Source of the DNA: Chrysophaeum taylorii
Taxonomy: Eukaryota; Sar; Pelagophyceae; Pelagomonadales; Pelagomonadaceae
Length of the DNA stretch: 64,000 nt
Direction: 5' to 3'
NCBI GenBank assembly: GCA_029834535.1
Contig: JAQMWT010000370.1
Location: 186,001 to 250,000, forward strand
Both the position numbers and the translations under genes were made by a program. Position 1 is the stretch's first letter. The number at the start of each line of letters is the position of its first letter. Below the pieces are notes generated by a model. It searched no databases and had not been told where the DNA came from. It saw only the letters and a list, made by a program, of their open reading frames with translations. Positions 1 to 64,000 of the stretch are shown piece by piece.

Positions 1-179
1 GGCAAGGTTGACCACTGTCTCGTCGACGAGACGGGAAGCGTCTGGGGTCGTAACGCGCGTCCTCTGAACCACCCCCGGGTAAACCCGTCGTCCACTCTTT
101 GACCGCTCGAATAGTCGCGAACGACACACACCTTGTCGCTCGACCGAATCCGCGTCTCGAGGCGCTTGGCCAATCAGCG

Positions 180-395
180 GCGCTTGGTCAGCGCATCTCG
201 GATGCGCGCGAGGATAGTAGCGTGCACCGGAGCTTTGTTGAAAGAAAGCGCGAAGTCTCGCCTCAACAAGAGGGAGAGCAAGCATACAACAAAAGACGGT
301 GCTGCCGTCGAGTCCCGTGATGCTCATGATGCGCCCAAGGTCGAGCGGTTGGCTCTCCCGAACGAACGAACGTCGTCGTTCAAGCTCAAGCTCTC
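180..395 (+). repeat. Diverged dispersed repeat, copy 1
   Basis: Positions about 180-395 align by eye, with many substitutions and small gaps, to about 3605-3812. Shared landmarks are a GCTTGGTCAGC box, a GATAG-(N)-GCACCG box, a CGTGATG...GATGCGCC box and a final CGAGCGG-(N)-CTCTCCCGAACG box. The order of boxes is the same in both copies. No protein is recognised in any frame. Probably an old transposon-derived sequence or a decayed duplicate. Confidence 0.5.
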
Positions 396-570
396 CGCAA
401 CGCAACAGACGTACTCTGGTGGCAAACCAGGAGGAGTGAGGGAGGGAGGGTTTTTTTTGTGTTGTTCTGTCGAAAACGGGGGGGTGGTCTTCTTTCTAGT
501 TTTAATACGAATCTTATCCTAACCCTAAAGCTTGGAATAAGGAGGAGGACAACAACAACAACAACCAACA

Positions 571-2172
571 ATGGAAGTGATCCTCCTCCCCCTCCTCCTC
601 GTCGTCATTGGCGCGTGGAGCCTCGAGCCGACGGTTATCGGGGTCGACGTCGGGACCGGGTCGGCGCGCGCCGGGCTGTTTAGCTTGGACGGGCGACTGC
701 TGAGGAGCGCCGTGGCGAAGATATCGATCCATCACGCTGGATGTTTCGTTGAACAAAATTCGGACGAGATCTGGGAGGCCGTGGGGAAATGCGTTCGCGA
801 AATCGGCGACACGTCGTCGGTTGTGGGGATCGGCTTCGACGCGACGTGCTCGCTCGTTGTCCTGGACGAGTCGCTTCGTCCGTTGAGAGTGTCGGACGGA
901 GATAGGAACGTAGTAGTATGGATGGACCATCGCGCCGCGGCGCAAGCCGCGAGAATCAATGCCGAGGCTGATCCCGGCGTGCTTCGGAATGTCGGGGGGA
1001 GGATTTCCCCCGAAATGGAGATCCCAAAGATATGCTGGCTCTACGAGAACGCGGGGGAAGATTGGATCCCCGGGCAGTTCATGGACCTGACGGACTACCT
1101 CACCTGGCGCGCGACGGGCGATCTCACGCGGTCGTTGTGCACGGTCGCGTGCAAGTGGAACTACGACAACGGGTGGAACCTGGAATATCTGCGTCAGTTC
1201 TTGCCAGACGGCGTCGAAAACCTGATCGGCTCGTCGTTTCTTCCGCCGGGAGCGAGAATCGGCGAGCTCTCCGAAAGCGCGGCAGCCGACTTAAACCTGC
1301 CGCGCGTCGCCGTGGCCGCGGGCGCGATCGACGCGCACGCTGGTGGTTTGGGGTGCGTCGGGTACGACGGCAACTACGACGACAAGCTCGCGTTGGTGGC
1401 CGGAACGTCGGCGTGTCACATGGTCTCGTCGCCGAGGCCCGCGTTCGTCCCGGGAGTCTGGGGTCCTTACGCCGACGCGATGGTCCCGGGGACCTATCTC
1501 ACCGAAGGCGGGCAGACCGCCGCGGGGGCGTTGCTGGATTATGTCTTGTCGCGCTTTTTTAACAACCGTAAATCGTCTGCCGACCTCGAGATCGAGCTGG
1601 AGCGAATGAGGAGCGACAGAGGTCTCGATCACGTAGCCTTCCTCGCGAGAGACGTGCACGTAGACCCCGATTTTCGAGGAAACCGGAGTCCCCTCGCCGA
1701 GCCCCAGAAATTGGGGGCCATCGTAGGCCTGTCGATGGAGCGCGACGACGACGAAAACTCGGCGTTGCTCTATCTCGCGACTATCCAGGCCTTAGCCTAC
1801 CAGACCCGCCACATCCTGGACGTGGTGCGAGATGCGGGTGGTTCGAAGCAACTTCGGGAGGTCGTCGTCTGCGGCGGCCTCGCGAAGAATTCGTTATACC
1901 TTCAGACTCATGCCGACGTCCTGGGCATTCCCGTCGCCGTTCCCCGCGAAGACGAGCCTGTCCTCCTGGGGGCTGCCCTCCTGGGGGCGACCGCCGCGGG
2001 AATGTACCCCGACATCCCCCACGCCATGCGCGCGATGACCGGCGTCAAGGCCCGTCTCGCCCCGACGCCCGACCTCCGGTCCTTCCACGACGCCAAGTAT
2101 GCGATCTTTCGGGATCTCGCAGCCTCGGACTTCCAGGCCCGGATGCGTCACACCCTGCGGACTGATGACTGA
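571..2172 (+). CDS. FGGY: FGGY-family carbohydrate kinase (D-ribulokinase-like)
   Basis: A 533-residue protein of the FGGY sugar kinase family, which phosphorylates sugars such as D-ribulose with ATP. The first actin-like ATPase fold starts with VIGVDVGTGSARAGLF near residues 22-37. A second nucleotide-binding segment, LALVAGTSACHMV, lies near 273-285. The C-terminal half has the family segment VVVCGGLAKNSLY near 430, followed by the PVAVPREDEPVLLGAALL segment that closes the active site. Length matches eukaryotic FGGY/YDR109c proteins (about 550). The ATG at 571 follows an AAC-rich leader. The first 18 residues (MEVILLPLLLVVIGAWSL) are strongly hydrophobic and look like a signal peptide, which is unusual for this normally soluble cytosolic enzyme. 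Family call firm; substrate inferred from family. Confidence 0.9.
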   Translation: MEVILLPLLLVVIGAWSLEPTVIGVDVGTGSARAGLFSLDGRLLRSAVAKISIHHAGCFVEQNSDEIWEAVGKCVREIGDTSSVVGIGFDATCSLVVLDESLRPLRVSDGDRNVVVWMDHRAAAQAARINAEADPGVLRNVGGRISPEMEIPKICWLYENAGEDWIPGQFMDLTDYLTWRATGDLTRSLCTVACKWNYDNGWNLEYLRQFLPDGVENLIGSSFLPPGARIGELSESAAADLNLPRVAVAAGAIDAHAGGLGCVGYDGNYDDKLALVAGTSACHMVSSPRPAFVPGVWGPYADAMVPGTYLTEGGQTAAGALLDYVLSRFFNNRKSSADLEIELERMRSDRGLDHVAFLARDVHVDPDFRGNRSPLAEPQKLGAIVGLSMERDDDENSALLYLATIQALAYQTRHILDVVRDAGGSKQLREVVVCGGLAKNSLYLQTHADVLGIPVAVPREDEPVLLGAALLGATAAGMYPDIPHAMRAMTGVKARLAPTPDLRSFHDAKYAIFRDLAASDFQARMRHTLRTDD

Positions 2173-3604
2173 CGGCGCCCTCCCTCCCTGGATTCTCGAG
2201 CTCTAGAAAGTAACCCTTCCCTTCCCTTCTCGAAAGGAGACCTCCATATCGAAAAAATAAAACAAAGCTGTATTCTGGATGATGATGGGGTCGACGCGAC
2301 GTTGACTGCGTTGAGCTTCTTGGACGACCAACTGGACTCGTGAGGCACGCAGTAGTCCCGTCGTCAACCATCGTGGTCGTCCATACATTCATATTCAAGC
2401 GACGAGCCCGGTCGTCCTTGTTCCGTTCACCTCCTGCTTGAAGGACCTTGGGGGATCCGCCTCGAGCCGAAGCGGTCATCGTACTTGACAAATATCCATC
2501 TCGAATCGTCCGTCTTTGGAGTCGAGATCCTCCTCCTCGACGATGCCAGGCATCCATCCAGGAGGCGCCCGGATGGGCAGCCAAGTTGTTCGCGACGAAT
2601 CGGTTGCTGGTTCCTTCTTCGACGCGCATCGCTCCTCGGCACCCACAAGCCGCCGAGACTCCATGTCGAGGCGCTGCGCCGTCGCGGTTCCCGGGACGGG
2701 CAGTTGCTGCCTGCGCATCGCCGGCACAACAACCACCGACAAAGCTGTCGTAAGTATGCTTCAGGTGCCCCGGCAAAAAAGACCGCGCTCTCGGTGGTGC
2801 CGGCCTTGCCGATGGTCGCGTCCTGTAGGACTCGGGCTCGAGGTCCTCCATGCCCATGCCGTACCATTCACTCAATATTCGGCGTGCATCCGCACGACGT
2901 CGCCGTGCAGCTCTGCTCGAGGGCGGTGTCGAGGCGCACGTTGACGGTTGAGTCATCGTCTCGTTGCCCGCGACCTCGTCGTGCGTACGAGGTGTCCCGA
3001 TTCTTGGAAGTATCGGCGATCTGCGGTTCTTCTTTTCGATGGCGCTTTCTTTGGCCGGGTGGTGGTCGATGGCACGCAAGAGGCCTGCGAAATTTTTTGC
3101 GGCGGAGACGAGTTGCCTCGACGTCGAGACAGGACATTCCGCTCCATGTCGAGTCACCAGCCTCGGGGATTTTTTTTTTTTCTGGCGCTTCACAAAAAAA
3201 AACCTCAGTATCGGCCCACCCGAAGACGTTGTCGATCTGACCACGCCGGACGCGCTTTTGACGTGCGTTTTAGAGAACATCCTGGCGTAATACTGAGCCG
3301 AACTTGACCCGATTTGTGAGCCCTGCCGCCGTTGGCCACGGCGACAAGTCGCAGAGCCTGGCGTGGAGGCAGTCTAGGACCCAGGCTTCGAATATCTGGC
3401 CTTGATTTCCGGATTGAGTCGAAAATCCTAGGGCCGCGGAGATCTTGGTCCAACAGTCGACTGACAGTCTGACCGACGCCGCTCGTCGGTCGAAAACTTA
3501 GCGTAGGCCTCTACGGACGCGTCGAACGCTCTCGTACTTGTCACGAAATACGGGAGGTCCCGGCGTTGTGTCACAACGAAAGTACGCGCGTTTTGTTGTT
3601 TGAG

Positions 3605-3812
3605 GTGCTTGGTCAGCAGCGCGTCCGTGATGCGAGAAAGGATAGCCTGCACCGAACTGCCTTTGCGCATCGCAGGCGCCAAGTCCCGCCGCCTACAAGA
3701 AGGAGCGCAAACATAAAACTGGCGACGATTCTGGTGACGTTCGTGATGCGCCACGCGTCGAGCGGCTCTCCCGAACGTCGTGATTCAAGGTCGTCCGAGA
3801 AAAGAATGGGAC
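3605..3812 (+). repeat. Diverged dispersed repeat, copy 2
   Basis: Partner of the sequence at about 180-395, same orientation, boxes in the same order. The two copies bracket the FGGY kinase gene, so they are direct repeats about 3.4 kb apart. Confidence 0.5.
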
Positions 3813-4250
3813 ATCGGCCTTGTTGGTATTTTGCCCAAAGAAAGGCGACTTTTCGCTGCTGCCAGGTTCCTATCGCGGCGGCGGCGTTATGATGCATGCT
3901 TGCTCGAGGTCGTTCTCCAACATCATGCGCGCACGTCTCGGTATCATCTTTGACTATTTCATTGCAGCAGCTTTGACTATTTCATGGCAATGTCGTGAAG
4001 GTCGGGAACCAGCGTGCGTTTTCAAGACAAAGCAGGATGATGTACTCGCTGGACGTCGCTACAACGCAAAAATCGGAAGTCGCGCTCGAAGCAGTCAGCG
4101 AACGCAGATGATGTGGTGTTTCTGTTTCCCGACCGTCTGTGCATGAGAAGGCGCCCCGTCTCGCCGGGCATTTATTTTGCCAGATGGGATATGGAAGTCC
4201 ACACGGGTGACCGCCACGGTTCTAAAGAGTCGAAATCAATCCGAGATACT

Positions 4251-4420
4251 GTTTGTTTGGTTTGTTTGGTTTGTTTGGTTTGTTTGGTTTGTTTGTTTGT
4301 TTGTTTGGTTTGTTTGTTTGTTTGGTTTGGTTTGTTTGTTTGTTTGTTTGTTTGTTTGTTTGTTTGTTTGTTTGTTTGTTTGTTTGTTTGTTTGTTTGTT
4401 TGTTTGTTTGTTTGTTTGTT
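4251..4420 (+). repeat. (TTTG)n tetranucleotide microsatellite
   Basis: 170 bp made of GTTT/GTTTG units. The 5' third alternates TTTGG and TTTG units; the 3' part is a pure run of TTTG. It is open in several frames and yields Phe-Val-Cys-Leu or Lys-Gln-Thr-Asn repeat peptides, which are artefacts. Confidence 0.97.
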
Positions 4421-5504
4421 ACCAAGCAACCAGACCGTAGATGCGTCACCCGCCACCTTTCTTCGGGGATCATGGTGATGCCTAACCGAGGTTGTTTTCG
4501 ATCGCCTACGGTGCTTTCACTGCGCGTGGTCGTGATGTGCCACGTGTAGCACACGACGCCGGATTTGGAAACACTGTATTATCAAAGCTTGTTGTTCGAC
4601 CCTCCTTCAGCGCGCCCTTGGAGACTAAGTAGAGTTACGTCTCTCGCCGACAACTCCGCAGGCCACGTTACCCGCATATGCCCTGGAACCGGTTCCCTTG
4701 GATGCGCTCTTCCTGGTGCACCTTTGGCCCCCGCGGGCCGGGTCCGCACAGTTCGCGTAGGGCCGGGGTCTCTCAAAATAAGGCAACCCGCAAATTTCCA
4801 CGTACCAAGGAAGATTCTTAGGCGTGGTACTCATTATTGACTGTCGGTGACCACTCACTGGCGACAGATCATCATCATCAAGTCGCCCTCAATCCTCATT
4901 TCTACCACCCTCGCCAGTTTTGGGAAAACGCCCGACGAAGCTGATCCCGCACGCCTCGGCGCTGGAATTAGCCCCCATGCTACGGGCTGGCCTAGGCAGT
5001 AGGAAGAGAAGGGTTTTTAAAATTGGCCGACTATGATCGCTACACACGGTTGCGATGGAGGACGATGCCCGCTGAACCCGCGCCTTGCGAGGGCATCCGT
5101 CCTCCCTCCCGGCGTAGGTTGGCACCTGTTCGTTCGCCTAAAAGCAGAAAGGCCGGTTTGAAGCCGCGGAAGGTTCGCAGTGGGACGGACGGATTATATT
5201 ATATGACTGGGGGGCGGGAGATGGTTGTCAGTCAAATCGCGGTCTCCGGGTTGGCGACAGGCGTCAGGTCCCCCTCGAGGCTGTTTCCATTACCCCTCGT
5301 GTGGTGCACGTCCCGTGATTCTGATCATGCGCCGCGCTACGGCGTTGGGATCAGTGCGTGCGCACGCCCCCCCAATCTGTGCTAGTTTAAGGGTCACGCA
5401 ATAAAAACAAAAATAAAAAACCCTCAAGGGTCACGCAATAAAAACAAAAAAAAAAAACCCTCATGTGGTGGTGGTGGTGGTATTGGCTTTAAAAATAGGA
5501 CCAC

Positions 5505-6524
5505 ATGTCGAATAACAACAAGCCGTGGGTGGAGAAATATCGGCCCAAGGTGCTGAGCGAAGTTGTCGGGAACGAGGAGGCCGTCGCGCGTCTGGAGGCG
5601 ATCGCCGCAACGGGCAACCTGCCGAACGTGATTCTCGCTGGGCCTCCAGGCACTGGGAAAACGACATCAATGCTCGCACTCGCGCGGCAGATGCTTGGAG
5701 ATGTTTACAACGAAGGCGTCCTCGAACTGAATGCCTCGGACGACCGCGGAATCGAGGTGGTGCGAGAACGCATCAAGATGTTCGCGAAAAAGCGCGTGAA
5801 CGTTCCCGAAGGAGCGCACAAGCTCGTGGTGTTGGACGAGGCGGATTCGATGACGACCGCCGCCCAGCAGGCGATGCGTCGGACGATGGAAGTGTATTCG
5901 AACACGACGAGATTCGCCCTCGCATGCAACAATTCGAACAAAATCGCAGAGCCCATTCAGAGCAGATGCGCTATGGTGCGCTTCTCGAAACTTTCGGACA
6001 AGCACGTGCTGGATAGGCTCGAATTCGTGTGTCGCCAAGAAAATGTGACCGCAACGGCCAAGGGCCTCGAAGCTCTCATATTCACCGCCGATGGCGACAT
6101 GCGGAACGCGTTGAACAATCTTCAATCGACGTATTCGGGCTTTGGCGTCGTCGACGACGTCTCGGTGTTTAGGGTCTGCGATCAGCCGCACCCCGTCGTC
6201 GTCGCCCGTATCCTCACAAACTGCCTCGATGGGGACCTCGAGAAGGGCCTCCAGGACCTCCAAACCCTCTGGGGCCAGGGGTATGCGGCAATTGACCTCA
6301 TCCAAACATTCTTCAAGGTCACGAGAGCGCTCGACGTTCCCGAGGCGCCAAAATTAGCCCTCCTCAAGCACGTCGGCTTTGCGCACATGCGCATCGCCGA
6401 CGGCGCCGCCACCCTCCTCCAGCTCGCGGGTCTCCTCGCCAAAATATCCAACGCCAATCTCAAGGTCAAGGTTCGTCACCTCGTCGACGACGGCGTGGAC
6501 CTCGACGGTGGTGGTGGTATGTGA
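5505..6524 (+). CDS. RFC2: Replication factor C subunit 2 (clamp-loader AAA+ ATPase)
   Basis: A 339-residue clamp-loader small subunit, equivalent to human RFC2/RFC40 and yeast Rfc4. In the RFC pentamer it loads PCNA onto primer-template junctions in the nucleus. Walker A GPPGTGKT is at 46-53, the DEAD Walker B at 111-114, and the RFC-box SRC motif carrying the arginine finger at 153-155. The segment KPWVEKYRP at the N terminus is the classic RFC box II. The assignment to subunit 2 rather than 4, 5 or 3 rests on the sequence around LELNASDDRGIEVVR and TRFALACNNSNKIAEPIQSRC, which follows RFC2/Rfc4. It is full length with no intron. Its stop lies 51 bp from the convergent stop of the ABC-like gene. 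Confidence 0.95.
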   Translation: MSNNNKPWVEKYRPKVLSEVVGNEEAVARLEAIAATGNLPNVILAGPPGTGKTTSMLALARQMLGDVYNEGVLELNASDDRGIEVVRERIKMFAKKRVNVPEGAHKLVVLDEADSMTTAAQQAMRRTMEVYSNTTRFALACNNSNKIAEPIQSRCAMVRFSKLSDKHVLDRLEFVCRQENVTATAKGLEALIFTADGDMRNALNNLQSTYSGFGVVDDVSVFRVCDQPHPVVVARILTNCLDGDLEKGLQDLQTLWGQGYAAIDLIQTFFKVTRALDVPEAPKLALLKHVGFAHMRIADGAATLLQLAGLLAKISNANLKVKVRHLVDDGVDLDGGGGM

Positions 6525-6575
6525 ATAATATTGCAAGTCGACGACGACGACAAGACAAGGTTTTTGAGTAAAAAA

Positions 6576-9500
6576 TTAACTAAGCGAGTGCCTCCGACCG
6601 TCGTCCTCATCGTACCTCGGGGGGTGCGCGATCCTGATCTCGGTCGGGACCTTGCCCTTGGAGATGGAAATCTCGCGATCGACGAGGACGCAGTAGGCTC
6701 TGTCGGGAAGACGCATGATGACGGTCCTGGATTTAGGCTGGTCCGGGGGCACCGCGCCGGCCTCGATTGCAGTTCGTCGTCGGACGTCGGGGACGAGGCC
6801 GCCGCGCGTGTACAAGCGGAGAGCATCGACGCTCTCGGGCGTCACGCAGTGGAGGTTGTTGACCAAGAGCAAATCGGGAAAGGTGAGGATGTGCTGGGCG
6901 AGGTGCATCAAGGCCGTATCGGTGACAGAGTAGCGCATGGAGCTCCGGGTGATGATAGGGTTGGCGGCGATGACGTCGGCGTTCATCCCGAGCTTGCGGC
7001 ACAGTTGCGCGATTTCGGCGTCGGTGACGCCCGAGCTTTCCTCGTCGCCGCAGCCATACCTGAGGTTTTCCATGAGGGTCCCGGCGACGGGCATGCAGTC
7101 GAGTTCGGCCGGAACGAGGGTTGCGAGGAAGTCGGGCGGGGGATAGACGTTGCCTGATTTGGGCAGGACGTGGCCCGACAACAACCAGATAAATTCGACG
7201 TTGAGGAATCGGTCGTTGTCGTTGTCGATGCCGTAGATGCGTCCCCCCAGGGGGATGTTGCCCGAACAGTCGACGAAATCCTCTTCTTTCGCCAAGGCCT
7301 TGGCCGACGAGGTCGACTCCCAGGCCACCGGGAGATCGGTGCCGCTCACTTTGTCGAAGCGAATCACGCTCCAGACGTGACGTCGTCGCTCGTCGGTCGC
7401 GATCGGATTGCGTTTTATTGGCGCGAGGTCGCGCTCCCAGCGTTCGTTGTGCGCGAGGCTCGCGGCGACGAGTTTCAAGCGATAGTCGCGATAATCCTCG
7501 TTGCATACCGTCTCGGCGAAATAGTCGAGTTGGGCCAGGCCGTAGCGAAAGCGCTCGATCGAGTCGTCGAGGTTCGACAAGACGGTACCCTGCAAGATCA
7601 TCAAGTAGAGCATGACGCTAAAATCGGCGAGCGAGATGACGTCGGTCGCGACGAGCACGGGGGACATCGCGACGTAGAGCCACACCAAAATCGCCCAGGC
7701 CCAATATTTGCTCCAGTAGTTGTGGTCGAGGTAGTACCAGGTCTGGTTTCGGTCGTGGAGGAACTTGGCGTAGCCGGCGTCGATCCTCCGCATGCTGCGG
7801 TGCGCGACGTCTAAAGTCGAGTGAATCACGCGGTTGTTGATGAGGTTGTCGAGCTCCGAATTGATGAGCGTTTGCCTGTCCTCGGTTTCGTAGAAGGACG
7901 TCGGCGTCGGCCACCCTCGGACGTGTTGGACGTGACGCGCGAGCACGAGGCTCCCGATAATGCCGGTAAAGCCGACGGGAAACAACCAGACGCGTCGTTT
8001 TCCCTGGCGAAAGACCACCGACGCCGCCAGCAGCACGACCGTCGAGACGAAGAGGCGCAGCGTCAGCATCGTCGAGTGCCACGTGTTTCGGATGCAGTCC
8101 TCCATTTGGGCGAAGAGTTTGTGAAACCTGCCGTTGAGCGAAGGGTCCTGGAGGTGAAGGAAGGGAATCGACGTGAAGTAGCGAACCAATCGCAAGCTGT
8201 TGAATCTCCCGAGGGCCCAATACCCGAAGAACGAGTACCGAATCCGTTGCAAGATGCAGGTCGCGAATATCCCGATCGCCGCGAGCGCGACGGCCTCGGA
8301 CTGGCGCTTTTCGGGGATCGTCGTTTTGAGGAGACGAAGGTAAATGCCCGGGAGGAGAAACGAGGCGTATCCGGCGACGAACACGAACTGTGCAAAATAC
8401 CAAAGCACGAAGCGCGGCCGAAAGTACCGCGGAATGTGAAGCCGGAGATCGTCATACAAGAAGCGGCAAAACACTAAAATCCGAAACGGCCAGTACGTTT
8501 CCCTGCTAAACAGGTCCTTGTCGAAGGGCTGGCTGCGCGGAAACTCGTCGATGTTGATGATGTGCATGGTGCAACACCTCCAGTCCAAGCATTCCTCGCC
8601 GTCGTTCTCCTTGTCGCGGACGCGATTCTTTTTACCGTTATCGTCGTCGATAACGACTCTCAGAATCAACGCCGAGTCCCAGTTCGGGTGGTACACGGTT
8701 TCGATTTCCACCCTAGCGCTGGCGACCCCCGCCGCGAAGTGAACGGGCCTCCTCGACAAAGGGATGTAGTGGAACCCGGGCCGCGCGCCCAAATAAGTCT
8801 CGACGGTCGAGATCGTCACGTCGGCGGGGCGTCGCGTATTTCGGCGTACGAGCAAGACGGCCGATTTTCCCGTCTCGCTCGCGTAGAATCGTCGCGACGC
8901 GAACAAGACGTCGTTCGGTTCGTTGGGCTTCCTGCCTCTCTTCAGCTGTCCGAGCTTGGGCGGAATCGGAATCGGCTCGGCGTACACCCTCGCCGCCTGC
9001 TTGAGAGAATCGCGCCGAGACCCCCGTCTCCCACCGCCTCTCCCCCCCGACTCGAGCGAATCGCGGCTCGCACTAAACGAGTGAATCATAGACGTCCAGT
9101 ACGAGTCCGACGACGACGACGTTTCGCCGTCCGACGACTCGGAAGAAGACGACGACGACGACGACGACGACGACTCGGAAGAAGCGTCGTCGTCGCCTCC
9201 TCCTCGTCGTCGTCGTCGTCGTCGACGACCGGAAGCAGCAGCCGCCGCCGCAATCGACCTCCGCTGCACCTCAATCGGCACACGATGTTCCATCGACCCC
9301 CGCCGTCCGTTCGCCGCTCGGACGCCGCGCGCGGCCGATTCGCTCCGGCAGCCGCTCGTCGAGTTGTTCCGTCGTGGATACATCGCCTGCGGCACGAGCT
9401 CGTCGATCGATGCCGTCGCAATCTCGAGGTCCATCCCAGAATCTGACGTCAGCCCGAGGCGCCCCCCCGGGGGGCCGTCTTCCTCCTCTTCTTCTTCTAG

Positions 9501-9824
9501 ACCCCGCGACCGCGCCGCCGTCACGAGCCAAGAGTGAAACCTCGACACGAGCCTCATCATCCGAATGTAACTGTAGTACGCAACATCCCCCCAGTGCTGC
9601 CTCGACACGTAGGGCACCATGAGCCAGCAAAACGACGGCAAGAGCAGACAAACGGCCGCGACATAATGCATGAACACGTGGTGTGACGGCACCGACCTTA
9701 CCTCCTCGTCATCATCCTGCTCTTCGTCCTCGTCGTCGGTAATGTTGTTGCAAAGCGATGCCACCATCGACGCGTTTGCCGCCGCCAGCACGCGCGCCAG
9801 CGACGGACACTCGCACTCACTCAT
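6576..9824 (-). CDS. ABC-transporter-like membrane protein with degenerate ATPase domain
   Basis: A 1082-residue protein. The N terminus has one hydrophobic stretch (VFMHYVAAVCLLLPSFCWLM) followed by a long Ser/Asp/Glu/Arg-rich region to about residue 400. Residues about 430-760 form a six-helix-like ABC exporter membrane domain, including DPSLNGRFHKLFAQMEDC, as in half-transporters of the ABCD or SbmA type. Residues about 790-1060 align in order with a nucleotide-binding domain, but each catalytic motif is altered. The Walker A position reads GIDNDNDRF, the Q-loop region ATLVPAELDCMPVAGT lacks the usual Gln, the signature LSGGQ position reads YSVTD, and Walker B reads PDLLLVNN without Asp-Glu. 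The fold seems kept (NLRYGCGDEE, SVDALRLY) while ATP hydrolysis should be lost. Subfamily is uncertain; the degeneracy is directly visible. Confidence 0.7.
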   Translation of the reverse strand: MSECECPSLARVLAAANASMVASLCNNITDDEDEEQDDDEEVRSVPSHHVFMHYVAAVCLLLPSFCWLMVPYVSRQHWGDVAYYSYIRMMRLVSRFHSWLVTAARSRGLEEEEEEDGPPGGRLGLTSDSGMDLEIATASIDELVPQAMYPRRNNSTSGCRSESAARGVRAANGRRGSMEHRVPIEVQRRSIAAAAAASGRRRRRRRRGGGDDDASSESSSSSSSSSSSESSDGETSSSSDSYWTSMIHSFSASRDSLESGGRGGGRRGSRRDSLKQAARVYAEPIPIPPKLGQLKRGRKPNEPNDVLFASRRFYASETGKSAVLLVRRNTRRPADVTISTVETYLGARPGFHYIPLSRRPVHFAAGVASARVEIETVYHPNWDSALILRVVIDDDNGKKNRVRDKENDGEECLDWRCCTMHIINIDEFPRSQPFDKDLFSRETYWPFRILVFCRFLYDDLRLHIPRYFRPRFVLWYFAQFVFVAGYASFLLPGIYLRLLKTTIPEKRQSEAVALAAIGIFATCILQRIRYSFFGYWALGRFNSLRLVRYFTSIPFLHLQDPSLNGRFHKLFAQMEDCIRNTWHSTMLTLRLFVSTVVLLAASVVFRQGKRRVWLFPVGFTGIIGSLVLARHVQHVRGWPTPTSFYETEDRQTLINSELDNLINNRVIHSTLDVAHRSMRRIDAGYAKFLHDRNQTWYYLDHNYWSKYWAWAILVWLYVAMSPVLVATDVISLADFSVMLYLMILQGTVLSNLDDSIERFRYGLAQLDYFAETVCNEDYRDYRLKLVAASLAHNERWERDLAPIKRNPIATDERRRHVWSVIRFDKVSGTDLPVAWESTSSAKALAKEEDFVDCSGNIPLGGRIYGIDNDNDRFLNVEFIWLLSGHVLPKSGNVYPPPDFLATLVPAELDCMPVAGTLMENLRYGCGDEESSGVTDAEIAQLCRKLGMNADVIAANPIITRSSMRYSVTDTALMHLAQHILTFPDLLLVNNLHCVTPESVDALRLYTRGGLVPDVRRRTAIEAGAVPPDQPKSRTVIMRLPDRAYCVLVDREISISKGKVPTEIRIAHPPRYDEDDGRRHSLS

Positions 9825-10784
9825 CGACCATCGACGAGCCGCTGCTCCTCCCTACGAGGGTTCTAGATATAGCTGTTTCACAGTCCCAAGAAGATCTATT
9901 CCCATTATTACGCTTACCCTCGTAATTGAATTCGGAGGACCCTTGTTCTTATTCGTTAGTTCTACCAACTAATAATAATAATAAGAGTAGTACAATTGTA
10001 GTAGTAACAATAATTATAAGAATTCACGAGTACAGAGTTATAAAGAAATCTTGGATTCCGTTATGCTTGCTGTCGCGTTAGCGGCGGAAATGGCGGCCGC
10101 CGGGACTGCGCAGTCTGCGATCCTGGGTGTTGTCAGAGTTGAATCCAGCAACCACATTTTCTACTCGACGCGAAAAAAAAAAGGCCTCCTCCTCCTCCTC
10201 CTCCTCACCCTCCCTTATTAACCGCCTCGTCAATCTTGACGCAGCGCGGACAGTCTCGCATGACAAACAACCCCGTCGTAGCACCTCTTTCCGTCCGTCC
10301 CCTCGCGAATCATCATTCAACGGCTGGCCGGTATCGCGGCAACCTTGCCGCCCAAAGCGTTCGGTCCGTCTTGACGCGCTCGACTGTTAGCGCGCACCTA
10401 CCTCTACGACTTCTTCAAGACGAGACCGTATCATGCCGGAGCCATCCAACCCACCCCCCTCTCCCCTGTCTCGACAAGCGCGTTGCGCGAGTCCGCGGCG
10501 ACTCTAAGATAAGGTCGCTACGTCTGTTACGTTGACGACAAGACACCCTCGTCGTGCCGGTCTCCCGAACCCTGTCTCGAGCAGCGCTTGGGCACCTTCG
10601 ATGGCCTCATCTTCGGCACCTTCTCTGGCAATTTTATTGAGCCGTGCCAGAAGAAAGCGCTTACACTTAAGCGCGGAACGGATCGCCGAGCGTACGTGCG
10701 TCGACGGCGACTGTAGGCCACGTCACCGAGAGACCCAAGGCAGCCTAGCTTCGCCGTATCTACCGGGAGTGGAGCCTCACTGCG

Positions 10785-10809
10785 AGCTAGCTAGCTAGCT
10801 AGCTAGCTG
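10785..10809 (+). repeat. (GCTA)n microsatellite
   Basis: Six tandem GCTA units. The unit CTAG/GCTA is self-complementary, so the run is palindromic. Confidence 0.9.
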
Positions 10810-11819
10810 CCTTGGGCTCGCTGTGCCCTCACAGCCCTCTGCCTGCAAGGGTAAATTTGAAGTTGGGGGGACCGTGAGTTCTATCGCGAAAGAACCCGCC
10901 TCCGTCTGTAGCGGTAGCGGCTTCTCCGGTGTTATTTCACCTGTTATTTCGTTTCCGCTACTAACTGGTTTGGAGTCACAGGGGGAGGTTGGGCGTATTT
11001 GGGTTTTTCTACAAGGTCGACTGCGAAGAGGGGGGGTGCGTGTGGGTGCTCTTTGGGTTGTGTGGAGATGCCGGAAAGGCGGGGGTATCCCGTTCGGGGG
11101 ATTGTGTGAAGACGTGAGGAATGCCTGCCGCAAGGCGGGGTCATCTAAGAGAAGGGTTTTTTTTCCCTTCAAAGGTGACTGCTATGAGAGGGGGCACGGC
11201 GCCGAGGGCCTTTGGGCGGTGTGCGGAGACTTTGGGTTTTTTGAAAGTCGATTGTAAGAAGGGGAGGCACAGGCGCTGTGGGGCTGCGCGGAGACGCGTT
11301 GGTTTTTGTCTGTGCGGAGACGCTACTAAGAGGGGTGCTAATTCAATTCAAGGGGATGAAGGATTGCAGCGGAGAATAATTACATTTCGGAAGACGACGT
11401 TCGACTTTGCCGAACGGATCGCTCGGCTACGATGGCCGCGAAGGCCCGTCCGCGCCAGGAACGAGTTGTCGCGACGAGCAATGCACTCTGACCCAAAGGC
11501 GCGCATTATGCTCATTCAGACCTACGCCACGCAGAGAAAGTATCGAGACGCACTTGACTACGTGCATGGCGGACGACCTCAATTGGGCCCGGCATATTCC
11601 TCATCCGGGATTACAGAGCAGCGGTCGTGGATGACATCTCGGGAGGTACGCCGTCGCTCGAGCAGGCGACAAACGCTTTCGGGGCAAAACCACTTCTCGC
11701 GCCTATGCTCGAGAGAGGCATTCTTTTGTTCGGAGGAGGGAGGTTGCCGCGCCGACACGAGGATTTGAGCGACTGCTCAATCGACACAGTTTTTCGGGCG
11801 CATGGTGCGTGCACAGAGG

Positions 11820-11940
11820 GGTTAAGGAGTAAACTTGAAGGTTAGCGAACGTGCGCTGATCAAAGCAGCTTAGATTGGCGGGGGTGAGAGCTTCGAGCTG
11901 AAATTGAAGTGGGGTGCGTAGGTGTAAGGGGGACGGCAAG
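11820..11940 (+). repeat. Helitron-end-like repeat fragment, third copy
   Basis: Contains the 34-base box GATCAAAGCAGCTTAGATTG-(GCGGGGGTGAGAGC) at 11858-11891. It is identical at 62166-62199 and, in reverse complement with one mismatch, at 49932-49965. The flank GAGTAAACTTGAAGGTTAGCG also resembles the flank at 62135-62155. In the other two places this box follows the 3' end of a decayed Helitron helicase; here no helicase was recognised upstream, so this may be a non-autonomous or truncated copy. Confidence 0.65.
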
Positions 11941-12751
11941 CCGTTAGACTAACCGTCCGGGCGCCGCCAGGGACCCGGCGGCCGAGAGACGTAGGGGCCG
12001 TTGGCGTTTCTGTAAGCGTCTTGGCGCTCCCTGAAGCAAGGGGGTATCATCAATAGGTGGCGGATGTTTTTTGTCGAGGCCGTCAGTGCAGGGAGCTCAA
12101 GAGCACATTATGGCCCACGCTGAACGCAGGCCCCCAGCGTCGAGCCAAGCAGGCTGAATGCCAACGCCGCAAGCGCCAACGCGATCGCGAAGGTGCTCAA
12201 CCGCAGGTGTGCTGCCTTTTTCTGCGGCCTCTGTTTTCACGAACAGGGTCGCGCGCATTGTGGCCGAAAGAGCGACCGCGCAGCGAGGGCGAACTACGAT
12301 ACCGCAGTCCGCTACAATGAAATTGATCCAGATCCCCGGGCGTACTTCGCCCTCGCACGATTCTAATAGACGGCTTACCTTGCGACCCTGCACGCCTCTC
12401 GCATGCTTCAACTTGCTGGCGCTGTGGCTGACACCTTGGCGACAAACAAACTGGGAGACCGCATTTTCTGGCAAAAACAAAGACCCCCAGCCTGTGATAA
12501 CCGCCTGCATCTATTCCCACCAGCCCCTGATGTAACCGCAGGCACGCTTATTAACTCTAGCGTGTTGTGTTGTCGCGGCTCCAGTCAGCGACCCTTTATC
12601 TCGTGCGCCACCACACTCCAAAGCTCCATAGTCGTCGTGGGGCGCAGCGCCGACTCATGCGTGTTTCTAGTCTTCGATTTACCCTCTCGAAGGGCGAAAC
12701 ATCATGCCCAAGGGACAGAGAAAGAAGAGATGAAGCTCCTGTAGAAGGACG

Positions 12752-12970
12752 AATGTCTGCGAGGGACCGGGTCGAAGCGAGCACAGGCACGAAACTGTGT
12801 GAGGTTTGACATTTGGGACCAGGTGAGCGTACTAGCCTGCGCTTGGAGAACGACCCGGTCAGGCAACTGCGAGTGTTTGCGAGGGACCGGGTCGAAGCGA
12901 GCGCGTACACGAAATTTTTGTGGGGTTTGAGATTTTTGGGACCAGGCAAACTTACTGGCCTGCACTTGGG
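12752..12970 (+). repeat. Two-copy tandem repeat, period about 120 bp
   Basis: A GCGAGGGACCGGGTCGAAGC unit starts at 12759 and again at 12879. Each copy continues with a variant of GAGGTTTGAGATTTGGGACC followed by AGG-(N)-ACTNGCCTGC. The TGGGACCAGG...ACT part is the same theme as the CCAGGTGAACTTACTGG motifs next to the Helitron remnants, linking this repeat to that family. Confidence 0.75.
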
Positions 12971-14530
12971 GTATTAAGTTGTAATTATACTTAACGCGCG
13001 CAACACAGACTTACGGGGGGAGCTTCTTCGATGCGCACGCAGTGCGCACAGCCGCTGGAGCTGTTCGCACGACTGCAGCTTGGGCTACGGTGCGAAGAGT
13101 GTGGGGTTTCTCGGTATTTGATTTCGCGCTGGCAGCTAGCACAGGATGATATTCGTCCAAGCTGCATATTACTCGAGAACCGTTTGTGCGAAATAAAAAA
13201 AAGGAAGCAGGAGTCAGCAGCAAAGATCCGCGAGGTCCACGCTCTGTTGCTTTCATTTTTTTTTTTTACGTGTCGCGTCGCGTCGCGTCACGTCACGTCA
13301 CGTCACGTCACTAAAGCGGCCTCCAGTTGTGGGACTGGCTTTTATGAATAATTGGGAAGTAGCGTGCTCGCGATCTTTGGGAGTGCGGGCAGCGAGCGCG
13401 CAGCCTCACGGGTGTGATTGGATTGCACTTCTAATTAGATGCCCGGGAACTTGAGAATGCTCCGAGTCAACCAGAAACGCGGAAAGGGGGGGGGGCATTT
13501 TTGTAACGCCAGCCGTCCGAACGAAACGATGCGGTAGATTGATTGTCCGTGGTGCCCTTGCAGAGGGGAGTCATGCCGATTAATTATCAAGGCAAGCAAA
13601 CGTTTGCGTGGGCTGTTGCCGGTGACGACGACGCCACATGGTGTTCACTTCGTTGACCACCACGCAAAGGAGTATGCAGAGAGTCGCTCGGTCGGGCCTC
13701 GAGTTTTCCGACACATGTTTATAACTAAGCGCCGGAGATGTTGTCGCGTCGGTCGACCTGAACATCGATTTGATCGCGTGCCAAAGTGGAAAACAAAATT
13801 TGCGAAGAACTAACTGGCGACAAGTTCCTTGCCGCGTTATAAAATCGGCTTTCGGTTTACGTAAGGCTAGAAAAGGACTCGACAAAGCCATGCAATAGAC
13901 TCGCAAAGCCATGTAATGCGCGTGGTGAAAGCCAGCGTCGTCGTACTGTTATTGGGCGACGCCCGACGGATAGAGATCGACTCCCGACCTGCATCTGCGG
14001 ATCGTGGGGTAAGAGCTAGGAACCTCAAAGAGATTTAGGATTCCATTCGTTTCGGGACGCCACCCGCATACTATCCCGCACTATTTCCTCGTTTCTGTGA
14101 CGATGCTCCCTTCCGTCGCGCAGCACCACACTGGCCTTTGTTTGTTTCGAACAATAGTAATGTGTTAGCTTAGTTTGTGCGTTCCGCGAGCGCCAGACGC
14201 GGCGAAGAGGAAGTGCGAGATCCCACTACTACTACTACTACTACGAGGTGCTGGTGGTGCTGCATCATCGTCAAGTGGTGGCGGTGTGGACAAAGACAAG
14301 AAGAAGCACATCCCTTCGCCCCAAGCACGACGCCCATCCCTTCATGCACTACCCCCCCCCCTCTTACTTAATAAATAAATAAATAAATAAATAAATTATC
14401 AGTACTACTAGAGGGTTCGAGGAGGTATCATAAGATATATGCGAGGAGGAAGAAATCCCAAAATTGTGTCCGTAACGCCCGTGGTGGGTGCGTGGAATCA
14501 ATCGATTGCAAGAAGGTGGTAGGGGACAGA

Positions 14531-17500
14531 ATGCGCCCCCGCAGCCGGCGGAGATTATGGGTGGTGGTGGTGGTGGTTGGGGTCGCGTGTGCGGAGAATA
14601 CGTACCTGGTGCTCCAGAGGGACACGGATATTTTTGGGACCGCGTCGACGTTTGCGAACGAGAGCAATTTGATACCCCTCGACGTGACGTTTAGCGCTTG
14701 GGTGCGGTGTCGGGCGCAGGAGCGGGTGGTGTTTATGAGCGACGGGAACTACATGTTTTCGCCGTACATGTTCACGGAAGACACGATCACGGCCTTGGCG
14801 ATCGACAACCAGATATTTCGGGCGGGCGCGAGCGCGAACGTTACGACGGGGTGGCACCACTTCGTGTCTGTTGTGGACCGGCAAAAGCAGCACCTGCACT
14901 ATTTTTTCGACGGCCAAGAAGTGGGCGAGGCCGTGGATCTCAACGGCGAGTGGGGGGACGGGGAATCGTTCGGGCCGGACGGCACGGCCGACGGGCTGGT
15001 GTTCGGACGGTTCGCGAGGTGGAGCGACGAAGGAACGCACCTCGAGCGCGTTTGGCCGTGGGCGGGGGTCTACGGGTACATGGACGAGATCTCGTTGTGG
15101 TCCAAGGCCCTGAGCGCGGAGGAGATTGCGGAAGTGTATGGTAACGGTCTGAACGCGTCTCAAAGTCGCGTCGCGCGAGATTCGCTCGTGATTTGCTACG
15201 ACATGGAGGAGGAAGAGGGGAGGCGGGTCGTGAAGAACCAAGGGTCGGCGGGGTCGGCGTTCGATGCGATTTTGGGGGCTTACATCACCCGCGTGTCCCC
15301 GGACTACGTCGAAGCGTGGATGGAGGAGACGGACGACGGCTGCAACGAAATAGTCGCGACGACGCTGCCGATCCGCGTCAATCCCGCGTGGAAGACGGGC
15401 AACACGGCGCCGACCTGCGACTCGCAGGCGGTCGACGTGGTCGAGGACAACGAGGTGACTTTTTATCCCTACGGCTACGACGCCGACGGGGATTGGTTGG
15501 AGTACAGTATCACGACGCTGCCCGAGCACGGGTCGTTGTGGGAAGTCGACAACGCGCGGCCCGACCGGCGCGTGAAAATCGAGGAGACGCCGTATGCGCC
15601 CGTGTTTGCGCACTTCATGTTTGCCTACGAGCCGGCTTTGGAGAGCCAAGTGTGGATCGGGATGAGGGCGTCCGACGGACTGGCGGATTCTGCCGAGGCG
15701 AAGATCGTGGTGAGCTTGATTACGGTGAACAACAAGCCGACGACAGCCCGAGGGACCACGACGGTCGAAACCCTCGAGGACACGATGTTAGCGTTTGACG
15801 TCGGGGCTCACGACGAGGATTCAAAATTCCTCACGACGCTCGTCGACACGCTCCCGAGCTCCGGGGTGCTGTACGCGGTTTACGAGGACGGGACCGCGCA
15901 CCTCGTCGACTCGACCTTCGAGAGCTGGAGCTCGACGCGGCCGATCAACCAGTATGCCATCAGCGTCCACAAAGTCTCGAGCTTCTGGGAGTCGCCGGAG
16001 AACGACGAGTACGAGTACCCGTACTGGCATCCTTTTATGGCGACGGGGCCGCAATCCGTAGACGTCTACGGCGACTCGCGGCTCGCGTGGTCCCCGAGGA
16101 CGCGCAACGCCGGAGCCGGCGTCTACGAGGGCGGCGACAATCTTCTGTCGTTTGGGCCCTGGGACCCGCGCACGACCTGGGAGACCGAGGGGTACTCGGA
16201 GTTTATCGAGCTCGACTTTGAAACGCGCGTCTACGTCCAGCACGTTTACGTCGGCATGCCGCGCGGCATGGGGAGCGTCGTGAGTCTCAAGGCGTGGGAC
16301 AACATCACGGCGAGCTACATGGAAGTCTACTCGGGCGACGCCGACCCCGACTACGAGAGGTACATGCAACTGACGCGCCAATATTCCGTCTTCGATCCTT
16401 ACCCCGTCTGCACGACGGCCTTCAAGGCAAACCGCGTTCGCATCGAGCTCGACAGCGTCACCGTCGCCGACTGGAACGAGATCGACTACGTCGAGCTCGT
16501 GGGCACCGAATCAAAGCAGTCCGCCATATTTCGGGTCGACGACGGCTACGCCCACTTCGTCTACGTGCCAAACCAGGACTTTGCCGGCTCTGACGAGTTC
16601 ACGTACCGCGTATGCGATTGCGGCTCGACCCGATGTTCCGAGACCGCGACGGTCACCATCGACGTCATCGGCGTCAACGACGCGCCACAAGTCCCGTCGG
16701 AACGCCAGCGCGTCGAGGTCGGCTGCGACGTCGCGGGAAGCGTCGGAAGTTTCGCGCTCCGAGCCTCGGACGTCGACGCGAACGAAACTCTCGCCTACGT
16801 CCTCACCTCGCCCGCAACAGGCGGCTTTGGCGGCGGCAGTACTGATGATGATGATGCTGGGTTTTCGTTGCTTACGGTTGATGCTGCTTCGGGGGTTGGC
16901 GGCGCGGTGATCCTAGAGTTTCCGTACGCGCTTCCCTCGAACGTCGCGTGGTACGAATTGAAGAACTCGGACGCGACGTGGGCAAACTTCAGCTACACCG
17001 TCTTCGACCACGCGGGGGCGCGCGCCGCCTCAAACGGCACCGTCACCATAACGTGTCGCAAGAACGAGTGCAGCCCGGGCTCGTACTACGACGGCACCGA
17101 GTGCGCGCCGTGCCCGCCGGGTCGGTTCGCGGACGACGTCGGCGTGCGGTCGGCGTGCGAATTGTGCCCAAAAGACGAGTTCAGCTCGGGCTGGGGGGCG
17201 ACACTCTGCGTCGCATGCGGCCTCGAGGAGTACTCTACGGCCGACCGCGGCGCGACCGAGTGCACGTGCCTCCCCGGAGCGCGCAAGGACGGCCAAGGCC
17301 GGTGCTCTTTGTGCACGCCCGGGAAATATTCGGACGTGGTCGACGCCGAGAACTGCACCGATTGTCTCCCCGGAAACTACCCGACCGACTCGGCAAACGA
17401 CACCGACGGCTCGGGCGTCACCTTCGGGGCCGAGGCCTGCGTCAAGTGTCCGCGCGACACCTTCTCCGAAAGCCCGGAAACGGCGCTCTGCGCCCCTTGC

Positions 17501-19690
17501 CCCCTCCTCCGGGCCTCCGAGCCGGGCTCGACCGCCTGCAGCGAATGCGTCCAGTTCTACTACCTCAGCCGCTCGGAGGAGGAGTGCTTGCTCTGCGACA
17601 CCCACGTCACCTGCGATCCCGGCACGACCCTCGCGACCTGGAACCTCGACGAGGGTTATTGGCGCGCCGATCCCTCGACGACCCAAATCTACCAATGTCC
17701 CGCGACCTCGAGCTGCATCGGCGGCGCGGGTGCGACGGGCGACGACGACTCGATATGCGGCGACAACTTCGTCGGCAGGCTCTGCTCCTTGTGCGGCCCC
17801 ACCTACCACCTCAGCGGCACGCGCTGTCGTCGCTGCAAGGAGAGCTCGACGCACTTCGTCTACACCTTTGTCGCGATCTCGACGGTCGCCCTGGTGGCGC
17901 TTCTCCTCTTCTTCTCGGGAAAGCCCGCCTTCATGGTCGACCTCGCCAAGGCTGTCTCCGAGTCTCAGCGCAAGCGTCGCATGCACTCGCAGCGCCTCCA
18001 GCGCGACGTCCTCGAACGCCGCCTCCTCGTCCACCCCGAAAGGTCGTCTGTTGCTCTTATTGATGGAGACGTCTCGCCCGTCGCCAAGTCGGTCAGGCAC
18101 AAGAAGAACGCTTCCTTCTCAGGAGGAGGAGGAGGAGGAGGAGGAGCACCCCCGATCGCCGATTCTTCGAACGACAACACCGCCGCCGCCGCCGCCGAGG
18201 GACCACCGCGAGCCGCGACGAGCGTCGAGGCGGGGCCGGCCGACCGGAAGACCGAAGAAGAAGGAGAAGAAGACAAGCAAGCCCAGCAGCAGCAGCAGCA
18301 GGAGAGGAACAAGCGCAAGTCGCGGAGACTGATGAAGAAGTTGTCGTCGCTTCGGTCGATGGGGGGAACGACGACGACGACGACGAGACCGTTCTCGTCG
18401 CTGAGGTCTATCGAGTCGGGGAAGCAACGCAAGCTGGAGAACGCGCAGAACTCGGTGACTTTCATGCGGCTCTACGCGATGCTGTCGGTCAAGTGGAAAA
18501 TAGTGATTTCGGCATTCCAGATCCTCGCGTCGAACAGCACCTCGTTTCTCATCAAATGGCCTCCGGTCGTGAGTTTCTTGCTGGGATTTCTGTCGATCCT
18601 CAACGTGGACATCCTCTTCATTCCGCAATTCGCTTGCCTCCGGCGCATCAACCACTACAACCAGCTCCTCGCGGCCACGGGCCTGCCGCTCGCGCTGATC
18701 GCCGTGATCGCCTTCTTCATCATCGTCCCGCTCGACACGCTCGCCAAGGCCAAAAAGTGCTGCTACGAACAGCAGCATTCCAAGGTCGCTCTCGCGGTGA
18801 TCGTGCTCTTCTTCGCCTATTCCTCGGCGTCCCAGACCATCGCGCTCACCTTCGTGTGCCAACACTTCGAGGAAGCCAACGAGAGCTACCTCCGAACCGA
18901 CCTCTCGATCCGGTGCAGCGGGCTCACCTACCAGCTCTGGTTCGCGTACGCGGTCGCGATGATGTTCGTCTGGCCGCTCGGGATTCCTTTGCTTTTTTTC
19001 TGCCTCTGCTGGAACCGCAAGGCCCGCATCGACCCCGTCCGGATGACGAAAAAACACGTCGACGTGTCGTTGGCGACCAAGACGGAGGCGGTAAACCGCG
19101 CCGTCGCGCAGCGGCAGTTCGACCCCGACATCCACGACATCAAGGCCCTCTGGATGCCCTACGAGCCCGAGTTTTGGTACTGGGAATCGGTCATTAGCGG
19201 CCAGCGCATGCTCCTGACCTTCGTGGCGTCTCTCGTAAAGCCCGGGACCCCCGTCCAGCCGATATTTTGCCTCTGCGTCGCGATTTTCTTCCTGCGGATC
19301 CAGAGCTTTTACAATCCGTACTGCCACGACCAGGACGACGTCCTCGCCGAGGCCCTCGCCTGGATGCTCATATTTTTTTACGTCCAGGCCCTCATGTTCA
19401 TGCTCGGCTACGTCAGCGGCTTGACGATGGACGTTCTGTTGTGCGTCTCTATCGGGATCGCGGTCCTCGGAAGCGCTTTTTTGCTCGTCACCGACATCCA
19501 ACGCGAGATCCGCTTTTTGACCCTTTTTCGCAAATGGGTTGACTCGACCCTAAAGACGCGTCGCGAGCGTAGACCCTCGAATCGCCGCGACAACGCCGCC
19601 TGCTACGTCGTCGCCGCGCAGCGCGCGACGCGAGAAATCAAAGAATACTTCGGCGACGATGCCGCCGCGTCTCCCGCCGGCAGCAAAGTC

Positions 19691-19724
<34 letters not shown>

Positions 19725-20065
19725 GCGACGCCGGCGCCGAGGAGGAGGAGGAGGAGGACCTCGCGGTCGTCCCTGTCCCTTCACTTTCCCGCCGGGACCA
19801 CAGGGACAGCGTCGAGCTCGAACGCATCGCCGAGTCCGCCTCGGACACCGACGACGACGACGTGCTCGATCCCCCGAGTTTCTTGGTGAGTAGCGAGAGG
19901 CGGGCCGTCGCGCCAGCCGTCGCCATTGACTACTCGGACTCGGACGCCTTCGCCTCGCTCACCTGCGGCGTCAAGTCCGCGTGGTCCTCCCCCGTCGTCG
20001 CCGACGACGCAGACGACAGCAGAAACCTGCCGATCTGCGGCACCGTCTCGGGCTACTGGACCTAG
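14531..20065 (+). CDS. Large multidomain surface protein: LamG, discoidin-like, cadherin-like, Cys-rich, multi-pass membrane C terminus
   Basis: A 1844-residue protein from the ATG at 14531; the frame extends upstream only via GTG at 14492. Residues 1-23 are a signal peptide (Arg-rich then VVVVVVGVACA). A LamG/concanavalin-like fold follows (FSAWVRCRAQ..., GWHHFVSVVDRQ, GYMDEISLWSKALSAEEI). Next come cadherin-like tandem modules (DVVEDNEVTF, TVETLEDTM), a discoidin/F5-8C-like module ending in WNEIDYVELVGT, then FAGSDEFTYRVCDCG and VNDAPQVPS. A Cys-rich stretch of GCC2/GCC3 ephrin-receptor type (CAPCPPGRFADD..., CSLCTPGKYSD) precedes about eight membrane helices from about residue 1110 on, with an acidic/Gln-rich loop and a Ser/Asp-rich cytoplasmic tail. 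This combination is typical of expanded protist surface receptor families. Ligand and signalling output are unknown. Confidence 0.85.
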
Positions 20066-20227
20066 TAGGAGCCAAAAAAAAACCAGCAGCTTGAAAGTCA
20101 CAATTTTGGTGGTCACAGACGATGACCGCGCTCGAACGCGTCCTCCTCCAAGCCCCCCCCCCCCTTGCTCGAGACGACGACGGCGGCGACGGCGAGGCAC
20201 GCCTCCGACTCGGAGCCCCCCCTGGCA

Positions 20228-20254
20228 ACCAACCAACCAACCAACCAACCAACC
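20228..20254 (+). repeat. (AACC)n microsatellite
   Basis: About six CAAC/AACC units in the 300-bp spacer between the convergent surface-protein and acyltransferase genes. The rest of the spacer holds a poly-C run and an AAAT/AAGT stretch near 20300-20322, with no gene. Confidence 0.85.
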
Positions 20255-20367
20255 CTCGGACCGGAAGCGAACGCGTCAATTTTCATCCTTTTCCACGATA
20301 TTAAAAAAATAAATAAATAAGTAAAAGTGCATCGAAACAAGAGCTCTTTAGCCCGTCCGTCAGTCAG

Positions 20368-21255
20368 TCAATCGTCCTTGCAGAGGCTCTGGTAGGTGCG
20401 GCCGAGGAGGAGTCGGGCGGCCTCGGCGAGGTCCTTGTCGGTGTCGAAGTCGTCAGGATCGAGGGGGGCGGCGAGCTTGATGACGATCTCCGCAGGTCGA
20501 ATCATGTTGGAACCGACGGGCCAAACGTCGTCGGTGCCGCGCATCGCCACGCAAACGACAGGTACCTTGAGTTTTTTGGCTAGATCGAAGAACGCGGGCT
20601 TAAACGGCATGAGCTTGGAGACGTGGCCCGCTGCCTCCATCGCCTTATCGAGGTCGTAGCCCATCCTCGTGCCCTCGGGAAAGAGGCCGACGCTCGTACC
20701 TGCCTCGAGAACGCGCGATGCCTCGGCAAGCATCTTTCCAACGCTGCCTTTTACCGTACCCCAGCCGCCCTTGCTCGCGTCGAAGGCGATCGCGAGGTCG
20801 CCCGCGCGACGCATAGCCCAGCCCCCAAAGGGGACGGTGAAGATGGAGGCCTTGGCAACGTACTTGGCCTCGATCGGCAGGAGCCCGGCCCCCAGGGCGA
20901 AAGGATCCATAAACGACCTGTGGTTAGCCACGAAGATCGCGGCCCGCTCGCCAGAGACAACCTCGGGCGGCGGTATCCACGAGTCCGCGGACCGCCGCAG
21001 CCGCACCCCCGGCGTCAATGACGTCACGATGCCGGCGCACCCGATTCGCACCAGGTAACCGCACACGCGACCGCGCCTCTCCTTAGTCATCAACAAGCCG
21101 ATCGTGTACGTTACCACGAGTTGGCTCACCCACGTCAATACGAATCCCGTCACCATGTTGGCGTAGAAGCACAGGGTTGTCACCCGACTCCCGCGGGGAT
21201 AGTCCGCGAGCATCGGCGGACACGCGAGAGCCGTTCGCATCGCGCGTGTTGACAT
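20368..21255 (-). CDS. 1-acylglycerol-3-phosphate acyltransferase-like (PlsC) enzyme
   Basis: A 295-residue member of the PlsC/LPLAT acyltransferases, which move an acyl group from acyl-CoA or acyl-ACP to lysophosphatidic acid or a related lysolipid at a membrane. The catalytic HX4D motif is in NHRSFMD at residues 111-117 and the substrate-binding EGTR at 194-197 in LFPEGTRMGYD. The third block is PVVCVAMRGTDDVWP. A hydrophobic helix near 34-56 anchors it. The frame runs upstream to a TTG at 21312; the first ATG at 21255 was chosen, and a longer N terminus through an intron cannot be excluded. Substrate specificity cannot be read from sequence. Confidence 0.88.
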   Translation of the reverse strand: MSTRAMRTALACPPMLADYPRGSRVTTLCFYANMVTGFVLTWVSQLVVTYTIGLLMTKERRGRVCGYLVRIGCAGIVTSLTPGVRLRRSADSWIPPPEVVSGERAAIFVANHRSFMDPFALGAGLLPIEAKYVAKASIFTVPFGGWAMRRAGDLAIAFDASKGGWGTVKGSVGKMLAEASRVLEAGTSVGLFPEGTRMGYDLDKAMEAAGHVSKLMPFKPAFFDLAKKLKVPVVCVAMRGTDDVWPVGSNMIRPAEIVIKLAAPLDPDDFDTDKDLAEAARLLLGRTYQSLCKDD

Positions 21256-21449
21256 CAGCCGGTCCCTCGAGAACAACAGGGGCAGCAGCAGCCTCAGATA
21301 TGATGACGTCAACTACATCCCAATTCATGACGTCAAAAATAATTGGTGTCAGCTGTATACACCCTCATTCCAATACCAGTGTACGCGGCCATGGCCAAAA
21401 TTATTTCGGACCGAAGTCGGAGCTAGCCGGGCGCCGAAGGACGCACCCA

Positions 21450-22460
21450 AAAAGCGCCGGTTCAAGGCGACGACAGATGCCGTTGGTGCCAACCACACTT
21501 TCGGCGGCCTTGAAATAAAATGCTCGTCGAAGAACGAACTTTGGGTGGAATAATGAATGATTGGGCTCAGAGGGAAATGTCGTTCGACGAGGACAAGTAC
21601 GTCTGGACTGTGAGTCGCTGCTGACGGAGGCATCTCAAAAGGTCGTGATGCGCCGGTCGGCACGAATTCAGAGTTTCGTGTCGCCCGCGGGCGTTGCGAA
21701 CATCGACTATTTCGACGAGACCGACTATTTCGACGAGGCCGAGTTCGAGAAGGCCATCGTCGAGTACCAGTCAGTCCTCGCGCGAAGTCAACCTCAAGGA
21801 GAGGCTGGCATCCTGCCGGTGACGAAGCCGACTCGCAAGACCGAAGTCTCCAGGATAAAGGTCGCCGACAACCGTATGATTCGCAGAGCACGGGGGGGGG
21901 TTTTAGGAGGCCGAGGCCAAGCATCAGCGCGCGGAGGAGCGCTCCCAAAAGCGAGATCGAGGGACCAACAACTCTACGCGCGTCTCATGCCCGCCTGGTA
22001 TATCGAATGCAAGGATGGCTGTGACTGCGAGGACCTCTTCCGATCTCGAGCGTCGCGATGCCAGCCGCCTCATCCAGTGCGACGACACTTGCGGCGGCGA
22101 CCTGAAGAATCGAATCGACCCTGCGAGAGGAAGAAGTGCGCGAAGGAGCGCGTGGCGGCCGCTGACGATGGTGCTTGTTGCTGATGATGATGATGGTGCT
22201 GCTGCCGATGACGGCGTCGACAGGCTGACGGATGCAGAACAGGACGAGCACCTCGACTTTCGCGCTGCTCCGGTCGACTTCCTTATTCCTACAGACGTCT
22301 CTCGACCTAGTTCCGCGTCCGCCGTGCTCTAACTGCGTCTCGTTTAATGGCTTGGCAGTTCACGTGCCGCGTTGTTTTTTGTGTTTAGGACCCCCGGGCC
22401 GTGACGCCACAGTCCATCAAAACTCTCTCAGAACAGAGCACTAGCTGCTTTGGGAAGTGC
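21450..22460 (+). repeat. Dispersed repeat family, copy A
   Basis: About 1 kb without a complete gene. Its 3' two thirds match 38480-39425 in the same order and orientation. Shared blocks are CCGCCTCATCC-GTGCGAC, AGGAAGAAGTGCG-(N)-GAGC-CG-GGCGG, GACGAGCACCTCGACTTTCG, GTGCTCTAACTGCG and GCCACAGTCC...GGGAAGTGCGG. The best stretch is 22060-22460 against 38990-39425. Frames are broken by stops in both copies, although short matching peptides (DEHLDFRA / DEHLDFRA-like) suggest a once coding element. Family unknown. Confidence 0.7.
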
Positions 22461-22615
22461 GGGGGGACTTTTGGGGCCATCTTTGGTCGCGTCGGCGGCG
22501 TCGCTCGTGTCGAGGGCTGTCCGCCCTCGCAAAAAAAAAGCAATCCTTCGGTTGAAAAACTACAGTAGCCCTTTCGCGAAGAGAAAAATTAACAACGAAC
22601 GGTAACGTGACGAAG

Positions 22616-22684
22616 CTGTGACACTACTTACCCCTGCACCACGTCCCCATTATAGTTCTCACATCCCCCTTTTCAGTTCTCACA
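22616..22684 (+). repeat. Putative 5' LTR end, truncated
   Basis: Starts TGTGAC, ends CACA, contains CTTACCCCTGCACCACGT as in the 3' flank, and is followed immediately by a primer-binding-site-like TGGTATAG. At 69 bp it is far shorter than a normal LTR, so either the LTR is truncated or only part is recognisable. Confidence 0.45.
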
Positions 22685-23137
22685 TGGTATAGCCGGTGTA
22701 CTACAACGTTGATATCCATGAAAACCGCGACATGAACTTCACGCAACTTTACGAGCGCATTACCGATGTCTACATGGGCCGTGGGGATCGCGTAGCGCAC
22801 TTCCTCAACAAGTTCATCATCGGAGTATACAAGTTGCTCGGCATGGTACCTGATCCGACGTACCCTCGAGTGTGTCCTCGCATTTGACTACGTGCATCGT
22901 GCTTCAAGACTTACTGGCTTTGTCTTATCGTCTCGCGTTTCGTACCGATGAATGTGGTTGTACCCTTGAGAAGTTCAACAACAATCAATTTAGATGGCAT
23001 GCACAACCACTTCCGCCGCGCTATCCGCCGCGTCGTCAGCCACAACCCCGACTTCAGACTCTTCCAACTGACCTACCCTATACACTCCCCTTTCCCACCA
23101 CCAACCTGGCTCTACTCGATTCCGACGCACTACCCAT

Positions 23138-23179
23138 TGTCCTTTTGGCGGCTGCAAGGACCACTTTAAGGTGGACTGC
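23138..23179 (+). pseudogene. Gag zinc-knuckle remnant of copia-like element
   Basis: In this frame the peptide CPFGGCKDHFKVDC has a Cys-x4-Cys-x2-His-x4-Cys spacing close to the CCHC knuckle of retroelement nucleocapsids (normally C-x2-C-x4-H-x4-C). It precedes the pol fragments as expected. A TAA stop lies nearby in other frames, so the gene is broken. Confidence 0.5.
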
Positions 23180-23569
23180 CGCCATGTTCAAAGTTCCTAG
23201 CTATTCCACGACAACGCCCTACCCACCATCGCCGTTCTTCTCAACAGCGCAACACTCCCAATGACTCCAACAACACCCAACAACACCAACCCACCAACAC
23301 CAGTAACACTACCTTTTCTGCTCCTGTGCCTACTCCAACCTTGACTGATTCTAGTTCCACTCCGCCGCTTTTCTTAATACCACCACCTATTACACATCTT
23401 TGCACCTTTCTGCCAATCAAGATAATTCCAAGTCAGCGTGTGTACCGCCGATTTTCTGACGCAAGCACATCAACAACCCCATCCCACGGAAGCACCTCGT
23501 TTTTGTGAAGGAAAAGTGTTTTTGTGGAAGCCCCTCGTTTTTGTTTTTAGCTCCCATTGCACAGGCGCC

Positions 23570-23832
23570 CTTCGTTCTGTATTTTCCGCTGTTCGTTGCT
23601 CCTCTCCTCGTTCTGTATTTCCCCCTCGTCGTTGCTCCCCTCCTCGTTGTCTTTTCACCTCGTCGTTGCTCCCCTCCTCGTTCTGTATTTCGCCTATTCG
23701 TTGATCCACTCCCCGTTGTGCATTTTCAGCTATTCGTTGATCCACTCCCCGTTGTGCATTTTCACCTATTCGTTGATCCACTCCCCGTTGTGCATTTTCA
23801 CCTATTCGTTGATCCACTCCTCGTTGTGCTTA
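23570..23832 (+). repeat. 36-bp tandem repeat inside retrotransposon
   Basis: About seven units. The last four (from about 23698) are nearly identical copies of TTCGTTGATCCACTCCCCGT plus TGTGCATTTTCACCTA; earlier units are diverged (TCGTCGTTGCTCCCCTCCTC...). The period, 36, is divisible by three, so it reads as a 12-residue repeat in every frame. It lies between the Gag-like and reverse transcriptase segments. Confidence 0.85.
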
Positions 23833-25220
23833 TCGGTTCTGGTAAAACCAGCGAATCACGTTCCATCGCGCATTTCACCCGCCACAACTATGCTGTGCCT
23901 GTCAATTTTTCGCGTGCGCAGCTTTCGTGCTTCCTACGTGGTTTGATCGCTCATCTTCGGGATCCTGGACCGACGCTTCTTTGCTGTGCTATTCGGCTTC
24001 TTCGTCTACGGTATCAACACAATGTTGTGGTTCTCCTTCGCGCACTCTCGCCTTTTTCGCCGCTCTACCTTTAAAATTCGGTTTTGCTATCGAAGTGAAT
24101 TCCGTGCTCCGCACCCGCGACGCTATCTGCACTGTTCTTACGTGTCACTGCGACGCTATCTGCAACGTTCTTACGTGTCACCACTGTTTTGCCACTCTCG
24201 CCAACTTCTACCGCAGTCTATTCGAGTATGACGAACAAAGATCGCCGCTTGCTCCTCAAACGTTGGCCCATATGGCAACTTCGTTCTTGCGAATGCGACA
24301 ACGGGCCACTTTCTTATCTGCCACAGCAGGCTGGCATATAGCAGCCTGGTCTACCCGTGTTCGTTCCTTACACCGCTGGCGCGTCCGAAGTCTTCCATAT
24401 TCGCGTACAGGACGCGGTCGTGCCCATGGAAACTTGCTCGCGCCACAACAACCAAACACCCAACGTTCGCATCAACCCTGTTTACGCCTGTTTTTGCTTC
24501 AGTCGCCTCCGAGCATCGTCATAACCTGGTCACCATACAACATATCTGCCCAACGGCAACGTTCTCATCAGACGTCTGGTACTCTGCCATCATATGCACT
24601 TTTGTTGCTATTGTTTTTCAGACCTCGATTTTTTTGCTGACAGTTTCGCTTATCAGATTTCCTGCAATGTCAACCACCGAAGGAATTTCAACGTTGTTCT
24701 GACTTTCCTCGATCACGCTTCCAAGCTCTCGTCTACTGTTGCCCCATTGTCACCTGTTCTTCCACTGTTGCCCCCTTGTCCCCTGTGTTTGATGAGAATG
24801 CGCCGGTTTCACTGGGACTGATCACCCCATCGCGTGAACCGACCATTCTACGAGCTCATGAACTCCGACGAACCAAAGAGAGAAAACAACAAAACGTGCA
24901 CAACAAAGTCGAGCCAACCAGAGCCGACAAAACAACAAGCATGCAAAACAAAAAAAGCATGCAAAACAAAGTCGAGCCAAACGGAGCCGACCGCGCAAAG
25001 TCGACAAAAAAGCGCACATTATTCAGAAACAAATGGAGAACCAACTCAAACCCACAATACTGGCGTTTTACCACTCACTGTCGATTCTGTGTCATCTTGT
25101 CATTCCCTTCGATTCTGTGTCGTCTTGCCATTCCCTGTACGTTTATTATTCTAGCTTTCGTTTGTTAGTTTATTATGCCTTCCTTCCCCTCTCCAAATCC
25201 TGCACGTCGGTTACAAGCCA

Positions 25221-26620
25221 TTGCCAAAGAATATCATTCCCTCGGTCATTGTTCGCGTTCCTTCTCCTTTTTCTGGCACCATCTGCCCTTTGAAGTGGGT
25301 CCACCGCACGAAGTATGAATCTGGCCGCTTCAAATCGTACACTGCTCATCTCGTTGTCCGCGGTTACACACCCAGGTTCACGGCATTGCTTACCACACGA
25401 CACGTACCGTCCTGTAGATGTCATCTCTGCTTTCATACAAGCCCCTGTCTGGCGTTGCTGTTCACGACTGGGATTTGCACAACTTGGACGTCAGCTCCGC
25501 TTTTATCCAAGCTCCCATTGAACAACGAAGACATCTATGTCTGGCCACCCGAAGGTTATGCTCCTCGCCAACCCACCGATGGTTCCAAGATCGTTTACAA
25601 ACTCCGTCGCTCTTGGTATGGTTGCAAACAAGCTTGTCGTAATTTGTGGGTTTTTTTTTGGCACGCTTTCTCGTCAATGACTGTGGCTTCGTCCGCGGAT
25701 CTGGTGACACTTGCCGTTACAAGCTCGTGCTTAATTCTACCGTTGTCCTACGTCTCGTTCTTGTCGTTGATGATCTTGTTGTGGCGCACCCTCATCCTTG
25801 CCTTGGTCATTACCAAGCCTTCTTCCTCCGTTTCCGAACCTTCACTGACGTCAACGAGCTTGATCTCACCACTTACGTTGGTCTCCGCATTACGCGTGCT
25901 CGCGCACAACCAGACTTGACTCCCGCTCCCAAAGTTCTTCCTCTTTCTGCTGCGGCTGCTTCTCCTGCATCTGGTTCCCCTGCTCGCGTCTTCATGGCTG
26001 CATCCCTTGATATCACTTGGACCGTCACTCAGTGTGCGCGTTTTACAGACAATCCTGGTAAACCCCACTGGCACGCCTTATCTCATACCCTCCGTTATCT
26101 CATTGGTACTCAAGATCTTGCCCTTGTTTTTGGTCGCGCTTCTTAAACCCTTCGTCTCTGTGGTTATTCCGACTCCAGCTGGGCCGACGACGACCCTGAT
26201 GACCGCCACTCCACAACGGGTTTTTTGTTTTCTCCTTGCTGGCTCTATGATATCCTACTGCTCACGCTCGCAATACCTCCTCGCCCGCTCCTCTTTTGAA
26301 GAAGCTCAATTGCTCGCTCTTTACGCCGCCGCTACTGCTGAGCTCTCTTGGCTTCTCAAACTTTTTGATGCCTTTGCACTCCCTCGTCGCACGGTACTAC
26401 CAATGTATGTCGTCGATAACAGAACCACCGTCACCCAAGTCCGTCTCCAATGTCTCGCGCGGCGCACCCGCCATATTGATATTCGTTTTTACAGCACCGC
26501 CGAATATCAGCATCGCAACCACAACATTGATCTCCAACACATTCCCTACCTTGACAACCTTCGCGATATATCTTCACCCGCAGTACGGAAGCCCCTTCCT
26601 TCCTCCGGCTTCGTGACTTC
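25221..26620 (+). pseudogene. Broken copia-type pol: reverse transcriptase and RNase H fragments
   Basis: Reverse transcriptase start is visible as WVHRTKYESGRFKSYTAHLV, which matches the copia WVFKIKRDSDG...YKARLV block. It is followed by NLDVSSAFIQAPIE, EDIYVWPPEGYAP, KLRRSWYGCKQACRNLW and, in another frame, LVLVVDDLVVA, the catalytic YVDD block here reading VVDD. The RNase H end appears near 26158-26240 as CGYSDSSWADDDPDDRHSTTGF, broken into a third frame. At least three frame changes are needed to read through. A diverged internal duplication of the DVSSAFIQAP segment starts 71 bases earlier at about 25417. Confidence 0.88.
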
Positions 26621-26773
26621 GTTACCTCACCTCGTGACTTCTTCGCCCGATATCTCTCATATGTTTCTTTCTGCCACAGTGCCTCTCCACACGTCTCTTT
26701 TCCTTCAAACTTCTCTTCTGTGAGCGCGTCTCGCTTATCCCTTTTTTTCCTTCTCTTTCTTTTTCAGCACCTG

Positions 26774-26860
26774 TGTGAGGACGGACCTCACTTACTTACC
26801 CCTGCACCACGTATCTCGTACCCCTACGTCATTCCCTTATCTAGTCTAACGCCCCATTCT
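26774..26860 (+). repeat. Putative 3' LTR start
   Basis: Begins TGTGAGG after a pyrimidine-rich run and carries the CTTACCCCTGCACCACGT box found in the 5' piece. Beyond about 26825 the match ends. No clean polypurine tract is present just upstream (the run is pyrimidine on this strand), which weakens the call. Confidence 0.4.
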
Positions 26861-27200
26861 AGTCGTAACAAACAAACAATTGCCGTTGTGAAGTTTTGAG
26901 AGTTCGAGCGTGCAACAACAGGGCTGAAATTGATTCATTCGTTCGCTCGAGACGAAATCTCGGAAAGGTAGGTCGCAGCACTTATTAGCCGAGGAGACGC
27001 GGGAATTCGTCGGAGTAAATATTTGCGCACGCACGCGAAGCCTCCTCCTTTTCCCTGTCCACAGAGGAGACGAGCTCAAAATTCGTGCTGTGAGTAAGGA
27101 TCCAAATCTGATCACTTCTCGACCGTCCAACCCGAAACCTTGGTCGATCCGAGGATTCTCGCCTCGTCGAGAACTACTCGATGATGGATCGCGCCAACAG

Positions 27201-28763
27201 TCAGACTTTTTTTAAGAAGAGCCCGCGGCGGCGGCGGCGCAGGTTTTTTTTCGAAGAAGTCGGGAGTGGCGGTCGCAGCAGCACCACTGAAGGCTTGGCG
27301 GCGAGGTAGGCGCGCATGTTCGCCAAGGTGCGCCACTTGGAGTTCGAAACGCGACCCCACGGGTTGTCGTCGTCGAGGTCGAGGACGGCAGGGGCGAGGG
27401 CCCTGCCGATTCCGCGCCAGGCGTCGGGACCGAAGGGCTCGACGTGGCGGCCCCGGGGTCGCTGCTCGGGGGAGGCCTCCCTTGCCCTCGAGGCGGGGAC
27501 GTGGTTTATCGTCTTGGGACAATGGTAGTTGCACTCTAGCGTGTAGGCGGCGACGAGGCCAGCGTATTCGCGCACGGCGACGCGCGCGGCGCCGCGCGCG
27601 CTCGAACCGTCGCAGTCGACGCGGAGCATGTGTTCTTTCGAGAAGTTGCATCCATCAAAGTCGAAATAAGGCGAGTTGACGGAGAGAAGGAGAGGGTAGA
27701 GTTTGTTTTGGACGACGTCCTTGGGATCGTCGAGAGCGTTTCCGTAAGCGAACGCGCCGCGCTTCGTCGCGTGGGCGTGGAGATCCAAGAAGAGATAGAG
27801 GGGGCAGGCTTTCGCGAGAATCATGAGCGCGGCCTGTGCCGGGTAGACCCGGTGGTCGGGCCACGGGTAGTAGACGCGATTGAGGTTGACGCCGCGCGCG
27901 TCGCGGCGGTAGTGTCCTCGCGCGACTCCGTCTGGATTAAGCATCGGGACGATGCGCCAAACGTACTTTGCTCTCAGTCGTTGCGACCGCGCGTCCTCGG
28001 CAAGAAGCACATCGAGCAGGCCTTCCAACACGAAACTGGCGGGTGTCTCGCCGGGATGGACTCTGGCCCCGACGAGAATCGTCGGACGTCGACGACGAAA
28101 CATAAGCTTCTCGGCCGGCTCGATGCCAGCTCTCGCGTCCGGGAAGAGCCAGGTCTCCTCATCACCTAAAAACGTCTGGTCGTCTTCCTCAGATGAGGAG
28201 GAGGTATTTTTTGGGTCGGTAATTGTGACCAAGTCGACGCGACGACCCTCGAGACTACGGCAGAGCAGTTGGCGGCGGAAGTAAACGCCGCGCTTCGACG
28301 CTAGGACGCTCGCGTCTACGAGACTTTTCTCGAGATCCTCGCAACTATACGGATACGTAAAAGCGAAGGCTGCTTCTTCCTTGGCCTGGAATTCGTATTC
28401 CCACTGAACTTCGCCCGAATCGCGACGCTCGCGATAGTCTACGGGCGTCGAGAGCCTCGACCAGCCCGTTCCGTCGTCGACGACGACGCGAAACCCAAAC
28501 CGGTACAAGGCGCCTTGCTTGTTCATATTCACGATCTTAAATTTCGATTTCTGATGCTTTTCCGCACGCACCCGAAAGTGGAACCACGTGCAGCTGCGTG
28601 TCTCCTGAGGCGTGCCCTCGCAGTCGCGCGCGATTTCTAGCTGGTACGTCCCCTGGACAAATCTCGCGCATTTCAAGTTGCCCGAATCGAAATCGCTCGA
28701 AAACACCAGCCCTTCGCACGCGTACTCCTCGAGCCGCACCAAAGAAGGTGGGGCCCCCGTCAT
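27201..28763 (-). CDS. AGBL5: Cytosolic carboxypeptidase CCP5-like (tubulin deglutamylase)
   Basis: A 520-residue M14 metallocarboxypeptidase of the cytosolic carboxypeptidase family. CCP5 removes the branch-point glutamate from polyglutamylated tubulin. The N-terminal CCP domain (FSSDFDSGNL near 21-30, WFHFRVRA near 60, NMNKQGALYRFG near 79-90) leads into the catalytic domain. Zinc ligands are in VHPGET (H236, E239) and the LHAH segment at 328-331. The catalytic glutamate is E410 in YTLECNY. The blocks PMLNPDGVARGHYR, RGVNLNR and FDFDGCNFSKEHM specifically resemble CCP5 (AGBL5) rather than CCP1/4. The long insertion of animal CCP5 is missing, giving a compact enzyme. It diverges from the actin-related gene by 278 bp. 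Confidence 0.92.
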   Translation of the reverse strand: MTGAPPSLVRLEEYACEGLVFSSDFDSGNLKCARFVQGTYQLEIARDCEGTPQETRSCTWFHFRVRAEKHQKSKFKIVNMNKQGALYRFGFRVVVDDGTGWSRLSTPVDYRERRDSGEVQWEYEFQAKEEAAFAFTYPYSCEDLEKSLVDASVLASKRGVYFRRQLLCRSLEGRRVDLVTITDPKNTSSSSEEDDQTFLGDEETWLFPDARAGIEPAEKLMFRRRRPTILVGARVHPGETPASFVLEGLLDVLLAEDARSQRLRAKYVWRIVPMLNPDGVARGHYRRDARGVNLNRVYYPWPDHRVYPAQAALMILAKACPLYLFLDLHAHATKRGAFAYGNALDDPKDVVQNKLYPLLLSVNSPYFDFDGCNFSKEHMLRVDCDGSSARGAARVAVREYAGLVAAYTLECNYHCPKTINHVPASRAREASPEQRPRGRHVEPFGPDAWRGIGRALAPAVLDLDDDNPWGRVSNSKWRTLANMRAYLAAKPSVVLLRPPLPTSSKKNLRRRRRGLFLKKV

Positions 28764-29041
28764 CTTCTCCTCGAGATCTTATCTTGTATCTTTGCAACAA
28801 CAACAACAACAACAACACACCACACAACAGAGGGGTAAAGAAAGAAAGCCGCCGGGCCCGCCGGTGCGCGCCTTTTTTATTTAAAATTATATTAACTCGA
28901 TACTTTAGTAATAACTAACTACTAAAGTTAAAAAAGTTTGAAAATGCAAGAGGGCACACATCTTTTTTGGATTCGTGATCCGTTGTGCGGGCCGTTTGCA
29001 GGAGGAGCAGCATATCTATCATCTCCAAAGAGAGGACAGAG

Positions 29042-30508
29042 ATGCCTGTGAGACGTGAAACGATTCGGAGCGAATCGGTCCGGAGCAAGAAGAAGGTCGC
29101 GCGGGTGTTCCGGAAGCGGGTCGCGAAGATCACCGGCGTGCGGCACTTCTTCGGGAAGACCGAGGCCGCCTTTGGGGGGGAGGAGCAGCCAAAGCCCCTG
29201 CCGAAGAAGGTCGTCGCCGCCGCCGTCGTCGTCGTCAAAGAAGAAGAAGAAGTTCTCCCGCCGCCGCCGACGACGATAAAAAAGGAGGTGGACTCGAAAA
29301 TCAACAACAAGGAGGCGCCCGTCCATGAGGAAAAAGAAGAAAGCTCTCTGCGGTTTTTGTCGGCAGAAGAAGAAGAAGAAGAAGAGGAAGTGGTGGGGGC
29401 GATCGCGGTCGACTGCGGGTCGCACGGGACGCGGGTCGGGGCGGCCGGAAGCGATAGTCCGTCGGTCGAATGCCTGTCGATCGTCGGGACGCGCAAGACG
29501 GCCATGGCAGATGGACTGCTCCCGGACGTATCTTTCGGCGAAGACGCCGAACGGGCGTCTGCCGCGTACGACTTGGCGATTCCCGTGGAGAAGAGCTTGG
29601 TCGTGGACTGGGACGGCGCGGAGAAGCTGTGGAAGCACGCGATCGGGTTGTCGGGATTTCGGTCGAGTCGGATCATCGTGACTACGGGGGTTCTGGCGCC
29701 GAAAGCGACGCGCGAGCGATTAGTGAGGACGTGCGCGGCGATGGGGTTCGCGGACGTGCATTGCGGCGTCGCGCCCGTCCTGGCGCTGTTCGGCGCCGGG
29801 TATACGACGGGCTGCGTGGTTGATTGCGGTCTCGAATCCTCGCGCGTCGTTCCGGTGTACGACGGCTACGCGCTGCCTCACGCGATCGTCGTCGACCCTT
29901 CGCTCGGCGGTCTCTCGGTCGACGCCCACGCCGCTCGAATTTTGGAGACCGCGGGCCTCGCGTTCCGGAACAACGAGGCCGCCCTCAGAGCGGGCGAGGT
30001 CCTCAAAATTCGAGCTGCGACCGTGGGTATTCCGGAAGCTGGAACGACCGTCGAACTCCCGCTTAAGTGTCTCGCGGCTTCGTCCCGGCACCGCCAGGTC
30101 GTGGAGATCGGCGTGGACGAGAGGGCGGCGATGGGCGAGACGCTCTTTGTGCCGCAGGTCGCCAACCGGTCGATCGAATCCCCTGGTCTCGCGGGCGTCG
30201 TCCTCGCGGCCGTTACCAAGTGTTCCATAGATCTCCGTCGCGCGATGTACGAGGGTATTTTTTTGGTAGGCGGCGGGTCCCTCATCCCCGGCCTCCCCGA
30301 GAGGCTCGACGTCGACCTCAACCACCTCGCCGCCGCCAACGTCGACGTTCAAGTCACCGCACTCGAGAATCGCAAGTTCGCCGCCTTTCTGGGCGCTTCC
30401 GTCGTCGCCGACCTCCCCGACTTTGCCTCCAACTGGATCTCCCGCGAGGACGCGGAGGACGACGTCGCCCTCGCGGCCCGCCTCGACCAGACCTCCTACA
30501 ACTGTTAA
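29042..30508 (+). CDS. Divergent actin-related protein
   Basis: A 488-residue protein from the ATG at 29042; the frame continues upstream only to a GTG at 28985. The first 125 residues are a basic then Glu-rich extension (VRRETIRSESVRSKKKVARVF) without similarity to actin. The actin fold follows: AIAVDCGSHGTRVGAAG as phosphate loop 1, a DVSFGEDAERAS and PVEKSLVVDWDGAEKLWKH block, CVVDCGLESSRVVPVYDGY as phosphate loop 2, GYALPHAIVVDPSLGG, a GIFLVGGGSLIPGLPERL adenosine motif, and an SNWISREDAEDD C terminus. Not conventional actin; the subfamily is not clear and no ARP1-11 assignment is offered. The stop overlaps the convergent small gene by 4 bp. Confidence 0.85.
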   Translation: MPVRRETIRSESVRSKKKVARVFRKRVAKITGVRHFFGKTEAAFGGEEQPKPLPKKVVAAAVVVVKEEEEVLPPPPTTIKKEVDSKINNKEAPVHEEKEESSLRFLSAEEEEEEEEVVGAIAVDCGSHGTRVGAAGSDSPSVECLSIVGTRKTAMADGLLPDVSFGEDAERASAAYDLAIPVEKSLVVDWDGAEKLWKHAIGLSGFRSSRIIVTTGVLAPKATRERLVRTCAAMGFADVHCGVAPVLALFGAGYTTGCVVDCGLESSRVVPVYDGYALPHAIVVDPSLGGLSVDAHAARILETAGLAFRNNEAALRAGEVLKIRAATVGIPEAGTTVELPLKCLAASSRHRQVVEIGVDERAAMGETLFVPQVANRSIESPGLAGVVLAAVTKCSIDLRRAMYEGIFLVGGGSLIPGLPERLDVDLNHLAAANVDVQVTALENRKFAAFLGASVVADLPDFASNWISREDAEDDVALAARLDQTSYNC

Positions 30509-31029
30509 ATCACGAATATTTCTACCTGGAGGTGGTGGCTCGCGATTCCGGCCGCGATCCCTCCGCACGCAACCACGAAAGGCAGGGCCGCGGCCAAAGC
30601 AAGGTTAGGTTGTTCTTTTGCTTGCAAAAGGAGACTAGATGATGATGTTTTCCAGTCGGCCATTTGCTTCTCCGAAGGACAACCGACCTCGTAAACGATT
30701 CCGTCCGTCGCCCGAAACAAACCTTCCGACAAGCCAAGGTCGCCGCCCGGCGCGGCCTCGAGCCGTACGGTGGCGCCGTCCACGATCCCGCGCACCCCGC
30801 CCTCCTCGACGTACTCCCAGGGATCCACCAAGGGCAAAACCGGCAACCCGTCACCCCCCCACTTCTCGCGCAACGCTGTCCCCGACGCCTCCCCGAGCTC
30901 CCGCGCGAGCCGCCGCCACGCGACAAACCCCGTCGACGACGACGCTGCTTTCACGCGGTCGGCGAGGGCCCACTCCCGCGCGAGGGACAGCGCCTGCGCG
31001 CCGCTCACCACCAACAGCCCACCAATCAT
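30505..31029 (-). CDS. Small hypothetical membrane protein
   Basis: A 174-residue frame not recognised as any family. It starts MIGGLLVVSGAQALSLAREW, signal-peptide- or anchor-like, and ends with a hydrophobic helix LALAAALPFVVACGGIAAGIA. The middle holds VLPLVDPWEYVEEGGVRGIVDG. The first ATG at 31029 was used; a TTG lies 15 bases upstream. Evidence that it is real: it fills the gap between two good genes with bidirectional spacing (67 bp from the divergent GFA start) and its stop overlaps the ARP stop, in a block where strands alternate strictly. Homology is unconfirmed. Confidence 0.6.
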   Translation of the reverse strand: MIGGLLVVSGAQALSLAREWALADRVKAASSSTGFVAWRRLARELGEASGTALREKWGGDGLPVLPLVDPWEYVEEGGVRGIVDGATVRLEAAPGGDLGLSEGLFRATDGIVYEVGCPSEKQMADWKTSSSSLLLQAKEQPNLALAAALPFVVACGGIAAGIASHHLQVEIFVI

Positions 31030-31096
31030 CTTCTTCTTCTTCAACTTTCTTTCGCTTGAACCAAAAGAAGGAAGGAAGACTTTTTTTTATGGATCA

Positions 31097-31582
31097 ATGA
31101 TCGATGCGAAGTGGTCGTGTTCTTGCGGGAAGTGCGAGGTCGCCGTCAAGGGCGCCGTCATCGACGTGTGCGTGTGCCACTGCAACATCTGCCGGAAGTA
31201 CACGTCGCAGCTGTTTAATGCGGAAGTCGTACTCCCGGATGGATGCGTCACGGTCACCAAGGGGTCTTTAGTTTCTCACCAAACGAGCCCAGCAATGCTA
31301 CGGTATCACTGCGGAGGCTGCGGCTCCAATTTGTACGAAAAGGGGACGAGCTTTCCCCTCGAGTTCGCGCCGCTGGTTGCGGTATTGGGGAAAAACAACT
31401 CCGTGCCGAGCCACCTCGCGCCCAGAAAACACATCTTCTACGACGACCGCGTCGTCGACGTCAACGATGACCTTCCCAAGTACGAGGGCTTCGACGTGGA
31501 CTACGCGAAGGATCCCCCCGAAAGCATCCCTCCGATCCCCGATCACGTTTTGGCCGCGACAAAACTCGCGGTCACGATGTAG
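31097..31582 (+). CDS. GFA/CENP-V domain protein
   Basis: A 161-residue zinc-binding protein of the glutathione-dependent formaldehyde-activating enzyme (GFA)/CENP-V fold. The cysteine pattern is complete: CSCGKC at residues 8-13, CVCHCNIC at 25-32, and YHCGGCGS near 75. These bind two zinc ions in family members. Start ATG at 31097 gives an N terminus (MIDAKWSCSCGKC) that fits the family exactly; the frame is open further upstream but without domain support. Many eukaryotic members have no proven substrate, so the enzymatic role is not asserted. The 3' end overlaps the TTLL gene by 11 bp, tail to tail. Confidence 0.9.
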   Translation: MIDAKWSCSCGKCEVAVKGAVIDVCVCHCNICRKYTSQLFNAEVVLPDGCVTVTKGSLVSHQTSPAMLRYHCGGCGSNLYEKGTSFPLEFAPLVAVLGKNNSVPSHLAPRKHIFYDDRVVDVNDDLPKYEGFDVDYAKDPPESIPPIPDHVLAATKLAVTM

Positions 31583-33159
31583 CGGCGGTGGTAATAATGG
31601 ACCGTTTGATGCGGCGGACGTAGTCGTGCAGAGGCCCGGGGGCGAGTTGCTCGTAGGCACCCGGGGTGGAAGGGGGCTCCCCGTAGCGCCGCGGGACCCC
31701 CAGGAGGATGAGGTTGAGGTCGGCGTTGAGGAGTCGTTCGTCGTACGCTCGGCGGGCCTCGGCGGCGCGCAGTCGGCGGTCCATGACCTCGACCAATCGC
31801 GCGCGGTCGTACCGGAGCGGCGCGACGAGACCCACCGTGTCGCGGATCATCGCCTCCTTGATGAGGCAATCGAGCCTCGTGTCGCGGGCCATCGACGGCG
31901 ACGCGTTGACCTCCAGCAGCCACGGGCGCATTCCTTGGTCCAAAATCACGTCGTACCCAAAAACCTCGAACGAGTTGGGTTGGTGCGGGATGCTGTCTTC
32001 GACACACACGAGAGACTTGAGCACGAGAATGCAAATCTCGCGCCACGCGTCGTCGAACCAACCTCTTTCCACCGCGCGAGTTGCCTCGAGGCGCCGTCGT
32101 AGGTACTCGAGACTGCACTTGGTGCCGCCGGCTTCCTCGGGCGACGCGAACCGGAGGGGCGCACACGACTCGCCCGATTTCCGCTGGATCGACGCGTTCG
32201 TGAGGTGCACTATCTTGTCGCGAAGCGAATCGATCGAATATTCGCGAGTCGCGACGCGCGCGAAGCCCGAGCGGTAGATAAACACCTCGAGGGGAGAAAA
32301 CGAGGTCACCAGCACGTACAACCGGAGGTCGAACTTGTGGGAATCGAGGAGCAGCGGCGCGGCGAGGTACTCCTGGATGACCACGGGCTCGGAGTAACGC
32401 ACGTCTTCTAAATCGCTCGCGAGACTGATGCCTCGGCCGCGCGACAGCCCGACGGGCTTCATGATCCACAGACTCCCCGGTGGTTTCGCGCGCCACGCGT
32501 CCACAAACCCGACGTAGTCCTGTGGCAACAGAAACGTCTTCGGTACGATGTCGAACGCCCCGGCCAGCCGGCGCGCCGTGCTCTCGGGCGCCACCGACAC
32601 GAGCTTCTGGTACCGTCCGACGGCCCGCGCGAACAAGTCCTTCCGCGTCAGCTGCCGCGAATTCGGGTAGTGATTCACGCGCTGCCACGCAAGAAGGTGT
32701 GCGTAGTCGATTCTCGGCTTGGACCACGTCCACAGCAGGTTCCACGTCGTCTTCAGGCCCAGACCCGACGGCAGTTCCACCCAATCCGCGCACTGCCCCA
32801 GCACCTGGCTCACGATATCAAACACCTCGGGCCTCGACGAATTCACGCGAAAATGGAGCGCCGAGCTGTCGCCGGCGTACACTTCTTTGCTGCCATCGCT
32901 TTGTTCCCCAAACACCGCGCCGTAGTCGGCCATGATCGCCTCGAACGCCGCGTACAGACGCCACTGCCGCGCCATCGCCACCCGCACGTCCCCGGGTGGC
33001 GGCCGATGTCGCTTCTTCGCGCATCGAGACCACTGCGAGAAGATCGAACACCACTCGCCGTGCACCAGCCCGAAATCGATCATTTTTCTTTTGGCCAGGA
33101 ACATCATCGGAGATAAACTACTTTTTTCGCCGCGACCCTTCTCGGCACCCTCTTCTTCC

Positions 33160-33195
<36 letters not shown>

Positions 33196-34421
33196 GTGGT
33201 GGTGGATAAAACCCCCTCAGTGATTCTATCCTCGCCGCGTGGAACAAGAGCAACCTCCTGGGTGTCCAACTCTGATTCTTTGATATTTTGAGGGCTGACA
33301 CTTTCCTCTTTACCTTCGTCCAGTCTCGTCGTCTCTCGCGCGCGCGCAGAATCGTCGTTTTCAGCAGCAGCAGCAGCAGCTTGGGCATCCTGTTGTCCGG
33401 TCGGAGGCGATACCTGCGGTAGTTGTTCTTCTTCCTCCTCCTCGAGCCTCGCGTCTTCCGCAGTTACTTCCAGCTCATCATCATCATCAACAAAGGTCGT
33501 CGAAGGAGGTGCCTCTTCCGTGGGAACGACGACAACCACCTCAGCGCTCTCGGTCGTCGTCGTCGTCGTCGATAGAGGTGCCTCGAGGCTCGCCGCGCTA
33601 CTGGCAGCTTCCTCGTCGAACTTTGCTGGTGCCTCTGTTTCGCGTCGAGCATCTGCTCGAGGTTCCACGATCGCCTCCTGCAGGGACTTTGGCGGTGTTT
33701 CGCGTCGAGCATCAGCTTCCACCGCCTCCTCCTCTTCAGGCTCGAGGGCCACTCGTAGTCTCGATAGCTCCAAGCCACTTTCAGCATCGCCTGGCGCTCC
33801 TTGTCGTTCCGAACAAGCGAAACTTGGGGCGTCCTCGTCGTCGTCGTCGCTGACCGACTCGCTGTCCGAAGAAGAAGAAGAAGAACAAGTAGGGCGCGGC
33901 GCGTTCGTTTTCCCGAGGCGACCCGCGCGGCGGCGGCGGCGGATCGCCCTCTGGTCGATGCGTTGCTGACGGCGCGCTTGCAGGCGCGATATCGCCGCTT
34001 TGCGGCGTTCCCGTCTCTGCTGGTCGACGGCGAGAACAACAGCTTTACCACGACAAATTTTCTTTCGTTGCTGCTGCTCGCGAGCCCGGCGCGCGAGGCC
34101 GCCGTCGCCGCCGGCGACGACAAAGGTCTTGCCCCAAGAGCTCGAGGAGGCCTCCTCCTCGAGCCGCCTCGTCGATTGGCCAAGAGATCGGCGTTTCCGG
34201 AGCTCTTCGCGAATCGCCTCGTCCTGGCGGCGGACGTAAGCTCCCAACGGTCCTTCGTCGTCCGCGAAGAGGTGCGAGCAGGACTGGAGGTGTTCGAGGC
34301 GATCGGTCGCGGCCCCGGGAATGTGGTCGAGCTGAATGAGGACATCATCGTCTGATGATGTCGTCGCGGCGGCGCCTGCTGGTGGTGGTGCTGCTGCTGC
34401 TGCTGCCCTCGCCGCGCGCAT
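31572..34421 (-). CDS. Tubulin tyrosine ligase-like protein, TTLL9-like (tubulin glutamylase family)
   Basis: A 949-residue protein. Residues 1-430 are low-complexity (Ala, Glu, Arg, Ser rich) with a twice-repeated EPRADARRETE / EADARRETPP motif. The C-terminal half is a TTL domain: HYPNSRQLTRKDLFARAVGRY, WIMKPVGLSRGRGISL (ATP-grasp lysine and Gly loop), VVIQEYLAAPLLL, HKFDLRLYVLVTSFSPLEVF, KIVHLTNASIQ, and the metal-binding end PWLLEVNASPSMA. The pattern around LTRKDL and HKFDLRLYVLV resembles the TTLL1/TTLL9 group, which builds glutamate side chains on axonemal tubulin. The reaction is ATP-dependent glutamate ligation. The opposing CCP5-like enzyme is encoded 3 kb away. Subtype is inferred. 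Confidence 0.88.
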
Positions 34422-34562
34422 GAATTATTATTACTATTCATAATAAGTAAGTACTCACTCTCTCTCTCCTATAAATAAATAAATAAATAAGATTAACGGC
34501 CGCCAGCCAGCATATAGTATCTTCTTCTTCTTCTTCTCTGTGCGCGATACGATACTATTGTT

Positions 34563-37241
34563 ATGGGCCTAGGGTCGCTCGAGCCCAAGTTCTTCCCGCG
34601 GCGCGCACCTCGGCAGAAATGGAGCCTCGAGAAGCTGATGGACGTGCTGTCGTTGAAGTTCGCGACCCAGAGTTCGTCGGTGCGGCGGGCTTTTCGGGGC
34701 GTGGCCGTGCCCGGGGAAGACAGGATAAACCCGGAACAGCTGAAACGGTGGCTGCACTCGCTGAATTTGGGCGTCGGGGCCAAGCTGTCGCGGCGGTTGT
34801 TTGACAAGCTCGACAAGGACGGCTCGGGGACCATATCGTACGAGGAGTTCCGGTCGGCGTTCGGCGAGACGATCAGCGGGGCGGCGTATGAGGGTCGAGA
34901 GTTCGTTTTAGGCGAAACCGAGCACGCGCAACGCGTTCGCACGATCTTTGAGGCGGCGAAGAGACGAAAGACGCCCTTGATCAGCGTCGACGAGTGCGTG
35001 CGCGTGTTGCGCGAGAGAATGGCTTCGCAACACTCCAAGGTGCAACGCGCGTTCCGGTCGCTCGACAAAGACCATTCCGGATATTTAGAAAGGCAAGAGT
35101 TTGAACGAATGCTCGCGATTCACAACGTCCGGCTCGCCCCGATTGCTTTGGACGAGCTGATAAAAAGAATCACGTCGGAGCCGACGGTGTCGTACGAGGC
35201 GTTTAAAAAGTTTTTCGGAGAAGATATCGCGGGAACGGGTTTTCAGAATTCGACGTCGACGGAGCGCGTCTGCGATCACGATCATGCTTGGGGCAAGGCG
35301 AACGCCGCCTTCGCTGCGTACATGTCGTCTCCAAAGAGACCCAAGCCCCTCGCCAAGCTCTGGACACCAGCGGAGTTTTTGGCAACACTCGAGATGGCTT
35401 TGTCGTCGCGGTCCAAGAGCGCGCGCAGGATCTTCCGCATGGTCGACGCGGATCAGAGCGGACATATTGACGCCGAGGAGTTCCACCGCGCGATGCTCAA
35501 GCTCAACATCAACCTCTCGCCGGCGGAGTCGAAGCGCTTCTTCCTCATGTTCGACGAGGACAACTCGGGCTCGATATCCTACGCCGAACTCACCAAACAT
35601 ATCGGCTCGATCGTCTCCGGCTACAAAGACACCGGCGTCCTCACGATGAAGGCCGTCGTCGAGGAGGCGCCGACGACGACGCACTTTGTTGACGACGCGC
35701 GGAGAACGCGACCCGCTGCTGTCTCCTCCTCCTCCTCCTCCTCCTCCTCCTCCTCGGAGGGGATTCCTGCTGCTGCTGCTGCTGCGCGGTACGCGCTCCC
35801 GCAGATGAAGGAGCTGATCGCGCGTCGGCTCGGGAACAAGTACCTCTCGGCGTGCGCCGCGTTCCGCGAAATCGACAAGGACCACACCGGCACGCTCTCG
35901 GAGGACGAGATCCGGGCGTTCTTGAAGAACCGGAACATCGAGTTCCACGACGAGGACTTCAAAGTTCTTATGAGCGACATCGGACGGCGCGACGACGGTC
36001 GAGTGCAGTACGACGAGTTCGTCAGGTCGTTTGGCGAGGCGATTTGCGGCGCGCCCTGGGAATCTGCGCAGCAGCAGCAGCAGCAGACGAGCCTCCCCGA
36101 CCTCGCTGCCGAGGGCCCGCCGGTGGTGTCCAGGGCTCAAAGCGTCCTCCCGACGCTGGGGCCCGAGGAGGCCCTCCAGAAGCTTCGCGAGAAACTCGGG
36201 GAGACGACGGCGTCGGTGAACCGCCTCTTCAAGCGGTACAACAAGGGTCGCGCCGGAAAGCTCGACCCAGACCAGGTGGCGCTCATGTTCAAAAACTACA
36301 ACCTAGAGGTCGCGGACATCCAGGCTGTCATTTCTCTCGTCCGAGCGCGCCACCGCGAAGAGGACGACGAAGAGATCGACGGCGGCGGCGGCCTGAGCTA
36401 TCGGGTGTTCGCTGCCGAGTTTGGGCCCTCGATTGCGGGTCACCGGTACGAGGGTCTGGTCGACCCGTTCGCCGACGCGGCCTACAGACCCATCACGCTC
36501 CCGCCGCCCGCCCAGCCGGTCACTGCCGAGCAGGCGAAGACGATGTTGCTCCGCAAGCTCGCGACCAACTTCGCGCACGCGCGACGGGCCTTCGTAAACT
36601 TCAACACGGTCCGCGACAACGTTCTCGATCTCCAAGAGCTGCGCGCGGGGCTCGAAAAGTACCACATACGCATGGAGGACGCCGAATACGACAAGTTCGC
36701 GTCCGACTATCACGACGGTTCGGGCGAGATTCAGTTCGACGCCTTCGTCCAGAACGTGGGTAAGGCTGTCTGCGGCGACCAGGACCAAGGTCTCTCGATC
36801 ACCTTGAAGGCGCGCGACGACGCGATCAAGCTCAAGCGGAAGGAGTTCGAGGCCAGTTTCCAGGAGATCGGCGACGCCGACGACCCCGAAGAGGACGAGG
36901 AGAAGTTGCCTTCTTCTTCTTCCAAGGCGGATGATGATGATGGTGATGATGAAGCCCCCCTACCCCCGGTTTCGGAGGAAACTCCCCCCCCACCACCACC
37001 ACCACAGCATGTTGCGCAAGACAAGAAGCTCAAGCAGACGCTCGTCGTCGTATCCTCTTCTTCTTCTTCTTCTTCTAAGAAAAAACGACCGCCCGCCGCC
37101 GCCCGGCGTCGCCGGGCCGCGCTGAACAACGCGAAGACGCACTGGCGCGTCGTCGTCCAGGAGGAGGACTACGCTGCGCCGGAGACCACCACACTCCGCA
37201 CCTCGGTCTCGGCCCCTCGCATCGTGTGCCACCACGCTTAA
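34563..37241 (+). CDS. Multi-EF-hand protein built of six repeated modules
   Basis: An 892-residue soluble protein. Good calcium-binding loops are DKDGSGTISYEE at 84-95, DKDHSGYLERQE at 168-179, DADQSGHIDAEE at 295-306, DEDNSGSISYAE at 331-342 and DKDHTGTLSEDE at 438-449. Others (near 472, 560, 600, 700, 740) are degenerate. Each pair of EF-hands is followed by a trailer of the form F/VG-x2-I/V-x-G-x2-Y/W: FGETISGAAYEG, FGEDIAGTGF, IGSIVSGYKDTG, FGEAICGAPWE, FGPSIAGHRYEG and VGKAVCGDQDQG, defining six modules of about 115-150 residues. Ser, Gln and Asp/Pro runs link modules and the basic C-terminal tail. Family unnamed; probably a calcium-binding cytoskeletal or flagellar protein, which is inference. 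Confidence 0.88.
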   Translation: MGLGSLEPKFFPRRAPRQKWSLEKLMDVLSLKFATQSSSVRRAFRGVAVPGEDRINPEQLKRWLHSLNLGVGAKLSRRLFDKLDKDGSGTISYEEFRSAFGETISGAAYEGREFVLGETEHAQRVRTIFEAAKRRKTPLISVDECVRVLRERMASQHSKVQRAFRSLDKDHSGYLERQEFERMLAIHNVRLAPIALDELIKRITSEPTVSYEAFKKFFGEDIAGTGFQNSTSTERVCDHDHAWGKANAAFAAYMSSPKRPKPLAKLWTPAEFLATLEMALSSRSKSARRIFRMVDADQSGHIDAEEFHRAMLKLNINLSPAESKRFFLMFDEDNSGSISYAELTKHIGSIVSGYKDTGVLTMKAVVEEAPTTTHFVDDARRTRPAAVSSSSSSSSSSSEGIPAAAAAARYALPQMKELIARRLGNKYLSACAAFREIDKDHTGTLSEDEIRAFLKNRNIEFHDEDFKVLMSDIGRRDDGRVQYDEFVRSFGEAICGAPWESAQQQQQQTSLPDLAAEGPPVVSRAQSVLPTLGPEEALQKLREKLGETTASVNRLFKRYNKGRAGKLDPDQVALMFKNYNLEVADIQAVISLVRARHREEDDEEIDGGGGLSYRVFAAEFGPSIAGHRYEGLVDPFADAAYRPITLPPPAQPVTAEQAKTMLLRKLATNFAHARRAFVNFNTVRDNVLDLQELRAGLEKYHIRMEDAEYDKFASDYHDGSGEIQFDAFVQNVGKAVCGDQDQGLSITLKARDDAIKLKRKEFEASFQEIGDADDPEEDEEKLPSSSSKADDDDGDDEAPLPPVSEETPPPPPPPQHVAQDKKLKQTLVVVSSSSSSSSKKKRPPAAARRRRAALNNAKTHWRVVVQEEDYAAPETTTLRTSVSAPRIVCHHA

Positions 37242-37245
37242 ATAA

Positions 37246-38256
37246 TCATAACTCCTTCTCCTCCTCGTCCAGGTGGTGGTGGTCGCGCGCGCATCGGAAG
37301 CCCGTATTGGCCGAACCCGAGTCAGGGGTCTGGTCCATGCGCGTCGAGACGCGGAGGGCGTGGTTGTAGGAGCCGTCGACGGTGTCGACGTAGGATCCGC
37401 CCCGAAGCGGTTTTTTATCCGGAGCTTTCGAATCGCACCACTCCCAGACATTCCCAAGCATGTTGTAGACCCCGAGGGCGTTGGGACCGTAGGCGTCGAC
37501 GGGTGCCGTCCCAACGTAGCCGTCCTTCTCGGTATTCTCGAGGGGAAATTCCCCTTCCCAGCTATTCAGTTTCTCGTGAAGATCCCAGTCCCGATCCCCC
37601 CAAGGAAACGGATAGTCCTCGAGGCCGCCGCGCGCCGCCATCTCCCACTCGAGCTCGGTCGGCAGCCGGCGCCCGGCCCACCGACAGTAAGCATCGGCGT
37701 CGTTCCACGACGCGTGGACGACCGGATGGTTTCCTCGCCCCCGCAAATCTGAACCGGGGCCTTCGGGCTTGCGCCACGTCGCCCCCACGACACCCAGCCA
37801 CCACGGCGCCTCCTGGACGCGCCCGAGCCCGTCGTCGCAGGCCTTTATGGTCTCGTTCGAGGCCAGGAGCTCCAGCACGAAGCTCCATCGAAACTTTTCG
37901 GCCTCGGTCGTAAATTTCGTCGCTCTCACAAAATTCTTGAAGTTTGCGTTCGACACGGCGTGGGCGTCGATCTTGAACGGCTTCACGCGGACGTGCTTGG
38001 CGCGAAGACCGCCATCCCGGGACAGGCTGCTCGGCCGCTTGTCCATGCCCGTCGCGCCGGCGATCGCCCCGAACACCTCGGCCCCGAGCGACTCTTTCAA
38101 ACTGTCGATCTGCTCGCCCTCGGGGTCATCCGGCGCAAACACCTTCGCATCGTCCTCGTCGGCGAACGACGTCCCGAACGACAGCCATCCCCCTGACACC
38201 ACCACCTCTTGGGCGCCGGCGCCGGCGGCGGTCACAATGATAAGGGTAAGGACCAT
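37246..38256 (-). CDS. SUMF2-like protein (formylglycine-generating-enzyme fold, no catalytic cysteines)
   Basis: A 336-residue protein. Residues 1-16 are a signal peptide (MVLTLIIVTAAGAGAQ). The FGE-sulfatase domain has VKPFKIDAHAVSNANFKNFV, HPVVHASWNDADAYCRWAG, GRRLPTELEWEMAARGG, YPFPWGD, NMLGNVWEWC and NTGFRCARD. In active FGE (SUMF1) a Cys pair follows the GGSY block; here the segment reads GGSYVDTVDGSYNHALRV with none. The DTVDGSYNHALRVSTRM wording matches the paralogue SUMF2, which binds sulfatases in the ER but does not oxidise them. The C terminus EEEKEL resembles an ER-retrieval signal. The TTG at 38259 is not used; ATG is 38256. The stop lies 4 bp from the EF-hand gene stop. Confidence 0.88.
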   Translation of the reverse strand: MVLTLIIVTAAGAGAQEVVVSGGWLSFGTSFADEDDAKVFAPDDPEGEQIDSLKESLGAEVFGAIAGATGMDKRPSSLSRDGGLRAKHVRVKPFKIDAHAVSNANFKNFVRATKFTTEAEKFRWSFVLELLASNETIKACDDGLGRVQEAPWWLGVVGATWRKPEGPGSDLRGRGNHPVVHASWNDADAYCRWAGRRLPTELEWEMAARGGLEDYPFPWGDRDWDLHEKLNSWEGEFPLENTEKDGYVGTAPVDAYGPNALGVYNMLGNVWEWCDSKAPDKKPLRGGSYVDTVDGSYNHALRVSTRMDQTPDSGSANTGFRCARDHHHLDEEEKEL

Positions 38257-41083
38257 CAATCCCTCACGTTCTTCTTGTGACCGACCGACCGACCGACCAC
38301 CAGTGAGTCAGGATACGAAAATTTTAAAAAAAAAAAATCTCTCCTTTCATAATAATAATAAGATCCCCGTGGCTGGGCTGCGCTGCGGCGACACACCGGG
38401 CGCGATGGCGAAAAAAAGGGGGTGTTGGACCCAAACCCACGCGATGATTGATTGAAGGCAGCGCGCGTTCCAAAAATGCAGCGGTCCTCCTCCTTCGACA
38501 AGATGACTGCTGATCCCGTTGGTGGACCGAACGAAGCGGAAGCAGCGACAGAAGACTCTGAGGCAGCAAGCAGCCTTGAAATACTGCCCGGAGGAAAGCG
38601 TCGCGAACTGCTTGTTATCCAAGAACCCCGAGTGGAAGGAATGGATCTCGTTCTTTGATCGGCTCGCGGAAAGTTAGGTTCACCGGGACGTAGGGACCAG
38701 TCTTTGCTGCCGGAAGTCGAGGAGAACTCGCTGGTGGGGTGGGCGATATTGAAGAACCGGGACGCTGTCAGCGACCGTGAGCATGAAGGTGCGCCACAGC
38801 TTGCTGGCCTGGCGCCACCAGAACCGGAATGACGTCGGCGAGTTCGCGTCGCGTCCCGCCTTTGAGATTCTTTCCGCGAGATGCAATCGGGTTCTATTCG
38901 CGGCACTCGAAGAAGAACAACAACCGGCTCACCAAGAAAGTCCGCCCGGTATCGATCCCAGGATAGTCTGGCCTTCCGATCGGTGTCGGGGCTTGCGATG
39001 CCGACCGCCTCATCCGGTGCGACCTTAAGAAGAAGAAGAAGAAGAAGAAGTGAGCGGCCTCGTAAGGCAGGAAGAAGTGCGTGGAGGAGCACGAGGCGGA
39101 CGCTGACGATTCTGCTGCTGCTGATGATGACGACGGCGGCGGCGGCGGACCCGCGGATGCCGCCTAGGCCGACGAGCACCTCGACTTTCGCGCTACCCCT
39201 GCCGACATCCTTTCTCCCACCGGACCTCGCTCCACATAGTGGCGCGTGCTCTAACTGCGCCTCCTTCTCATTTGTACAGGGCCAATAAATCATCACTGCC
39301 TTGTTTTTAAAAATATTTTTCTTTGGGTGTTTAGGGACGTCGAGCCACAGTCCGTCGTAAGTCGTAAAGACTAGAGTATTAGCTTTCCCTCGGGAAGTGC
39401 GGCTGCTGGGGCCGTCTCCCGTTGGTATGGAGGGCTGTCAGCTACGTCCCTCGCAATCAATAAGAGTTTTTTTTTTTGTAACCGGCCGGCCGCCCGTATG
39501 ACCAAGTGGGCCCAGGGAAGTCGCGTCATGAGCGCAGAATGCAGGGCGAAAGAGGTAGGGGGCGATGATTCGGCCAATTAATAAGTCTGAGCCCGCCCGA
39601 CCTTAGATTACGCGGCGTTGCGAGAATCGACGTGCCAAAGCGCGCGATATTATTCGACGTGTCGTTTTTGCTCGTCGACGTGCTTTTAAGCATTTCAGTG
39701 CATGTCTCAAAAAATGTTGGTCTCAGATCGAGTCGGGGGCTCACGAGCAAACGAGCTGCTGCCGTCGCAGGCAGCCGTTGAAACGCGCGACGCTCGGTGC
39801 TGGGGAACCGACGACTCGTCGTTAAATTGCCCGAGGATGCTGGCTGTCACGAGCACCATTGGTGCGGTAGAGTTGAGCGCGGGAGGTCGGTCCATCGCCG
39901 GCGCCTCTCGAACCCGGAGGAGACCTTAGTTAACATAATTCCGACATAACATAATTCCGACATTGATAGCTATCGTCGGGGACGCATTATTAACTTGAAG
40001 TTGTTGTTGTTTGTTTGAGCAAGAAGACGAAAAAAAAACGGAAAAAAAATATGGACAAAAATTGCGGAATGTGGCGAAAACCCGGCAGGAAACCTTATCC
40101 TAAGGAAAAGATCAAGAGGCAGAGCAAGAGACTAAGGAGCAGGTAACGGCGGCCGAGGCAACAGGGACCTATGTACTCAGATACTACTTTTGTTGTGTCG
40201 TGTTCTCAGCAGACGGCGACTCTAGGGTATTTTTAAACGCGAAGGATCTGTTCTTTGGGATCTTCCTCGTAGACGCTCATGCTTCGTCTCTGCGGCTGAG
40301 TAACAATCGCAAAAGCATACACCTACAAGTGCACGTTTGGGACTGAATTGCGCCGAGGCGATCAATTCGAGACGCCAGAGCAACCGACGTCCGGCAAATC
40401 AAGTGGTGGTGGTGCCTGATCACGTAGTTAATTACTTAATTAAGCAAGGGCGCCCGGCGATGATGTTCCCGTTTGCACAAATGGCTCGACATCGCCGTTG
40501 GATGTGACCAACTATGTGCCTGCCACTACTCGAAAGTACATGAAGGTGGGTAGTGAACAAGCTTAACATAAGAGTAGTGGGAAAAGGAAGGAAGATCTCT
40601 CACCAACGAAGAGCGACCTCGGCACCACCACACTGCCATTCGTTCGTTAGCACACTAGACGCGCTCTAGTTCGGACGAACGAACGAACGAATTGGATAAG
40701 TAACCGCCGCCTCTCTGCATCGCGTCGCACGCCCCGAATCGCCGTCGTGATTCGTCCGAATCATAGGTATTTCTAGTAGGTCGACGGTTTTTTTTTTTTA
40801 TGAGGCCGATTCTTTCTTTTCCCCCTTCATCAGTGACTTTAGAACAAACGAAAAGCGGAATGTCAGGGGAGGGGAGCGAAAGTCGTGACCGACCCACTCT
40901 GGACGACGCGTACTTGTTGTGCAAGCCCTCTCCTCTCTTCCGAGTCTTCGGGTGTCCCGCGGCTTTTTGGGAACTTTGCGGGGCCCGTCTTTTTTGAACC
41001 AGCACCACCACCCTTGGAATAATAAAGAAGTCAAGGAATAAATGATAGTTAGCAGGTGGCAAAAAGGGTGAGCATGATGGTCA
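38257..41083. other. Gene-free interval with repeats
   Basis: Contains a (CCGA)n run near 38279-38298, the second copy of the dispersed repeat (38480-39425), two neighbouring copies of ACATAATTCCGACAT at 39935-39965 and AT-rich sequence around 39990-40070. Frames of 60-130 codons on both strands show no recognisable domain. Confidence 0.6.
38480..39425 (+). repeat. Dispersed repeat family, copy B
   Basis: Matches 21450-22460 in the same orientation, most clearly over 38990-39425. It carries a (GAA)n insertion at 39027-39048 and a (GGC)n run near 39130 that copy A lacks. Stops interrupt all frames. A CAATAAA-like poly(A) signal context (GGCCAATAAATCATC) follows the GTGCTCTAACTGCG block. Confidence 0.7.
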
Positions 41084-43369
41084 TCATGAGATGGCGCACT
41101 TGCATGATGTGGCGGCGACCTGGTTCGCCACGGCGCCTGGCGCGAGGGTGGGGCACGGGGCGGTCACGGGATCCTCGAGCAAGTTGAGCAAGGCAGCTGC
41201 TTTCATTCTGTTGCTGGTGAAATCGGCTTCCTCCCGGATAGACTCGAGGCCCCGGATGATCCCCTTGTACTTCAAGATCTTGGCCTTGAACTCGGGCTTG
41301 TACTTGACGAAGTGCCACAAGAGGTCAATAGAATCTCGGTCGGTGTCGTTGTGATAAGGTCTGATGACGAAGGGCACGATGACGTCGATGCCGTCTTCGG
41401 CGGCGATGTGATCGAGGTTCTTGGGGGTTATGGCGAGGCACACGAGCAAGCCGACGAAGGCGCGGCGGTCCTCGCGGTTGGAGGTCTTGAGGAGCCTGAC
41501 GAGGGTTTTGATAGTTCCGGTTTCCGCGATGCGCTCGACGTTCCGCACCGAGGCTCGGGCGAGGACGGTCAGGAGGCGGGCCGTGATGCAGCGCGCGCGC
41601 CGGGGGCTGTTGCCCTGGAGGATGCCGACGAGGGCGGTGATCGCGTTGTTTTTGACGATCTCGTCGCAGACGTGTTCGTCGCCCTTGACGAGGCCGACGA
41701 GCGTCTCTCCGGCGTGCTCGACGATGGACCAGTTCACGGCTTCCTCGCCGTGTTCGTCGGTTAGCGACTCGGCCGCGTCGACGAGTTGGACGAGGCGAAT
41801 GGCCGCCGTCGACTTGTTGTCGGCTTTTTGGAACGCGTTCTGGAGGAGCGTCCGCGTGACCGCGAGCTGCGAGTCGAGGGTCTCGTTGTCGTGGCCCTCC
41901 CGCATGTGGATCAGCCGGAGTAGCGCATTGTAGGCCGGCTCTATGCGGAAGACGCACTTGCTGTCGTCCTCGGAACACACCTCCCCGTCAAACTCAAAGT
42001 CGTCGTTTTCGTTTTCGTCGTCGTCGTCGTTTTCGTCGTTTTCGTCGTTTTCGTCGCCCCCCCCGGACGTTGCCGTTGCGGCGGTGGCCAGTTCTCCGTC
42101 GGCGGCGTCGCCGGCAAAAGATTCTGCTTTAGCTCCCCCCATTCCTCCTCCTCCGAGGGCGTCGATGAGTATGGAGAGGGCGGCGCCCTTGATCCGACTG
42201 GCGCGCTGCGCGGAGACCGCGTTCCGCCACGGTTCCAGGACCAATTCGTACTCGGCGAGCTGGATGACGGTCTTGGCGAGAGCGTGCTGCATGCGTCGTC
42301 GGCCGCTCGCGTACCAACGACCTTTGTGCGGGTGGTGGTGGTGGTTTCCGGGGGCGCCAGCGCTTTGAGCGTCGGAAGCGTCGGCGAGCATGAGGGTGAG
42401 GGCGCGGATCGAGAGGAGGAGGCGGTCGCCGTGGGCCTTTTGCTTGTCGGTCATTTGGGGCGGGCCGGGCAGGCCCTTGGCGCGCTTGGTCATGCTGAGG
42501 CGGGGGTCTATCGAGAAGGCGGCGGCCGAGGCGACGAGCTTCAAGACCGGTTCGACGAGGTCGGGACCCGAAGCGAGGACGGCGGCGCGATAGGGCTCGT
42601 CGCCGTCGTCGTCGAGGAGCTTCCAGAGCTCGAGGAGGGGCCGCAGGCTGTAGAGTTTGTCGTCGAAGGCCTGGAGTCTGACGACGACGGCGCAGACGAC
42701 CTTCTCGTGGCGTTCGAGGACGTCGATTCTCGCCTTGGGCTGGGAGACGAGGGTCTTGAGGGCGCTGGAGACGAGGTCGAGGTCGCCCTTGCTGGAGGCG
42801 CCCGAGAGGAGCATGTCGACGAAAGGCCCGGCGGCGCCAGCGGCCACGACGAGGTCGGCTAGCTTGTCGTCCGATCGGCACGCGTTCGCGATCTTGTTGG
42901 CGACGGCCGCCTTCTCCCGCGCGGTCGCGGTCGCGTCCCGGAGGCGGCCGATCCAGGTGCGGAGCTCGACCGGGAGCGAGATCCAGAGTTCGTTGTCGTT
43001 GGCCTCCTTTCTCACCACATCGGGCACATCGGGAGGGGGGTTGTCGACGCGTCTGGCCCGGGAGGGCGGACCGTCGACGACGACGCCAAAGACCGGGTCG
43101 CCCGGATCCTTGAGGTTTTCGGCGTTAGCGATCCGGAGCTGGCAGACCACCGGGACGCCCTCGAGGTACTCCGGGACCTCGAGCCAGCCGTGTTCGTCGT
43201 CGAGATACTCGAGCTCGAGGGAGAGCCGTCTCTCTTCGAGCTGTTCCTCGAGGCGGAGGGCCCGGGCCACCGCGTCGTGGATGTCGTCGACCGTGAGCGC
43301 CAAGACCCCCGCGACTTTTTTTTTCGTGCGCCGATTTGGCCTTTCGACCAGCAGCGTATATTGCTGCAT
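41084..43369 (-). CDS. Armadillo-like helical repeat protein with CaaX-like C terminus
   Basis: A 761-residue soluble protein from the ATG at 43369; the longer frame begins at a GTG. The N terminus (MQQYTLLVERPNRRTKKKVA...LTVDDIHDAVARAL) may be a small ubiquitin- or PB1-like fold. The rest is alpha-helical with armadillo-like periodicity: AAVANKIANACRSDDKLADLV, NNAITALVGILQG, AETGTIKTLVRLLKTSNREDRRAFVGLLVCLA, EDGIDVIVPFV, and LKYKGIIRGLESIREEADF. A Gly/Asp/Glu linker sits near 480. The last residues, SCKCAIS, form a CaaX box (CAIS) with a second Cys two residues upstream, as in farnesylated and palmitoylated proteins. No specific family is recognised. It is divergent from the receptor gene with a 205-bp spacer. 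Confidence 0.75.
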   Translation of the reverse strand: MQQYTLLVERPNRRTKKKVAGVLALTVDDIHDAVARALRLEEQLEERRLSLELEYLDDEHGWLEVPEYLEGVPVVCQLRIANAENLKDPGDPVFGVVVDGPPSRARRVDNPPPDVPDVVRKEANDNELWISLPVELRTWIGRLRDATATAREKAAVANKIANACRSDDKLADLVVAAGAAGPFVDMLLSGASSKGDLDLVSSALKTLVSQPKARIDVLERHEKVVCAVVVRLQAFDDKLYSLRPLLELWKLLDDDGDEPYRAAVLASGPDLVEPVLKLVASAAAFSIDPRLSMTKRAKGLPGPPQMTDKQKAHGDRLLLSIRALTLMLADASDAQSAGAPGNHHHHPHKGRWYASGRRRMQHALAKTVIQLAEYELVLEPWRNAVSAQRASRIKGAALSILIDALGGGGMGGAKAESFAGDAADGELATAATATSGGGDENDENDENDDDDENENDDFEFDGEVCSEDDSKCVFRIEPAYNALLRLIHMREGHDNETLDSQLAVTRTLLQNAFQKADNKSTAAIRLVQLVDAAESLTDEHGEEAVNWSIVEHAGETLVGLVKGDEHVCDEIVKNNAITALVGILQGNSPRRARCITARLLTVLARASVRNVERIAETGTIKTLVRLLKTSNREDRRAFVGLLVCLAITPKNLDHIAAEDGIDVIVPFVIRPYHNDTDRDSIDLLWHFVKYKPEFKAKILKYKGIIRGLESIREEADFTSNRMKAAALLNLLEDPVTAPCPTLAPGAVANQVAATSCKCAIS

Positions 43370-43574
43370 GGGAGGACACACTGCCGCCCAGATGATGATG
43401 ATGTCGTGGCTCTGCCCGAAGCTTCCGGGCAATTGTGTAAGGGCAAGGTGCACATATATGAAAAATCTGCTGGGGACCTCCTTGCAGGCAAACCTATATC
43501 CAAATTAGGATTCGGTCACACCTTGCAGTTGTTGGGTGATCGTAATTAATTCGTTCATTCAATCGATAATCAGG
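43370..43574. promoter_or_regulatory. Putative bidirectional promoter between divergent genes
   Basis: The 205-bp gap between the start codons of the armadillo-like gene (minus strand) and the receptor gene (plus strand) must hold both 5' leaders and promoters. An AT-richer part with GTAATTAATTCG is at 43541-43552. No defined promoter element was identified. Confidence 0.4.
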
Positions 43575-46500
43575 ATGCGGCGGCGGCGGTATGATGGGAT
43601 CTTCTTCATCATCTCCTGGATGGTGTGGTCCCAGGCGGCGGCGCAGCAAAGCAACTCGACGACGACGACGCTCATCGTGACGTCTCAGGTCCTCGGGGCG
43701 GCCTATCCGGTCGACAGCTCGGGGACCGAGTGTGCCGCAGAGACGTATCTCGCGACGCCCTGCGCGTGCTTTGGAGGGGCGGCGCGGCGCGCCGCCTTTT
43801 TGGAGGATGATGATGTCGTCGGCATCGACATGGGGGGGTATTTTTTTGGGTCGGGTCTCTTCTACGAGACCTTCGAGGGCGGGGGCTCGGCGCGGCTCTT
43901 CAAGGCATCGGGGTACGCGGCGCGCGGCCTGAACTCGAGGGACTTTTCGGTCGACGATTCGGCGCTCGCGTCGCACCTCAACGCGTCGGGCGTCCCGACG
44001 GTAGCGTCAAATTTCAACGCCACTTTTCTGGACGATGTGGTGGTTCCCTTCGCGGTCAGCGGAGGCGTGGCGGTCGCGTCGCTCTTGGACGACGATGCGG
44101 GAGGCGGGAACCTGCTGTCGTTCGAGCGGTCGGTGATAGACATCCTCGGTCAACTTCAAGGAACCGACGAGTTGAGGGTCGTTCTGATCCCGGGCGGCAT
44201 CCCCGAGACGGACGTGATCGAGCTGCTGCCCGCGGAGGGCCACGAGCACGAGGATTCCCTCGACCGCCAGGAGAGCGCGGTGGTGGCGATCGCCGCGAAA
44301 TTTCCGTTCGACGTCGTCGTCCTCGACGGTTCGACCGAGCTGGGGGCGAGATTTTCGACGCCGCGGATTATCGAGTCGTGGCTGAACGGCGAGGTCGCCG
44401 TGGTCGCGACCCCCGCCGCCGCGGATCGGGGCACGCGGATCGCGCGAATCCGCGTGATGTCGCGGGATGGCTTTTACAATTCGGCGACCGTCGAGGAAAT
44501 AGTTTTAGATTGCGACGACGTTCCGCGGGAGGCGTCGCGACAGTTGCTCGACGACCTCAAAGCCGAGGTCGACGCGGATATCGCGACGCGACCCGTTGGG
44601 TGGATAGACGACGACCTCCAGGAGGTTGGGTGCATCCGGAACTCTGTTGTTGAGGACGACGGCGGCCCGGAGTGCGGGTGCGCGGTCGCCGAATGCGACG
44701 TCGGCAACCTCGCGGCCGACGCGGTGCGGTGGTTGGCATCCACAGACGTTGCGCTCGTTCTCGGCGCGGACCTCGGGGACGCGAGGATCGAGCGGTACCA
44801 AGTCACGGCCGGCGCGATGCTCTCGGTCGCGCCCTTCCTCGGGGACGAGATCGTCGTGGTCCGCGACGTGACGGGACAACAACTCAAATCCGTGATCGAA
44901 GCATCGTTCGCGACGGAGCTCCGGTGCCCGACCAGTCGCAACGAAAGCTCGGTTCTCCAGGTGTCCGCGGGGCTTGAGGTGACGTGGTTCTACGACACCG
45001 AGGCGACCCCCCTGCTGGGCGACGTTTTCTTCGAGGGTACGGTCGTCGACGACGACGAAGTCTTCGACGTCGCGACCTCGAGCGACCTTTTGGTTCAACA
45101 ACAACAACAACAACAACAACACCGTTGCGGTGCGTGGTTGAACAACAACAACAACAACAACAACGTCAAGCTGGGGGTCCCGACCTTCTCGGCCATCGTC
45201 CAGTACATGTCGGAGGTCCACGGGACGCCCGATTCAGCGCTCGTGCCGTCGCGGGAGTACGCTTTACCGCGCATTTCGCAGCTCGAAGACCGGTCTCGAG
45301 TCCACGTCGCTCTTCTCTGCGGCGACGATCGGTTCTGGCTCGAGCACTGCGACCACGCGTATCACGCGATCACGCAGATCGACAACCACCACGACGGCGT
45401 CTTCGACGACGTCCTCCCGAACGTGAAGCTGACCCCCCACAACTTCCACATCGGGTGCTCGGAGGGACGAGCCTACGACGGTCTCGTTTCCCTCGCGAAT
45501 CAAATTGCCCCCGATCCCATCAGCCTCGTGATCGCTGGGTGTTCGAACGACGTTGCCGAAATCGGATCCGTCGAGGCGCGTTCTCGAATGGCCGTCGACG
45601 CGCCCGCGACCGGAGGCGACTACGTCATCATATCGCCGGGATCGACGGCGCCGTCTCTCGCCGACGACGAGGCTTACCCGTACGTCGCGCGGATCACCAC
45701 GCCCGACAGCGAGAACGGGCTCGGGGTTGCAAGGATGGCCGAGTTTTACGGATGGGGTCGCGTCTGCGTCGTCCACGAGGATTCTCTCTTCGCCACGGAG
45801 ATGGCGCGGGCCTTCGTCGAGAAGTTCCGACTCTCGAGCCCGAATTTCGCGGGCGACGAGGCCAACGAAGTGCTGGGGGGGGGAAGGTGCGTCTCGACGA
45901 ACGCCGCGTGCGAACTCGAGATCGAAGACCCCATCACGAACCAAGCCGTCGGGATATCGGTGTCGCTCCGGGACTTTCACGGAGGTCGCCTGAACATGAC
46001 GGACGTCGTGCTCGCGGTCGCCGAGACCGGGGCGAAAATCGTGTTGCTGGCTGTTTTTGAGGCGCTGCAAGAGATCTACGAGGCCGTCTCCGAACTCGAC
46101 GTAAACCACGGCGTTGGGTACGCGTGGATTTCGGCCTTTCCTTCCGAAGACTCGCTCATCGATAGGGCGACGGGCGAGACGAACAACGCGGCCGTCGACG
46201 GCGCGGAGGGCGCCGTAGGCTTCTCGGAGCGGACGCCTTCCTACGGCGAATGGAACGCCACGACAAACTACCTCGATGCCTGGGCCGAAGTTTCTGGTCT
46301 CGAAGGCTGCGAAGGGGATCCGCTCGAGTGCTGCGACCAAGACCGGGATTATTTTTGCGACTTTGACGGCGTCGACGCGAGCGTCACGGGATTTGGCCTC
46401 TACTATGCGGATTCCGTATACCTCTACGCTTCGGCGCTCCACTCGCTCGGCGAAACAGATGCCACAAAACTCGACCCCTCGGTCGTGTACGACAGAATCA

Positions 46501-48800
46501 AGGAGACGGCGATCGACGGCGCGACCGGCCACATCGTCCTCGAGGACGCCTCGGGCGATCGTCTCGGCGTCTTCGACTGGCTCAACCTCGTCGTGACCTA
46601 CCCGAGCCGGAACCGCCGTCGAAAACTCTCGGCCGTCGAGCTCCAGACCGGGACGGCCGAGTTTGTGGTCGTCGGCGAGTACGACGCCGAATCCGACGCG
46701 GTCACCAAGTCGCAGGACGTCATTTTCCCCGGTCTCACCACAAATCCCCCCGCGGACCGCGACCCGGCGGTGGCCGACGGCTCGTCGAAGAACAACAACA
46801 ACAACCGCACGGCGGCGAGGCTCAACTTGATCATCTTCGTCCTCCTCGGCGTGATCGGCTCGCTCTGCGCCGCGGGCCTCTACGCCCACTACCGCCGCCG
46901 CACGCCCATGTACGACGGCGACCTCGACAAGCTCTTCCGAATTACGCGAACTTTCGACCCCGTCTCGGGTCTCGTGCAGCCGCTGCCCAAGGAAGACACG
47001 AGCGATTACGGACGCGAACCGCCGAGCAGGGAACGGAGCCAAGACGAGAAGTTCGACCAGCGATCCGAAAAAGAGGAGGACGACGAGGAGCACGTCGTTT
47101 TGTTGGGGAGGATCAATACCACCGCCGCCGCCGCGGCGACCGAAGAGCCGCCGCAACCTCGACTACCCCACCTCGCGCGGCAGTTTGCGGTCGACGCGTG
47201 GTACTGGCTCGGGGACGACGACGACGACGACGCCTGGCACCCGTACGACGAAGATCTCCAAAACACCATAACCCGCGCGTGGCGCGACTTTCACGAGCAG
47301 GTTGGTCACTTCCTCGACGACGACGAGAATCCCTCCTCGCGCAATTTGAGCAGTAGTAGTACTTTTGGCGGCGGCGCCGCGGCCGCGGCCGCCGCGGCGG
47401 GAACCCCGATCCTGACGCCGCACAACTCGATCGAGTTCGAGTTGGATGGCGGCGCCAAACACAAGATCGTCTTTTCGGCCGATCCAACGCAGGTCGACTT
47501 CGCCCACATCAACACCGAAACCTTCCGGACGCGTCCAGTCAAGCGCCGGCCGTTGGCGCGTCGCGTCTCGATGACGTGGTACTTCGAGGAAACCCCGCGC
47601 AAGACCCAAGCCGAGTGGGAGCCCGAGCCCGAATGGACCATCCCCCCCCTCCCCGGGACCGCGTGGCGCGCCTTCTCGGACCGGGCCCAGCCCGCGCTCT
47701 CGGCCGCGTACGCGAGCTGGCTCGCGGGCTTCTCCGAGCCCCAGGTCTACCTCAACGACGAGTGGAACAGGACGTCCCAATTCGACGCCTTCAAGTGCTA
47801 CGAGGTCAACGTCCAGACCCTCGTGCAGACCCGCGTCGCCTCGGGCTTCGAGCGACCCATAAAAATCGTCTTTGCCAAGCCCCCGCCGACCGAGGCGACG
47901 GCGGCTGCCGAACTCGACGGTCGTCTCCGGGCGACGGCGCGGCCGGATCGCGTCGGCTGCGACGCCTGTCTTCCTCTCGAGATCGACGACGTCGTGGCGC
48001 TCAAGACAACCCTGGGCGGCGGGGACGTCGACGACGACGGCGAGTGGGGCCTCGGTGTTGTCGTGAGCGATAAGACGCGACGCACTCCCGCCGGCGCTCG
48101 CGAAGGCTACTTTCCGCTCGCCTGCGCCACCAAATTAGTGGATCTCCCCGCCATCAAGGGCCTCGAGGCCTTCCGCCAGCCCCGCTGGTGGGACGTCGGC
48201 AACGGCGAGCCCGTCCAGCGCCGCACCGTAATGCGCGACTCGGACGAATGGCGTGCCGTTTCGGACGGTTTCCACCTCGACGACTGGAGCATCCACGACG
48301 TCGAGCGCATCCAGGACGTCTTCAAGTGGCAGCAGTACGGCATTGCCGTATCGCAGGTCCGCAAGCGCTCCAAGACGACCTCCGCCACCGCCGACCTCTT
48401 CGGATCCAAGGTCTGGCTCGACCACGAACGCGTCCCGGTGTATCACGGCACGCGCCGCGAGAACGTCGACAAGATAATCAAAGGAGGCTTCAAGCCCGGC
48501 TTCGCGAGCCCCGAGGCTCGCTACGGCCGCGGCGCCTACTTTGCCGTCGCCTCGCAGCGCGCTCTTTTTGCACAGTGGGCGACTCCGGACGACGACGGCA
48601 TCGTCCACGTCTTTCTCTGCCGCATCGTCTCCGGAAAATACCGCCGCGGTGCCAACGCCGACAAGGACGCCGGCGAGGACTACGACACCACCGTCGACGA
48701 TACCAAACAGCCCCAGATCTTTGTCACCTACGACGTCCAGCAGGCCTATCCGCTCTACTACGTCCAGCTCAAGAACAACCTTGACCCCGTCTCCTTCTAG
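43575..48800 (+). CDS. Transmembrane receptor: 5'-nucleotidase-like + periplasmic-binding-protein-like ectodomain, TM, WWE-like + SH3-like + PARP catalytic domain
   Basis: 1741 residues from ATG 43575; the upstream frame has only a GTG. A signal peptide covers 1-25. Residues about 30-510 resemble the two-domain 5'-nucleotidase/UshA family: the C-terminal part is clear (CDVGNLAADAVRWLASTDVAL, VTAGAMLSVAPFLGDEIVV, VTGQQLKSVIEAS), but the DxH and GNHE metal motifs are absent. Residues about 570-1050 resemble type 1 periplasmic-binding/ANF receptors (DPISLVIAGCSNDVAEIGS, EFYGWGRVCVVHEDSLF). A single helix, LIIFVLLGVIGSLCAAGLYA, is at about 1086-1105. Inside are a WWE-like domain (VSMTWYFEETP to FERPIKIVF, about 1332-1434), an SH3-like segment (WGLGVVV...EGYFPLACA, about 1466-1520), then RIQDVFKWQQYG and the PARP domain: VYHGT (His), YGRGAYFAVAS (Tyr), IFVTYD. 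The triad reads H-Y-I, as in mono-ADP-ribosyltransferases. Confidence 0.8.
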   Translation: MRRRRYDGIFFIISWMVWSQAAAQQSNSTTTTLIVTSQVLGAAYPVDSSGTECAAETYLATPCACFGGAARRAAFLEDDDVVGIDMGGYFFGSGLFYETFEGGGSARLFKASGYAARGLNSRDFSVDDSALASHLNASGVPTVASNFNATFLDDVVVPFAVSGGVAVASLLDDDAGGGNLLSFERSVIDILGQLQGTDELRVVLIPGGIPETDVIELLPAEGHEHEDSLDRQESAVVAIAAKFPFDVVVLDGSTELGARFSTPRIIESWLNGEVAVVATPAAADRGTRIARIRVMSRDGFYNSATVEEIVLDCDDVPREASRQLLDDLKAEVDADIATRPVGWIDDDLQEVGCIRNSVVEDDGGPECGCAVAECDVGNLAADAVRWLASTDVALVLGADLGDARIERYQVTAGAMLSVAPFLGDEIVVVRDVTGQQLKSVIEASFATELRCPTSRNESSVLQVSAGLEVTWFYDTEATPLLGDVFFEGTVVDDDEVFDVATSSDLLVQQQQQQQQHRCGAWLNNNNNNNNVKLGVPTFSAIVQYMSEVHGTPDSALVPSREYALPRISQLEDRSRVHVALLCGDDRFWLEHCDHAYHAITQIDNHHDGVFDDVLPNVKLTPHNFHIGCSEGRAYDGLVSLANQIAPDPISLVIAGCSNDVAEIGSVEARSRMAVDAPATGGDYVIISPGSTAPSLADDEAYPYVARITTPDSENGLGVARMAEFYGWGRVCVVHEDSLFATEMARAFVEKFRLSSPNFAGDEANEVLGGGRCVSTNAACELEIEDPITNQAVGISVSLRDFHGGRLNMTDVVLAVAETGAKIVLLAVFEALQEIYEAVSELDVNHGVGYAWISAFPSEDSLIDRATGETNNAAVDGAEGAVGFSERTPSYGEWNATTNYLDAWAEVSGLEGCEGDPLECCDQDRDYFCDFDGVDASVTGFGLYYADSVYLYASALHSLGETDATKLDPSVVYDRIKETAIDGATGHIVLEDASGDRLGVFDWLNLVVTYPSRNRRRKLSAVELQTGTAEFVVVGEYDAESDAVTKSQDVIFPGLTTNPPADRDPAVADGSSKNNNNNRTAARLNLIIFVLLGVIGSLCAAGLYAHYRRRTPMYDGDLDKLFRITRTFDPVSGLVQPLPKEDTSDYGREPPSRERSQDEKFDQRSEKEEDDEEHVVLLGRINTTAAAAATEEPPQPRLPHLARQFAVDAWYWLGDDDDDDAWHPYDEDLQNTITRAWRDFHEQVGHFLDDDENPSSRNLSSSSTFGGGAAAAAAAAGTPILTPHNSIEFELDGGAKHKIVFSADPTQVDFAHINTETFRTRPVKRRPLARRVSMTWYFEETPRKTQAEWEPEPEWTIPPLPGTAWRAFSDRAQPALSAAYASWLAGFSEPQVYLNDEWNRTSQFDAFKCYEVNVQTLVQTRVASGFERPIKIVFAKPPPTEATAAAELDGRLRATARPDRVGCDACLPLEIDDVVALKTTLGGGDVDDDGEWGLGVVVSDKTRRTPAGAREGYFPLACATKLVDLPAIKGLEAFRQPRWWDVGNGEPVQRRTVMRDSDEWRAVSDGFHLDDWSIHDVERIQDVFKWQQYGIAVSQVRKRSKTTSATADLFGSKVWLDHERVPVYHGTRRENVDKIIKGGFKPGFASPEARYGRGAYFAVASQRALFAQWATPDDDGIVHVFLCRIVSGKYRRGANADKDAGEDYDTTVDDTKQPQIFVTYDVQQAYPLYYVQLKNNLDPVSF

Positions 48801-49170
48801 GCACGTCCTCTTTCTTTCTTGCTTGCTTCCTACGCACAAACCCTATGATGCTCTCCCTCAATCCATCTGTGGAGGGAAAGAGGGAGGGAGGGAGGGCATT
48901 CTTCTTCTTCTTCTTCTTCTGTAATACCACGTCCACAATACCCCTTCTTCTTCTTCTTCTTCTTCCCATCTTCTGCGCCTTGTGACACAGACGACGACAC
49001 CAGCTATATACCTGGTGCTGTGGCGCGCGCGCGTCGTCGGCCATGTTCTTCTCTTTCTTCGCCCTCTCCTCGCCGACCGACCCCCCCGCACCGATATATG
49101 GATAGCGGCGCTCCTACACACCGCACGGGTCTTCTTCGTTTCTTGGAACCACCCGGCAATGAGAGTATTA

Positions 49171-49651
49171 TTAAAATGCCATCTTCTTGTAAAAGTAGGA
49201 GACGCCGGTGGCTTTCTTCTCCTTCTTGACGGTCGTCTGGTTGAGGTATCGCTCCTCGAAGACTTTTTTGATCGCCTTGCGGGCCTCCTGCTTGCTCTCG
49301 GTCTTGCCCTCCTTGTACTCTTCGATAATTTTTTTGAGGTCCAAATCAACAACGTAACGAGTCGGCATCAGGTGCGAATAGTTGATGTTCTTCAGGAAGG
49401 GCTTCATTTTGGTGCGCTTGGCGATCTTCTCCTTGGACATTCCCCGCGTCACTTTGCGGGGGTATCGATCGATCCCAGCGACGATGGCGTAACCGAATTT
49501 TCGGTCGGGAGTTCCGTCGTCAAACGTCTTCACCACGACGCCCTTCCGCCCAGCGAACCGACCGGACAGCACGATCACGACCTTGCCGGACTTTATGCTG
49601 CAGGGCGGGGGTGATTGTGGACGACAACGCCATTATTACTCACATGCCCAT
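49171..49651 (-). CDS. RPL27: 60S ribosomal protein L27 (eL27), two exons
   Basis: Ribosomal protein eL27 of the large cytosolic subunit. The frame downstream of 49597 gives IKSGKVVIVLSGRFAGRKGV, YAIVAGIDRYPRKV and KTKMKPF-type blocks, ending GVSYFYKKMAF, but lacks a start codon. Splicing restores it: exon 1 is 49651-49644 (ATG GGC AT), a 46-bp intron 49643-49598 runs from GTGAGT to CTGCAG, and exon 2 is 49597-49171. The junction reads M-G-I-I-K-S-G-K-V, fitting the universal MGKF-KPGKV start of eL27. Total 144 residues, close to the usual 136. Coordinates here span both exons. It is the only gene in the window in which I can support an intron. Confidence 0.93.
49598..49643 (-). other. Spliceosomal intron of eL27 gene, 46 bp
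   Basis: On the minus strand it begins GTGAGTAATAATGG and ends in a pyrimidine-rich CACCCCCGCCCTGCAG. It splits codon 3 after the second base. Removal joins exon 1 (8 coding bases) to the rest of eL27 in frame. Very short for a eukaryotic intron. Confidence 0.85.
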
Positions 49652-50956
49652 CTTCTTCGCCAATTTCACTCTAGTAGGGGGGGTAAGCGTGATTTTGGTT
49701 TGCGACTCAAACGGGGGGTTTATTATTATTATTTGTGAGATCAAACGGTCTATTTATTATATTACATTAGTACAAGTGCAGGCCAGTAAGTTCACCTAGT
49801 CCCAATCTCTAACCCCAGCAAGTTCACCTGGTCCCGTTAAGTTCACCTAGTCCCAATCTCTAACCCCAGTAAGTTCGGCGTAAGCCCACTCGTGCTCACA
49901 CCCACTCACCCCACTCTCCTTCGAGCTCGTCGCTCTCACCTCCGCCAATCTAAGCTGCTTTGATCCGCTTTGATCCGTACACGCCGCTAGCCTTTGCGTT
50001 CACTCTAAAAACCTCAGTAAGTTCACTTGGTCCCAGTAAGTTCACCTGGTCACTAAGTTCACCTAGTCCCAATCTCAAACCCCAGCAAGTTCACCTGGTC
50101 CCAGTAAGTTCACCTACAGTGCGCGTGTAGACGCCGGGAGGGGCTTATCGGTATTGCGCAGCACGTGTGGGGTAGGGTGGAGTCATCGACTCAGAAGAGG
50201 ATATCCTCGGGGTTGCCGATCGACAGAGAGCCGCGTAGAGCTGGACGTGGCAGAAGACGGGCTTCACCAAGAGGACGCCGACCTCGCGGGGCGTCTGGCC
50301 CTGGCTCTTGGTGATCGTTTGGCGTCGGCGGGCCTTACGGGATACAGGTTGGAGGAGCCTCGGTGACAACGACACGATCGATCATGTATCTGGTACCGTT
50401 GCAGTGGCCGTGCGACGGGTCGAGGTTGCGAAGCGACGGGTCGAGGTTGCGAAGACTTTAAGCTCGCGATCAAAGTCAGCATGCCGTTGGTTGTCAGGGA
50501 GTTCAAAACTCGACTCTTGAGAGCGAGGCGTCGTCTTCCGACCAAACCTAGTCGGCCGAAAAGAACTCCGACGCCTCGTCTCCGGGAAAAAAAGGCCGCG
50601 GTCATGCGCGCGTTGTCAGCATCGACAACATCGTTTCGACGGGGCGTGAGAATGGCGCGCTGAAAGAGCCGCCGCGGGTCGTGGAAATAGTCTGCGAGGT
50701 CGCCGTAGACGGCTTGGAGGATCACTGTCTGGCTCTCGCGCCTACCTGATCCTTACTCTCGGGCCTACCTGATCCTTACCCTAAATCGAGGGACAAACAA
50801 ACAAACAGACAGACAAACATCTGTCGATTAGTAGTTAGGACCCCCCCGAGCGTCGGCGTCGTAATGATGATAAGGAACGGCGTACCGATACAACAACAAC
50901 AACAACGGGCAGCATGGCGACAAGCCCGAGGTGTCCGCTCGGTATTGTTATTATTA
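49652..50956. other. Spacer between eL27 and TMEM18 genes
   Basis: Outside the Helitron remnant (about 49780-50770) it holds an AT-rich run of ATT units (49721-49765) next to the eL27 promoter and, at 50770-50950, AAAC/ACAG repeats and an ACAACA run. No gene recognised. Confidence 0.6.
49780..50770 (-). mobile_element. Decayed Helitron, helicase C terminus plus 3' repeats (copy 1)
   Basis: Read on the minus strand, fragments match the PIF1-like helicase of Helitron rolling-circle transposons. DPRRLFQRAILTPRRNDVVD (near 50670) matches the ...ERAILTP-NDDVDEIN block. LNSLTTNGML and, after a frameshift, LRNLDPSHGHCNGTRYMIDR match the NLDP-GLCNGTR block; an 18-bp duplication repeats LRNLDPS. ITKSQGQTPREVGVLL and KPVFCHVQLYAALCR match helicase motif VI. 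Beyond the helicase (49780-50120) are many CAGTAAGTTCACCTGGTCCC-type repeats. Several frames are needed, so it is inactive. Limits approximate. Confidence 0.88.
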
Positions 50957-51472
50957 TTAGTCTTGCGCGGGACGAGGGGACTCCTCCTTCTGGTTCTCTT
51001 GAACACCACCACGACGACCGCCGAGTTGCATTTTTTTGAGGTCGACGAGGAGGTTGGCGGAGATGTGGACGAAGTTGATCATCATGATGATCAAGAGCAC
51101 GAGGAGCGGGGTGCAGTAGACCGAGGCCGCGAAGACGCCTTGCCTGTCGAAGTAGTCTTGGGACGCAAATTCGCGCCATCGCTTTCGGCCCAACGTATTG
51201 AGGGGTTCGGCGGCGGCGACCAGCGCGATTATTACGAGAAAGAGACCGCACTGAAGGCTGAATATCTTTCGAGACAGCACGAATGTCGTCCACAGCAGGA
51301 CGTGCATGGCCAGGATTCCCCGCAAGAGCGGTTCCCGCCAGTTGATTGCCGTCAGGAAGGCGTCGATGTTCTCGCGGAGCGTCTCGGGGACGGGACCGTT
51401 CTTCGCGAGGTCGAAGATCGACTGCTGCACGCCTTCGAGCATCTCGCCGAAGGAGGAAGTCGCGTTCGACAT
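50957..51472 (-). CDS. TMEM18: TMEM18-like membrane protein
   Basis: A 171-residue protein of the TMEM18 family, small multi-pass proteins of the inner nuclear membrane/ER in animals. Key blocks are INWREPLLRGILAMHVLLWTTF, FSLQCGLFLVIIALVAAAEPLN, KRWREFASQDYFDRQGVFAAS and PLLVLLIIMMINFVHI, followed by NLLVDLKKMQL. Four hydrophobic segments are seen. The ATG at 51472 gives the family start (MSNATSSFGEMLEGV); the open frame upstream lies inside the CDK11 gene in another frame. The C-terminal tail is charged (QKEESPRPAQD). Only 7 bp separate this ATG from the CDK11 stop on the same strand. Confidence 0.92.
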   Translation of the reverse strand: MSNATSSFGEMLEGVQQSIFDLAKNGPVPETLRENIDAFLTAINWREPLLRGILAMHVLLWTTFVLSRKIFSLQCGLFLVIIALVAAAEPLNTLGRKRWREFASQDYFDRQGVFAASVYCTPLLVLLIIMMINFVHISANLLVDLKKMQLGGRRGGVQENQKEESPRPAQD

Positions 51473-51479
51473 ATTATTA

Positions 51480-52529
51480 TTAGATTCGGTCGAGGGGGAA
51501 GCGCGGCATGAGGTGGGGGGGTGAGGGGAGGGGGGACTCGGCGAAGTAGGGGTGGGCGGGGTCGGGGGCACCGCGGCGCGCTGGGTCCAAGGCCAGGAGA
51601 CTTCCCAGCATCTCAAAGCCCGAGTCGGAGAGCGGGGTGGTCGAGGCGAAGGTGACGGCCGGTAGGAGGTCGCGGAGTCGATTCCGGCGGAATTGGCCTT
51701 TTTTCCACGCGAGATTTTTGGCGAAAGGGAGTTTCTGATACCCCGGCCACCGTTCCTCGGTCGGGATGCCCAATACCTTAAAAATCTCGGACAACTGGGC
51801 AATCTCAGTTTTTGCTTGAAACAACGGCGCTTTCTGGAAAATTTCCGCGAAAACGCAGCCGCACGACCACGCGTCGAGCTCCGTCGAATACGTCGTCGCG
51901 CCGAGCAGAAGCTCGGGCGCGCGGTACCACAAGGTCACGACATTCCGGGTGTACGGTAGGACGGGGTCTCCAAACCTCCGCGCGAGCCCAAAGTCGCAGA
52001 GCGCCAGCCTTCCTCTCGAGTAGAGAAGATTGCTCGTCTTGATGTCGCGATGGATGAACCACTTCGAGTGCATGTGCGACACGCCTGCCACGAGTTGCCG
52101 GACCAGGCTCTTGGCGTCGGCCTGCGAAAAGGGTCCCTCCTGTTTCTCGATGCACGTCTTGAGGTCGTGCTCGAAGTAGTCCATCACGACGAAGACCCTA
52201 TCGTGTTCGCGACCGACGACCATCTCGTGAACTCGAATTATGTTTTCGTGCTGCAATGCCAGCAGCACGTTGGTCTCCCGCAGGGCGGTTATGGGAAAAC
52301 CCTCGAGGCACGCCTCGCGCGGTAGTTTCACGCGCTTCAACGCGACGATATCCCGCGACACCTTATCGCGCGCGCGGTACACTACCCCATACGACCCTTC
52401 GTCGATGCGGTCCAGCCGCTCGAACTCCTCCACGCTTCGGCACCCCTCGATCAGCGCCTGACGCTTCTTGCGTCTTTTCGATGCTTCCGGCGGCGGTGGA
52501 GACGACGACGACGGCGGCTCTTGAGACAT
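51480..52529 (-). CDS. CDK11: CDK11-like cyclin-dependent protein kinase (PITALRE)
   Basis: A 349-residue Ser/Thr kinase of the CDK10/CDK11 branch, which in other eukaryotes pairs with cyclin L and acts on transcription and splicing. The kinase domain has a Gly loop DEGSYGVV (43-50), the catalytic Lys K65, the cyclin-binding helix PITALRE (79-85), HRDIKTSN (160-167), DFG (179-181) and the activation-loop end VVTLWYRAPE with its threonine at 199. The N-terminal CRSVEEFERLDRIDEG matches CDK11. A short Ser/Pro and Lys/Arg leader replaces the long RE/poly-E region of animal CDK11, so this is close to the p58-like minimal form. The C-terminal ESPLP-(N)-PRFPLD matches CDK11's end. Confidence 0.92.
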   Translation of the reverse strand: MSQEPPSSSSPPPPEASKRRKKRQALIEGCRSVEEFERLDRIDEGSYGVVYRARDKVSRDIVALKRVKLPREACLEGFPITALRETNVLLALQHENIIRVHEMVVGREHDRVFVVMDYFEHDLKTCIEKQEGPFSQADAKSLVRQLVAGVSHMHSKWFIHRDIKTSNLLYSRGRLALCDFGLARRFGDPVLPYTRNVVTLWYRAPELLLGATTYSTELDAWSCGCVFAEIFQKAPLFQAKTEIAQLSEIFKVLGIPTEERWPGYQKLPFAKNLAWKKGQFRRNRLRDLLPAVTFASTTPLSDSGFEMLGSLLALDPARRGAPDPAHPYFAESPLPSPPHLMPRFPLDRI

Positions 52530-52570
52530 TTATTATTTACCGCGATCTCTGATTATCCTTCAAAACCCTA

Positions 52571-52571
52571 A

Positions 52572-52602
<31 letters not shown>

Positions 52603-52607
52603 AATAA
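52571..52607 (+). repeat. (AAAT)n tract in short divergent promoter
   Basis: Nine AAAT-type units fill much of the 78-bp gap between the divergent CDK11 start (52529) and the next start (52608). The same AAAT repeat type recurs near gene starts or ends at 14368-14396, 20300-20322 and 34470-34490. Confidence 0.9.
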
Positions 52608-53204
52608 ATGCTGCTCCTCGTTGCGGGCGCCGTCGCCCACTCCTCCTCCTCCTCCTCCTCTACCCTCGCTCGAGAGGCGATGGCGACGGCCGCCAGGTTC
52701 GGGGCCGCGTCCCCCGAAGCGCGCGTGGCCTGGAGCTTTGTCGAGGAGGAACGGTCGCGCGGCTGCACCTTTCCCGCGCCGCGGGAGACTACGATTGTCG
52801 ACAGGGTTGCCGCCTCGCGAAGTTACGCCGCTTGGCTCCGCCGCCGCCGGAACGAAATGCGCCAGCGCGAAGCCGCCCATCAGCTCAACTCTTTCTTGAG
52901 CGGCTTGTCCCTTTCGACGATCCCGCGGCGCGGCCCGACGTCGCGCCGCCAGGACCTGGTGGCGCCCCTCATCGCCGAGGCCCAGGCGGCCGAGGGCGAC
53001 GCCGCCAAGGTGGCGTGGGACATCCTCGAAGAGATCCTCGCGGCCGACAACTCCATCTCCTACGCCCCCAGCTTGGACGAGGACAACTCCTCGCTCCCCC
53101 CCAAGGCATCCCTCTTCGTCGACATGGCCCTCGAACTCCTGGAGAAAGTCTCCTGGAAAGCCGAGCAGAACGGCGCCTTTGGTCACAGGCGCGACTGCGT
53201 CTGA
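52608..53204 (+). CDS. Small protein with two CP12-like motifs
   Basis: A 198-residue protein with a hydrophobic start (MLLLVAGAVA) that may be a signal or targeting leader, then a Ser run. Two segments share a pattern with CP12, the small chloroplast protein that ties together GAPDH and phosphoribulokinase: FGAASPEARVAWSFVEEE at 31-48 and EGDAAKVAWDILEEILAADN at 130-149. The core is A-K/R-V-A-W-x3-E-E. The Cys pairs that form CP12 disulphides are absent, so classic redox function is doubtful. The ORF is complete, with good flanking spacing (106 bp to NPL4). The CP12 link is a suggestion; otherwise a hypothetical protein. Confidence 0.6.
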   Translation: MLLLVAGAVAHSSSSSSSTLAREAMATAARFGAASPEARVAWSFVEEERSRGCTFPAPRETTIVDRVAASRSYAAWLRRRRNEMRQREAAHQLNSFLSGLSLSTIPRRGPTSRRQDLVAPLIAEAQAAEGDAAKVAWDILEEILAADNSISYAPSLDEDNSSLPPKASLFVDMALELLEKVSWKAEQNGAFGHRRDCV

Positions 53205-53310
53205 GGACAAGTTTTTTTTTTCTTAAGTTCGAATTAAAAGAAGAAGAAGAAGAAGAAGTCACAGCAGCAAGAAGGGTTTTTGTATTTATCGAAAAGGAAT
53301 CGAAGAAGAG

Positions 53311-54576
53311 ATGATCATCGTTCGCGTCCGACACGCTGCGGGGACGTGGCGGGTGAAGGTGAAGGCGGCGGGCGCGACGGCGCGCGAGGTGCAGGAGGCG
53401 ATCTTCGCGGCGCACAAGGTGCCCGTCGAACAGCAGACGCTGTCGTCCGACCCCGGGGGAAAGGAAGTGCTGCGCGAGGGCGGGGACCTCGGGCTGAAGA
53501 ATGGCGACATGGTTTACCTCAAGACGGAGGCGACGCTCTCCGAGGGGAGCGGGGTCCGGCGGAAGATTGGCGCCGACGGCACGATCCAAGCGCAGCGGTA
53601 CGACGACTACACGTCGCGGAAGGGATTTAGGCCGGGCATGTCGGCGTTGGGAGACATGAAGAAATCGTGGACATTGACCGATTTTCTGGCGATGGACGAC
53701 CAGTTCATCTTCAAGATCAAGCGGCAGGAAGAGGCGACCTGTGCGTCGGTCACCCTCGATACGTCGAGCTGCATATCTTTCCAGTCCTACGCGAGCCAGC
53801 TCGGTTGGCGTCAAACTCGGAGCGGTTTCCTCTACGGAACCTTCGAGGAAGACAACACGGTCCGGGTCGAGTGCCTGTACGAGGCGCCTTCCTTCGACGC
53901 CGAGCCCGAAGAGGGCGTCGAGGAAATGGCGCGGCTGTTCGGACTGAGGAAAGTAGGTTGGATCTTCGCCCACCCCCCTCGGGAGAAGGGCTTTGTCTTT
54001 TCGGGCCAGGAGGCCATCCACGCGGCGACCCTCCAGCTCGACGCGGCGGACGGTGTGAACGAGACGCCTTTTGTGTCCGTTAAGGTCACCGTCAACGAAA
54101 ACGGCGAAGCGAATTTCGAAGCCTACCAAGTCTCGTCGCAGTGCATGGCGATGGTCGCCGAGGGCGCGCTCGGCGTACGCGACGACGACCTCGCGTCCTG
54201 CGCCGTGCATCCCACCTTTACGGCGGTCGTCGAGGGCAAGCAAGCCGACAAGGTTGATACGAATTTCTTTCTTTGCAACGTCCCCGTCAAGCAGCACGCC
54301 TCGACGATCTTCACCGCGGGCGCCACCTTTCCGAAGGAAAATCGCGCCGTTCTTCAGACTCGCGACGACCTGAAACCCCTCTTGAAAAAGCCCCGCCTTC
54401 TCAAGGACGTCCTCGCCGATTTCGGTCTCCTCCTCTTCCTCTCGAAGTTTCCCCAAATATTCGATCGACACGCCTTCTTCCCCGCTCTCGCCGCTAAAAT
54501 TAACGACAACGAGGACGACCTCGACGACGGCTACAAGCTCATCCTCTTCTCCTTCGCCGGCATAGACGACTTCTAA
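53311..54576 (+). CDS. NPL4: NPL4-like ubiquitin-recognition cofactor of CDC48/p97
   Basis: A 421-residue NPL4 homologue. With UFD1 it recruits ubiquitinated substrates to the CDC48/p97 segregase. It has an N-terminal ubiquitin-like (UBX-like) domain (MIIVRVRHAAGTWRVKVK to MVYLKTEA), then the NPL4 core: GWRQTRSGFLYGTFEEDNTVRVECLYEAP, the MPN-like stretch KVGWIFAHPPREKGFVFSGQEA, ECYQ/FEAYQVSSQCMAMV, and NFFLCNVPVKQHASTIF. It matches the short plant-type protein, with QEEATCASVTLD at the position where animal and yeast proteins have the long zinc-finger region. No C-terminal NZF finger is present. ATG at 53311 follows a GAA-rich leader. Confidence 0.9.
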   Translation: MIIVRVRHAAGTWRVKVKAAGATAREVQEAIFAAHKVPVEQQTLSSDPGGKEVLREGGDLGLKNGDMVYLKTEATLSEGSGVRRKIGADGTIQAQRYDDYTSRKGFRPGMSALGDMKKSWTLTDFLAMDDQFIFKIKRQEEATCASVTLDTSSCISFQSYASQLGWRQTRSGFLYGTFEEDNTVRVECLYEAPSFDAEPEEGVEEMARLFGLRKVGWIFAHPPREKGFVFSGQEAIHAATLQLDAADGVNETPFVSVKVTVNENGEANFEAYQVSSQCMAMVAEGALGVRDDDLASCAVHPTFTAVVEGKQADKVDTNFFLCNVPVKQHASTIFTAGATFPKENRAVLQTRDDLKPLLKKPRLLKDVLADFGLLLFLSKFPQIFDRHAFFPALAAKINDNEDDLDDGYKLILFSFAGIDDF

Positions 54577-54643
54577 ATAATAATAATAACCGACACGTGG
54601 AGTTGTTGTTGTTCGTCGTCGTAGTAGTAGTAGTAGCATTGAA

Positions 54644-55570
54644 CTAGGATGTGGGGCTCTTAAGGATGGGGATGTCGTCGGGGACCGCCTCGAAGAAGAA
54701 AGAGTATATCGCGAAAAGGAGAAATAAGAGACCTCCGACGAGAGCGACCGTACGTTCGGAGATGCGCGAGGCGAGCATGCGACCCCCGAGGACGGCAAGC
54801 CCCGTGCACATCGCGTGGCCCGTGATTCCGCCGAGAATAACGCCGTACGGATCTTTGGCCGAGGCGAGGGCTATGGTCGCGATCTGGGAGCGATCGCCCC
54901 ACTCGGCCAAAAAGGTGAGAAAAAAGGCTTGGGTGAAGACCCGCGAGCCCGTCCTCTTGGAGGGGGGGGCCTCGATGTCGCCGTTTTCCTCTTCTTTCTT
55001 CCGCACGAGCTCTTCTTCCACTTCGACCAATTCTTCGCTCGGCCCGTCGCGAGAAGTGCTCGCGTCGCGCAGCATTCGAAGTCCAAAGTACAAAAAGAGC
55101 GCCGCGCTCGCGTAGTGGGTGTACTTCCGCGGTAGCAAAGACGGCAGCGCGTAACCGAGGGCAGCGCTCAGGACGGTCATGATAGCGAGAGAAAACAAAG
55201 CTCCAGAGAAAACGACGAAACGAGAATTTCGCATCGCCAAAACGGCGGCGATAAAAAACGTCTTGTCCCCGACCTCTGTCGCCCAGATCATGCCCAGCGA
55301 ATTCACGAACGCCTTGTAAAAGCTCGCGTCATCGATCATCGGCAACGACGCTTGCCCCCGAAAACGCCGCGGAACAGGCATGCCGATGAATCCGTCGCCC
55401 GGGCCACCCAGCCGCGCGCGCTGGAACTCGTCGAGGTCCAGCACGCCGTCTCCGTTCGCGTCCGCACGACGAAACACCTCCTCGCCGGACACCAACGCGA
55501 CCAGAACCAACAGCATCGACGACGACGACGACGATGACAGGGTTCGTATCATGGGGCTGCTGTTTTTCAT
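54644..55570 (-). CDS. GDT1/TMEM165-family cation transporter with N-terminal EF-hand
   Basis: A 308-residue member of the UPF0016/GDT1 family, which exchanges Ca2+ or Mn2+ for protons in Golgi, chloroplast or thylakoid membranes. The family signature E-x-G-D-K/R-(S/T) occurs twice: ATEVGDKTFF (E99, D102) and LAEWGDRSQI (E223, D226), each in a three-helix repeat. Between them is an acidic Glu/Lys loop (180-195). The N terminus has a Ser run and hydrophobic helix (MLLVLVALVSG, 19-29), then one canonical EF-hand loop DANGDGVLDLDE (37-48). The start chosen is ATG 55570; ATG 55552 is an alternative. Upstream the frame stays open only because it enters a 38-bp minisatellite. Confidence 0.9.
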   Translation of the reverse strand: MKNSSPMIRTLSSSSSSSMLLVLVALVSGEEVFRRADANGDGVLDLDEFQRARLGGPGDGFIGMPVPRRFRGQASLPMIDDASFYKAFVNSLGMIWATEVGDKTFFIAAVLAMRNSRFVVFSGALFSLAIMTVLSAALGYALPSLLPRKYTHYASAALFLYFGLRMLRDASTSRDGPSEELVEVEEELVRKKEEENGDIEAPPSKRTGSRVFTQAFFLTFLAEWGDRSQIATIALASAKDPYGVILGGITGHAMCTGLAVLGGRMLASRISERTVALVGGLLFLLFAIYSFFFEAVPDDIPILKSPTS

Positions 55571-55652
55571 TCGAGTAGAAAAGAATCCGTTCAGGGTGTG
55601 GCGATACGTGTTGTCGCGGCGCATCTCGCTCGTTCTTGTGCGAAAAAATGTG

Positions 55653-56344
55653 AGCCGCCACGAGACGTTGCTCGCCATCTCGCGCTTGATCGCCGCCACG
55701 AGACGTTGATCGCCATCTCGCGCTTGATCGCCGCCACGAGACGTTGATCGCCATCTCGCGCTTGATCGCCGCCACGAGACGTTGATCGCCATCTCGCGCT
55801 TGATCGCCGCCACGAGACGTTGATCGCCATCTCGCGCTTGATCGCCGCCACGAGACGTTGATCGCCATCTCGCGCTTGATCGCCGCCACGAGACGTTGAT
55901 CGCCATCTCGCGCTTGATCGCCGCCACGAGACGTTGATCGCCATCTCGCGCTTGATCGCCGCCACGAGACGTTGATCGCCATCTCGCGCTTGATCGCCGC
56001 CACGAGACGTTGATCGCCATCTCGCGCTTGATCGCCGCCACGAGACGTTGATCGCCATCTCGCGCTTGATCGCCGCCACGAGACGTTGATCGCCATCTCG
56101 CGCTTGATCGCCGCCACGAGACGTTGATCGCCATCTCGCGCTTGATCGCCGCCACGAGACGTTGATCGCCATCTCGCGCTTGATCGCCGCCACGAGACGT
56201 TGATCGCCATCTCGCGCTTGATCGCCGCCACGAGACGTTGATCGCCATCTCGCGCTTGATCGCCGCCACGAGACGTTGATCGCCATCTCGCGCTTGATCG
56301 CCGCCACGAGACGTTGATCGCCATCTCGCGCTTGATCGCCGCCA
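55653..56344 (+). repeat. 38-bp minisatellite, about 18 near-perfect copies
   Basis: Unit GCCGCCACGAGACGTTGATC followed by GCCATCTCGCGCTTGATC, period 38. Copies are almost identical; the first (55653) has GTTGCTC instead of GTTGATC. Since 38 is not divisible by three, three units make one 114-bp, 38-codon cycle, and all three minus-strand frames are free of stops and carry the same repeat peptide in different phase. It lies 83 bp upstream of the GDT1 start. High identity suggests recent expansion. Confidence 0.97.
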
Positions 56345-56424
56345 ATCTCCCACTGGCAGGCAGACAGACAGACCGATAATTTTAGAGGTAAGAAGAAGTG
56401 GTGCGGCCTATCCGCGCGCCCCAC

Positions 56425-59400
56425 CAGAGCGCCGCCGCGTTGAGCCTAAGGAGCACGAAGACTTCTCCTCCGCCACTGCTGCTTCTTTAAGATATCGAGA
56501 AAGAAACCCCGAACCAACGGTACCTCGCCGCGTGCTTTTCTCCACCCAGACGAGGCTAATACCGCCGCGCGGAACTACTACTACGCGCGCGTCCACCAGA
56601 CGTTCTCTACAATCTGCTCGCAGCGATACCATTCCGGTGGTGTCACCGAACGATGGCGCCGCCAACACAACCAACGCGTAGAGGCATCATATTGTACGCA
56701 CGCAGAAAACTCCGCGTGTTCAATTCTTAGCCAAACCGCGCGTTGTTTCCCGCCGTTTTCGCTCCGTCGTACGCTGCACTGCACGAGACGCGATGAGACC
56801 TGTTCGTGGTCAATCAACATTGGTGACACTCAGCCGCAACAGTTTCGACACTCTACAGCAGGGCATTGCCGACGACGACGACGACGTGTGGCTCTGGCAG
56901 CTCGCCGCCGCTAAGGACACTTTCCAAATGGTGCGCGTAGACGTAACCTCTTCCACCGCGCGATATAATTTCAAAAAAAAAAACTGGCAGCCAAGACAAG
57001 AAGCAAGGATTGTTAGCAAATACCACGCGGAATCGAGCGTCTCGGCCTTGGCACCATGAAAAGCGCGTGATGGCAAGAATCTATTGGCCGCCTCGGGAAT
57101 TGAGGACCGCTCCTCGTGCGTTAAGTGGAGGAAGCATGGTGGAACAACAAACTACGTAGGTGTTGTTGTTGCGTTTTTCCAGCCCATTTTCTTCTACACC
57201 CCCGGATAATCGAACTGGAGCTTGGGCGTTGTCGATGCCACGACCCCGCTCGAGTCTTCGAAGATGCCGCCGCCCGCTCGAAGTCGCTGCTGCCCGGGTT
57301 GCAGTTGGTTAGCGACTAGACTTCGAGTCTCGCGGAGACACCGTTGCTGAGTGGTCGTATGGGCGGGTCCCGACGTCGCCGCGAGCCTCAAAGCTGGCGA
57401 GTGATACGCTTGGCCGCATACCGTTGCACGACGATGGCTTCGTACAATCCCTCGTATACGGCTCGTACCACATGTTTTGCTCGTGTCTTCGTCCCGACCA
57501 GAAGGAATCTCATCGGAAGAATCGTCTGACTTTCGAGTTTGGATGAATTGCCTTGTCACAAGAACGGATCTGCTCCATCATCAGAAGATAGGATTCCATT
57601 CTACGTGCAATAGAAAACGTCACAAAAACACACCATGCTGCGGAGGAGAATTGGACGTTTCGAGAATGCTTGAGGTTGATATATCTGTACAGCCCTTTAT
57701 CGGAAGGAATTTGCCATCCTGAAGGAACGACCTATCATCCGATGAAATATTCGGAGAAAGAACCGTTTAAAAATTTTGGTGCGTGCCGCCACGCGACCTG
57801 GAAAGAGAAACGAATCTCCGTTGAAAAACGAGGCTTGGCGCGACTTTAAGCAGCTTGATGGTCGTATGGGTAGACTCCCGGACAGTGCGCTTGGACTGTG
57901 TGACGGACCAAGGGTACGTACTACCAATGCTGGCTGGAAAACGCAGTCCAGGACCTAGCATATAGACAACATGCCTCCGTATGCTTGATACTAAAGACGA
58001 CGCTGGGGGTCGTACCTCGGTTTTTGAACACACAACACTCTTTTGTACTTGTAGTCTCCTCGGAGTGTCACTCCGAGCTGCACTAGCGGCAATAACAGCA
58101 CCCCAACTGGTCTCAAAGGTAGCGTCGGGCAAACCATTCCATCCTCGTCGGAACCAGAACGATCACCACAGACCATAGTTACGTACGCACTCATTGCCAT
58201 CGTGGCACTGCGAGATTTGGAATCCGTGTTCGTCTTACTGTAGAGCCATAAGCGAGAAGAAACCAATCACCTCTTGCCTCAGCACCGAGCGGCGCATGTG
58301 AAGCTTGCCTTTCGGGCTTTTCGAGGCTCGCGGCCGTGCTGGCGGCTTGCCTCTGCTCGATGCACTCCTGCTCCTCGGCGATATGCTCCGTGCAACTACT
58401 CATTGTGCAGACCACGAGGCTGCTATTGGCTCCCTGGCATCAGCAAGAGAAAAAAAAAACATTGACCGTATGGCGAGAAGAAATGGTTATCCGAATTTCT
58501 TGCTCGGCGTCGGGTCCTGCACCCTTCATTGCACAAGACGGCGCCCGCTGTCATGTACTTCGCAAGAAAAAAGACCAGTTTCGCAAGACCAGTCCGTTAT
58601 CAATCAACAGTGGTGACACTCACCCGCAAAGCCCACCGCAGCCCAGCACAGACACGCGTTACCACCACCGAATGATGCCCTGCCTGCTCGCGTTCGCACT
58701 CCCCTCACCTTTTTGGAGTCGACCTTCAAATACCCAACAGTAGGGCATTACTTCCGCCGCTACGGCCCCGGCACGCTGCGTCCATAGGGGTCGGCCGCCG
58801 GCCTGGCTGCCAAGAACCTTTAGTCTCTTCCCCAGAGAGCGCGCGGGATCCCCGTCGAGCACGGGGACATCGATACCGTCACGACTCGGAGGAGGAGGTG
58901 AGCTTAACGTTTTGTGGATGATGGAGGCTCCCTTTTGGAACACCTGAGCTCTTATCATGCGCACACATGACCTCCGCGTGAATGCGTGTATGCGAAAAAG
59001 CCATCCGAGCAGCCGACTAACATACTGTGTCAGCAGTAGCGAGCGCATTGGGCGCGTTGACCCAACCCGAGGGTCCGATGGTATCGGTGCTACCAGCCAG
59101 TGCGACTTGGAATATTCCACTATCGGCAGCGACGACGACTTTGACGACGACTCGATGCATATTGCCAGCCTCAAGACGGATTCATCTCTAGGCCTCGAAA
59201 TTCGGAATACGGTTTGGTGAATGCCACCCAGACATCGACGCAACGTGAGTCACAGGCCTGGCTTGACGTGCCGAAACGCAACCTCCCTGTAACTTCTTGA
59301 TGTATCTTGAACCCAACTCGTCGAGCAGGATCTTGGCAGACGACGGGCCCGGAGTGTTCGCGTTGACTCGGGGGAGGCTCGCTAACGTTGGTTAGTTGGT

Positions 59401-61199
59401 GGTGGTGTCGCCGCGGAGCATAATTGGACCATCCAGGTGCGTTATTAAACTCTCCGACCATGTCAACACGGTTTTTTATGCATACAATAACCGTACGCTC
59501 CATCAGATATGCCATCACAGCGTACCCACGGTTCGCGGCGACGAGGATGAATGAATGAATGAAGCACGAGGTGAATCGTGGCATTGCTGAACGCGCCTTG
59601 AACTACGCCGAGTCGCCAGATGTCCTGGTCGGGGGGATTCGAAAAAAAAGCTGCGAGAGTCATAACCGCTTCGACTGTTCCCTCATCAAAAAAAAAACCC
59701 TCATCACGCCCTTTTTTTGAGCGCCGCGTAGAACGATCCAGTGCCTCATATCTTCTTGGATGAGGAGGGACTTTGAGCAAGGACATATTATTAGTACTGG
59801 CGAACGTTGACATTCCAAACGAGAGACGAGCTCAACAGAAAGAACTGTGATTGATAAACTCACAACTGCGCAGAGAGGTCGCACAATCATCGAAGAAAGG
59901 AAGATCGTCATCGAGCGTGCTAATAAGTACAGAAGACCGGTTGTTGCGGATATTTGATGTCAAGACATGAAGCCACGTTACAAAAATCCGAAGCGGCGGC
60001 TCCGCTTGCTGCGCCACAATCCGAAGCAATGGTAAAACGTGCGGAAGAAATAAATGCTACTAGGAGGAGGAACTTTATGCGAGTGCGTCGGAGGTTGTTC
60101 CGCAAGTGTGCGAGCGTGGCCTTGTGATACGAAGAACTTATAGATGTGAAGAATAACAAGGAGCTGGACGCGGCCACTTGAATGTGTGGTGGTGGTACTT
60201 CCACAACGTTGTCCCATATTCAAAATCAAAAAATCTGCTTTGTGAAGAACAAGCGACCATCGTCGCTTAGGCGGCGTACGACGACAAGCTGGTTTTGAGG
60301 AATAGGGAAATCACGGGGGTCGTCGCGTCCTTAAAATCATCTTTCAGCATATCGCTCTGTCTGGAAGCGATTGTGACAACGAGACGCGAGTGAAGCTCGT
60401 GTCATTCATTCATCCATCCAGGTGAGGAAGGTCTGGTTTGTTCAAGGTGACTCCTTGGCAGAAGTAGAACTGTCACATCTCGAGCGGGTGGAGGCTTATC
60501 GTCGCTTCGCGGTAGGTACGGTGGTATAATTCCCGTTCTGGGGGAACAGCTGGAGGTGTCCTGAAAGTAGGAGTATATTTGTTTGCCAGTGTTTGTTTCC
60601 GATCTTGGATTCATTCGGCCATAACGTGGTGGTGGTCGTTGAATGTCGCGCGAGCGGCTCGCAGAACAGCCTGCATACACGCGGAAGTCCATCGACGCGA
60701 CACTCGGCTTTCCCCTGGTGTATGTCCTAGCCGAGTACGTCCTTCTTCATATAGAGGTCGATGATTGCGAGATCGGGTAATTGCGGCTACTACGAGGCTA
60801 TGGTGCTAGACGGCGCTAATTTTCGATGGAACTTGCGGGTCTACTACGCCCGTGGGAGTGATTCGTTCGCCCAAGGCTAGAAAACTTCGGGAATGGGGAT
60901 TGAGCTGGGCCTTTGATATAATTAGGTTGTGAGCGCGAATTCATTCAAGAGTAATCGATAGCAATCATAGGTTTTTATCAGTCCCTCGCTCAAGTCGCGG
61001 GTTGTGGTGACACGTGCGGCTTGCGCCGTTTTCAGTCAGTCAGTCAGTCAGTCAGTCAGTCAGTCAGTCAGTCATTCAGAACAGGGCAGTCCGTCCTGCG
61101 TAAAAAATATGGTGACGAAAAAGTTCGGCTTTATTACTCCAATGTTTTATCCTTACTACGAATCGGCAGATGTTTGTTTGTTTGTTTGTTTGCTGATTG
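56425..61199. other. Gene-free interval, 4.8 kb
   Basis: Frames up to 194 codons occur on both strands without recognisable domains and with frequent stops, consistent with decayed sequence. Base composition is less GC-rich than the genes. A weak direct repeat links about 56790-56885 (ATCAACATTGGTGACACTCA...CAGCAGGGCATT) to about 58590-58755 (ATCAACAGTGGTGACACTCA...CAACAGTAGGGCATT). A (CAGT)n run lies at 61033-61076. An unknown, decayed transposon is plausible but not demonstrated. Confidence 0.5.
61033..61076 (+). repeat. (CAGT)n microsatellite
   Basis: Eleven tandem CAGT units, ending in CATTCAG. A short GTTTGTTT run follows at 61171-61190. Confidence 0.95.
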
Positions 61200-61345
61200 T
61201 CCTTAAAAGTCGACTGCTAAGAGGGGGGGGTGTGTGGGGGGCATGAAGGATGTGGGTGGGTGACCTAGTTTGTCTTTAAATGTCGACTGCTAAGAGGGGG
61301 GTGTGTGTTGGGAGCGTGAAGGATGTGGGTGGGGTTAGTTTGTCC
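61200..61345 (+). repeat. Two-copy tandem repeat, GTCGACTGCTAAGAGGGG type
   Basis: Two copies about 70 bp apart: TTAAAAGTCGACTGCTAAGAGG... and TTAAATGTCGACTGCTAAGAGG..., each followed by GTGTGTG-(N)-GAAGGATGTGGGTGG. Degenerate relatives appear at 11015-11340 (GGTCGACTGCGAAGAGGGG, AGTCGATTGTAAGAAGGGG). They lie directly upstream of the second Helitron remnant. Confidence 0.8.
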
Positions 61346-61364
61346 TCCGATTCAGGGTAAGGAT

Positions 61365-62335
61365 CAGATAGGCCCACAAGCCAGGCATTGATCCTCCAAG
61401 CCGTCTACGGCGACGACCTCGCAGACTATTTCCACGACCCGCGTCGGCTCTTTTAGCCAGCGCGCCATTCTCCCGCCCCGTCGAAACGATGTTGTCGATG
61501 CTGACAACGTGCGCATGACCGCGGCCTTTTTTTGCCGGAGACGAGGCGTCGGAGTTCTTTTCGGTTAACTAGGTTTGGTCGGAAGACGACGCCTCGTTCT
61601 TTACAGTCGAGTTTTTTTTCAACTCCCTGACCACCAACGGCATGCTGACTTTGATCGCGAGCTTAAAGTAATCGCAACCTCGACCCGTCGCACGGCCACT
61701 GCAACGGTACCAGATACATGATCGATCGCGTCGTGTCACCGAGGCTCCTCGAACCAGCATCCCCTAAGGCCCAACAAGAGGGCAGACGCCCCGCAAGGTC
61801 GGCGTCCTCTTGCCCAAGCCCGTCTTCTGCCACGTCCTGAGGTCTACGTGGCTCTCTGTCGATCGGCAACCCCGAGGATATCCTCTTCGGGGTCGACGAC
61901 TCGACACCACCCTACCCCACACGTGCTGCGCAATACCGATAAGCCCCCTCCCGGCGTCTACACGCGCACTGTAGGTGGTGAACTTTCTGGGACCAGGTGA
62001 ACTTGCTGTAACCAGGTGAACTTACTGGGGTTGGAGATTGGGACTAGGTGAGCGACCTTAGTAGTGACCAGGTGAAGTTAGTGAGACCAAGTGTGAACTT
62101 ACTGGGGCTTTCTTTCTTTCTTTCTTTCTTTTAGAGTAAAAACTCAAAGGTTAGCGGCGTGTGCGGATCAAAGCAGCTTAGATTGGCGGGGGTGAGAGCG
62201 ACGAGCAGCGTCAAAGGTGAGTGGGGGGATGTGAGCAGGAGCGGGTTTCCGTCGAACTTACTGGGGTTAGAGATTGGGACTAGGTGAATGAATTTACTGG
62301 GACGAGCGACCAGGTGAACGAACGAACGAACGAAC
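61365..62335 (+). mobile_element. Decayed Helitron, helicase C terminus plus 3' repeats (copy 2)
   Basis: Reverse-complement partner of 49780-50770. On the plus strand it encodes the same helicase fragments: ILQAVYGDDLADYFHDPRRL (61391-), AILPPRRNDVVDADNVRM, NSLTTNGMLTLIASLK followed by a stop, and in another frame NLDPSHGHCNGTRYMIDRVV. The KSQGQT motif VI is missing here: about 40 bp are deleted in that region relative to copy 1. Downstream (61970-62335) are GACCAGGTGAACTTACTGGG repeats, the 34-base box at 62166-62199 and a (TTTC)n run at 62106-62132. It ends within 60 bp of the SLC33A1-like start. Confidence 0.87.
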
Positions 62336-62386
62336 TTAAATGCGAAAAAAAGCTAACGCAGTAGCAGCATAAAGGGTTTGGATTGG

Positions 62387-63826
62387 ATGCCTCGGCGTCG
62401 CGGAGGTGTCGCAGAAGCCGTCGCAGAAGTGCTCGAGACGACGACGACGACGACGACGTCTAAGAGGAAGAACGATGTCGGGTCGGTGGGTCTGCTGCTG
62501 GTGCTGTACACACTGCAGGGCATTCCGATGGGGTTGTCGGGGGCCGTGCCTTTGTTGCTCGCGGGTCGCGTGAATTACAAGGGCCAGGCGCTGTTCAGCC
62601 TCGCGTCGCTGCCGTTTAGCTTAAAGTTGGTGTGGGCGCCCATCGTGGACTCGTCCAAGGTGCGAGGATTTGGGCGGCGCAAGTCGTGGCTCGTGCCGAC
62701 GCAGCTCTTGATCGGTACGTCGATGGTTTTGGCGAGGTCGTCGATAGACGCCTGGATGACGCTGCCCGACATGCGCAAGCTGACCGCGCTGTTTTTGGGG
62801 TTGTACTTTCTGTGCGCGACCCAGGATATCGCTGTGGACGGGTGGGCGCTGACGATGTTGTCGGAGAAGAACGTCGGGTGGGGTCCGACGTCGAATTCTT
62901 TAGGCCAATCGCTCGGGTTCGCTCTGTCGTACGTTGGGTTCGTCGCCCTCCACGACGAAGCTACGTGCAACAAGTACTTTCGGGCGGTTCCGGCGGAGGG
63001 CGGCCTCGTGAGCCTGGCGGACTTTGTTGGTTGGTGTGGCTGGGCGTTCCTCGCGACGACGACTGTCGTCGCTTTTACGCCCGAAATAGACGCGGAGGAA
63101 CCCGAGAGGATATCGGTTGCGTATGCGCGCGCCGCCAGGACCCTCCGGCTCGGTCCGATGCGGGCGCTCTGCGTGCTGCTTCTCACGTGCCGCGCGGCCT
63201 TTGGAGCGGCGGATGCCGCTACGGCGCTCAAAGCTATCGATTACGGTCTCCGGAAGGAGGACGTGGCATTTTTGTCGCCCGTCCTCCTCGCTGCTTCTGT
63301 CGTCTTTCCCCTCGTCTGTGCGCGCTGGACCACGCGAACTCCCCTTCGAGCCTTTTTGGTCGCCGTTCCGCTCCGTCTCCTCTTGAATCCGGTGACGTGG
63401 GCGGTCCTCGAGTACGTCAAGCGTGGGCGCCCGAACCACTTCGCGGCTTTCGCCATTTTGTCCCTCTCCAAGGAGTTCGCCGCGAATCTCATGTTCGTCT
63501 CCCAGATGTCCTTCTTCGCCAGAATCTCCGATCCTCTTTACGGTGGCACTTTCATGACTCTCCTAAACACGGTCGCGAATCTCGGCGCGAAATGGCCGCC
63601 GTCTCTGGCGCTCTTCCTCCTAGACCCCCTTTCCAAACGAGTCCAGGACGCCTTCAAGCTCGAGCTTTTCGTCTCGACAATCGTTGGGTTTGTCTGGTTG
63701 CTCTGGGCGACGCCCCGCCTCAAGCGCCTCGATTCCCTTCCTCTCGCCCGCTGGCGCCCGAAGCTCTACCTAAAAAAAAACGGCGACAACTCCTCGGAAT
63801 CTTCCAACGGCAACCACGACCACTAA
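62387..63826 (+). CDS. SLC33A1: SLC33A1-like acetyl-CoA transporter (MFS)
   Basis: A 479-residue multi-pass protein of the AT-1/SLC33A1 family, which imports acetyl-CoA into the ER lumen for acetylation reactions. Diagnostic blocks are LYTLQGIPMGLSGAVPLLL, LASLPFSLKLVWAPIVDS, GRRKSWLVPTQLLIG, LCATQDIAVDGWALTML, NSLGQSLGFALSYVGFVAL followed by CNKYFR, and SDPLYGGTFMTLLNTVANLG. About eleven or twelve hydrophobic helices are seen. The ATG at 62387 was chosen; a TTG three codons upstream is in frame. The N-terminal region has a Thr run and the C terminus is hydrophilic (NNSSESSNGNHDH-like). Confidence 0.92.
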   Translation: MPRRRGGVAEAVAEVLETTTTTTTSKRKNDVGSVGLLLVLYTLQGIPMGLSGAVPLLLAGRVNYKGQALFSLASLPFSLKLVWAPIVDSSKVRGFGRRKSWLVPTQLLIGTSMVLARSSIDAWMTLPDMRKLTALFLGLYFLCATQDIAVDGWALTMLSEKNVGWGPTSNSLGQSLGFALSYVGFVALHDEATCNKYFRAVPAEGGLVSLADFVGWCGWAFLATTTVVAFTPEIDAEEPERISVAYARAARTLRLGPMRALCVLLLTCRAAFGAADAATALKAIDYGLRKEDVAFLSPVLLAASVVFPLVCARWTTRTPLRAFLVAVPLRLLLNPVTWAVLEYVKRGRPNHFAAFAILSLSKEFAANLMFVSQMSFFARISDPLYGGTFMTLLNTVANLGAKWPPSLALFLLDPLSKRVQDAFKLELFVSTIVGFVWLLWATPRLKRLDSLPLARWRPKLYLKKNGDNSSESSNGNHDH

Positions 63827-64000
63827 TATCCTTTTCTTCCCGGGCGGCCGGCCATTGTCCGTTCTTTTTCCATTTCTCTTCCGCCCTATTTTATGCTGTT
63901 TCTGCTGCTGCTGCTGCTGATCATCGTCATCGTCATCGTCGTGAGTAGGAGGAGGAGGAGACGACGACAGGATGCTGCCCCGGCTGCGACGTTTCCAGAG
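63827..64000. other. 3' flank, no gene seen
   Basis: Holds a CTG run (63897-63920), a CATCGT run and a GAG run. No open frame with recognisable content before the window ends. Confidence 0.6.

Follow-up and report, generated by a model that had tools for sequence, protein, structure and literature searches.

The stretch of DNA analysed here, hereafter the window, covers 64,000 nucleotides of Chrysophaeum taylorii (contig JAQMWT010000370.1). On its plus strand, at 43575-48800, lies a gene of 1741 codons and a stop, which starts with ATG and remains in a single frame, the coding frame running over 43575-48797 and being closed by a TAG at 48798-48800; the single uninterrupted frame of 1741 codons claimed in the preliminary description is thereby borne out. 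Across the same stretch the other five frames contain 6, 12, 36, 40 and 41 stops, the fair openness of some of them being usual for GC-rich coding DNA, and a simple model of base composition puts the probability of a run of 1741 open codons at about 2e-20. Third-position GC ranged from 0.73 to 0.91 in each block of 100 codons examined, and the membrane segment shows no break. The stronger proof of the gene is given by its in-frame domains rather than by the length of the open frame: the domains named in the preliminary description are present in the order given, and 5_nucleotid_C, ANF_receptor, WWE and PARP are all matched by Pfam above the curated cut-offs. The profile check of the translation recovered both the PARP and the PBP-type domains (1.6e-10 for PARP and 7e-23 for ANF_receptor), and the NCBIfam scan of the protein gave zero matches.

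The gene stands head-to-head with a frame on the minus strand (41087-43453) encoding an Armadillo-type protein (ARM_ARMC5 5e-8, below the curated cut-off), the two starts being about 120 bases apart, and it is possible that both genes share a promoter region. Elsewhere in the window, a cytosolic-carboxypeptidase-type M14 peptidase (27204-28763, minus) is found 2.8 kb from a tubulin-tyrosine-ligase-family protein (31575-34421, minus), and these neighbours could possibly be opposite modifiers of tubulin tails. A frame of 1857 residues (14492-20062, plus) probably encodes a large surface protein, given its matches to Laminin_G_3, Big_9, cadherin-like and ephrin-receptor-like domains, and a frame of 892 residues (34563-37238, plus) contains many EF hands (EF-hand_7 6e-46, in five stretches). 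In the genome as a whole, 84 matches to light-harvesting proteins were counted; for the one that was compared (L039), the nearest PDB entry is an LHCI (9vfj), followed by light-harvesting protein, iFCPI, VCPI and FCPI, with the red-lineage Lhcr and ACPI lower among the PDB matches, an order that suggests an alga with chlorophyll a/c, on the ochrophyte or haptophyte side.

The N-terminus of the window protein carries a probable signal peptide (residues 1-23, 43575-43643). An n/h/c pattern is recognized by eye, but the hydropathy of the stretch stays below the cut of 1.6 used here for membrane stretches; an N-terminal hydrophobic stretch exceeds this cut in seven of the eight single-frame paralogues presented below, the eighth (L009) being without that part in its frame. 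Next comes a 5'-nucleotidase metallophosphatase part in degenerate form (about residues 26-330, 43650-44564), for which the family profile A2 matches the Thermus thermophilus 5'-nucleotidase 2z1a with 3.7e-15 and also CD73, followed by the 5_nucleotid_C domain (residues 366-503, 44670-45083, Pfam 8.6e-14). The metal-binding motifs of 5'-nucleotidases, which we take to be DxH, GD and NH, were placed by alignment to 2z1a and then read across the family. The His of the first motif is gone in all eight members read (L009 and L014, which lack that part, are left out of the count), its Asp being retained in L016 and L021; the Asp of the second motif and the Asn-His of the third are gone in 9/9. A working nucleotidase is rejected on these broken motifs in every member read, and on the same ground this part is most likely a pseudoenzyme, that is to say a binding or structural domain.

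The ectodomain ends with a Venus flytrap of the ANF_receptor type (about residues 574-1055, 45294-46739, Pfam 7e-23). The Pfam match consists of two stretches (612-752 and 807-1006) which cover both lobes, and the flytrap profile A6 matches GABA-B2 (8e-13), mGluR5 (1e-10) and NPR-C (2e-8).

The membrane helix of the preliminary description was found at residues 1085-1103 (46827-46883) with a hydropathy of 2.45, and it is the sole transmembrane helix of the protein. One further stretch exceeds the cut, at 810-828 (1.84); it lies within the flytrap and is taken as part of the flytrap core, not as a second helix. The helix is followed by an acidic linker (residues 1104-1205, 46884-47189), which is open in the ten members of the family alignment (A1) and measures 62 to 116 residues in them. 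Since positive charge is found on both sides of the helix (the flank after it is net positive in 10/10 members and the flank before it in 8/10), the charges do not decide the orientation. Cysteine columns kept in at least seven of the ten members number 12 in the ectodomain and 2 in the tail. The domain families suggest that the flytrap is outside and the PARP domain inside, and the protein would have a type I single-pass topology.

The tail begins with a WWE-like module 1 (residues 1206-1333, 47190-47573), which profile A3 links weakly to the PARP11 WWE domain (0.011) and which shows a few invariant columns. WWE module 2 (residues 1334-1435, 47574-47879) is secure by its Pfam match (1.1e-7 at 1362-1430), and its profile retrieves HUWE1 from the PDB with a weak match (0.021). 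The tail could include a possible second WWE, weakly supported, which the preliminary description had overlooked. In WWE2, Y1409, Q1418 and R1427 are invariant in the ten members; in weak alignments to HUWE1 and PARP11, rather than to RNF146, they fall on residues of like kind. According to the available text on RNF146, the residues of its WWE domain that contact ADP-ribose are Y144, Q153 and R163 (PMC8853533), which makes a reading of ADP-ribose by WWE2 plausible. Further on, the SH3-like segment (about residues 1466-1520, 47970-48134) stands in so far as the family profile A5 weakly matches the SH3 domain of Caskin-1 (0.0034), but Pfam finds SH3_2 in only one of the ten members.

The PARP catalytic domain occupies residues 1551-1735 (48225-48779). 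Its Pfam match, at 1571-1699, reaches 41.3 bits for a cut-off of 26.7, and the PDB sequences matching the region are those of PARP15, 14, 10, 13 and 12 (best 4.2e-14, for PARP15), with RCD1 also among the matches; PARP15, 14 and 10 are the nearest. By alignment with PARP15, both the NAD+-binding His and Tyr of the PARP family are present, as H1624 (YHGT, 48444-48446) and Y1655 (GRGAYF, 48537-48539). At the third triad position the Glu of chain-forming PARPs is absent, and I1715 (QIFVTYD, 48717-48719) is found there, aligned with a Leu of PARP15. With this Ile in place of Glu, the His-Tyr-Ile triad leads us to file the domain under the mono-ADP-ribosyltransferase type. In the family, with the residues of split members read by eye, the catalytic His is kept in 12 of the 13 members read (the stretch of L017 not being read), the Tyr in 14/14, and an I, V or L occupies the third position in 14/14. 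The exception is L021 (1740-6128), which has lost the catalytic His and has a shortened ectodomain; it appears to be a natural pseudo-PARP receptor, and some family members are therefore probably inactive.

The genome (70.8 Mb, 697 contigs) was searched with the window protein, and the 41 matches obtained were grouped into at least 14 loci built alike, located on contigs C370 (the window gene), C379, C323 (three in tandem), C125, C129, C149, C242, C388, C439 (three) and C606. The window gene is a member of this family, not a freak fusion. At nine loci, window gene included, both halves are in one open frame. Homologues split near the helix, the case that the preliminary description had set against its own reading, were looked for, and the eight single-frame paralogues, on six contigs, all carry the ectodomain, the helix (hydropathy 2.3-3.2, between the ectodomain and the PARP region) and the PARP region together. 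Five loci (C149, C388 and the three of C439) are broken into several frames, at places that are not clearly the helix; in C149 residues 181-1660 are in one frame and both ends in other frames, while in C388 and the three C439 loci the breaks may come from introns or from damage, and the pieces were left unjoined. The other members of the ten-member alignment share 28-48% of their residues with the window protein, and Pfam recovers ANF_receptor, 5_nucleotid_C and WWE in 10/10 members and PARP in 8/10; as these counts are known as totals and not by member name, the two PARP misses are attributed to L014, where the frame runs out of the PARP domain, and to the degenerate L021.

Selection was estimated per segment by the NG86 method, as point values of dN/dS without a significance test, on four close pairs, namely L013/L015 and the three pairs that the C323 trio provides. 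The ratio is below 1 in every segment of the four pairs, membrane crossing included, with 0.25-0.42 for the juxtamembrane region and helix, 0.08-0.14 for PARP, 0.11-0.34 for the nucleotidase region and 0.18-0.34 for the flytrap. The top value, 0.60, belongs to the SH3-plus-linker segment of L010/L011, which has very few changes (dS 0.013). The window gene is without a close paralogue of its own; against the nearest one, L009, its dS is 1.15, near saturation, and its dN/dS 0.42 overall and 0.29-0.62 by segment. From the ratios of the close pairs and the open frame, it follows that the region where two genes might have met is coding sequence under constraint in the relatives, and that it stays open in the window gene. 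By dS, the C323 tandem trio (L010, L011 and L012) is a mosaic: L010 and L011 are near-identical from WWE1 to PARP (dS 0.013-0.06) and diverge more in the ectodomain (about 0.16), and L011 and L012 differ little in the ectodomain (about 0.04) and more in the helix segment (0.17) and WWE1 (0.21). The pattern resembles that of gene conversion, or of sensors and tails having been exchanged.

A second type of receptor was found at two loci, L025 (C389, 1679-5758) and L026 (C673, 2174-5944), which carry, in one frame, a PstS-like ectodomain, a strong helix (hydropathy 2.6), a single WWE domain and a PARP domain. PBP_like_2 is matched with 2e-33 in L025 and 3e-30 in L026, and SH3 matches are weak; the L025 frame departs from the PARP domain short of the domain's end. 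Compared with the tails of the C125, C129 and C242 members, that of L026 shows 40% identity, and with the last 100 residues of C388 it shows 63%. Seen across the paralogues of the window gene, the joining of a PBP-type sensor to a PARP output, put forward in the preliminary description for the window gene, is real and recurrent in the same genome. A PstS-like ectodomain was also observed on a class C GPCR (L038, 352-4500; PBP_like_2 6e-22, 7tm_3 8e-31). Two other loci with a 5'-nucleotidase region and flytrap, L022 and L023, were compared with the window protein by local blastp at 1e-5 and yielded no match, PARP included, and Pfam found no PARP in three frames of L022 (3286-6789), whose downstream frame appears multi-helical by eye. 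Given the PstS-like ectodomain on both PARP and 7tm_3, and the nucleotidase-flytrap genes without PARP, the sensor ectodomains of this genome combine with different outputs. A WWE-PARP tail under a PstS-like ectodomain, together with the same ectodomain on 7tm_3, is what is expected if the ectodomain senses and the tail gives the output.

The genome has 18 matches to 5_nucleotid_C, with 14 on flytrap-type loci, and 21 matches to PARP, with 12 on flytrap-type loci and 2 on PstS-type loci, a search that C149 and C606 escaped. Four of the seven PARP places outside the receptor loci were read (C360, C552 and C122 being left out), and by eye no receptor ectodomain was seen in them (two in L027, then L028 and L041). 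A PARP tree was built on 17 rows (12 flytrap-type, 2 PstS-type and 3 solo; L014, L017, C480, C360, C552 and C122 omitted). It resolved neither the position of the PstS-type tails relative to the flytrap-type tails nor that of the solo PARP L028, which has a long branch, and so it gives no direction for the exchange of ectodomains.

Taken together, these data make it probable that the window protein acts as a receptor enzyme of type I with a single membrane pass, in which a ligand gates a mono-ADP-ribosyltransferase, and in its design the best reading is a natriuretic-peptide receptor in which PARP would replace the guanylate cyclase. Beyond the recognition of the domains, the following mechanism is proposed by analogy with receptor guanylate cyclases. 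At the plasma membrane, a ligand would bind the ectodomain, made of the dead 5'-nucleotidase and the flytrap resembling those of GABA-B and natriuretic receptors, by entering the flytrap. Closure of the flytrap, or a rearrangement of the dimer, would be passed through the one helix, as in receptor guanylate cyclases, so that two WWE-SH3-PARP tails come to be arranged in an active form. Spending cytosolic NAD+, their PARP domains could then mono-ADP-ribosylate one another or partner proteins that the SH3-like domain recruits, and the WWE module may read ADP-ribose and so reinforce the signal. Removal of the mark could be ensured by macrodomain and ADP-ribosylhydrolase proteins of the same genome, where macrodomain matches occur at three places and five ADP-ribosylhydrolase matches at three loci. 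An extracellular small-molecule signal would in this way be converted directly into protein ADP-ribosylation, as the preliminary description had supposed. As for the nature of the cue, the PstS-like and nucleotidase-like ectodomains suggest phosphorus, though the nucleotidase site is broken. At the scale of the family we lean, with some reserve, towards a new transmembrane class of receptor enzymes, ligand-gated ADP-ribosyltransferases, to be set alongside receptor kinases and receptor cyclases, with at least 16 loci in this alga and two exchangeable sensor types (pseudo-nucleotidase with flytrap at 14 loci, PstS-like of the phosphate-binding type at 2), which would turn perhaps nutrient or organic-phosphorus cues into ADP-ribosylation.

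Several other hypotheses could explain the same architecture. The one that survives best, while unlikely, is that of an active PARP that is not ligand-gated or not at the surface, the receptor shape serving as an anchor at an internal membrane (ER or vacuole) in the manner of PARP16, which the accessible part of PMC12377720 presents as a single-pass ER mono-ART. A signal peptide and a helix do leave the compartment unspecified, but it is hard to explain in this case why an ectodomain of 1,000 residues made of sensor folds would be kept with dN/dS below 1, and likewise why a PstS-like ectodomain would be placed on a similar tail. A little less probable again is a membrane-anchored pseudo-PARP, whose tail would be a docking scaffold (WWE, SH3 and an inactive PARP fold) recruiting partners like plant RCD1 or PARP13. 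These two proteins are indeed among the PDB matches of the window PARP, and L021 is without the catalytic His; against such a scaffold are the His in 12 of 13 members and the Tyr in 14 of 14, the low dN/dS of the PARP segment in the four close pairs (0.08-0.14), and PDB neighbours that are closest to PARP15, 14 and 10. We give distinctly less credit to a receptor acting by cleavage, in which the ligand or a sheddase would free the WWE-SH3-PARP tail to act in the nucleus or cytosol: this tail forms a WWE-PARP unit that is complete in itself, and receptor-free WWE-PARP proteins are known from the available parts of PMC2964712 and PMC4245714, and the linker length of 62-116 residues neither favours nor excludes it. 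Finally, two adjacent genes or a misassembly taken for one frame, which the several frames of C149, C388 and the three C439 loci might recall, hardly deserves belief when eight other loci on six contigs cross the same junction in one frame with a dN/dS of 0.25-0.42 there in the close pairs, and the two-gene or chance-frame reading is rejected on these paralogues and ratios.

Returning to the ligand-gated ADP-ribosyltransferase, relatives of the whole architecture were sought in viral and genome contig collections, in scans keyed mostly on ectodomain peptides, and none was found there outside this genome. In the viral collection, 58 pattern matches (ectodomain peptides and one WWE2 peptide) left no confirmed relative; in the genome collection, 152 pattern matches (ectodomain peptides) led to nine loci with 26-32% identity, all of them only within residues 67-505, and thus to the nucleotidase part of the window protein only. 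On these scans a bacterial or viral origin of the whole protein is rejected. Public algal genomes may well contain relatives that have escaped annotation. Among the titles and abstract openings listed for the open-access literature, outside which most subscription papers lie, no receptor with a PARP tail was found described.

Several known systems share parts of the design. Natriuretic-peptide receptors and the other receptor guanylate cyclases are single-pass proteins with an ANF_receptor ectodomain and a signalling tail, and the likeness is supported by the match of the window flytrap profile A6 to NPR-C. In these receptors, however, the tail consists of a kinase-homology region and a cyclase, whereas the window protein has PARP with WWE and SH3-like modules, an extra pseudo-nucleotidase domain outside, and no Pfam match to a cyclase domain. 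Class C GPCRs include the nearest PDB relatives of the window flytrap (GABA-B2 and mGluR), but the window protein has one hydrophobic helix after the flytrap and an enzyme in place of the seven-helix domain, and Pfam gives no 7tm_3 match in it. In the part of PMC12716839 available, 5_nucleotid_C is reported on choanoflagellate and other glutamate receptors, and ANF domains on some.

On the side of the enzyme, clade 3 PARPs (PARP7/11/12/13 and 10/14/15) have the same order, with WWE ahead of PARP, and share PDB matches with the window tail. The available text of PMC2964712 gives them one or two WWE domains before PARP, and clade 3E an Ile for the Glu; a sensor ectodomain is not mentioned for them in that text. 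Human PARP16 is described, in the accessible part of PMC12377720, as the sole transmembrane mono-ART among PARPs, single-pass and with the enzyme facing the cytoplasm. It resembles the window protein as a single-pass membrane protein of the mono-ART type, but it is placed in another clade (clade 6, in the available part of PMC4245714), and these texts describe no WWE or sensor ectodomain for it. The same part of PMC4245714 reports clade 3 PARPs with a transmembrane segment and PARP in a sponge and in rhizarians; no such receptor ectodomain is described there for them, the rhizarian ones having other domains, e.g. H_lectin.

If the proposed working is true, a ligand outside would be tied to the use of NAD+ within one molecule, which would offer a clean system for the study of how mono-ADP-ribosylation carries information, and a hint at the way in which an alga perceives its environment. 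Assays can be run on the tail by itself, and the His-less paralogue L021 provides a natural comparison. Well-known ligand-activated receptor enzymes act through phosphorylation, dephosphorylation or cyclic nucleotides. Single-pass receptor enzymes are a known kind and the PARP output is new, and the proteins described here would constitute a new receptor class if gating is shown.
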